Source: a virus
Length of the DNA: 28,971 nucleotides
IMG/VR virus record: IMGVR_UViG_3300009159_000228
Location: 1-28,971 of that record
Strand: one strand, 5' to 3'
The notes under the pieces were generated by a model, which worked only from the letters and a program-made list of their open reading frames with translations, ran no database searches and was not told the DNA's origin. The translations under genes and the position numbers were made by a program. Positions within the stretch are counted from its first letter, which is position 1. Each line of letters opens with the position of its first letter. Below are positions 1 through 28,971 of the stretch, piece by piece.

Positions 1-105
1 CTTGCTCCCTTGGGCGCCTACTGGGAAAGCCTATACCCCAAGAATCGTTGGGGCGGAAACTTTAAAAGCCTGGTAGACTGCCCTCACTTTGAGAGGAACG
101 TGTAA
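1..105 (+). CDS. C-terminal end of M15-family peptidase endolysin (partial)
   Basis: An open frame enters from the left edge and stops with TAA at 103-105, giving the last 34 residues of a protein. They carry RWGGNFKSLVDCPHFE, the pattern WGG(D/N)(W/F)xSxxDxPHFE seen at the C-terminus of Peptidase_M15 (VanY / L-alanyl-D-glutamate endopeptidase) phage endolysins, where the His of PHF is a zinc ligand. Such enzymes cut peptidoglycan stem peptides at lysis. The stop codon overlaps the ATG of the next gene (TAATG), so the two are probably co-translated. The catalytic HxxxxxxD part lies outside the window, so activity cannot be judged. Confidence 0.75.
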   Translation, partial: LAPLGAYWESLYPKNRWGGNFKSLVDCPHFERNV

Positions 106-758
106 TGCCACAAGCAATGACCTTTGCGTCGCTGCAAACCGACGTCCGCAGCTACCTGGAACGTGGAGCATCTGCTGTCACGGACCCATTGGTCTATGCT
201 CAGATTCCAAGCCTGATCAACTTTGCAGAGCGCCGCATCAGCCGCGACCTCAAGATTCAGGGCTTCCAAGTGGCCGTAGTGACAAACCTACAAGCCGGGG
301 TTGCCGTGCTTCCTAAGCCAGACCGCTGGCGCGATACCATCTCCATGAACATTGGAACAGGTACTGGTAACAATACGCGCGTCCAGTTGTTTACTAGGGC
401 CTATGAGTACATCAGAAGCTACTGGCCCAATGACACCTTAGTTGATGAGCCTGTGTTCTACGGCGACTACAACTACACCAATTGGATCATTGCACCAACA
501 CCTGATGCGGCTTATCCAATTGAGATCTTGTACTACGAATTGCCTGTCTTACTAGATGAGAACACTCAGACCAACTGGCTGACCCAATATGCGCCCAACT
601 TGCTGCTGTATGCAACCCTGTTGGAAGCTACTCCCTTCCTGAAAAACGACGAACGAATCCCAGTCTGGCAGGCCATGTACCAATCAGCTGCGCAAGCGCT
701 GCAAGGTGAAGACATGAGCAAAATCCTAGACCGTGGCGCCGTGAGAAACGAGGCATAA
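105..758 (+). CDS. Head-tail adaptor protein (SU10/P22 gp4-like)
   Basis: This 217-aa protein starts at an ATG inside the TAATG overlap with the endolysin. It has the character of phage head-tail adaptors that dock under the portal in short-tailed phages: an N-terminal helix (TFASLQTDVRSYL), a segment like IPSLINFAERRISRDLKI, a beta-rich middle with repeated Tyr and Trp, and a C-terminal helical part ending near EDMSKILDRGAV. The pattern xxxIxxFIxxAExRIxRDL is typical of this adaptor family. Position is consistent: it comes just before fibre-like and gp10-like tail genes. No signal peptide or catalytic motif is visible. The family name is from recall of the pattern, not a search; the role as a virion connector is fairly likely. 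Confidence 0.6.
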   Translation: MPQAMTFASLQTDVRSYLERGASAVTDPLVYAQIPSLINFAERRISRDLKIQGFQVAVVTNLQAGVAVLPKPDRWRDTISMNIGTGTGNNTRVQLFTRAYEYIRSYWPNDTLVDEPVFYGDYNYTNWIIAPTPDAAYPIEILYYELPVLLDENTQTNWLTQYAPNLLLYATLLEATPFLKNDERIPVWQAMYQSAAQALQGEDMSKILDRGAVRNEA

Positions 759-759
759 C

Positions 760-1950
760 ATGACCACATACACCAATATCTTTGGCGGAAGCAATATCTC
801 TCCTGCAGAGATCAGCTACGCAGAAGTTTCGCTGACGGCCAACACAACTTTTGATTGGGCCCTTGAGACAGCTCCATCAACGAACTTGATTGCGGGCATC
901 ATGGATGTCACTGCTACTTCAGGTCCTTGGAGCTTGACTCTGCCAAGTGCTCTTGAAGCATCAACAGGCCAAGCAATCCTGTTCAACAACGTTGGATCAA
1001 ATTCTTTCATTATTAGGAACAACAGTGGTACTCAAGTTGCTGCGCCTGCTGCTGGTCAAGTTTGGCAGATCTACCTGACTGACAACACAACAGCTGGCGG
1101 TACTTGGCTTGCATTCCAGTTTGGTGCAGCGGTGTCTACTGCAAATGCTGCCTCTTTAGCTGGAACAGGGCTAGTCGCAATCGGATCCCTTTTGTCTTTG
1201 GCAATGCCGGTCACTTTCTTTGGAAGCAATTACTCGGCTGGTATTGACGATCGGGCAAAGACATTTATCTGGAATGGAGGAGCCGGCACCCTTACCATGA
1301 CGGCTGCCGGAACACTTGGCAACAACTGGTTCATTCAGCTTCGCAATGAAGGTACTGGCGCCATCTTAGTAGATCCTCCAGGATCTCAGACAATCAATGG
1401 CTCATCTACGCTAAGCTTTCAGCCAGGCGATTCTGCTATCATCTTTACGGACGGCAGCAATTTTTATACCCTTGGCTACGGCCAATCTCCTGTCTTTGCG
1501 TTTGACTACACATCAATCAGCGTTGCAGGAACAGGCAACTACACCTTGTCTGGTAGCGAGCTAAACAGGATTGCCTACAACTTCACAGGCGTTCTAACCG
1601 GCAACCGTACGATCATTGTGCCTCAAACTGTCCAGCAATACTGGGTGGCTAACAATACAACTGGTCCTTACACCCTTACCGTAAAGACTTCGATTGCTTC
1701 CGGTTACGCCGTCAACCAAGGCTCACGGGCCATCTTGTATTCTGACGGAACCAACGTAGTTGCTGCCGATACCGGAGGCGTTGCAGTTCCTATCAGCATC
1801 TCTGATGGTGGTACTGGAGCCACAACTGCAGGAAACGCATTGATCAATTTAGGTGGAACAGCAACTGGTATTGCCTTGTTTACGGCTGCCTCGCAAGCTG
1901 CTGCTCAAGTGGCCATCGGTCTTGATCCCATCCAAGGTGGAACTTACTAA
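760..1950 (+). CDS. Fibre- or decoration-like virion protein
   Basis: This 396-aa protein is rich in Gly, Ser, Thr and Asn, with repeated short beta-type segments such as SGPWSLTLPSA, GTLTMTAAGTLGNNWF and GNYTLSGSELNRIAYNF. The middle and C-terminal blocks look like diverged copies of one another: each runs from a cofactor-free beta stretch to an FxDGSNxYTLG or YSDGTNVVAADTG turn. The C-terminus has ISDGGTGATTAGNALINLGG, a pattern common at the ends or joints of phage tail-fibre proteins. It lies between the adaptor and gp10-like genes, one base after the upstream stop. A role as fibre, receptor-binding protein or virion decoration is inferred; no enzymatic domain is visible. Confidence 0.6.
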   Translation: MTTYTNIFGGSNISPAEISYAEVSLTANTTFDWALETAPSTNLIAGIMDVTATSGPWSLTLPSALEASTGQAILFNNVGSNSFIIRNNSGTQVAAPAAGQVWQIYLTDNTTAGGTWLAFQFGAAVSTANAASLAGTGLVAIGSLLSLAMPVTFFGSNYSAGIDDRAKTFIWNGGAGTLTMTAAGTLGNNWFIQLRNEGTGAILVDPPGSQTINGSSTLSFQPGDSAIIFTDGSNFYTLGYGQSPVFAFDYTSISVAGTGNYTLSGSELNRIAYNFTGVLTGNRTIIVPQTVQQYWVANNTTGPYTLTVKTSIASGYAVNQGSRAILYSDGTNVVAADTGGVAVPISISDGGTGATTAGNALINLGGTATGIALFTAASQAAAQVAIGLDPIQGGTY

Positions 1951-3596
1951 TGACCACAACCCCAATCGTCCTTAAGTCGCTGCCTGGCATCAAGCGTGAT
2001 GGCACCAGGTACGAGGGCGACTACTATGTTGATGGACAATGGGTCCGTTGGCAGAGGGGCCTTCCTCGTAAGGTTGGAGGCTACACCGTTGTCAACAGAT
2101 ACCTGACCGAAGTTAGCCGTGGGGTCAAGACTTTTACTCAAAATGGGCAGACATACTTTCATTCTGGCAGTGCTGGTTTTGTGCAGCGATTCACTCTTGA
2201 TGCCAGCGGAAACTCAAGCCTGATTACAGACAGGACTCCAATTACGTACGTTGTCGATGACAATAATCTTTGGCAGTTTGATGTCATCTATGACAGCCAG
2301 TCTATTCCTGCTGCAAATATGATTGTTGGCCAAGTGGCTCCAAATGCCAATTGTCTTTGCAACACAGATGGTGGCCAGTTATTTATTGGCTCAATGACAG
2401 GAACGGACGCCTTGACAGAGGTCACAACGTTTCCTGCTGGCGTAAGCGTCACCGGAGGCGTGGTTGCCTTGCATCCTTATCTGATGTACTTTGGCAACGA
2501 CGGTGTCATCGGATGGTCTGTTGCGGGAGCTCCTACTGACTTGACCGGTTTGGGTTCAGGAAGTGCTCGAGTAGCAGGTCAAAAGATCGTGCGTGGGGTT
2601 GCTCTTCGAGGTGGTCCAGGAAATGCCCCATCGGGCATCTTTTGGAGTGCTGATGCTGTTATCCGTGGATCTTTTGTGGGAGGCCAAGAGGTCTTCCAGT
2701 TTGACACGATCAGCCCATACTCTAGTATCTTGTCTGCCGCCTCAGTGATTGAGTATGACGGCCAGTACTTCTGGTTGGGAACAGACCGCATGCTGATGTT
2801 CAACGGCGTGGTTCGCGAGATCCCTAATAACCTGAACATCAACTACTTCTATGACGGTCTAAACAGGGAAGCTGCCCAACGAGTTTGGGCTTTCAAGGTT
2901 CCTCGTTACGGCGAGATCTGGTGGTGCTATCCACGCGGAACAGCCACCGAATGCACCCATGCCATCATCTACAACGTCCGTGAGAACACTTGGTATGACA
3001 CGGAGTTGCCTAATGGTGGACGGACCGCTGGGGAGTGGTCTCCTTTGTACGCTGCGCCACTTCTGTGCGGCCTACAAACATCCACTTTTGTGCCAAATAA
3101 CAGGATCACAGAAGCCGGCGATCTTCGCGTCACTCAAGACAACGATCAGCGCATTGTGGTTCCTGAAGAGGGATTTAAGGTCTGGCAGCACGAGCACGAC
3201 GTGAACGAGATTGATGGCCAGTTCATCACGGCAGTCCCTTCTTACTTTGAGACAGCTGACATGAGCATGCTTGTCCCCCAAGGCGGCTCTAAGAACAAAT
3301 GGATTCGGGTTGAATCCATAGAGCCAGACTTTGTGCAGTCTGAAAACATGACTGTTCAGCTTACAGGTAGAGCAAATGCCAAGGCTCTTGAAGTTCCTGG
3401 TCCAGAGCGTGTTATTTTTGCGGTGCCAACTACACCCTATGAGCAAGTTGTGTCTTTTAAAGAAGCTCGCCGCGAACTGCGCTTTAAGTTTACTTCAAAC
3501 ACAATCAACGGCACTTATCAGATGGGCCAGGTCATTGCCCATATTGGTGAGGCAGATGGAGATGTACTTGGCGGATTAGCAGAGGGTTCCACGTGA
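1950..3596 (+). CDS. Phage tail stabilisation protein (P22 gp10-like)
   Basis: This 548-aa protein starts at ATG in a TAATG overlap. Its N-terminus, LPGIKRDGTRYEGDYYVDG followed by QWVRWQRGLPRKVGGY, matches the phage stabilisation family (P22 gp10), where LPGxxRDGTxF...YxDGxWxRFxRGxPxKxGGY is the hallmark. In P22, gp10 forms the hub that closes the tail and holds the needle, keeping DNA inside the head. The rest is beta-propeller-like, with repeated aromatic and Gly strands such as YFWLGTDRMLMFNGVVREIP and GEIWWCYPRG. Length is near that of P22 gp10 (about 470 aa), somewhat longer. The stop overlaps the GTG start of the following small gene. Confidence 0.8.
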   Translation: MTTTPIVLKSLPGIKRDGTRYEGDYYVDGQWVRWQRGLPRKVGGYTVVNRYLTEVSRGVKTFTQNGQTYFHSGSAGFVQRFTLDASGNSSLITDRTPITYVVDDNNLWQFDVIYDSQSIPAANMIVGQVAPNANCLCNTDGGQLFIGSMTGTDALTEVTTFPAGVSVTGGVVALHPYLMYFGNDGVIGWSVAGAPTDLTGLGSGSARVAGQKIVRGVALRGGPGNAPSGIFWSADAVIRGSFVGGQEVFQFDTISPYSSILSAASVIEYDGQYFWLGTDRMLMFNGVVREIPNNLNINYFYDGLNREAAQRVWAFKVPRYGEIWWCYPRGTATECTHAIIYNVRENTWYDTELPNGGRTAGEWSPLYAAPLLCGLQTSTFVPNNRITEAGDLRVTQDNDQRIVVPEEGFKVWQHEHDVNEIDGQFITAVPSYFETADMSMLVPQGGSKNKWIRVESIEPDFVQSENMTVQLTGRANAKALEVPGPERVIFAVPTTPYEQVVSFKEARRELRFKFTSNTINGTYQMGQVIAHIGEADGDVLGGLAEGST

Positions 3597-3820
3597 TCAC
3601 GCAACCTGTTATAATAGGATTGCGCGACTGGGCGGATTGTGTCGTACTCGACCTTTCAAACTATGGCGCACTTTCAAGGCTGGACAATGAAGACAAATGG
3701 CAGGAGTGGGCGCTACAGTTCTGCGTAATTTCAGGACTAAGCCAGAAAAACGTTCCTAATCCATTTGACTTTCCTGACTGGCGTAGTTGGGCACAACGAT
3801 TTGTACAAATGGTGGACTAA
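3593..3820 (+). CDS. Small conserved phage protein, unknown function
   Basis: This 75-aa protein starts at GTG in a GTGA overlap with the gp10-like stop and ends in TAATG with the ACP gene, so it is locked into the translational chain. It is Trp-rich: KWQEWALQFCVISGL in the middle and NPFDFPDWRSWAQRFVQMVD at the end, so W..WA occurs twice, about 25 residues apart. A short Trp-rich protein of this kind often follows the gp10-like gene in environmental podovirus-like genomes, but no function is known to me. It may be a small virion or assembly factor. Reading frame and coupling are well supported; function is not. Confidence 0.7.
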   Translation: MITQPVIIGLRDWADCVVLDLSNYGALSRLDNEDKWQEWALQFCVISGLSQKNVPNPFDFPDWRSWAQRFVQMVD

Positions 3821-4110
3821 TGACCGATCAAGAATTTATTCAGCTGCTGAATGAAGTAGCTAAAAAAGCCAGGCCTTTCAATAGCGAGGTTCGGCAAATT
3901 GACTCGATGGACATGATCCTTAAGGAAACTGGCTTAGACAGCCTTGACATGCTGATGTGCATAGTTTACCTTTGCGAGATCTACGACGTAGAAGACGAAA
4001 AAAGCAAAGAGATGCTGGGCGAGACCCCGCAAGATCTTTTTAACTTCCTGAAGGAATGGGGACGCCGACAGCCAGCTGACCTAGACCAAGCAAGGGAGTG
4101 GTTCGTATGA
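3820..4110 (+). CDS. Acyl carrier protein
   Basis: This 96-aa acidic helical protein has the ACP signature TGLDSLDM. Ser41, in Asp-Ser-Leu, is the expected 4'-phosphopantetheine attachment site. Helix II follows (LDMLMCIVYLCEIYDVE), with the acidic recognition face usual for ACPs, and the C-terminal ETPQDLFNFLKEW matches the TVQAAIDYI helix of bacterial ACP. Typical ACPs have 75-85 residues; this one has a short extra tail. The ATG overlaps the upstream stop (TAATG); an upstream TTG at 3787 in frame is less likely. Its stop overlaps the start of the ketosynthase (ATGA). No phosphopantetheinyl transferase is visible, so the host enzyme would have to activate it. Fold and site are clear; the partner pathway is inferred. 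Confidence 0.88.
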   Translation: MTDQEFIQLLNEVAKKARPFNSEVRQIDSMDMILKETGLDSLDMLMCIVYLCEIYDVEDEKSKEMLGETPQDLFNFLKEWGRRQPADLDQAREWFV

Positions 4111-5228
4111 GAATCTTCCTCACCGAAAGCCGCACTGCGTGCACTGAGGACACGACTCTCTTTGAGAACCACACCTTTCCCCAAAGGGTTCACTTGTTTC
4201 CTGAGACCTACAACAGGGTCAAGACAGGATTGATCAACCCAGCCCATCAGGTAGCTGAAAAGGTCTTGGATCCCGAGCTTTTAAAGCTCCTCCGAGACAC
4301 CCAACCTGGCCGAACGGCCTTCATCCTGGCAGCCGGCAACAGCAATTTTGCCAACGAAGGCGCCAAACTCAATCGAGAAAATGAATGGACCTACAACTAC
4401 AAGGTCCTTCCATTGTCTCTGACCCAGATCTATGCTGGTCGGGTTGCTGCGCAGTGCGGAGAGATTGATCACACCGCAACGGATGCCACTGCTTGTACAT
4501 CTAGCCTCAAGGCTTTGATGGACGTACAGACCCTGATCAAGTTTTATGGCTTTGACCGGGTAGTTGTACTAGCTATTGAGGACCAGGTCAACAACATGAC
4601 CCTCCAGTTCTTTGGAGAAGCTAAAGCAACCCTGACAGAAAGCATGGCCCAGACTCACCAGGTGGTCCCCAGTGCCTTCGATTCCAAGAACTTTGGGTTC
4701 TATATAGGTCAGGGCGCTGCGTTTGCCGTATTTGAGTCAGAAGACGCTTTAAAGCGGTCAAAGTTACGGGCAAGAGCAGAGCTTTTGTCAGCTTGGACAG
4801 CAACCGAAGTTGCAAAAAACGCCATTGGACAAAGAGAAGATGGACAAGGTTTTAGACGAGCTATCGAGGGCGCGCTCAAACTTTGTCAAATTTCCTCAGA
4901 ACAAATTAAAATCGTAAAAACTCATGGTACCGGTACCAGATCTAACAACGAAGCCGAAAAAGCTGCGCTGGAAGGGTTCTTGAGTGATTTTGTAGCAACA
5001 TCGTACAAGCAACGAATCGGCCATACGATGGGAGCGAGCGGATTGTTAGAGACCCTCTTGCTGTTCAATGATTTAGAAAAGGGAACTGTCCCTGGGATCT
5101 TGAATCGTAGCGAGGAGGATCATGTATTCCTCTCAGAGGCGATTGAAGCACCTGAAGGGGCAGTGTTAAGCTTGAGTGCTGGCATGGGCAACGTGTTCAG
5201 TGCTGCGCTTTTCAACATGAGGATCTAA
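4107..5228 (+). CDS. Beta-ketoacyl-ACP synthase (KAS I/II type)
   Basis: A 373-aa thiolase-fold condensing enzyme. These enzymes join an acyl chain held on the active-site Cys to malonyl-ACP with loss of CO2. The key residues are present: Cys130 in DATACTSS, His273 in KTHGTGTRSNNEAE, and Lys301 with His306 in KQRIGHTMGASG. The C-terminal loop LSLSAGMGN corresponds to the GFGGxN region, though the usual Phe gate is changed. It is shorter than FabF/FabB (about 405-412 aa), mostly by a diverged N-terminus. ATG at 4107 overlaps the ACP stop; an in-frame GTG at 4098 adds only three residues. It is coupled to its likely partner ACP and sits among virion genes. Chain length and product cannot be read from the sequence. 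Confidence 0.9.
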   Translation: MRIFLTESRTACTEDTTLFENHTFPQRVHLFPETYNRVKTGLINPAHQVAEKVLDPELLKLLRDTQPGRTAFILAAGNSNFANEGAKLNRENEWTYNYKVLPLSLTQIYAGRVAAQCGEIDHTATDATACTSSLKALMDVQTLIKFYGFDRVVVLAIEDQVNNMTLQFFGEAKATLTESMAQTHQVVPSAFDSKNFGFYIGQGAAFAVFESEDALKRSKLRARAELLSAWTATEVAKNAIGQREDGQGFRRAIEGALKLCQISSEQIKIVKTHGTGTRSNNEAEKAALEGFLSDFVATSYKQRIGHTMGASGLLETLLLFNDLEKGTVPGILNRSEEDHVFLSEAIEAPEGAVLSLSAGMGNVFSAALFNMRI

Positions 5229-5230
5229 TT

Positions 5231-5686
5231 ATGCCGCTCGTAGACAGCCGACAACAAATGCTAGATCTTGGCGAGGTGCTTAAAGTAGCCGCCGAGAATA
5301 CAAAATCTGAATACCCGATGGAATTCGTGTATGCTTCCTTTGTAAAGGAGGTGCAGATGCCTGACAGCAAGTTTTATCGCTACGGCAATACTGTCTACAT
5401 TGTGCATGGTTCAAAAACAGAACCTCGCAAAGGCATGTTCAGGGCATTAAACGCAGATACAGCTCCAAATTTTGTAGCTTCTGGTTTTGCTTTTGTCGTT
5501 GATGCTTATAAAGCAGGATTTGACACACTGGTCACCCAGTTCAGCGACCAAAGCCTCATAAATATTTTCCGCAATGTTGCTAAACAACCCCCTAACCCTG
5601 GCATGGGCTATAACGTCACAATGCTAAAAGACGGGCAGTACCAAGTTGCTTTGCAATTGGGAAACAAACGTGAAGGAGCACAATAA
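5231..5686 (+). CDS. Conserved phage protein of the virion module, unknown
   Basis: This 151-aa soluble protein starts two bases after the ketosynthase stop and ends in TAATG with the next gene. It mixes helices and strands: SRQQMLDLGEVLKVAAENTK, KFYRYGNTVYIVHGS, MFRALNADTAPNF, GFAFVVDAYKAGFDTLVTQF and PGMGYNVTMLKDGQYQVALQLG. The order helix, strand with R(A/x)LNADT, helix, strand, then GMGY..., and a closing strand is compatible with a small acetyltransferase-like (GNAT-type) fold, but I do not see a convincing acyl-CoA binding loop, so this is only a suggestion. Related proteins occur between tail and ejection genes of environmental podovirus-like phages. If it is an acyltransferase, its position beside ACP and ketosynthase would be meaningful. 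Confidence 0.7.
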   Translation: MPLVDSRQQMLDLGEVLKVAAENTKSEYPMEFVYASFVKEVQMPDSKFYRYGNTVYIVHGSKTEPRKGMFRALNADTAPNFVASGFAFVVDAYKAGFDTLVTQFSDQSLINIFRNVAKQPPNPGMGYNVTMLKDGQYQVALQLGNKREGAQ

Positions 5687-7752
5687 TGGGTGCAGTAGCC
5701 AGTTTTGTTGAAGACGTTGTTGGCGGAGTAGTTGAAGCCGTTGGTAGCGTCGTTGAAAGCGTCGTTGACGTTGTCAAAGACGTTGGTAAGGCAATTGATG
5801 ATTATGTCATCCAGCCTATTCTTGATGATCCCCTTTCTGCAATTGCAACGGTGGCAGCTGCCACGTTCCTAGGACCGGCGGCTGCAGCTTATTTTGGCAC
5901 GTCTGCCGCTGTTGGTGTTGGTATTGCTGCAGGTGCGGCAAACACGGCAGCCGGCCTTGTTCAAGGTGAAGACTTTGGAGAAGCGATTAAAGGCGGCTTA
6001 CTGGCAGGGGCAGGAGCCGGCATTGGAGCTGAGTTCTTTGGACCTGGCGGTGGAGACGTTCCAGCTCCATCAGCAGATCCTCTTGGTGATTTTATTGCAC
6101 AGAACAATAACTTCTCTAACGTCGATGTTTCTGGCATTGGAGCCCCTAACGTTGAAGTTGGTGGACCAATTCCAAATCCACAAATTACTGCAACTGAGCT
6201 ACCTCCTCTTGGTGGCGAAACGGCTGCAACAACGCCTACTGCCGGACCAGCAGCTCCTGAAGTTACTTCGCCACTTCAAACTCAAGCAACGGTCCCAACC
6301 TCAACTGTAGACGTTCAAAGTCCTCTTCAGTCACTGAACACGGCAACTCCAACGGTTGAAATGCCTACCACTGCTCCTGCAGCAACGGCTCCTGAATTGC
6401 CAACGTTTAAGTCAGGCCTTGATACCTCATTTAACCCTGACTACAGCTTGTCAAGTGGCAATGGTGCTCCTGGTCTCAAAGTTCCTGATTTTAGAATTGA
6501 CGCTCCTACCACTAACTACTTGACAGGTCAGACAGACTTTAGCCTTACTCCTCCAGGTACATCTGGTGGCCCTGGTCTCCAAGCCCCAAGTGCTCCTAAT
6601 TTAGCAAGCATGGGTGGTGGCCAAGGTTTAACTGTTGACATGCAAGGCTTGCCTCAGTACATGGAGAATGGTGTTCCTACCACTTTCCAAGGTGCAAACG
6701 GAAACACCTACGGCAATCCAACGCCAGATGTGACAGTAAGCCAAAGCGGAATTACCCCAACGCCGCAATCAATAAATTACCCAGCAACAACTCCTCCTGT
6801 TCCTAGCGTATGGGATAACATCACTAATGGAAACCTTACAGACGCTGCAAAGCAAGTTGGTACAAGTGCTGTTGATTGGGTAACAGCAAACCCTTGGACA
6901 GCCGCGGGCGTAGGCCTAGCAGCAGCTGGAACCCTTGGCGGAGCTGGTGGTCCTCCTAATCAGCCTCCTCCAAAACCAGGATCTACGCAGGATAAGAACT
7001 TCACCAAGTCTCTGGACCTGTACAACTACATGCGCGACAAGACTAACTATGCTGGGGACATCTCCAAGTATGGTCAAGCAGGTCAACAAAATTCTGGAGA
7101 ACATCAATTCTTCCAAAACACTAAGTTTGTGCCTGTTCCAATCCCTGGTCAGACTCCAGCCACTCCTGCTAAGATGGGAGGCTTGATTCAGATGAAGCAT
7201 TTTGCTCAAGGTGGTCAAGCTCAAGGCATGCAAGATCCTCGTCGCGCTCAAATGATGCAGGCCATGGCTCAGCAGCATGCTGCCGGTCAAGGTGGTCCTC
7301 AAGGCATGGCTCAAGGACGTCCTCCAATGATGCAAGGTGGTCCTCAAGGAATGCCGCAAGGTATGCCTCCCCAAGGTGGTCCTCAAGGAATGCCTCAGCA
7401 AGGTCGTCCTCAGATGCCTCAGCGTCCTCGTGACCCTAAGATGGCCTACTATCAATATGGCAATCCTCCTATGCAAGCAAAGGCGATGGGTGGACTTAGC
7501 CAAGTGCACAGCATGAGAATCGGTGGTGGTGCAGACGGTCGTTCTGATGACGTAAATGCTGTCTTGTCTGATGGCGAATACGTGATGGATGCTGAGTCAG
7601 TGGCAATGCTGGGCAATGGATCCTCAAAGGCAGGAGCAGCTAAGCTTGACCAGATGAGATCAAAATTACGTCAGCACAAAGGGAAAGCTCTTGCAGGTGG
7701 CAAGATTAGCCCAAATGCCAAGAGCCCACTGTCCTATTTGAGAGGAGCTTAA
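5686..7752 (+). CDS. Internal/ejection-type virion protein, 688 aa
   Basis: The N-terminus is a run of Val-rich amphipathic turns (residues 1-35), then Ala/Gly-rich hydrophobic stretches around residues 45-115 of the kind seen in ejected pore or internal proteins. The middle (about 120-430) is low-complexity, rich in Pro, Thr and Ala. Residues about 455-475 carry KYGQAGQQNSGEHQFF, and two GG motifs follow (KMGGLIQMKHFAQGGQ and AMGGLSQVHSMRIGGG), separated by a Pro-Gln-Gly repeat (about 534-582). The C-terminal part (GRSDDVNAVLSDGEYVMD, then AESVAMLGNGSSKAG) is a conserved block widespread in environmental phage virion proteins. No enzyme motif is visible. SD GAAGGAG precedes the ATG. Role in DNA ejection is inferred from composition and position. 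Confidence 0.65.
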   Translation: MGAVASFVEDVVGGVVEAVGSVVESVVDVVKDVGKAIDDYVIQPILDDPLSAIATVAAATFLGPAAAAYFGTSAAVGVGIAAGAANTAAGLVQGEDFGEAIKGGLLAGAGAGIGAEFFGPGGGDVPAPSADPLGDFIAQNNNFSNVDVSGIGAPNVEVGGPIPNPQITATELPPLGGETAATTPTAGPAAPEVTSPLQTQATVPTSTVDVQSPLQSLNTATPTVEMPTTAPAATAPELPTFKSGLDTSFNPDYSLSSGNGAPGLKVPDFRIDAPTTNYLTGQTDFSLTPPGTSGGPGLQAPSAPNLASMGGGQGLTVDMQGLPQYMENGVPTTFQGANGNTYGNPTPDVTVSQSGITPTPQSINYPATTPPVPSVWDNITNGNLTDAAKQVGTSAVDWVTANPWTAAGVGLAAAGTLGGAGGPPNQPPPKPGSTQDKNFTKSLDLYNYMRDKTNYAGDISKYGQAGQQNSGEHQFFQNTKFVPVPIPGQTPATPAKMGGLIQMKHFAQGGQAQGMQDPRRAQMMQAMAQQHAAGQGGPQGMAQGRPPMMQGGPQGMPQGMPPQGGPQGMPQQGRPQMPQRPRDPKMAYYQYGNPPMQAKAMGGLSQVHSMRIGGGADGRSDDVNAVLSDGEYVMDAESVAMLGNGSSKAGAAKLDQMRSKLRQHKGKALAGGKISPNAKSPLSYLRGA
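7285..7430 (+). repeat. Pro-Gln-Gly-Met coding repeat
   Basis: The DNA word GGTGGTCCTCAAGG recurs at 7291, 7336 and 7376, encoding repeated GGPQGM units with QGMPQGMPPQ linkers inside the 688-aa virion protein. It reads as a flexible hydrophilic spacer between two GG-type motifs. The near-identity of the DNA copies suggests recent slippage expansion. Confidence 0.8.
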
Positions 7753-7753
7753 T

Positions 7754-9460
7754 ATGGGAGTTCTGGACTTTCTGTTCCAGGGGTCTCCACCTGCGTCGGT
7801 CACGACGTACGGTGAGACAACCTCTAACGTTCCTGCCTGGTATTCTGACTATACGCAGGGCTTGATCAGTCGAGCTAACTCGATCGCAGCAGAGCCTTAT
7901 CAGCCGTATAGCCAGGCCAGGATTGCTGGCTTTGATCCGCTTCAAACGCAGGCGTATAACAATACGGCAAACCTAGCAAGCACCTATCAACCCCAGATGG
8001 AAATGTCGCAAAATGCGATATACAACGCCGGTGCTGGCAGCTCTGTCAATGCGGCATCTCCGTACATCTCAGAGGCCCTTAAATACAACCCGTACAATGC
8101 TGCCTCTGGTTCTATTGGACAAGCAAGCAATCTGATTGGTCAAAGCTACGGCGACACAAGTGCCTTGGCACAACCGTACTTCAACCAAGCCAACCAGCTG
8201 ACCGGCCAAGCTATGCAGGGAACTGCTAGTCTTGCTCAACCGTACTTCAACCAAGCCAACCAGTATACTCAACAAGGAGCTGCTGGAACTGCTAGTCTTG
8301 CTCAGCCATATCTGAATCAAGCAGCTATGGGAACTGCAATTGCAGGAGGAGCAGATACTGCGGGCATGGCAAGCCCATACATGCAGCAAGCTTCTCAACT
8401 GTCTAGCCAAGGTGCTCAGACTGGTTTAGGTGGCATCCAAGACTACATGAACCCATACCAAGACCAAGTGGTCAACCGTATTGGTGAACTAGCTGGTCGC
8501 AACCTGAAAGAGAACCTGCTGCCGAGTATCAATGACCGTGCCATTCAATCTGGCACGTTTGGCGGTAGTCGTAGTGGAGAAGCTATTGGGCGCGCTTTGC
8601 GTGATACCCAAGAATCTACCCTGGCTCAACAGTCTGCTGCCCTTCAATCTGGTTACTCACAAGCCGGTCAACAACTTCAGGCCGATAAAGCTCGTCAGTT
8701 GCAAGCTGCTCAACAGCAAGCCGGTTTTGGTCAGCAAGCTGCAAACCTTTCTGCTGCAGATTTCCAGCGCATGCTTTCAGCCTCTGGTCAACAAGCCCAG
8801 ATTGGTCAGAGTATGGCCGGTCTCTCGTCAGCTGATCAGCAGCGCATGTTGGCAGCAGGCCAGCAATCTGCGGCCCTTGGTCAATCTCAGGCAGGAATGG
8901 CTTCTGCAGACTATCAGCGTATGTTGGCTGGTGCTCAACAGCAAGCCGCCATGGGTCAATCAGCTGCAGGCTTAGAAGGTGCAGACCTTGCAAGATACGG
9001 TCAAGCAGGTTCCCAAATGGGTGCCCTTGGTCAAATGCAAGGAAACTTGGCAGGAGCCGCAGGCACCCAAAACCTTCAGGCAGCTCAACAAATGGGAACA
9101 TTGTCCAATCAGGACTTTGCTCGCATGTTGCAATCTGGCCAGGCAATGGGGGCCCTTGGTCAACAAACCCAGCAGATGGGCATGCAGAATATCAGCGCTT
9201 TGGATGCAGCTGGAGCAACTCAGCAGCAGCAAGCGCAGCGCTCGATGGATCAGGCTTACCAAGACTTCCTCAACCAACGAGAGTACGACCGCAACAACAT
9301 TGCCTTCTTGAATGCATCTGTTCGTGGTTTGACTGTGCCTACTTCTACAACGTCTACTTCAAACGGACCTGCAAGCGTCTACCAGCCATCTCCATTGTCG
9401 CAATTCGGCTCTGCATTGGCTTCTGGATACGGCCTCAGCAAGATGTTTGGAAAACCATAA
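7754..9460 (+). CDS. Internal virion / DNA-injection-type protein, 568 aa
   Basis: A 568-aa protein rich in Gln, Ala and Gly. The N-terminus (MGVLDFLFQGSPP..., then ARIAGFDPLQTQAYNN) and the middle block MNPYQDQVVNRIGELAGR followed by INDRAIQSGTFGGSRSGEA form a pattern (PYxxxVxxxI...AxxxGxFGGSR) common in internal proteins of short-tailed environmental phages. Three exact-period 22-aa repeats lie at residues 135-200, and four 25-aa repeats at 333-432 (SADxQRML...GQSxAG). The long Gln/Ala repeats probably form helices or coiled coil, as in ejected proteins that line the DNA path. The C-terminus ends GYGLSKMFGKP. SD AGGAG lies before the ATG, just after the upstream stop. Function is by analogy with P22 gp7/gp16/gp20; there is no catalytic motif. 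Confidence 0.65.
   Translation: MGVLDFLFQGSPPASVTTYGETTSNVPAWYSDYTQGLISRANSIAAEPYQPYSQARIAGFDPLQTQAYNNTANLASTYQPQMEMSQNAIYNAGAGSSVNAASPYISEALKYNPYNAASGSIGQASNLIGQSYGDTSALAQPYFNQANQLTGQAMQGTASLAQPYFNQANQYTQQGAAGTASLAQPYLNQAAMGTAIAGGADTAGMASPYMQQASQLSSQGAQTGLGGIQDYMNPYQDQVVNRIGELAGRNLKENLLPSINDRAIQSGTFGGSRSGEAIGRALRDTQESTLAQQSAALQSGYSQAGQQLQADKARQLQAAQQQAGFGQQAANLSAADFQRMLSASGQQAQIGQSMAGLSSADQQRMLAAGQQSAALGQSQAGMASADYQRMLAGAQQQAAMGQSAAGLEGADLARYGQAGSQMGALGQMQGNLAGAAGTQNLQAAQQMGTLSNQDFARMLQSGQAMGALGQQTQQMGMQNISALDAAGATQQQQAQRSMDQAYQDFLNQREYDRNNIAFLNASVRGLTVPTSTTSTSNGPASVYQPSPLSQFGSALASGYGLSKMFGKP
8156..8353 (+). repeat. Three tandem 66-bp coding repeats (22 aa)
   Basis: Units begin at 8156, 8222 and 8288 and encode T(S/A)xLAQPYxNQAN-type repeats. 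A 27-bp word starting CAACCGTACTTCAACC is identical at 8171 and 8237, and GGAACTGCTAGTCTTGCTCA is shared by units two and three. Such DNA-level identity implies recent tandem duplication. Confidence 0.85.
8750..9049 (+). repeat. Four 75-bp coding repeats (25 aa)
   Basis: Units start at 8750, 8825, 8900 and 8975. The first three encode (S/A)(A/S)ADxQRML, then a Gln/Ala-rich stretch ending GQSxAG(L/M). The fourth (EGADLARYGQAG) is diverged, and a partial copy (NQDFARMLQSGQAMGALGQQ) follows near 9111. The heptad-like spacing suggests a helical rod in the virion protein. Confidence 0.75.
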
Positions 9461-9469
9461 GGATAAAAA

Positions 9470-12400
9470 ATGCCATTGCTTGAAGATGACGAAGAAACCG
9501 GTTCCCTGGAAGCGGGTTCACAAGATGCAACCAGCGGGGCGCAAACATTTGGCTATTCCTCATCAAGAGGGGCGGCCAATCCTTATACTGGACAACTCCA
9601 AACCTTACTGACAAAATATCTTGAAAACACTGAAAAATCGGCGACTGATAAACAGGCCCTGCTGGATAAGGCGCGTGAGCGGATCATGGCTAGGTCCGCT
9701 GGTCCGGACCAGGCAGAGATGGCGTTCCGTATTGCGGCTGCTCTCGGTAAGCCTACTCGGACTGGGGGCTTTGGTGAAACACTTGGTAATCTTGCCGAGA
9801 CGACTGGCGAGGCTCTTTCGCAGCGCCGTAAAGCCAGCCAAGAACTAGAAGACCTAAACCTTAAATATCAGTTGGCAGCAGCTGACGTAAAAGGTGAAGG
9901 TCAAAAAGCTCAGATTGGAGCTCTTTCTGCCCTGGCTCGTTCAACTCCTAAGGATCGCCTGACAGAGATTGAGAAGATGCAGGAGATCATCGATGATCCC
10001 AAGGCCAATGAAAATGCCAAGAAGAATGCGCAATCACGCATCACTTACTTGACCACTCGCCCATCGGCCGTCAAGACCAATGAGATCGATCAGTTGCTAG
10101 AGAAGATCAACGATCCTAATGTGTCGCCTGCCAACAAGAGTGTCTACAAGCAACGCTTGAACAAGCTCAACTATATTCCTTCTGAAGCCAAGGCCGAGCG
10201 AGATGCTGATAAGCCGTCATCTCCGGCCGGTAAGCTTGCCAAGGATGAAGGCCTGACTCCAGGGACCCCTGAATTTACCGCTCGAGTGAAAGCTTTGGCT
10301 GGTGAGGGCAAGGGCTTGAACCTAAGTGCAAAAGAACAAAGTGAGCTGTTTGAAGCTGAAGACGTTGTCAACGCTAGCAAGACGGCAATCTTAAACTTGA
10401 CCAAAGCCAAACAGATCAGCCCTCAAGCTTATTCTGGTTTTGGTGCAGGAGCCCGCCGCACGATTGCCCGCAACATTCCAGGAGTCGGTGACTCGCAAGG
10501 CGTGACTGCAACTACTGACCTTGAGACTTTGGTCTTGTCAAATGGACTTGACCAGTTGAAAGCCATCTTTGGTGGTAACCCAACTGAAGGCGAACGTAAG
10601 ATCCTGATAGACATTCAGGGCTCGCTCAGCATGAGTGATACCGAACGTCAGGCTATCTACGATCGCGCTATCAAGGCAGCGGCTCGTCGCTTGAAGACTA
10701 GCCAAACCAAGATGGAGAACATCCGCAAGGGTGCTTACGGCAAGATCACTCCCGAAGCTAATGCAGACGGTGGCTTTGTTGGCCGTTACGCAGACGGTGG
10801 CATGGTTGCTCACTACGCTGATGGTGGCATCACCAATCAACAGATTCAGGATTACTTAGCTGCCAATCCTGGAATGAGCGATCGCGATATTGCTGCAGCC
10901 ATGAACCAGTATGGCGTGAGTACCTCTCAAATGGCAGGTGCAACAGGCCTTGGACTTGAAGAACTTCAGAGCCGATATGATGCTGCAACAGCTCCTGCGG
11001 CTCCTTCAGCCCCTGCTGGAGTAAGCAGTCAACAGATTATCGACTACCTAAATGAAAATCCTGGACTGACTGACCACCAAATTGCGGTGGCCATGAACCA
11101 ATATGGCGTAGACACTTCTCAAATGGCTGGAGCAACTGGCCTTGGGCTAGATCAAGTGCAGCAGCGGTATAACGCGGCAGTCCAACCCATTGGAGACAAT
11201 TTAGTCAAGGACTGGCTCGGCAAGAATACTGGGGTCTCTGACCAAGACATTGCTTTTGCAATGAACCAATATGGCGTCACGCCTGGTCAAATGGCAAAGG
11301 TCACAGGCCTTAACGTTGGTGACGTGCAGAAGCGTTACGACGCTGCGGCTCCTAAGTATTCCAATGCAGACGTCAACAACTGGTTGAAGTCTCACCCAGG
11401 AGCCTCTGACAAAGACATTGCGGCGGCTATGAACCAGTTTGGTGTTGGTACGCTTCAGATGGCTGCTACAACTGGTCTGCCTTGGCAAGATGTAGGCAGT
11501 CGCTATACTGCCGCTGGCGGTACCCAGTCTCAGCCAACTCCAGTTACTAAGACAACCGCAACAACTCCAGTTACCAAGACAACTCCAACAACTCCCGTCA
11601 CTCCAACCAAGCAGACATATTCTCCTGAAATGATGGAGATGATGCGCAAATACTTGGGCGGTCCTGACGCACTTACAACTTACGGCCAATATGGCTCTAA
11701 GTCTGCGGCAGAACATAAGTTTTTTGACCATGAGCTTGTTAAGAAAGCAGACGGTGGAATGGTCCACATGGCTGACGGCGGAGATTATTCAATGGCCAAC
11801 TTTGGCCGCGCTGTCGGTCAGGGCTTAGGTCTTGGCTTTGGCGACGAGGCTGTTGCCCGTGTTCGAGCCAAGATGGAAGGTCGCCCTTATGAAGACGTTG
11901 TCCGTGAAGAACGTGAAGCCTATCAGCAGTTCCAAGAGAAGCATCCCTTTGCTGCCTTGGGCACTGAGCTAGTCTCAGGCGCAATTCCAACCATTGGTAT
12001 GGCAATGATCCCAGGAGCCGGAACAGCCGGATCTGTGATGGGAGCCGGCCGCATGGGAATGGCTGCAAGCAAGCTGGCCCAATACATGCCCAAGTTTATG
12101 ACTGGCACTATGGGTAAGGCGGCAGGATCCGCTGCGGCAACGGGCTCTATTGCAGGAGCAGGTTCTGCAACCGAAGGCGAACGCGGTATGGGAGCCTTGG
12201 AAGGCGGCGCAACAGGGGCTGTCCTTGGCCCAACTGTAGCCAAAGGCATCCAGCTCACTGGTCAGGCAGCCAAGGCTGTTAAAAATGCAATCCGACCATC
12301 TCCTGGGGCCGTAGAGCAACGCGCAACCAATAAGGTATTGGAAGCTATGGGCAGGGACGAAATGGACCCTACAACCCTTAAGGCAAGGATGGCAGCTGAC

Positions 12401-13792
12401 AAGAAGCTTGGCGTTCAGTCCACAATCATGGATGCAACCCCATCTCTGTCAACCCTTGGCGAAGCAGTAGTGACTCGCCCAGGACCTGGTCGCAAGATCC
12501 TTGGTCAAGGCCTGAATGATCGCTTAGAAGGCGGTCGTGAGGCGGCTGCTTCTCGCGCCTTAAAAGACATCGGCAAAGGTGTTGATTACACGGCTCAAGA
12601 AGACAAGCTGATGGGAACCTTGCGTTCCAACGCCAACAACCTCTACGATACTGCCTACGCACATGGATCAGTTGATGATACCCGCATCCTGAAGGTCTTG
12701 GAGGATGATACCTTTAAGAAAGCCTTCAAGGAAGCTCAAGCTATCTCCAGCAAAGAAGCAAGAGCAGCAGAACTTCGTGGTGAAGATGCTAGCAAGTTCA
12801 AGTTGAATGACATCTACAGCCAAGACAAAGACGGAAACCTGATCAGCGTCGGCAAGATCCCTGACGTCAGAACCCTTGACTACATCAAGCGCGGTATCGA
12901 TGCTCTGATTGACAAGGGCTACAAAGGCGAAGGTATGGGCAAGGCGGAAGCCAATGCCCTCAAAGATCTTCGCAAGGCCTACATTGGCGTCATCGATGAA
13001 AACGTGCCTGAGTACGCAGCAGCCAGGGCCAAGTATGCTGGCGACATGGAAGTCTTAGACGCTCTCCGTATGGGCCGTACAGATTACTTGTCACCTAAGA
13101 TGCTGCCGAATGAAGCCAAGAAACTGGTTGACGGTATGTCAGAAGCCGAGCGTGATGCTTTGCGTGCTGGCGTTGCACAGTCACTCCTGACTAAGGTTAT
13201 GGACTCTCCGCAGCAAATCAATGCGGCCCAGAGGATCATAGGAGCCCCTGCAACACGTAAACGTCTAGAAGCCTTGTTCAAGGATCCTAACGAATACACC
13301 GTGTTTGAGGCAGCTCTCCAACGTGAGTCTGAATTGTTCCGTAATGCCCAAGACATTGTCCGCGGCAGCCGTACAGCTAACAAGACAGAAGCCTTGAAAG
13401 ACCTGAAAGCCGGCAACGGCATCTTTGACATTGCTGGTGAAGCAGTGGACGTAGCAGCAGGGTCTCCTGGCTCGGTGGTTGGGCGCGTCTTGAAATACTT
13501 GCAGGCTCGTACTTCTCTTGACGAGAAGACAGCCGGCGAGGTGGCCAAGATGCTGAAGTCAGGAACAACCCAAGAGGTTGATGATACCTTGAAACGCCTT
13601 GAAGCAAGCAGCGCCAAGTTCATTGAAGACAAGAACAACTCTGCCAGACGCCTCAAGACGACCTCAGGTACCATTGGAGCAGCGGCTCCTACAACACGCA
13701 AAGCGGCTCCTGAATCCGACGTTCCGGCTGATGAGGAAGAGGACGATGAAGCCAAAGTCCAACGCATCGTCCGGAGCCTAGAAAATGAGTGA
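9470..13792 (+). CDS. Very large modular internal virion protein, 1440 aa
   Basis: Modules in order: an acidic start and helical region rich in Lys, Glu and Ala (about 1-425); a GG block (ADGGFVGRYADGGMVAHYADGG, here split: first GG near 431, last near 453); four repeats of 54-64 aa (454-683) of the form xxxWLxxNPGxSDxxIAxAMNQYG..QMAxxTGLxxxxVxxRY; a Pro/Thr linker; the module TYGQYGSKSAAEHKFF; a second GG block (ADGGMVHMADGG) near 760; a hydrophobic Gly/Ala region (about 800-910, e.g. SGAIPTIGMAMIPGAGTAGS) that could insert in membranes; and a long charged helical tail ending in an Asp/Glu-rich patch. The size and membrane-active Gly/Ala part fit an ejected protein. SD AAGGA precedes the ATG. 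No enzyme active site is visible. The stop overlaps the next gene by 8 bases. Confidence 0.7.
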   Translation: MPLLEDDEETGSLEAGSQDATSGAQTFGYSSSRGAANPYTGQLQTLLTKYLENTEKSATDKQALLDKARERIMARSAGPDQAEMAFRIAAALGKPTRTGGFGETLGNLAETTGEALSQRRKASQELEDLNLKYQLAAADVKGEGQKAQIGALSALARSTPKDRLTEIEKMQEIIDDPKANENAKKNAQSRITYLTTRPSAVKTNEIDQLLEKINDPNVSPANKSVYKQRLNKLNYIPSEAKAERDADKPSSPAGKLAKDEGLTPGTPEFTARVKALAGEGKGLNLSAKEQSELFEAEDVVNASKTAILNLTKAKQISPQAYSGFGAGARRTIARNIPGVGDSQGVTATTDLETLVLSNGLDQLKAIFGGNPTEGERKILIDIQGSLSMSDTERQAIYDRAIKAAARRLKTSQTKMENIRKGAYGKITPEANADGGFVGRYADGGMVAHYADGGITNQQIQDYLAANPGMSDRDIAAAMNQYGVSTSQMAGATGLGLEELQSRYDAATAPAAPSAPAGVSSQQIIDYLNENPGLTDHQIAVAMNQYGVDTSQMAGATGLGLDQVQQRYNAAVQPIGDNLVKDWLGKNTGVSDQDIAFAMNQYGVTPGQMAKVTGLNVGDVQKRYDAAAPKYSNADVNNWLKSHPGASDKDIAAAMNQFGVGTLQMAATTGLPWQDVGSRYTAAGGTQSQPTPVTKTTATTPVTKTTPTTPVTPTKQTYSPEMMEMMRKYLGGPDALTTYGQYGSKSAAEHKFFDHELVKKADGGMVHMADGGDYSMANFGRAVGQGLGLGFGDEAVARVRAKMEGRPYEDVVREEREAYQQFQEKHPFAALGTELVSGAIPTIGMAMIPGAGTAGSVMGAGRMGMAASKLAQYMPKFMTGTMGKAAGSAAATGSIAGAGSATEGERGMGALEGGATGAVLGPTVAKGIQLTGQAAKAVKNAIRPSPGAVEQRATNKVLEAMGRDEMDPTTLKARMAADKKLGVQSTIMDATPSLSTLGEAVVTRPGPGRKILGQGLNDRLEGGREAAASRALKDIGKGVDYTAQEDKLMGTLRSNANNLYDTAYAHGSVDDTRILKVLEDDTFKKAFKEAQAISSKEARAAELRGEDASKFKLNDIYSQDKDGNLISVGKIPDVRTLDYIKRGIDALIDKGYKGEGMGKAEANALKDLRKAYIGVIDENVPEYAAARAKYAGDMEVLDALRMGRTDYLSPKMLPNEAKKLVDGMSEAERDALRAGVAQSLLTKVMDSPQQINAAQRIIGAPATRKRLEALFKDPNEYTVFEAALQRESELFRNAQDIVRGSRTANKTEALKDLKAGNGIFDIAGEAVDVAAGSPGSVVGRVLKYLQARTSLDEKTAGEVAKMLKSGTTQEVDDTLKRLEASSAKFIEDKNNSARRLKTTSGTIGAAAPTTRKAAPESDVPADEEEDDEAKVQRIVRSLENE
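10829..11520 (+). repeat. Four diverged 54-64-aa domain repeats
   Basis: Repeats start at residues 454, 518, 576 and 630 of the 1440-aa protein. Each carries (D/N)xxIAxAMNQ(Y/F)GV, then QMAxxTGL, then a final RYxAA. The two short helices joined by a turn, with DxxIAxAMNQYGVxxxQMAxxTGL, resemble a helix-turn-helix in outline. DNA copies are diverged, so the duplication is not recent. Short Ala/Pro linkers separate the copies. Confidence 0.8.
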
Positions 13793-16700
13793 CCTCGACA
13801 AACTCGAAAAGAAGTACGAAAAAGGGAACAAGGCTCAGGAGATTAGAGACTCCATTTCAAAGCTCAAGGAAACTCCGTCTAACCCGGATACCAAGAGAGC
13901 TTTTGAAAGCCGCAAGGAAACTCTTGACTCCGTAGTCAGGGCAGCCAAGCAAGCGACTGCTGGTTTTAGAAGCCAGTGGTCTGGCCTTGACGACAAAGGC
14001 GAAGTTGGCGTGGGCAAGGGAACTCCTGGCATCTACTACAACACCGTGGCTATTCCAGCAGTTGCTGGTATTGTCGATGAAAAGTACGCTCCAGACTTTG
14101 CGGTTGCAGCTGATAAAAAGGCAGGCAAGATCAAGGAAGCCGTCCGTAAGGACATGGGTATCAATGAGCCTAAAGGGGCTCTTGAGCACTTTTCTTATGC
14201 TGGCGGCGAGATGCTCGGTCAGTTGCCGGTTCCTGGCGCCTTGATGAACAAGATCCTTGGCGGAGCAAAGAAGATGGGAATGGCCGGCAAGGTTGCTGCT
14301 GCTCCTATCGAATATCTGTCTCCTACGGTTGATCCAAGAGCTATCAACTACGGTATTGGAACGGCTTTTGGCGGATCAATAGGCACGGCTGCTGAGGCTT
14401 TTAGCGAGCCAGACAAAAAAGCCTTGGGCGGCCTGATTCAGAAGTACGAAGAAGGCGGCAAGGTCGGCAAAGTTGCTACGTTCTTCTCTGCTGTTGACAA
14501 GGCAATCAATACTCTGAAGCAGAAAAAAGGAACTGGCGAGCAGATCCTTAAGCAGCTTGAGACCACTCCAGGCATTAAGCCAGAAGAACTTGAATCTAGA
14601 GCCATCAAGCAAAAGCTGCAAGCATCTCCTAAGATCACTCAGGAAGAGTTGCAAAAGACTATTGCTGCAAACAAGCCACCAATCCCTAAGCGAATCAAGC
14701 TTGGGCAAGGCTTGGATCCTGAATGGCAACCGCGCCTTGAAAAAAGGTTTGAAAATGCGCTTGAAGAATTAAACATTCAGCCAGTTGTTGACCCTGCAAC
14801 TGGAAAAAACCTTGGCTTCTTTCATCCGGAAACTGGTGAGATCCTTGACGCAAAACAAGTCAGGAATATGGATCCAGAAGAGCTTGGAATTCCAGTTGAT
14901 CCCGCAACAGGGAAGCTTGATTCTGAATCCGCCTATCTTCTTCAAAACGTAAGGCGGGCTGTTGTAGAAGCAGAAGAACAGTTTGACTTGGCTTTGGGTG
15001 CTACAAATACCAAGTTTAGTCAATACAGCAAGAGCAAAGGTCACAACAACTATCGTGAGATTTTGCTTCAGCACGAAGATAGATCGGCTCCTGGTGCTGC
15101 GGCAATAAGCCAGCGCATTGATGAGCTTTTAAAAAGCAATCCTGCAACTGAAGAAGAGGCGGCAGCAGTCAACAAGGAACTTAATTCCCTGATTGACAAG
15201 GTCACCACTGAACGTCAGATGTTTACTGCTAGCCACTGGGACGATCCCGATGTCTTGGCGCATTACCGCGTCTCTGACATGACCGGCCCTAATGGCGAGA
15301 AGGTCTTGTACGTTGACGAGATTCAATCAGACTGGCACCAAAAAGCTCGTGATGCTCGCAAACGTGAAGTCAAGAGAATTCTTGAGTCTGAGCGCACAGA
15401 CATTCGTCAAAAGGCCCTTGCTGAGGTTGGCTCGACTGAGGTCACTAACGAAAATGAGAACAAGATTAAGTCGGTCTTCAATCGCTTAAACAAAGAACGC
15501 AAAGCAGAACTTGAAAAACAGATCGACGAGAATTTTGGCTATCGGTCTGCTGAGGACAACGAAAAGCTTTATCAGCTGAATTCTAAGATGGAGCGTCTCC
15601 GGAACACTGGGATGAACCAAGAAGAATTGAAGGAATACTTCACACCAGGAAAGATTGTTCCTGGATACGGCGGTATGGACAAGGTGTTGTCTTTTAATTC
15701 AGGCGAAGGAAGCCCTGCTTATAAAAAGGCCTATGACTACGCCATTCAGCGCGCAAAGAGTGCCGGCATTGAAGGCGAGGCCGCTGAGCGCTGGGCAACT
15801 AAAAAAGCAACGGATGAGACCAAGTACGACTGGTCTGTCACCGTCATCGAGGTGGATCCTAAGACAGGTGAACCTCGTAAAGGGGCAGATACCCGCACGC
15901 ATACAACTTCTCCTGAGAAGAATATTGTTGAGGAACTTAGAAAAGAAGCCTCGGTGATTGAGAGCAAGGTTCCTGATGCCCCATTCAAGAAGAACTGGCA
16001 TGAGCTTGCTACTAAGGACATCTTAGACCTGGCAGCAAAAGAAGGCTACGACAAGGTTGCATTCTCTCCTGGTGTTGAGCAAGTCAAGCGATATGAAAGC
16101 GGCTTGCGTCAGGCCGTTGACTCGATCAACTACAACCCAGCAGAAGATGGCTCCTTAATAATCACAGGCAAAAAAGGCGATCGCACTGTCTTTGATGGCA
16201 AGCTTGTTGGCGACACGTTTGTCTCAGGCCCTGGCGAAGGCAAGACACTTACAGAGGTGTTTGGAGCTGGGATTGCCAAGCAGATTGAAGACAAGGCTCC
16301 AGAGCTTCATGATCTCTTAAAGAATCCGGTCAAGCGTACAACTGACATGCCTGACAACAAGGATGCCACTGACCTGCTTTGGGAATACGGCGACCGTATG
16401 TCTAACGACCAAAAGAGATGGCTGCGTGATTTCCAAGAACGTTGGGAACTTGATGTTGATGGAACACCTGCGGGTGAAGGTATTGCCAGCGAGATGGTCG
16501 ATGAATATAGCAAGTGGCTTAAACAAAACAAGCTTCGTGATCTGTCTCCAGATGAGGCAAGGCTCAAGGAGCTTGAGGCTGTCCCTGAAGGAGAGCGCAC
16601 CCCTGAACAATGGCAAGAATTCCACGTAGTTCGCGACAAGGCAGGAAACCCAGAATCTGGAACTTATCCACCTCTTGCGACATTTGCCAAGATCACAGGA

Positions 16701-17804
16701 CCTGACTTGACTATTGGCGGCGAAGGCATGAAGTCGTTCTACGACCAACGTCTGCCATCCTACGTGAAAAACTACGCAGGCAAGGAATTCAAGGCGCCAA
16801 CTGGCTACATGGAAGTTGAAAATCCAGCAACTAAAAAAGTCACTGAGCGTGACATTCAAAGGATGATGGACGACATTGCTAACGGAGATGACGATGAACT
16901 TATGGAGAGGGCGATGGAGCATAGCCACAATATGGCAGATCGCGCTCTTCGTGAACAGGGTCTTCAACCAAACAGCACGGAATGGGAAGATGCTTGGTGG
17001 AATGTCATGGATGAATTCCAAGATCGCGCCGTAGAACAAGCTGCGCGTGAATTGGCAGTAGAGCGCCTTCAGACTCCAAAAGGAGAAAAGATTAAAGCAT
17101 TCTCAGTTGACATCACTCCTCAGATGAAGGAAAAGATCAACACAGAAGGCCAAAAACTGTACGGCTTCGTGGCTCCTCCGTTACTTCCGCCTATGGCTGG
17201 TGGTGCTGCTGCCCTGGAAACAGGCAAGCGAATGATGGAGAAGGAACCAGTAGTTGAGGAAGAACAACCCAAGGAACCTCCTACGGCTCCCCAGGGCTTC
17301 CAGAGTGGTGGACGTGTAGGCAACATGAAGGATGCAGCAGAAGGCCTGCTACGGGTCCTCCATGGAGGTCCTAGCCGTATTCGTTTAGACAGGGAGAAGA
17401 ATCTAGACGTAACCACTGATCAAGGCTACGCGATCAAGCGTGCCCAGGACAAGATGACTCAGATGGGGCAAGAAGGCCCTCCCATGATCAACAAGTTTGA
17501 CGTGCCTGCAGCCAAGTTGCTTCGCTTTGAAGAGACCTACAGCCCAGAAGATGTCAAGCTCATGCGCAGATTCTTCAACAAGCTGCCAGAAGGCAAGGCA
17601 ATGACAGGCGAGGAGATCTACGATACCGCGCAAGGCAAGGACTTCGTGATGGAAGGTGTTGCTAAGGCAGGTGGATTCTCTGGCTATGAAAGACCAGCCG
17701 GTGGTTCTGGCGGCGTAGGTAACTGGTTCCGCGTAACAGACCAAGAAGCCTTGACCCGCAAGGCCAGGGGCGGTCTGGCAGAACTCCAAAAACGCTATAG
17801 ATGA
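13785..17804 (+). CDS. Large polyvalent-type virion protein, 1339 aa
   Basis: Starts at ATG inside an 8-base overlap (ATGAGTGA) with the previous stop. The N-terminal part is helical. A GG motif (KALGGLIQKYEEGGKVGKV) near residue 210 marks a boundary, followed by charged helices. A central domain carries ASHWDDPDVLAHYR (near 480) and VLYVDEIQSDWHQ, and then VPDAPFKKNWHELATKDIL with KEGYDKVAFSPG (near 730). These paired motifs are typical of large polyvalent proteins of phages and conjugative elements, which are thought to enter the host with the DNA. A second GG motif (GFQSGGRVGNM) precedes a C-terminal domain (about 1190-1339) opening with VLHGGPSRIRLD and LDVTTDQGYAIKRA, faintly like an ADP-ribosyltransferase H motif. 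The protein ends GGLAELQKRYR. It is the last gene of the virion block. Domain naming is by recall. Confidence 0.7.
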   Translation: MSDLDKLEKKYEKGNKAQEIRDSISKLKETPSNPDTKRAFESRKETLDSVVRAAKQATAGFRSQWSGLDDKGEVGVGKGTPGIYYNTVAIPAVAGIVDEKYAPDFAVAADKKAGKIKEAVRKDMGINEPKGALEHFSYAGGEMLGQLPVPGALMNKILGGAKKMGMAGKVAAAPIEYLSPTVDPRAINYGIGTAFGGSIGTAAEAFSEPDKKALGGLIQKYEEGGKVGKVATFFSAVDKAINTLKQKKGTGEQILKQLETTPGIKPEELESRAIKQKLQASPKITQEELQKTIAANKPPIPKRIKLGQGLDPEWQPRLEKRFENALEELNIQPVVDPATGKNLGFFHPETGEILDAKQVRNMDPEELGIPVDPATGKLDSESAYLLQNVRRAVVEAEEQFDLALGATNTKFSQYSKSKGHNNYREILLQHEDRSAPGAAAISQRIDELLKSNPATEEEAAAVNKELNSLIDKVTTERQMFTASHWDDPDVLAHYRVSDMTGPNGEKVLYVDEIQSDWHQKARDARKREVKRILESERTDIRQKALAEVGSTEVTNENENKIKSVFNRLNKERKAELEKQIDENFGYRSAEDNEKLYQLNSKMERLRNTGMNQEELKEYFTPGKIVPGYGGMDKVLSFNSGEGSPAYKKAYDYAIQRAKSAGIEGEAAERWATKKATDETKYDWSVTVIEVDPKTGEPRKGADTRTHTTSPEKNIVEELRKEASVIESKVPDAPFKKNWHELATKDILDLAAKEGYDKVAFSPGVEQVKRYESGLRQAVDSINYNPAEDGSLIITGKKGDRTVFDGKLVGDTFVSGPGEGKTLTEVFGAGIAKQIEDKAPELHDLLKNPVKRTTDMPDNKDATDLLWEYGDRMSNDQKRWLRDFQERWELDVDGTPAGEGIASEMVDEYSKWLKQNKLRDLSPDEARLKELEAVPEGERTPEQWQEFHVVRDKAGNPESGTYPPLATFAKITGPDLTIGGEGMKSFYDQRLPSYVKNYAGKEFKAPTGYMEVENPATKKVTERDIQRMMDDIANGDDDELMERAMEHSHNMADRALREQGLQPNSTEWEDAWWNVMDEFQDRAVEQAARELAVERLQTPKGEKIKAFSVDITPQMKEKINTEGQKLYGFVAPPLLPPMAGGAAALETGKRMMEKEPVVEEEQPKEPPTAPQGFQSGGRVGNMKDAAEGLLRVLHGGPSRIRLDREKNLDVTTDQGYAIKRAQDKMTQMGQEGPPMINKFDVPAAKLLRFEETYSPEDVKLMRRFFNKLPEGKAMTGEEIYDTAQGKDFVMEGVAKAGGFSGYERPAGGSGGVGNWFRVTDQEALTRKARGGLAELQKRYR

Positions 17805-17813
17805 TTTTCTAGA

Positions 17814-17847
17814 CCAAAACAGAGTGTACTAGTATTCTCTGTTTTGG
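17814..17847 (+). terminator. Probable transcription terminator hairpin after virion genes
   Basis: CCAAAACAGAG (17814-17824) is perfectly inverted at 17837-17847 (CTCTGTTTTGG), with a 12-base loop that contains the palindrome TACTAGTA. It lies 10 bases after the stop of the last virion gene. The T-run expected for a classic rho-independent terminator is missing, so it might instead be an operator, processing site or attenuator arm. Confidence 0.55.
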
Positions 17848-17957
17848 CTTCGCGCAGCCTTATGCTATCGAGCGAACGAGTGTTAGAATAGTTTTTAATT
17901 GAACTGATACACTCTGTTATGGCTCTAGAATCACTCTATAGGGAATTTGAGCCCAAC

Positions 17958-17966
17958 TGGTATAAG
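17958..17966 (+). promoter_or_regulatory. Extended -10 promoter-like element (TGGTATAAG)
   Basis: TGGTATAAG matches the extended -10 pattern TGnTATAAT at all but the last base. No good -35 hexamer lies 16-18 bases upstream, which extended -10 promoters can tolerate. It would give an RNA leader of about 100 bases before the ATG at 18077. This is a sequence match only. Confidence 0.35.
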
Positions 17967-17988
17967 TGATAGCATTTATTTTAAAAAA

Positions 17989-18015
17989 AGTGCGCGCTGC
18001 GTGGTTTTACGCACT
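17989..18015 (+). other. Hairpin in the leader of the DUF932 gene
   Basis: AGTGCG (17989-17994) is inverted at 18010-18015 (CGCACT). An alternative inner stem, TGCGT/ACGCA (17998-18002 and 18009-18013), closes a GGTTTT loop. The two pairings exclude each other in part. It lies between the -10-like element and the ribosome binding site (AGAAAGG near 18062), so a role in translation or RNA stability is possible but unproven. Confidence 0.35.
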
Positions 18016-18076
18016 AGAATCAATCCCATGCACAGCAATCCTGCTTGCATAAACAGAAAGAAGAAAGGTATTTATC

Positions 18077-19063
18077 ATGTCACATGAAGTTGAAACGATG
18101 GCTTACGCCAATGAGACCCCTTGGCACGGCCTTGGTACCCCTGTCGCTGACAACTTGACTCCTGCCCAGATGCTCGAAGCAGCTGGACTCAACTGGCAAG
18201 TCAAGAAGAAAGCTTTGGTCGTCGACGAACTCGACCACGTGTTGAGCAGCCACTACGCTTTGGTGCGCGACACAGACAGCAAGATCCTTGGCGTCTGCGG
18301 CAGCGACTACAACCCCACACAAAACCAAGAAGTCTTTGAGTTCTTTGACAAGTTCTGCAAAGCCGGCGACATGAAGATGGAGACTGCAGGTTCTCTTCAT
18401 GGCGGCAAGCGTGTTTGGGGCCTTGCAAAGATCAACGGCGGCTTTATGTTGGGCGGCAAAGACGAAGTCGAAGGCTACATCTTGCTCGACAATCCGCACA
18501 TCTGGGGCCGCAGCCTGCAGATCATGTTCACGCCAATCCGCGTTGTTTGCAATAACACGCTGACGGCCGCTCTTCGCGATAATAAAAACAAGGAGAACAC
18601 ATTCCGCATGTCACACGATCGCGCGTTTGACGACGAGATCAAGCAAACTGCTGCGGAAAAAGTTGGCCTTGCAATGAAATCGCTCGACGTGTTCAAGCAG
18701 CAAGCAGAGTTTCTGTCTAAGAAACGCGCTAAAGATCAACAAGTCATGGAATTCTTTTCCAAGCTTGTTAATCCAGACCAATATCAAGCAGCTTTGATTG
18801 CTTCTGAAGATGGTCAAGTCAATCGTTCAGATCTTGGCCGTACGGTCAACCGTTTGATTGACATCGTGCACACCCAACCAGGTGCTGATCTGAAGACTTC
18901 AGCCGGTACTTGGTGGGGCGCATTCAACGCCGTGACGTACTACTACGATCACGTCGCTGGAACTGATCAAGACAAGCGTCTGACAAGCGCGTGGTTTGGT
19001 TCAGCCGCTACTCGTAAACGCCAAGCACTTGACTTAGCCGTCGAGTTCGCTGAAGCAGCCTAA
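18077..19063 (+). CDS. DUF932 phage/plasmid-like protein
   Basis: A 328-aa protein with the N-terminus of the DUF932 / TIGR03299 family: SHEVETMAYANETPWHGLGT, then a LTPAQMLEAAGLNWQVKKK segment. The family is widespread in phages and plasmids, usually as a single copy beside replication genes; its biochemical role is not established. The later part has a conserved PIRVVCNNTLTAAL motif and a Trp-rich GTWWGAFNAVTYYYDH segment near residues 275-290, also typical of the family. Length is usual. It has its own leader (probable promoter upstream) and a strong terminator right after the stop, so it looks like a single-gene unit that may be strongly expressed. Family assignment is firm; function is unknown. 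Confidence 0.88.
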   Translation: MSHEVETMAYANETPWHGLGTPVADNLTPAQMLEAAGLNWQVKKKALVVDELDHVLSSHYALVRDTDSKILGVCGSDYNPTQNQEVFEFFDKFCKAGDMKMETAGSLHGGKRVWGLAKINGGFMLGGKDEVEGYILLDNPHIWGRSLQIMFTPIRVVCNNTLTAALRDNKNKENTFRMSHDRAFDDEIKQTAAEKVGLAMKSLDVFKQQAEFLSKKRAKDQQVMEFFSKLVNPDQYQAALIASEDGQVNRSDLGRTVNRLIDIVHTQPGADLKTSAGTWWGAFNAVTYYYDHVAGTDQDKRLTSAWFGSAATRKRQALDLAVEFAEAA

Positions 19064-19068
19064 AACCT

Positions 19069-19090
19069 GGGGGCTTCGGCCCCCTTCATT
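19069..19090 (+). terminator. Rho-independent terminator after DUF932 gene
   Basis: GGGGGC-TTCG-GCCCCC forms a 6-bp all-GC stem with the very stable TTCG tetraloop, beginning 6 bases after the stop codon and followed by TTCATT. The tail is weakly T-rich, so read-through to the downstream operon is possible. Confidence 0.75.
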
Positions 19091-19109
19091 CCCACTCTAG
19101 GAGAAAATT

Positions 19110-19964
19110 ATGGCAAACGCCAGAGGAAAGTCTATCGACAACACTCACCTGAGCATTGATCAGGCTGAGGAACGTGGTTTCATTCATAGAGACTACATCG
19201 CCCACTGTCTACGTTGGACGCATGTAGCAAAGTGGATGGGTAACCCTAAACACCGCAAGGATTGCAAGCTGCTTGACATTGGCTGCGGCAAAGACGTACC
19301 ATTGGCAAAGATGCTGATGACCAGTCGTATGGCGTCAGATGGTCTTGACTACATCGGCATTGACTACAACAAGCTTGAAATGCCTAAGGCTTTTGAGAAC
19401 ACCAAGTTCAAGCCTACTCTGATTGGCAACGTGGCCTTCCCAGACTGCAAGTTGCCTCATGAGAAGTTTGACGTCATCACAAGCTTTGAAGTCCTTGAGC
19501 ACGTTGAGCCTTTGCATGCTTACAAGATGCTGGAAGGTATCCGTGATCGCTTGACCGATGACGGCGTTGCCTTCTTGTCTACCCCTGTCTATGACCCACA
19601 AGTCGGCGCAGCAGACAACCACGTCAATGAGATGACCTACGAAGTGATGCAGTTGATGCTTCACAAGGTTGGTTTGGAAGTTGACGACCACTTCGGCACT
19701 TTTGCCTCAATCAAAGACTACAAGGAAATGATCGCCAAAGATGATCTCGATTCAGTGTTCAGCCGCCTGCGTGATTACTACGACAGCAATTACTTGGCAA
19801 CTATATTTGCCCCCTTATATCCTCACCGTTCTCGAAACGTGCTCTGGCGGGTCAAACTGCCGAAAAATACTGAGATGTTTAGCGCAGGCAAATTTGCAGA
19901 CCTCACAAAGCCCCTGTCAAGCAGCGAAGCCTGGCAGCCACTCTTTGACTACCTTGGAGAGTAA
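19110..19964 (+). CDS. Class I SAM-dependent methyltransferase
   Basis: A 284-aa protein with a Rossmann-type methyltransferase core. Motif I is KLLDIGCGKD (Leu55 to Gly60 binding SAM), the next strand ends in GIDYNK (near 83), and the post-core motif ITSFEVLEHVEP (near 127) is typical of the Methyltransf_11/23 group that acts on small molecules or proteins. DPPY- or PC-type DNA methylase motifs are absent, so DNA methylation is not supported. AGGAG lies 7 bases before ATG. The gene heads the nucleotide operon: the MazG-like gene starts two bases after its stop. Substrate is unknown; neighbours hint at nucleotides, but virion or RNA targets are equally possible. Confidence 0.8.
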   Translation: MANARGKSIDNTHLSIDQAEERGFIHRDYIAHCLRWTHVAKWMGNPKHRKDCKLLDIGCGKDVPLAKMLMTSRMASDGLDYIGIDYNKLEMPKAFENTKFKPTLIGNVAFPDCKLPHEKFDVITSFEVLEHVEPLHAYKMLEGIRDRLTDDGVAFLSTPVYDPQVGAADNHVNEMTYEVMQLMLHKVGLEVDDHFGTFASIKDYKEMIAKDDLDSVFSRLRDYYDSNYLATIFAPLYPHRSRNVLWRVKLPKNTEMFSAGKFADLTKPLSSSEAWQPLFDYLGE

Positions 19965-19966
19965 CC

Positions 19967-20356
19967 ATGGATCTGTCAAAGATGGTAGCAGAGTTTCACC
20001 AGAAGTTTGGGCTGGAACCGACTGCACAGCCTGACTTTCCGGTGAGGGAGATCTGGGAGCTTAAGAACGCTCATCTGCAAGAAGAGTTGAACGAGATCAG
20101 AGCAGCAGCAATCAACGGCAACTTGGAAGAGTATTTTGACGGCCTGATTGACTTGGTCTATGTAGCTCTTGGGGCAGCCTACTTATCAGGCTTGCCCTTT
20201 GACGAGGGCTTCAAAAGGGTGCATGAAGCAAACATGAAAAAAGTGCGCGCTTTAAGGCAAGAAGATAGCAAACGCGGGTCTACCTATGATATAGTGAAAC
20301 CTGCAGGATTCGTGGCTCCAACGCTTACGGACCTCATCAGAAAGGAGAAAGAATGA
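19967..20356 (+). CDS. MazG-like nucleotide pyrophosphohydrolase
   Basis: A 129-aa all-helical protein. The pattern LQEELNEIRAA, then about 15 residues later YFDGLIDLVYVALGAAYL, matches the metal-binding ExxE...(E/D)xxD arrangement of the MazG / all-alpha NTP pyrophosphatase superfamily (here with D-x-x-x-D in the second half). These enzymes split dNTPs to dNMP and pyrophosphate; relatives include dCTPases and dUTPases. The phage may use it to clear dCTP or dUTP, supplying dNMP to the enzymes encoded next. Its stop overlaps the kinase start (ATGA). Length fits single-domain family members. The substrate is inferred from the neighbourhood. Confidence 0.75.
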   Translation: MDLSKMVAEFHQKFGLEPTAQPDFPVREIWELKNAHLQEELNEIRAAAINGNLEEYFDGLIDLVYVALGAAYLSGLPFDEGFKRVHEANMKKVRALRQEDSKRGSTYDIVKPAGFVAPTLTDLIRKEKE

Positions 20357-21345
20357 AAGGCATTATTGTCATTGACGGTTGTGATGGAACAGGCAAGACT
20401 ACGCTTGCTGAAGCTATTTGCAAACGCCACGATGGCGTCTACATTCACAACACATATCGCTGGCCTTCAAAGATGCCGCTGTATCACACAGCAGCCTTGC
20501 ATCGTGCATTGAAGTTGTCACGTACACGTTTGGTTGTGATCGATCGCCTTTGGATGAGCGAAGCCATCTATGCAGAGGTGTATCGTAATGGCAGCCCTTG
20601 GCCTCACATGGGTCGCATGATTGATCGCATCATCCGCAAGGTTGGTGGCGTCTACATCTTGACTCAATCACCTGCTAACCATGCTGAAAAGTTTGAGCAG
20701 CTTAAAGGTGAACGCGAAGAGATGTACGACAACGTCGATCATGTTCGCAAGCGCTTTGATGAGTTGTTTGAAGGTGGTTTGTCTGGTCATGACTATGACT
20801 ATGCACAACAGCTGTCTGTGTTTGGTATGCGCAATCGTGATGATGTGCTGCCATATCGCTACGACGTTGAAGGCACCAATCTTGATGTCTACATTGACAT
20901 GGTGATGTCTGTCCTTCAATCACGATTGATGAAGCAATATGAGCCTGCTTTGCACTTGCACACCAAGAACTTTGCAGGTCACTTGCATGAAGCCAATATC
21001 ATCTTTGTAGGTGACAAGGCCAACAGCAAGATGCGTGCAGTCAGCTGGCCTTTCTACGACTTTGGCAATTGCAGCGAATTCTTTGCTGATGCTTTGCATT
21101 CATTATCCTTTGATGAGACTAGAGCAATCTACATCAACGCGCATGATGGCAATGGTCCTTTGTACGTCAATGATTGCTTACGCGCAAAGCCTTACATGAA
21201 GGTCATCTGCTTTGGCAATCAGGCTTACGACACCATGAGCGAATTCACTCGCAAGATTCATAAGGTCATGCATCCATCTTATGCAAAGCGCTTCAACAAG
21301 CGTCAAGAGTTTTTACTACAACTTGAGGAGGTCATCAATGGTTAA
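20353..21345 (+). CDS. dNMP (thymidylate-type) kinase fused to UDG-like domain
   Basis: A 330-aa protein with two parts. Residues 1-195 are a thymidylate-kinase-like P-loop kinase: Walker A GCDGTGKTT (9-17), and VVIDRLWMSEAIYAEVYR resembling the DRxxxSxxAYQ substrate motif. Residues about 210-330 look like the uracil-DNA glycosylase superfamily: IIFVGDKANSK...SWPF (motif 1 region), YINAHD, VICFGNQAYDTM, and KVMHPSYAKRF (the HPS motif). Single-domain TMP kinases are about 200-215 aa, so the extra 120 residues are a genuine second domain. SD AAAGGAG precedes the ATG. The substrate may be dTMP or a modified dCMP, as with T4 gp1 kinase (inference from neighbours). The UDG-like part may be a nucleotide-binding or repair module. 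Confidence 0.75.
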   Translation: MKGIIVIDGCDGTGKTTLAEAICKRHDGVYIHNTYRWPSKMPLYHTAALHRALKLSRTRLVVIDRLWMSEAIYAEVYRNGSPWPHMGRMIDRIIRKVGGVYILTQSPANHAEKFEQLKGEREEMYDNVDHVRKRFDELFEGGLSGHDYDYAQQLSVFGMRNRDDVLPYRYDVEGTNLDVYIDMVMSVLQSRLMKQYEPALHLHTKNFAGHLHEANIIFVGDKANSKMRAVSWPFYDFGNCSEFFADALHSLSFDETRAIYINAHDGNGPLYVNDCLRAKPYMKVICFGNQAYDTMSEFTRKIHKVMHPSYAKRFNKRQEFLLQLEEVING

Positions 21346-22132
21346 CACAACCAACATGAACTGGCAAGGCTTGTTAGATGTCATCATGAACAGTGGCATT
21401 GATACCAGCCCACGTGGAAAACGTACAAAGGAACTGATGGGCTTCAAGTCAATGATTGACATGAACCAGCCTGTTATCACGATCAAGGAGCGCAATCTTG
21501 GCTACAAGTTTATGGCAGCTGAAGCAGCATGGATCATGGCTGGCGATAACCGCGTCAGCACAATTGCCCCGTTTAGCAAACAGATCAGCAACTTCTCTGA
21601 CGACGGTATCCTTTTCTTTGGCGCCTATGGACCAAGAATACGCGATCAACTGTCTCACGTGGTTCAGTCGTTACTCGGTGATCCAGACACGCGTCAAGCT
21701 GTCATCACCATTTGGCGGCCAAACCCTCGTGCGTCAAGAGACATCCCATGCACCATCAGCTGCCAGTTCGTTATCCGGATGGGCATGATCCATTGCTTCA
21801 TGAACATGCGTTCTTCTGATGCTTGGCTTGGCGTGCCTTATGACTGGTTCAACTTTAGTATGCTGTCAGCCGGTGTTGCGTTGATGCTGCGTGAGAAAGG
21901 CATGAACGTCAAGCTTGGTGCCTTGCACTTCTATGCAGCAAGCCAGCACTTGTATGAAGAGAATTGGGACAAGGTAGAGCCTTGTTTGTCAGGTGAGATT
22001 CTTGGCGACTATGAGCCAATCAATCTTAATGACTTTAATGACTACGACCACCTGGTCAATCACTTGTGGGCCGTGGCTTATGGAACATCTAAGAACGGTT
22101 TTCTCAAGGAATTATCAACATGGAAAGGATGA
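21338..22132 (+). CDS. Thymidylate-synthase-family enzyme, probable dCMP hydroxymethylase
   Basis: A 264-aa protein starting at ATG 21338 (SD GAGGAGG; 8-base overlap with the kinase stop). Conserved family features: SPRGKRTKEL (phosphate loop), the general-base Glu in AAEAAWIMAG, GAYGPRIRD, DPDTRQAVITIWRP, catalytic Cys138 in DIPCTISCQF, NMRSSDAWLG, and LHFYAASQHLYEENW. In E. coli ThyA the position after LGLPF is Asn177, which picks dUMP; here it is Asp169 (LGVPYDWFNF). T4 dCMP hydroxymethylase also has Asp there, and shares the RP and NMRS features. So dCMP is the likely substrate and CH2-THF the donor, giving hydroxymethyl- or methyl-dCMP. Ordinary thymidylate synthase remains the alternative. 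Confidence 0.78.
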   Translation: MVNTTNMNWQGLLDVIMNSGIDTSPRGKRTKELMGFKSMIDMNQPVITIKERNLGYKFMAAEAAWIMAGDNRVSTIAPFSKQISNFSDDGILFFGAYGPRIRDQLSHVVQSLLGDPDTRQAVITIWRPNPRASRDIPCTISCQFVIRMGMIHCFMNMRSSDAWLGVPYDWFNFSMLSAGVALMLREKGMNVKLGALHFYAASQHLYEENWDKVEPCLSGEILGDYEPINLNDFNDYDHLVNHLWAVAYGTSKNGFLKELSTWKG

Positions 22133-22626
22133 ACAGAGATGAATACTTTTCGGAATTGGCTTTACTCGTTGCTCGAAGAGCCACTTGCGCTAGGCGGAGT
22201 GTGGGCTGCGTTCTCATATCTTCTCGTGGGCATGTTCTCAGTACTGGTTATAACGGGGTGCCTCGTGGTCATACTCATTGCACTGACGTTCGCTGTCCCG
22301 GTGCTTCTTTGCCTTCGGGGACTGGCTTGGATGTATGTGAAGCTATTCATGCGGAACAGAACGCCCTCCTCCAATGCAAAGACGTGGATCAAATAGATAC
22401 CGCTTATGTCACGGCTATGCCATGCATGACCTGTATGAAATTGCTCTTGAACACAAGCTGCAGGCGCATCGTGTATGTGTCTGATTACCCTCACCAAGAA
22501 GCAAAACAACTTTGGATAAAAAATGGACGAATCATCATATCAACCGCCGAAGCACTTTCCCAATCTGCTGCTAGCAAAGCGAATAGCTATCGATTGCGAG
22601 ACGCGCGACCCGAACTTAATGACTAA
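22120..22626 (+). CDS. dCMP deaminase
   Basis: A 168-aa zinc-dependent cytidine/deoxycytidylate deaminase. His77-Ala-Glu79 (IHAEQNAL) and Pro101-Cys102-x-x-Cys105 (AMPCMTCMK) supply the zinc ligands and catalytic Glu. STGYNGVPRGHTHC followed by CEAIHAE is typical of dCMP rather than cytidine deaminases. It converts dCMP to dUMP and is allosterically controlled by dCTP/dTTP in relatives. ATG 22120 has AAGGA 9 bases upstream; ATG 22129 (ATGA overlap) is too close to its AGG. The last 35 or so residues lie in the region shared with the polymerase gene and have no family counterpart I can recognise. In T4 the same enzyme occurs with gp42. Confidence 0.87.
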   Translation: MERMNRDEYFSELALLVARRATCARRSVGCVLISSRGHVLSTGYNGVPRGHTHCTDVRCPGASLPSGTGLDVCEAIHAEQNALLQCKDVDQIDTAYVTAMPCMTCMKLLLNTSCRRIVYVSDYPHQEAKQLWIKNGRIIISTAEALSQSAASKANSYRLRDARPELND

Positions 22627-24385
22627 AGGACCTGGCGGTGTAAGAAAAGACGGCTATATTGTTGGATTTTCTGTGGCTACAGACGATGGATTTGCTGAGT
22701 ACTATCCTGTCCGTCATGCAGCAGGCGGGAACCTCAACCCCGACAATGCGTTTGCTTGGCTTCGTGACATGCTGAAAACAGACATTCCAAAGGTGGGCGC
22801 AAATTTGCCTTACGACTTGGAATGGTTGCTAACAGAGAATGTCAAGGTCGGTGGTCCTAAGTACGACGTGCAGATTGCAGAACCTTTGCTTGATGAAGAT
22901 CGCATCACATACAAGCTTGATGCCTTGGCGCAGTCTTACCTTGGCGAGACAAAAGACGAGACGGCTTTGATTGCAGCAGCAGTCAGACGCGGTATTCATC
23001 CTAGCAAGGTCAAAGAAAACCTCTGGCAGTTCCACGCTTCTGAAGTGGCTCCTTACGGACGCAAAGACGCAGACCTGCCGATTCGTATCTTTGCCCAACA
23101 AGAAGTCTTGCTGCACGACGAAAAGCTCTGGGAAGTCTTTGACATTGAGACGCAGCTTGTCGATGTATTGGTAGCAATGCGTCAACGTGGGGTTCCTGTC
23201 GATCTAGACCGCGCCCAAAAAGTCAAGGCTCAGTTACTTGATGAGCAAGGCAAGCTCACGGAGCAGTTGAAGAAGGTTGCAGAGCGGGATATAGACATCT
23301 GGTCTGGTGACGATATACAGGCAGCCAGTGACGCATTGAAGCTGGATTACCCAAAGACTGAAAAGGGGAATGCTAGTTTTCCCAGTGAGTTTCTTGAAGC
23401 TAGTGAACATGAATTTTTCTCCTTGATTTCGAAGGTCCGGAAGCTTGACCGGGCCGGTGGAGTATTTATCGACAGCAAGATCATTCAGATGGAAAAAGAT
23501 GGCAAGATTTACCCAACATTCAGACAGGTCAGAGACGATCGAGGCGGCACAAAGTCGGGGCGTTTTGCGTCGTCTAATCCGAACATGCAGCAGGTACCAG
23601 CTCGAGATCCGGTGCTCGCGCCTCTTATTCGAAGCATCTTTGTACCAGAAGAAGGTTGCCAATGGGGTGTCTTTGACTACTCGCAGCAAGAGCCTCGTGT
23701 CACGGTTCACTACAGCTACCTACGGAATTTTCCTGGAGCTGAGACGGCGCGTAACCGTTACCTCGATGACCCTGATACTGACTATCATCAGCTGGTTGCA
23801 GACATGGCTGGAATCAGTCGAAAGAATGCGAAGACGCTAAACCTTGGATTGGCCTACGGTATGGGAGCAGCCAAGGCAGCCACTCAACTTGGTTTGCCGC
23901 CAGCTGAAGCCAAACGCGTCTACGAGCAATACCACGCCAACGTGCCATTCATCAAGGCACTTGGTGAGGAATGCACACGGATTGCAACGAACAGGGGCTA
24001 TGTTAAGACGTTCTTAGGACGGCGCCGTAGGTTCCAGTTGTTTGGTCCACCGAAGTACAGCCCGGGTCTTATTCCATTGAAGAAAGACTTGGCTGAAGAG
24101 AAGTACGGCTTGCCCTTAAAGCGTTACTTTGTCCACAAGGCAATGAACGCGGTGATCCAGGGTTCGTCGGCAGACATGATCAAGATGGCGATGATCAACT
24201 TGTTCAAAAAAGGCGAAGTTCCTCATCTGACTATTCACGATGAATTGGACTTCAGTGTACGGGACTTGGATCATGCCCGAATGATTCGTCAGGAGATGTT
24301 GACATGCGTGGACTTGGTCGTGCCATTGAAAGTAGATTGCGAGCTTGGACCCAATTGGGGAGAAGCGGTGGAGGTGAAGCTATGA
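22523..24385 (+). CDS. Family A DNA polymerase with 3'-5' exonuclease
   Basis: A 620-aa phage replicative polymerase. Exonuclease: Exo I IAIDCETRDP (Asp24, Glu26), Exo II GANLPYDLEWL and Exo III YGRKDADL. Polymerase: motif A VFDYSQQEPRV (Asp385), motif B (O helix) RKNAKTLNLGLAYG (433-446) and motif C IHDELDF (His572-Asp573-Glu574). The 5'-3' exonuclease of bacterial Pol I is absent, as in T7. The position matching E. coli Phe762 is Leu441, a natural variant that phage ecology studies link to temperate or slower-replicating phages. The ATG must lie upstream of Asp24, so the gene overlaps the deaminase by 104 bases. The stop overlaps the nuclease start (ATGA). Fold and activity are very well supported. 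Confidence 0.95.
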   Translation: MDESSYQPPKHFPNLLLAKRIAIDCETRDPNLMTKGPGGVRKDGYIVGFSVATDDGFAEYYPVRHAAGGNLNPDNAFAWLRDMLKTDIPKVGANLPYDLEWLLTENVKVGGPKYDVQIAEPLLDEDRITYKLDALAQSYLGETKDETALIAAAVRRGIHPSKVKENLWQFHASEVAPYGRKDADLPIRIFAQQEVLLHDEKLWEVFDIETQLVDVLVAMRQRGVPVDLDRAQKVKAQLLDEQGKLTEQLKKVAERDIDIWSGDDIQAASDALKLDYPKTEKGNASFPSEFLEASEHEFFSLISKVRKLDRAGGVFIDSKIIQMEKDGKIYPTFRQVRDDRGGTKSGRFASSNPNMQQVPARDPVLAPLIRSIFVPEEGCQWGVFDYSQQEPRVTVHYSYLRNFPGAETARNRYLDDPDTDYHQLVADMAGISRKNAKTLNLGLAYGMGAAKAATQLGLPPAEAKRVYEQYHANVPFIKALGEECTRIATNRGYVKTFLGRRRRFQLFGPPKYSPGLIPLKKDLAEEKYGLPLKRYFVHKAMNAVIQGSSADMIKMAMINLFKKGEVPHLTIHDELDFSVRDLDHARMIRQEMLTCVDLVVPLKVDCELGPNWGEAVEVKL

Positions 24386-24789
24386 AGGAAAGCCAGTTTT
24401 GGGCTCTGGTCAAAGGCAAGCTGCCAGGCCACGTGGAACGCGTTGAGAACGCCTTGACAAGAGGAACTCCAGACGTGAACATGTGCCATGAAGGCAGCGA
24501 GCTTTGGCTAGAGTTAAAAGTCTTGGATGCCAAAGGCAAATGTGAGTTGCGTCCTGAACAGGTCCTATGGCACCGTAAGCGTCAGGAAAGTGGAGGACGT
24601 GTATTCGTACTCGCTCGCAACGAAAATGTCCTAAAGGTACTCCAGATTCAGCGAGAGATGGATCTCTATGAGATATGGACTTGCACCAAGCCATTTGATT
24701 GGGAGAACATGAACAACCTACTTTTTAACGTGCCGCCTTTTTGCACTGAATATGTTGTGCGTCATGCACAAGTTGGAGGACAACAATGA
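24382..24789 (+). CDS. VRR-NUC type nuclease
   Basis: A 135-aa protein starting at ATG 24382 (ATGA overlap with the polymerase stop; SD GGAGG). It has the PD-(D/E)xK pattern of the VRR-NUC family: RGTPDVNMCHEGSELWLELK gives Asp plus Glu-x-Lys, then LRPEQVLWHRKRQESGG with the conserved Gln, and a last strand RVFVLAR. Family members are structure-specific nucleases, including Holliday-junction resolvases and the phage T7 gp3-like role in branch resolution. The gene lies beside replication genes, so DNA branch processing or recycling of host DNA is likely. An in-frame upstream ATG at 24304 lies inside the polymerase and is less plausible. Confidence 0.8.
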   Translation: MKESQFWALVKGKLPGHVERVENALTRGTPDVNMCHEGSELWLELKVLDAKGKCELRPEQVLWHRKRQESGGRVFVLARNENVLKVLQIQREMDLYEIWTCTKPFDWENMNNLLFNVPPFCTEYVVRHAQVGGQQ

Positions 24790-25103
24790 CAGTCTATGTC
24801 GTACAAGAATCGCCGAAGTTTAACCTGCTGCCCGCTGCGGAGTATGGAGACCTTCAAACATTGCTGCCACCAGGACAAGTGATGATGGCCACTGCGCCAA
24901 CCATCCGCGTCTTGCGTGACAAGCTTAGGAGTTTTTCGGACAGCGATTTTCTGCTGGCTATTGGGGATCCCATTGCCATCGGTATGTCCGTCGCAATTGC
25001 TGCTGGCTTCAATAGCGGCAAGATCAGGATGCTGAAATGGGATCGCCAAGAGCATCGTTACTACGCCCTTGAGGCGGACCTTACAGGAGCACGAAATGCT
25101 TGA
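24786..25103 (+). CDS. Conserved phage protein, unknown function
   Basis: This 105-aa protein begins in an ATGA overlap with the nuclease stop and ends overlapping the next gene by 8 bases. It has a short strand-helix-strand order: NLLPAAEYGDLQTLLPPGQ, then SDFLLAIGDPIAIGMSVAIA, with IRMLKWDRQEHRYYALEADL at the end. The middle IGDP(I/A)AIGxxxAIA and end LKWDRQxxxYxxxxxDL look like a conserved family in phage replication modules, but I know no function. There is no signal peptide or membrane segment I would trust; the central helix is only mildly hydrophobic. Coupling suggests that it works with the nuclease or polymerase. Confidence 0.75.
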   Translation: MTVYVVQESPKFNLLPAAEYGDLQTLLPPGQVMMATAPTIRVLRDKLRSFSDSDFLLAIGDPIAIGMSVAIAAGFNSGKIRMLKWDRQEHRYYALEADLTGARNA

Positions 25104-25644
25104 AGATGAAATGTTAGCCGACAGTCAGATGCCATCTGATCAAGGCTTGGGCAAGATCAGTACGCTTGCAGAGCGATACACAGATCTTGATGAAGAGATT
25201 AAGGACACGGAAACGCGTCTGAAGCTCTTAAAAGAACAGGCTAGGGAGATTGCTGAGAAGCAGTTGCCTGATGCTATGGCAGAAGTTGGTGTGGCTAAGT
25301 TTACGCTTACAGACGGCAGTGAAGTGACCGTCAAACCGTATTACAGCGCCAAGATCAGTGACGATAAACGTGAAGAGTGCTTTGGCTGGTTGGAAGACCA
25401 TGGCCACGAGGCGCTAATCAAAGACGAAGTCGTCCTGACATTCAATCGCGGTGAGCACGAGAAGGCCGAAGAATTCAAAGCCCAGCTGTTAGAGCAAGGC
25501 ATGGATTATTCTGGCAAGATGGGTGTTCATCCTCAGACTTTGACAGCATTCGTCAAAGAGCAAGTGGAAAGCGGAGCCGAATTTCCTCTTGAACTTTTCA
25601 ACGTTTATATCGGCCAAATTGCCAAAATCAAAAGGAGTAAGTGA
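25096..25644 (+). CDS. Conserved phage replication-module protein with coiled coil
   Basis: Start taken as ATG 25096 (SD AGGAG, overlap ATGCTTGA with the upstream stop), giving 182 aa; an in-frame ATG at 25069 would add nine residues but has no good SD. The N-terminal third (YTDLDEEIKDTETRLKLLKE onward) is a strongly charged heptad-type coiled coil. It is followed by FTLTDGSEVTVKPYYSAKI, a strand-rich part, and DKREECFGWLEDHGHEALIK, then a helical C-terminus. Proteins of this layout are common in environmental phages next to SSB-like genes. No catalytic motif is seen. A DNA-binding or replication accessory role is a reasonable guess from location only. Confidence 0.72.
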   Translation: MLEDEMLADSQMPSDQGLGKISTLAERYTDLDEEIKDTETRLKLLKEQAREIAEKQLPDAMAEVGVAKFTLTDGSEVTVKPYYSAKISDDKREECFGWLEDHGHEALIKDEVVLTFNRGEHEKAEEFKAQLLEQGMDYSGKMGVHPQTLTAFVKEQVESGAEFPLELFNVYIGQIAKIKRSK

Positions 25645-26411
25645 TGGTTAAGAAAACTGAAGTGGCTGTACAGCAGCCGACCGCCCTAGTGGCATTTGCA
25701 GACGACATGATGGCAGACGCAGGTCTCGGTTTCGAGAACGTGTCCGCGAATGATGTCGCTATCCCGTACCTCAAGGTGCTGCAGGCTTTATCGCCTGAAC
25801 TTCGTGGAGTCACCAAAGTTGCTGGTGCTGAAGAGGGCTTGATCATCAACACCGTCACCGGTGTGCTGATGAAAGAAGTCCGCGTCATCCCTTGCGCCTT
25901 TAAGAAGAGCTATGTTGAATGGACTCCTCGTGAAGCTGGCGGCGGATTGGTCAAAGAATGGACTGACGAGAAGATTCTCGAAAAGACCAAGAAGAACGAA
26001 CGCAACCAAGATGTCTTGGCCAATGGCAACCTGATCGTCACCACTGCGTATCACTACGTGTTGGTGTTGTCTGAAGGTGGCTTTGAACGTGCCTTGATTG
26101 CAATGTCTTCGACGCAGCTTAAGAAGTCACGCCGCTGGCTTGGTCAGATGATGGCCTTGCAAGTCAAGGTTGGCGACAAGTCATTCACGCCTCCGCCGTT
26201 TAGCCATAGCTACCACTTGGGAACAGGCATGGAGACTAAGGATGCCAACAGCTGGTATGGTTGGTTGATCAACGATCCAAGCATGGTTCAAGATCGTGGC
26301 GTCTACGACGCAGCTAAAAAGTTTGGTTCAGACGTAACCGCTGGACTTGTGAAAGTTGCTGAGCCTCCGCAAGAAGGTATTGCAGCTGCTGATGACGATG
26401 TTCCTTACTAA
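25644..26411 (+). CDS. Probable phage ssDNA-binding-like protein
   Basis: A 255-aa protein starting at ATG 25644 (TGATG with the previous stop; SD AAAGGAG six bases away; GTG 25641 is possible). The N-terminal DVAIPYLKVLQALSPELRGV, then GLIINTVTGVLMKEVRVIPC and SYVEWTPREAGGGLV, is a recurrent phage pattern (IPxLxILQxxSPE...vIPCxYxxxxVEW). The C-terminus is ADDDVPY, nearly the DDDIPF tail by which bacterial SSBs recruit repair and replication partners. No OB-fold hallmark can be proved by eye. Neighbouring polymerase, nuclease and primase fit an SSB role. I infer a T7 gp2.5-like function; a recombination mediator is the alternative. Confidence 0.6.
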   Translation: MVKKTEVAVQQPTALVAFADDMMADAGLGFENVSANDVAIPYLKVLQALSPELRGVTKVAGAEEGLIINTVTGVLMKEVRVIPCAFKKSYVEWTPREAGGGLVKEWTDEKILEKTKKNERNQDVLANGNLIVTTAYHYVLVLSEGGFERALIAMSSTQLKKSRRWLGQMMALQVKVGDKSFTPPPFSHSYHLGTGMETKDANSWYGWLINDPSMVQDRGVYDAAKKFGSDVTAGLVKVAEPPQEGIAAADDDVPY

Positions 26412-26422
26412 CAGGGACGGTC

Positions 26423-26608
26423 ATGAGTAACAAGAACCCATCGGCAACTAAAAAAGGCCCTGGTCGTTACCATAAAGAAGGCGTGTCTAAAGGCAAGGCT
26501 TCAAAGTCTACCTTTAAACGCGCTGCGGTGAATACCAAGGTCAAGGTCGCAAAGCAGACAGATCACGTGACGAATAGTCCGTTGAAAGCTGCCGCGCGAG
26601 GCGGTTAA
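26423..26608 (+). CDS. Small basic protein, 61 aa
   Basis: ATG 26423 has an AGGGACGG ribosome-binding stretch upstream and starts 11 bases after the SSB-like stop. The product is very rich in Lys, Arg, Ala, Ser and Thr and nearly free of hydrophobic residues (TKKGPGRYHKEGVSKGKASK, then FKRAAVNTKVKVAKQ), so it is probably unstructured and binds nucleic acid. It is followed at once by a TTCG terminator, so it ends a transcription unit. Short coding length leaves some doubt, but spacing and SD support it. Confidence 0.6.
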   Translation: MSNKNPSATKKGPGRYHKEGVSKGKASKSTFKRAAVNTKVKVAKQTDHVTNSPLKAAARGG

Positions 26609-26613
26609 GTCAA

Positions 26614-26633
26614 GGGGTGGCTTCGGCCACTCC
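26614..26633 (+). terminator. TTCG-loop terminator hairpin
   Basis: GGGGTGGC-TTCG-GCCACTCC is an 8-bp stem with one G-T pair and a TTCG loop, five bases after the stop of the small basic gene. The following GCCTATC has no T-run, so termination may be partial. The next gene begins at 26661 with its own AGAAAG ribosome site. Confidence 0.65.
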
Positions 26634-26660
26634 GCCTATCAACTAAAACGAGAAAGAATT

Positions 26661-28184
26661 ATGCTTGCACAAAGATTCATGGCGCTATTTTCCGGGCACA
26701 CAGGTGCTTACGGAACCTATGACATCGATGGCAAGAATACTGGCCTAAAGGTTCAGGGGACAGCAATCACAAAGAGGGCGCCGGTAACGGAGCAGCTATG
26801 GGATGGCCACCTAGCAGGGACAAAAGGAATCGGTATTGTGCCAATCAGAGAGGACAACACATGCCTCTTTGGTGCGATTGACATTGATGAATATAAGAAC
26901 TTTGACCTTAAGGATGCCGTTGAAGCTTGCGCCAAAGCCAAGGCTCCAGTAGCGGTCTGCCGCAGCAAGTCTGGAGGCGCGCACATCTACATGTTTTTCA
27001 GCGAGCCGATACCGGCTGCTGATGTCAAACGAAAGCTTGCTGATCTGGCCACTGTGATCGGCCATCCAAGCTGCGAGATCTTTCCTAAACAAGATCAAGT
27101 GTTGTCTGAACGCGGTGACGTCGGCAACTGGATCAATATGCCTTACTTCGAAGGCGACCAAACATCTAGATACGGGGTTGCTGAGAACGGCGGCCCGATG
27201 AATATAGACGATTTTTTAGTATTTGCTGAAGGTCTCAAGCTTACAAGGGCAAACTTCGTACGCCTGAAGTTTGCAGAGTCTAAGAGCAAGAAGAGAGCGT
27301 ATAAGGATGCTCCTCCATGCATCGAGAAGTTAGCTCAAACAGGCTTCCCTGAAGGTACACGAAACAATGGTCTGTTCAACCTGTGCGTCTTGGCAAGAAA
27401 GATGAAACCAGATGACTGGCAGCCGCTAGTCATGCAGATGAACATAGACATCATGGATCCTCCGCTGCCTGAGTCAGAAGCAATGGGGGTCATTCAATCG
27501 ATGCAGAACAGTGACTATCAGTACACGTGCAGCAGGCCGCCACTACGACCTAACTGCAACGCTGGAATGTGCCGCATGCGTAAGTTTGGCGTGGGCCAGC
27601 AATCAGGAACGCCACGACTATCATCACTGAGCAAGTACAACACGGAACCTCCCATCTGGTTCCTTGATATGGACAACGGAATGCGCTTGTCTTTGTCTAC
27701 AGAAGATCTGCAGAATCAGGCTGGCTTCCAAAAGAGATGTATGGAGGCAATGAATTACATGCCGCCAAAGATGAACCTAATGCAATGGAATCAAATGATC
27801 CAGGCGCTGCTGCAAGACGTAGTGATCATTGAGGCTCCTGAGGATGCTAGTCCTAAGGGCCAGTTCATCGACCTGTTAGAACGTTATTGCACAGGCAAGG
27901 CGCAGGCCAAGCATCTTGACGAGATCCTTCTTGGCAAACCATTCCATGACCGTGATGACAACCGCCACCTGTTTAGGCTGGCAGACTTCATCAACTTCCT
28001 TGACAAGCAGAAGTTTAAGGAATTCAAGCTCAATCAGATCAGTTCTGCTATTCGTGACTACGGCGGTGAAACGCATACCTATAAGCTGAACGGGAAACGT
28101 GCCACTGTCTGGTCTGTGCCAGCCTTCTCCTTCCAGGATAAAGGCCATCAGACTCCGGACTTCAGCAATGGCAGCCTCATCTAA
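26661..28184 (+). CDS. Archaeo-eukaryotic-type primase (AEP, TOTE-type domain)
   Basis: A 507-aa protein whose N-terminal third is an AEP primase. LFGAIDIDEY holds Asp74 and Asp76 of the metal-binding DxD; VCRSKSGGAHIYMFF holds the SGGxH motif (His108); and EIFPKQDQV with GNWINMPYF carries the third conserved part. The same domain occurs in TOTE conflict systems, but here it stands without that system's nuclease. A Cys cluster, YTCSRPPLRPNCNAGMCRM (near residue 290), may bind zinc, as in primase C-terminal regions. The C-terminal part is unclassified. It would make primers for the phage polymerase. It overlaps the helicase start by 17 bases. Confidence 0.85.
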   Translation: MLAQRFMALFSGHTGAYGTYDIDGKNTGLKVQGTAITKRAPVTEQLWDGHLAGTKGIGIVPIREDNTCLFGAIDIDEYKNFDLKDAVEACAKAKAPVAVCRSKSGGAHIYMFFSEPIPAADVKRKLADLATVIGHPSCEIFPKQDQVLSERGDVGNWINMPYFEGDQTSRYGVAENGGPMNIDDFLVFAEGLKLTRANFVRLKFAESKSKKRAYKDAPPCIEKLAQTGFPEGTRNNGLFNLCVLARKMKPDDWQPLVMQMNIDIMDPPLPESEAMGVIQSMQNSDYQYTCSRPPLRPNCNAGMCRMRKFGVGQQSGTPRLSSLSKYNTEPPIWFLDMDNGMRLSLSTEDLQNQAGFQKRCMEAMNYMPPKMNLMQWNQMIQALLQDVVIIEAPEDASPKGQFIDLLERYCTGKAQAKHLDEILLGKPFHDRDDNRHLFRLADFINFLDKQKFKEFKLNQISSAIRDYGGETHTYKLNGKRATVWSVPAFSFQDKGHQTPDFSNGSLI

Positions 28185-28971
28185 GCCGCAGATTATCCTT
28201 GGTCCGCCAGGAACCGGCAAGACTACGACACTCATGAACATCGTCGAGTCTTTGCTGGAGAAGGGCGTGAAGCCTGATGAGATTGGTTTCATCAGCTTTA
28301 CCAAGAAGGCTACGACAGAAGCCAGGGACAAGGCGAGGGCCCGCTTTGGATTCTCTGTCGAGCAGATGCCATTCTTCAGAACGATCCACAGCCTGGCGTT
28401 CAGGCAGCTGGGTCTTAGCCGCCAGCAGGTCATGCAGCACAACCACTATCAGGAGTTGTGTGATGAGCTTGGCGTTGAGATTACTGGCCGCCAGACCGGT
28501 GAGGATGGTACCTTGGTTGGTATGGCGCAAGGTGACAAGCTACGCTTTGCAGAAGGAATGGCTAGGATCCGCTGCGTGCCTCTCAAGCAGCAGTGGGAAG
28601 ACTTGAATGACGACGACTTAGGATGGTTTGAATTGGAACAGTTTGGAAAGTCGCTGAAGGAGTACAAGGACAATCAAGGTCTGATCGATTACACCGACAT
28701 GCTTGAGTTGATGCGGTCAGAAGGCTTCGTGCCTAAGTTAAAAGCTCTGCTAGTGGATGAAGCACAAGATCTATCCAAGCTGCAGTGGATGGTAGTAGAA
28801 CGAATGATGGAGAAGGCTGATGAAACTTATATTGCTGGAGATGATGACCAAGCAATCTTTCGCTGGGCAGGAGCTGACGTCGATCATTTCATATCCTTGG
28901 ATGGGGATGTGCGCGTTCTTGACCAGTCGTACCGAATACCGGCGGTTGTGCACAACCTCAGCTTTGACATC
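28168..28971 (+). CDS. UvrD/Rep-like superfamily 1 helicase (5' part)
   Basis: ATG 28168 begins a frame that stays open to the window end (268 codons); it overlaps the primase stop by 17 bases. Helicase motifs are in order: I (Walker A) LGPPGTGKTTT near residues 11-21, Ia ISFTKKATTEARDKA, Ib FRTIHSLAF, II LLVDEAQDLSKLQW, III AGDDDQAIFRWAGA and IV LDQSYRIP. This matches the SF1A UvrD/PcrA/Rep family, 3'-5' DNA translocases. The C-terminal RecA-like domain (motifs V and VI) lies outside the window. Paired with a primase and polymerase, it is the probable replicative helicase of the phage, although UvrD-like proteins can also act in repair. Confidence 0.92.
   Translation, partial: MAASSKPQIILGPPGTGKTTTLMNIVESLLEKGVKPDEIGFISFTKKATTEARDKARARFGFSVEQMPFFRTIHSLAFRQLGLSRQQVMQHNHYQELCDELGVEITGRQTGEDGTLVGMAQGDKLRFAEGMARIRCVPLKQQWEDLNDDDLGWFELEQFGKSLKEYKDNQGLIDYTDMLELMRSEGFVPKLKALLVDEAQDLSKLQWMVVERMMEKADETYIAGDDDQAIFRWAGADVDHFISLDGDVRVLDQSYRIPAVVHNLSFDI

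Follow-up and report, generated by a model that had tools for sequence, protein, structure and literature searches.

A three-gene block in the virion operon of a phage encodes an acyl carrier protein (ACP), a beta-ketoacyl-ACP synthase-like enzyme (KAS) and p151, a GNAT-fold protein. From their sequences, we regard as evenly poised the reading that these genes form a cassette for making an acyl chain and moving it onto a virion protein. All of the folds are known; what appears new is the carrier, ketosynthase and acyltransferase-like protein as one virion-operon block, and we found no report of a phage ACP–KAS–GNAT set in the open-access literature (subscription papers lay outside the search). 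The window, that is, the whole stretch of DNA analysed, comprises positions 1 to 28,971 of the 28,971-bp virus record IMGVR_UViG_3300009159_000228 (IMG/VR), and its relevant genes are:

1950–3596, plus strand: gp10-like virion protein (PHROG 3287), the upstream marker gene of the cassette, outside it
3593–3820, plus strand: 75-aa gene, flanking and outside the cassette, found in cassette-less phages too
3820–4110, plus strand: ACP, 96 aa, phosphopantetheine site Ser41, in a conserved place upstream of KAS
4107–5228, plus strand: KAS, 373 aa, with Cys130, His273, Lys301 and His306, assigned from Pfam
5231–5686, plus strand: p151, 151-aa GNAT-fold protein, a probable acyl-ACP-dependent acyltransferase going by its AlphaFold model and PDB fold matches
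5686–7752, plus strand: 688-aa ejection-block protein, whose N-terminus is the proposed acyl acceptor
7754–9460, plus strand: 568-aa DNA-ejection-like protein (PHROG 4287), the downstream flank

The original prediction had described an intact ACP and KAS coupled to each other and to their neighbours. Both the catalytic residues and the coordinates were confirmed, with the ACP site reading Asp40-Ser41-Leu42-Asp43, and the junctions are GTGA (gp10-like/75-aa gene), TAATG (75-aa gene/ACP) and ATGA (ACP/KAS), all three as described. The start of the 688-aa gene likewise overlaps the p151 stop, indicating translational coupling.

The KAS matched the Pfam ketoacyl-synt N and C domains (PF00109/PF02801; E = 5e-8 and 1e-16, 33.2 and 61 bits against a gathering score of 20.8) and PHROG 35856, labelled 'unknown function' (E = 7e-40). 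The window ACP by itself had no Pfam match; PF00550 was matched by 8 of 27 ACP relatives (best E = 8e-4), and the ACP family profile matched acyl carrier proteins in the PDB (7e-4). A DS(L/M)D motif was present in every main-family ACP (122 loci), and this motif and the KAS Cys/His/Lys/His set were retained in all complete main-family members (124 loci), which places the ACP–KAS pair far beyond chance. Judged by these profiles and motifs, the KAS is a bona fide member of the ketoacyl-synthase superfamily and the ACP, with its DSL serine, is a divergent acyl carrier protein. Neither a malonyl transferase, a short-chain reductase nor a phosphopantetheinyl transferase (PPTase) was found in 20–29 related phage contigs, extending to relatives the absence first noted in the window and upholding the prediction that the host must supply holo-ACP and malonyl groups. 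These missing enzymes, and the encoding of ACP and KAS among virion genes, would suit a role for both proteins as scaffolds of the virion or its assembly, with no acyl chemistry; we consider this very unlikely, as no complete copy, despite large divergence, has lost Ser41 or any of the four KAS catalytic residues.

To place the KAS among viral and cellular enzymes, we scanned for its relatives. A close-relative scan gave 50 viral loci and a profile scan at least 584 confirmed viral-contig stretches, the best 80 of which were carried forward; removing copies left 89 distinct KAS genes, on which the neighbour counts below are based. Among 84,980 bacterial and archaeal species genomes there were only three KAS loci, in metagenome-assembled genomes (MAGs) of Balneolaceae (L122), Hyphomicrobiales (L123) and Sulfurospirillum (L124), each of which resembles phage sequence. 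The only clear relative among phage-collection records was MW202545.1, a 57-kb circular environmental genome. Weak KAS matches in unannotated 'phage' records of Listeria, Enterococcus, Staphylococcus and Pseudomonas were taken as host DNA; Y4, the sole one of these records opened, held a full-length ordinary fabF-like ORF. A fabG-acpP-fabF set has been reported in predicted Rhodobacteraceae prophages (PMC8224337). It includes ACP and KAS genes, as here, but differs in its host gene order with fabG, outside a virion operon and with no GNAT, and is possibly host DNA inside a prophage prediction.

In a maximum-likelihood tree, a 100/100 branch split 21 phage KAS rows from 13 cellular rows (KAS, chain-length-factor and FabF sequences; the placement of the long L124 row is unsure), and tblastn of the KAS against 72,556 plasmids gave at most ~30% identity over long matches. 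The phage KAS thus form their own clade, at most ~30% identical to sampled bacterial enzymes. They share with FabF/FabB, which act with AcpP in type II fatty acid synthesis, the Pfam domains and the Cys-His-Lys-His active site, but have a shortened N-terminal part, GMGN for the GFGG gate motif and scores far under fabF cut-offs (window KAS, 114.5 bits on the FabF/KAS II model TIGR03150 against an equivalog cut-off of 493.75 bits). Median dN/dS was ~0.08 for ACP, KAS and p151, with gp10 equal. The separate clade, the low plasmid identity and dN/dS together argue for an old, selected phage family with no recent host insertion; the 100/100 split from cellular sequences and best full-length plasmid-borne matches of ~30% rule out recent acquisition of KAS from a host. 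Nor was KAS nested in a host genus or frame-damaged, and the low dN/dS and conserved gene order bear out the original prediction of a selected phage pair within a virion operon. A defence system was also considered and set aside, as PADLOC gave no match.

Gene order was strongly conserved. ACP lay directly upstream of KAS at all 87 testable distinct loci and p151 directly downstream at 75 of 76. A gp10 gene lay upstream at 76 of 81. At the sole trio exception (L095:5722–7531), ACP–KAS has no adjoining p151 and is followed by non-virion genes. Separately, a highly divergent KAS (26%) is encoded at L124:7722–8624, next to ejection-like genes and with no adjoining ACP or GNAT; one scan found no viral relatives of it.

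A gp10 scan returned relatives both with and without the cassette. In 40 long gp10-bearing loci the 75-aa gene was followed directly by the ejection-block gene, with ACP, KAS and p151 all absent; in 9 long loci, all three lay between these two genes. The cultured Caulobacter phages RW, GB2A, RLK and KcrB (gp10 51% identical) gave no KAS match, and RW, on inspection, had the same virion genes with none of the three cassette genes. The pair is thus present in related phages, as the prediction would have it, but absent as a clean block from one set of them. We conclude that ACP–KAS–p151 (3820–5686) is nearly always gained or lost together as one unit. On the gp10 tree, cassette presence changes at least twice; since only two changes explain the contrast, few independent events lie behind the N-terminal correlation described below.

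The third member, p151, gave an AlphaFold model (mean pLDDT 91, pTM 0.84; alignment of 44 relatives) with the element order beta-alpha-alpha-beta-beta-beta-alpha-beta-alpha-beta-beta, as in GNATs. In a PDB fold search of the model the top 50 matches all belonged to the GNAT superfamily, pointing to a GNAT fold; they include the N-terminal acetyltransferases RimI, Ard1 and NAT9, plus TofI, an acyl-homoserine-lactone (AHL) synthase, and Rv1347c/MbtK, the last two being acyl-ACP users. Alignment and model topology revealed no R/QxxGxG/A CoA pyrophosphate loop between beta-4 and alpha-3 of p151, where the corresponding segment reads RALNADTAPNF / FRALNADTAPNF. Pfam searches gave no match, neither to a T7 gp13-type profile nor, even at E up to 1, to the HlyC family, and BFVD fold matches included one 'Internal virion protein A' (fold similarity only). 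On its modelled structure, p151 is a probable acyl-ACP-dependent acyltransferase.

Among the closest known systems are protein acyltransferases that use acyl-ACP. ApxIC is an acyl-ACP-dependent protein acyltransferase of GNAT fold that lacks CoA-binding elements (PMC8339906). The RTX toxin-activating acyltransferases HlyC and ApxIC, and CdiC from class IV contact-dependent inhibition, resemble p151 in their GNAT fold without CoA elements, in a gene beside that of the substrate and in an acyl-ACP donor, which for p151 is proposed (PMC8339906, PMC8510554). They differ in having no sequence relation to p151 and in modifying an acceptor lysine as opposed to the proposed N-terminus, and the phage cassette has in addition a dedicated ACP and ketosynthase in a virion-operon setting.

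The next gene encodes the likely substrate. After p151, 69 of 71 distinct N-termini began M[SGAT][AGVI][VIL][VAIL] (66 as called, 3 evident mis-starts), and 0 of 50 did so at the equivalent position in relatives without the cassette; the 688-aa protein of the window starts MGAVA (codons 5686–5700). Position 2 is occupied by one of Ser, Gly, Ala and Thr, nearly always by Ser or Gly. These four residues permit removal of the initiator Met by methionine aminopeptidase; as a point against the cassette reading, small residues at this position are common in proteins generally. Over the following 44 residues the helical hydrophobic moment is 0.41, compared with 0.12 in shuffles, consistent with an amphipathic helix, and beyond them comes a hydrophobic stretch rich in Ala and Gly. 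This N-terminal module is a separate gene just ahead of a gene with a C-terminal SDGEYV motif in 15 loci, and the two are fused in 55. In relatives devoid of the cassette the SDGEYV gene is there but the module is missing (35 of 39 complete), from which we infer that the module arrived with the cassette. Repeats also occur in ejection-block proteins: about six near-identical 19-residue repeats (DDTVFQPVIETVSDVGSAV) lie in the N-terminus of one at L146:9322–9760, and four repeats of ~56–64 residues each (DIAxAMNQYGVxxxQMAxxTGL) lie at window positions 10822–11480, within a 1440-aa protein.

Partial losses of the cassette bear on how its members are linked. One lineage (L146 and L247/L248) has lost ACP and KAS and kept p151; in this lineage the gene that follows begins MGWFSF or MSFFGS, and p151 is altered at E40, H59, F70, R71, F104 and F113, which are 91–100% conserved elsewhere. 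CdiA offers a parallel: when it comes from loci without cdiC it has lost the acceptor lysine (PMC8510554), much as the N-terminal motif is lost here without ACP–KAS. In L135, KAS alone is deleted and ACP, p151 and an MGAVV start are retained. Few as these lineages are, they fit a link between ACP, p151 and the N-terminus, with KAS acting upstream. The joint loss of ACP and KAS, which speaks for the cassette reading, is a single-lineage case; L135 without KAS and L095 without an adjoining p151 count against that reading.

A trio also seems to recur in a distant lineage, its third member less surely assigned. In 16 loci around L123, an ACP, a KAS (~25% identical to the window KAS) and a ~114-aa protein directly precede the portal gene, a different virion position. 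The ~114-aa protein was modelled (pLDDT 80) with a reduced GNAT element order, and its PDB matches were nearly all GNATs, although weak (E of 0.07 and above). An hhalign comparison of p151 with the 116-aa L123 protein showed no link at sequence level, leaving fold likeness only. A further point against the cassette reading is that no recognised MSAVV protein adjoins the L123-lineage cassette.

GNAT-fold proteins beside ejection or internal virion genes also occur in other podoviruses. To our knowledge T7 gp13 and cobavirus pc40, which resemble p151 in fold and setting, have no ACP or KAS partner; p151, for its part, differs from them in lacking a Pfam match. A morphogenesis role has been proposed for such proteins (PMC6775973). 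By analogy, p151 could be a non-catalytic or separate GNAT-fold virion or assembly factor of the T7 gp13 type, the adjacent ACP–KAS being a metabolic pair by which host fatty-acid synthesis is raised or diverted. The internal virion neighbours in T7 and cobaviruses (PMC6775973), the BFVD match and the retention of p151 without ACP–KAS in L146/L247 fit this idea, but it appears unlikely: a phage nearly always has either all three genes or none, the most conserved p151 residues are lost exactly where ACP–KAS is gone, and the same trio is found again in a distant lineage.

Were the cassette to acylate a protein, a host PPTase would charge Ser41 of the phage ACP, and the KAS, its Cys/His/Lys/His set being intact, would load or extend an acyl chain on ACP from host acyl- and malonyl-thioesters. 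Reduction of the 3-ketoacyl product would need host reductases; otherwise the chain would remain unreduced. Given the co-variation with the N-terminus, p151 may then take the chain off acyl-ACP and attach it to the alpha-amine that small residue 2 exposes once Met1 is removed. The candidate acceptor is the N-terminus of the ejection-block protein, with a nearby lysine as the alternative; O-acylation of a Ser side chain at residue 2 is unlikely, as Gly alternates with Ser. The lipidated amphipathic N-terminus could aid entry of the ejection-block protein into the host envelope during genome delivery. That a phage-encoded acyl-chain enzyme, carrier and N-acyltransferase lipidate the N-terminus of an injected protein is a serious possibility, which we put slightly below an even prospect.

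Three roles had been envisaged for the pair: protein acylation, alteration of host membrane lipids, and synthesis of a small lipid or polyketide. The first is now favoured and the other two are less so, p151 and the co-varying N-terminus having previously been missed. ACP, KAS and a GNAT are also a parts list for N-acyl product pathways, and the fold matches of p151 include TofI and Rv1347c/MbtK, so the three might instead make an N-acyl compound (an N-acyl amino acid, a homoserine-lactone-like signal or a membrane aminolipid) that changes the host at a late stage of infection. We think this improbable, because the fixed ejection-block position, the translational coupling with the virion gene that follows and the N-terminal co-variation would be unexpected for a diffusible product.

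It is still poorly understood how short-tailed phages drive their proteins and DNA through the cell envelope, and a lipid added to an ejected protein by phage enzymes would, if confirmed, be a new way into membranes. It would be a phage equivalent of the capsid proteins that carry myristate in animal viruses, differing in that the lipid-supply enzymes are virus-carried here, and would give a function to a KAS family that is labelled 'unknown function' in PHROGs and spans at least 584 viral-contig stretches.

Other parts of the window also encode enzyme-like proteins. A DUF932 protein (PHROG 1221, E = 3e-66, function unknown) and a methyltransferase-like gene (19110–19964) occupy 18077–19964. 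Positions 20353–22626 contain neighbouring thymidylate-kinase-like (weak, under cut-off), thymidylate-synthase-like and deoxycytidylate-deaminase-like genes, which could serve nucleotide supply or DNA base modification. A primase gene at 26661–28184 matches the archaeo-eukaryotic primase domain of TOTE conflict systems (E = 2e-20).

Follow-up and report, generated by a model that had tools for sequence, protein, structure and literature searches.

A viral five-gene cassette for probable cytosine replacement with a candidate O-methyltransferase of hydroxymethylcytosine

Phage T4 removes dCTP, makes 5-hydroxymethyl-dCMP, phosphorylates it, and deaminates spare dCMP. To our knowledge, the hydroxymethylcytosine (hmC) of phages is tailored further with sugars or with a carbamoyl group, and we know of no natural DNA in which 5-methoxymethylcytosine has been described. 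In phage Xp12, 5-methylcytosine (5mC) is established. Cassettes with a 5hmC carbamoyltransferase have been reported from the MetaGPA work (PMC8670742); their order can be written X-MazG-kinase-TS-deaminase, where X is an O-carbamoyltransferase and the thymidylate synthase (TS)-family protein has Asp at two diagnostic sites. The same paper reports that contigs obtained by selection for modified cytosine are associated with TS Asp177 and with domains of the PRA-PH and dCMP deaminase types. Its main text does not contain the word "methyltransferase" (the whole record has five occurrences), and among the papers listed by searches of the PMC literature, we found no report of a methyltransferase of the family described here acting on hmC and no title on methoxymethylcytosine in DNA. 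Stenotrophomonas phage AXL3 and Pseudoxanthomonas phage PW916 have the very set and order of five genes that we discuss below, at 24 to 50% protein identity. There, the genes are annotated as methyltransferase, NTP pyrophosphohydrolase, thymidylate kinase, thymidylate synthase, and dCMP deaminase, which their authors read as thymidylate synthesis. Of 37 restriction enzymes, only two cut AXL3 DNA, and their sites consist of A and T alone; the phage carries ThyX besides its TS-family gene (PMC7504290).

The window analyzed here, a 28,971-nucleotide stretch of viral DNA, carries this cassette on its plus strand. The initial annotation had placed four genes in a row, and all four are present where it put them, each matched by a Pfam profile and with starts and stops overlapping as it described. 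They encode a MazG-like NTP pyrophosphohydrolase of 129 amino acids (19967 to 20356; PF01503, E = 8.8e-14; phrog_671, E = 6e-24), a P-loop nucleotide kinase of 330 amino acids with a fused C-terminal domain (20353 to 21345; PF02223, E = 7.3e-6, just under the cut-off; phrog_761, E = 4.6e-11), a TS-family enzyme (21338 to 22132; PF00303, E = 3.5e-21), and a dCMP deaminase of 168 amino acids (22120 to 22626; PF00383, E = 1.8e-21; phrog_174, E = 6.6e-37). The cassette has five genes, however, not four: a gene for a SAM-dependent methyltransferase of 284 amino acids and class I fold (19110 to 19964; PF13489, E = 9.4e-14) adjoins the MazG-like gene, with 2 bases between stop and start. A family A DNA polymerase gene follows (22523 to 24385; PF00476, E = 8.1e-59); its open reading frame overlaps the deaminase gene, and its start is uncertain. 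The TS gene had been given as the open reading frame 21281 to 22132. The gene is real, but its true start is very probably the ATG at 21338, since GAGGAGG (21324 to 21330) lies just 5′ of it as a ribosome-binding site and four related loci (L003, L011, L013, and L016) carry an in-frame stop ahead of the equivalent point. From this start the protein has 264 amino acids, and its gene shares 8 bases with that of the kinase.

Alignment places the catalytic Cys of the TS-family enzyme at 21749 to 21751 (T4 gp42 Cys148), an Asp three residues before it at 21740 to 21742 (gp42 Asp145), and the dCMP-selecting Asp, correctly picked out in the initial annotation, at 21842 to 21844 (gp42 Asp179, E. coli TS Asn177), all on the plus strand. 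Both Asp residues are found in 14 of 14 aligned family members; canonical TS from the PDB (n = 3) have Asn and Leu at the two positions. In gp42 itself, the D145N change stops hydroxymethylation. Roles have been described for the dCMP-selecting Asp (PMC8670742, PMC5175136) and for Asp145, and the published rule for hydroxymethylases is Asp or Glu three before the catalytic Cys (PMC6400193). The best PDB match of the protein is the CMP 5-hydroxymethylase MilA (E = 1e-22). An ordinary supply of dTMP would fit the database names, and the AXL3 authors read genes 27 to 29 in this way, as thymidylate synthase, kinase, and dCMP deaminase (PMC7504290). We consider this highly improbable, given that Asp replaces the dUMP-selecting Asn and that AXL3, with ThyX at its disposal, has DNA on which 35 of the 37 enzymes fail (PMC7504290).

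The dCMP-selecting Asp is also present in the TS of 5mC-type phages, and the neighbors are similar: the Xp12 group (AXL1, PaMx28, and Mallos) has the dCMP-type TS, a PRA-PH protein, and dCMP deaminase in common with the window. Nevertheless, we give a 5mC pathway of this kind very little credence. In 11 of 11 5mC-type enzymes, the residue three before the Cys is Asn, and these enzymes keep a TS-like C-terminal tail; the window enzyme has Asp, and its C terminus is unlike that tail and longer than that of gp42. A dihydrofolate reductase (DHFR) gene like that of AXL1 was found in three of four 5mC-type records compared to none of 46 cassette-type records, an absence to be expected if tetrahydrofolate (THF) is not oxidized in the reaction. 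PF00186 proved of no use as a DHFR test, because even the DHFR of 5mC-type records escaped it, and the AXL1 protein served as the query instead. The methyltransferase and carbamoyltransferase of the cassette families were found in none of 11 5mC-type loci (three of them under 9 kb). Published digests differ as well, with KpnI and Eam1105I partly cutting AXL1 DNA and leaving AXL3 DNA uncut. The choice between 5hmC and 5mC, left open initially, is thus narrowed to 5hmC by Asp versus Asn and by the distribution of DHFR. With Asp rather than Asn three before the Cys, the likely product of the TS-family enzyme is 5-hydroxymethyl-dCMP.

Taken at the level of sequence, hydroxymethylation of dCMP by the cassette is well supported, and these phage genes very probably swap DNA cytosine for hydroxymethylcytosine. 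That dCMP is the substrate and cytosine is replaced had been suggested already; it agrees with Asp at both diagnostic sites, with the resistance of AXL3 DNA, which comes with the same cassette (PMC7504290), and with the domains published for modified-cytosine contigs (PMC8670742). The resemblance to T4 lies in the logic of the pathway and, for gp42, in the catalytic Cys and both diagnostic Asp residues. It does not extend to the enzymes as such: the window TS belongs to another branch, the kinase has an extra uracil-DNA-glycosylase-like domain, the genes form a single five-gene operon, and a methyltransferase replaces the glucosyltransferase. One element of the published signature of hydroxymethylases is also missing: two residues ahead of the catalytic Tyr, where that signature calls for Ser or Thr (Ser94 in T4), the window enzyme has Gly, as does the carbamoyltransferase-linked TS of locus L177. 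We therefore regard the window TS as working like gp42, without filing it in the gp42 subfamily.

The pathway had also been called reduced, with no glucosyltransferase in sight. The T4 beta-glucosyltransferase family, PF09198, was found in none of 48 records by a search that recovers it in T4 itself (E = 1e-99), and a sister genome (G001; 55 kb, with a 144-base terminal repeat) has no match to PF09198, PF00534, or PF00535. We do not see a cut-down pathway here. The upstream methyltransferase occupies the slot held in sister cassettes by the 5hmC carbamoyltransferase, and the absent glucosyltransferase is therefore no gap. In locus L177 exactly this slot is filled by the carbamoyltransferase, a match at E = 3e-89 to the 5hmC carbamoyltransferase that has been assayed, and of the 10 carbamoyltransferase loci in which all five families occur, 9 show the order X-MazG-kinase-TS-deaminase.

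What might the methyltransferase do? Its AlphaFold2 model is confident (mean pLDDT, 92.1), but a structure search could not name the family, since 995 of 1,000 class I chains reached Z scores of at least 8, with CmoM at the top and HEN1 at rank 28. Profile matches include bacterial Hen1 (3jwi, E = 5.1e-11) and the O-methyltransferase UbiG (E = 1.9e-11); the Hen1 match reaches 45 bits, on a par with UbiG and with a protein lysine methyltransferase, and is limited to about residues 36 to 202. Hen1 enzymes, the RNA 3′-end 2′-O-methyltransferases, also share a metal quartet (Glu-x-x-Glu-His ... His) with the window protein. Here, the putative site consists of E127, E130, and H131 in EVLEH (19488 to 19502, plus strand), aligned with EVIEH of 3jwi, and H171 (19620 to 19622, plus strand), aligned with the His of RDHRFEW; in plant HEN1, the metal residues are Glu796, Glu799, His800, and His860 (PMC10781085). 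The quartet is complete in 80 of 80 relatives (the best 80 of a larger number), all with His at the H171 position. It was counted in the distant set, for which the search pattern lies outside EVLEH, unlike other patterns that include part of it. Hen1 and UbiG differ from the window family in gene context, and the family has terminal motifs of its own, HRDY..H..RW at the N terminus and FAP..P..RN..W at the C terminus. Relatives without a nearby TS have the quartet as well, so it marks the chemistry and not the substrate.

For the substrate, we turn to linkage across viral loci. The locus sets share contigs, and each was taken from the top of a longer list, with 80 loci at most; the methyltransferase type itself is widespread, with 317 and 395 matching stretches (overlapping and partly examined) that amount to hundreds of viral contigs. 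Among the best 80 methyltransferase-similar loci, all five families are present in 51, and in 50 of these they lie in a single order on the same strand within 7 kb, a conserved five-gene order far beyond chance. A TS gene is found in 68 of these 80 IMG/VR loci (67 with both Asp residues, one unreadable); in the other 12, the sequence ends within 1.6 kb after the methyltransferase. Five of 50,697 records in a "phages" database match the methyltransferase, all five with the cassette (AXL3 is there twice, and one of its two records was examined). In a more distant sample, again the best 80, TS is present in 57, with both Asp residues in 57 of 57. Of the remaining 23 loci, 22 were followed through their entire records: a two-Asp TS lies elsewhere in 8, and 14 have no TS in the available sequence. 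Most of these 14 are short and three are of 57 to 64 kb, two of them at 57 to 59 kb. One of the three has its methyltransferase in common with a 90-kb record in which TS is present. Of 58 carbamoyltransferase loci examined, 49 have TS, with both Asp residues in 49 of 49. Methyltransferase and carbamoyltransferase were never found together (0 of the best 80 methyltransferase loci and 0 of the 58 carbamoyltransferase loci), although this exclusion is partly lineage-bound and does not consist entirely of independent events.

The TS partners of the methyltransferase span lineages, and one is gp42-like (L089, beside T4 gp42 with support of 95). Mapping the methyltransferase label onto a TS tree requires 11 changes, of which starred branches force at least 6. 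Methyltransferase and carbamoyltransferase alternate on this tree; L157, with the former, and L177, with the latter, are sisters with support of 98. This was a quick tree, with 41 of 107 forks open; thinning at 80% identity took the 154 TS rows to 118, rows whose state was undecidable (10) were left out, and L203 was removed from alignment A7 for its doubtful frame.

Given the metal quartet, the linkage to two-Asp TS, and the slot shared with the carbamoyltransferase, we infer that the methyltransferase O-methylates hmC, giving 5-methoxymethylcytosine. Overall, the locus is probably a cytosine-replacement cassette with this enzyme as its own tailoring activity. The MazG-like enzyme, a putative dCTP remover, would hydrolyze dCTP to dCMP. 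From dCMP, methylene-THF, and water, the TS-family enzyme would make 5-hydroxymethyl-dCMP, the step that the residues support, and the kinase is proposed to phosphorylate modified dCMP on its way to the triphosphate. The deaminase, by its family, would turn spare dCMP into dUMP for dTMP, and the phage polymerase may incorporate hmC in place of C, which fits the AXL3 digestion data. The Hen1-like, metal-dependent methyltransferase would then act on the hydroxyl of hmC, in the nucleotide or in DNA, where sister cassettes have O-carbamoylation of the same hydroxyl.

A plain hmC phage, like T4 without the sugar, in which the methyltransferase is a neighbor with some other job, for instance at RNA 3′ ends like Hen1, seems rather unlikely to us but deserves consideration. 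The hydroxymethylase evidence is independent of the methyltransferase, Pelagibacter-type loci have of the cassette set only kinase and TS, and 14 distant methyltransferase records have, as noted, no TS in the available sequence. Moreover, both tailoring genes are absent from 32 of the best 80 TS loci, so plain hmC or other tailoring is possible in some. On the other hand, its loci link the methyltransferase to two-Asp TS from several lineages, and it sits where sister cassettes have an enzyme with known activity on 5hmC. The likeness to Hen1 is confined to the matched residues, and a general annotation scan of the window genes revealed no RNA-repair partner (Pnkp or Rnl).

It is also conceivable, if improbable, that the methyltransferase acts in the pathway at another atom, giving N4-methyl-hmC or a change at some other position, or on another pathway nucleotide. 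Linkage reveals the pathway, not the atom, and class I methyltransferases act on O, N, C, and S. A Hen1/UbiG-type metal site, however, is typical of hydroxyl methylation (PMC10781085), and none of 61 methyltransferase members has a Pfam match to DNA N-methyltransferase families.

Returning to O-methylation of hmC, we imagine a broader picture that we hold to be about evenly balanced: 5-methoxymethylcytosine replaces cytosine, the position ahead of MazG-kinase-TS-deaminase is a slot for interchangeable hmC tailoring enzymes, and the methyltransferase has moved between hydroxymethylase lineages, one of them gp42-like. Its variants would place O-methyl (the window) or O-carbamoyl (L177 among others) on hmC, and in L176 and L220 perhaps an amino acid, added by a PLP enzyme. 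If so, the methoxymethyl base would be a DNA letter as yet undescribed, and methyl the smallest cap for hmC, costing one SAM. The cap would put the hydroxyl out of reach of glucosyltransferase-like or hmC-targeting defenses, and detection of hmC by glucosylation would miss the capped base. The residues at the two diagnostic sites give a rule for telling phages that make hmC from those that make 5mC in metagenomes, and the present reading corrects a "thymidylate synthesis" annotation that hides DNA modification.

Two families were also scored across the 48 records. PF02543, for the carbamoyltransferase, was found in one, with none in the sister genome, and ThyX was above the cut-off in four, all of them methyltransferase-bearing.

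The kinase has a feature of its own. Its AlphaFold2 model is confident (mean pLDDT, 94.0), and its kinase likeness is confined to the first part, for which Foldseek finds YorR (2axp) and deoxyadenosine kinase (2jat). The C-terminal half has no match in Pfam, PF02223 included, or NCBIfam. By Foldseek and profile comparison, about residues 196 to 330 (20938 to 21342, plus strand) have a uracil-DNA-glycosylase-like fold, with matches to UdgX (8iiq, E = 1.6e-4) and the uracil-DNA glycosylase TM0511 (1vk2, E = 1.7e-4; by profile, E = 0.019). The search for distant kinases covered 18 loci only. This glycosylase-like domain is present in 56 of 60 kinases of the methyltransferase set compared to 0 of 25 of the carbamoyltransferase set.

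The window, an entire IMG/VR record of 28,971 bases, is a fragment of a tailed phage, and the four genes that the initial annotation read as a T4-like modified-cytosine pathway, encoding a MazG-like protein, a kinase, a thymidylate synthase (TS)-family enzyme, and dCMP deaminase, were confirmed by domain and family matches. They are the last four in a row of five, in which the first encodes a class I SAM methyltransferase (19110-19964) with its stop 2 bases ahead of the MazG-like gene. For TS, the most likely start codon is at 21338, preceded by GAGGAGG, rather than the earliest ATG in the frame. Just upstream of the methyltransferase is a DUF932/TIGR03299 protein (18077-19063), also found near the cassette in the metagenomic genome ctUtU524. 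A sister contig, G001 (55,067 bases), encodes cassette proteins 99 to 100% identical to those of the window, with DNA identity of 91 to 97% in five larger aligned pieces and 83% in one short piece; it looks complete because of its 144-base direct terminal repeat (one mismatch). The lack of a glucosyltransferase, first reported for the window, extends to G001 for glycosyltransferase families 1 and 2 and T4 beta-glucosyltransferase, and neither ThyX nor carbamoyltransferase had a match there.

The closest PDB match of the window TS is MilA, a CMP 5-hydroxymethylase (E 1e-22). All 14 aligned members of its family have Asp at the positions of both the cytosine-selecting Asp179 and Asp145 (three before the catalytic Cys) of T4 gp42, which we call two-Asp TS. 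In T4, Asp145 is reported to activate water, D145N is dead, and Asp145, Ser94, and Tyr96 have been proposed as a hydroxymethylation signature (PMC6400193). The window enzyme has the Asp and the Tyr, with Gly at the Ser94 position; S94A is described as keeping about 25% residual activity (PMC6400193). When this residue rule was tried on TS of known kinds, SPO1 gp29 (annotated as a dUMP hydroxymethylase) and phage Sonora TS paired Asn at the selecting position with Asp three residues ahead of the Cys. The reverse, Asp at the selecting position with Asn three residues ahead of the Cys, held for 11 of 11 enzymes of 5-methylcytosine (5mC)-type phages (AXL1, PaMx28, Mallos, and eight IMG/VR relatives), all with the TS-like C-terminal tail kept. 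Replacement of C by 5mC is established for Xp12, the namesake of this group. For AXL1, 5mC is given as an inference of its authors (AXL1 paper). According to record annotations, DHFR adjoins TS in 5mC-type phages, which need it because methylation oxidizes folate; the AXL1 DHFR found a match in three of four 5mC-type records and in none of 46 cassette-type records. The two Asp residues and the contrast with 5mC-type TS and DHFR lead us to predict hydroxymethyl-dCMP as the product of the window enzyme, and hydroxymethylation of dCMP is very likely its activity.

The methyltransferase belongs to the cassette. A search of 50,697 phage records at E 1e-5 gave five matches to it, each in a cassette phage, with AXL3 counted twice. 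Among the best 80 of 317 IMG/VR relatives, 68 loci have a TS gene, with both Asp residues in 67; the remaining TS is cut, with one site unreadable. The 12 loci lacking TS all break off no more than 1.6 kb beyond the methyltransferase. Partner TS genes come from several lineages: the window type, a gp42-like type (loci L089, L092, and L094), and two other types (L091, L095, and L098-L103; L120, L123, L125, and L126). In a more distant sample (best 80 of 395), TS was present in 57 loci, always two-Asp. For 22 of the remaining 23, a broad TS profile was run over the entire record; 8 had TS, all two-Asp, and 14 had none within the sequence present, mostly 10 to 40 kb. These TS-less distant records are the main result against the linkage, and the real exceptions among them are G051 (64 kb), G059 (57 kb), and G060 (59 kb); the G051 methyltransferase is common to G052 (90 kb), which has TS. 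One distant branch (L361-L366, L378, and L379) has the methyltransferase immediately upstream of what we read as the gene for the large terminase subunit, with no TS alongside; the open frame at 4329 of L379 resembles ThyX in our reading.

What, then, might the methyltransferase modify? Contigs selected for modified cytosine are reported to be associated with TS with Asp177, PRA-PH, and dCMP deaminase domains and often to have a carbamoyltransferase, for which 5hmC carbamoylation was shown (PMC8670742). Of 48 two-Asp TS records, 40 have the methyltransferase, and G029 alone has a carbamoyltransferase without it. There (locus L177), the carbamoyltransferase, 35% identical to the assayed 5hmC enzyme (E 3e-89), sits exactly in the place directly upstream of the MazG-like gene, followed by kinase, TS, and deaminase. 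Among 58 loci fetched via the carbamoyltransferase, none has the methyltransferase; 49 have TS, two-Asp in all 49, and the order is the same in 9 of the 10 with all five families. Conversely, no carbamoyltransferase was found in either set of 80 methyltransferase loci (best 80 of 317 and best 80 of 395) or in 18 loci from a distant-kinase search. Across 80 TS loci, 47 have the methyltransferase, 1 (L177) the carbamoyltransferase, none both, and 32 neither. A tree was built from 110 TS rows, of which 61 come from methyltransferase loci, 39 from carbamoyltransferase loci, and 8 from loci with neither; the other two are gp42 and gp29. It requires 11 changes of the methyltransferase label, and well-supported branches impose at least 6 of these. 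The methyltransferase locus L157 pairs with L177 as its sister, and another methyltransferase locus, L089, is placed as the sister of T4 gp42. Since the two enzymes swap at a single position ahead of a shared pathway, they most likely share a target atom, the hydroxyl of hmC, and the methyltransferase probably tailors hmC. Two other TS cassettes, L176 (4832-6989) and L220 (5359-7433), have neither enzyme; ahead of the kinase they encode a PLP-dependent enzyme (phrog_7093, PF00291) together with a protein of 380 to 393 aa that matched no family confidently, perhaps a third kind of tailoring.

A profile of 61 methyltransferase relatives gave as best solved matches a protein lysine methyltransferase, UbiG, and bacterial Hen1 (E 1.4e-11 to 5.7e-11). 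UbiG is an O-methyltransferase. In the Hen1 alignment, EVLEH of the methyltransferase falls on EVIEH, and H171 falls on the RDHRFEW His; the corresponding plant HEN1 residues (Glu796, Glu799, His800, and His860) are described as binding the metal that holds the substrate hydroxyls (PMC10781085). The putative metal quartet is complete in 80 of 80 relatives and in all 8 sequences aligned from the most divergent group. The structure prediction is of high confidence (mean pLDDT 92.1); comparison with the PDB identifies a class I methyltransferase and nothing more specific. These features suggest a metal-dependent O-methyltransferase, and gene linkage points to its substrate. On balance, we lean toward O-methylation of the hmC side chain, which would give 5-methoxymethylcytosine.

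Similarity to YorR, deoxyadenosine kinase, and thymidylate kinase covers the N-terminal part of the kinase; the C-terminal domain (135 residues, 20938-21342) is like the uracil-DNA glycosylase fold (UdgX, family 4). Of the kinases in the methyltransferase set (best 80 of 317 loci), 56 of 60 have this domain, against none of 25 in the carbamoyltransferase set; among kinase-bearing loci of the TS set, it occurs in 41 of 46 that have the methyltransferase and in 3 of 26 others. L157, with methyltransferase and a short kinase, is an exception to this pairing. Our guess is that the domain might discard wrong bases or nucleotides, such as hmU from deaminated hmC.

The five genes are in the same order in phages AXL3 and PW916 and the metagenomic genomes ctUtU524 and ct3Et533. 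The kinase gene is lacking in the annotations of PW916 and ctUtU524, where open frames of 326 aa (L019, 2319-3299) and 305 aa (L021, 8100-9017), respectively, lie between the neighbors. External data speak for modified DNA. Of 37 enzymes reported as tried on AXL3 DNA, only TasI and Tru1I, with A/T-only sites, cut; its authors suspected modified bases, yet took the cassette genes for thymidylate synthesis, despite ThyX also being present (PMC7504290). DNA of the 5mC-type AXL1 is reported to be cut by 5 of 31 enzymes, KpnI and Eam1105I partially (AXL1 paper), and both failed on AXL3 DNA (PMC7504290).

Phage hmC pathways with tailoring are of an already known kind; if confirmed, the methoxymethylated base itself would be new. 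Elsewhere in the window, the best NCBIfam match of a family A DNA polymerase (22523-24385) is the aminoadenine-incorporating polymerase DpoZ (E 3e-93; 313 bits, below the 500-bit cutoff), and a primase (26661-28184) has a TOTE-type archaeo-eukaryotic primase domain (PF22548, E 1.8e-20). At 24786-26411 and 105-758 are a block related to phage Pam3 gp32-gp34 (PF23992, PF23984, and PF23977) and an SU10-type adaptor (PF24175). Beta-ketoacyl synthase domains (PF02801, E 1.4e-16; PF00109, E 5.3e-8) occur in a protein encoded amid virion genes (4098-5228; phrog_35856), an odd site for a fatty-acid-type enzyme.
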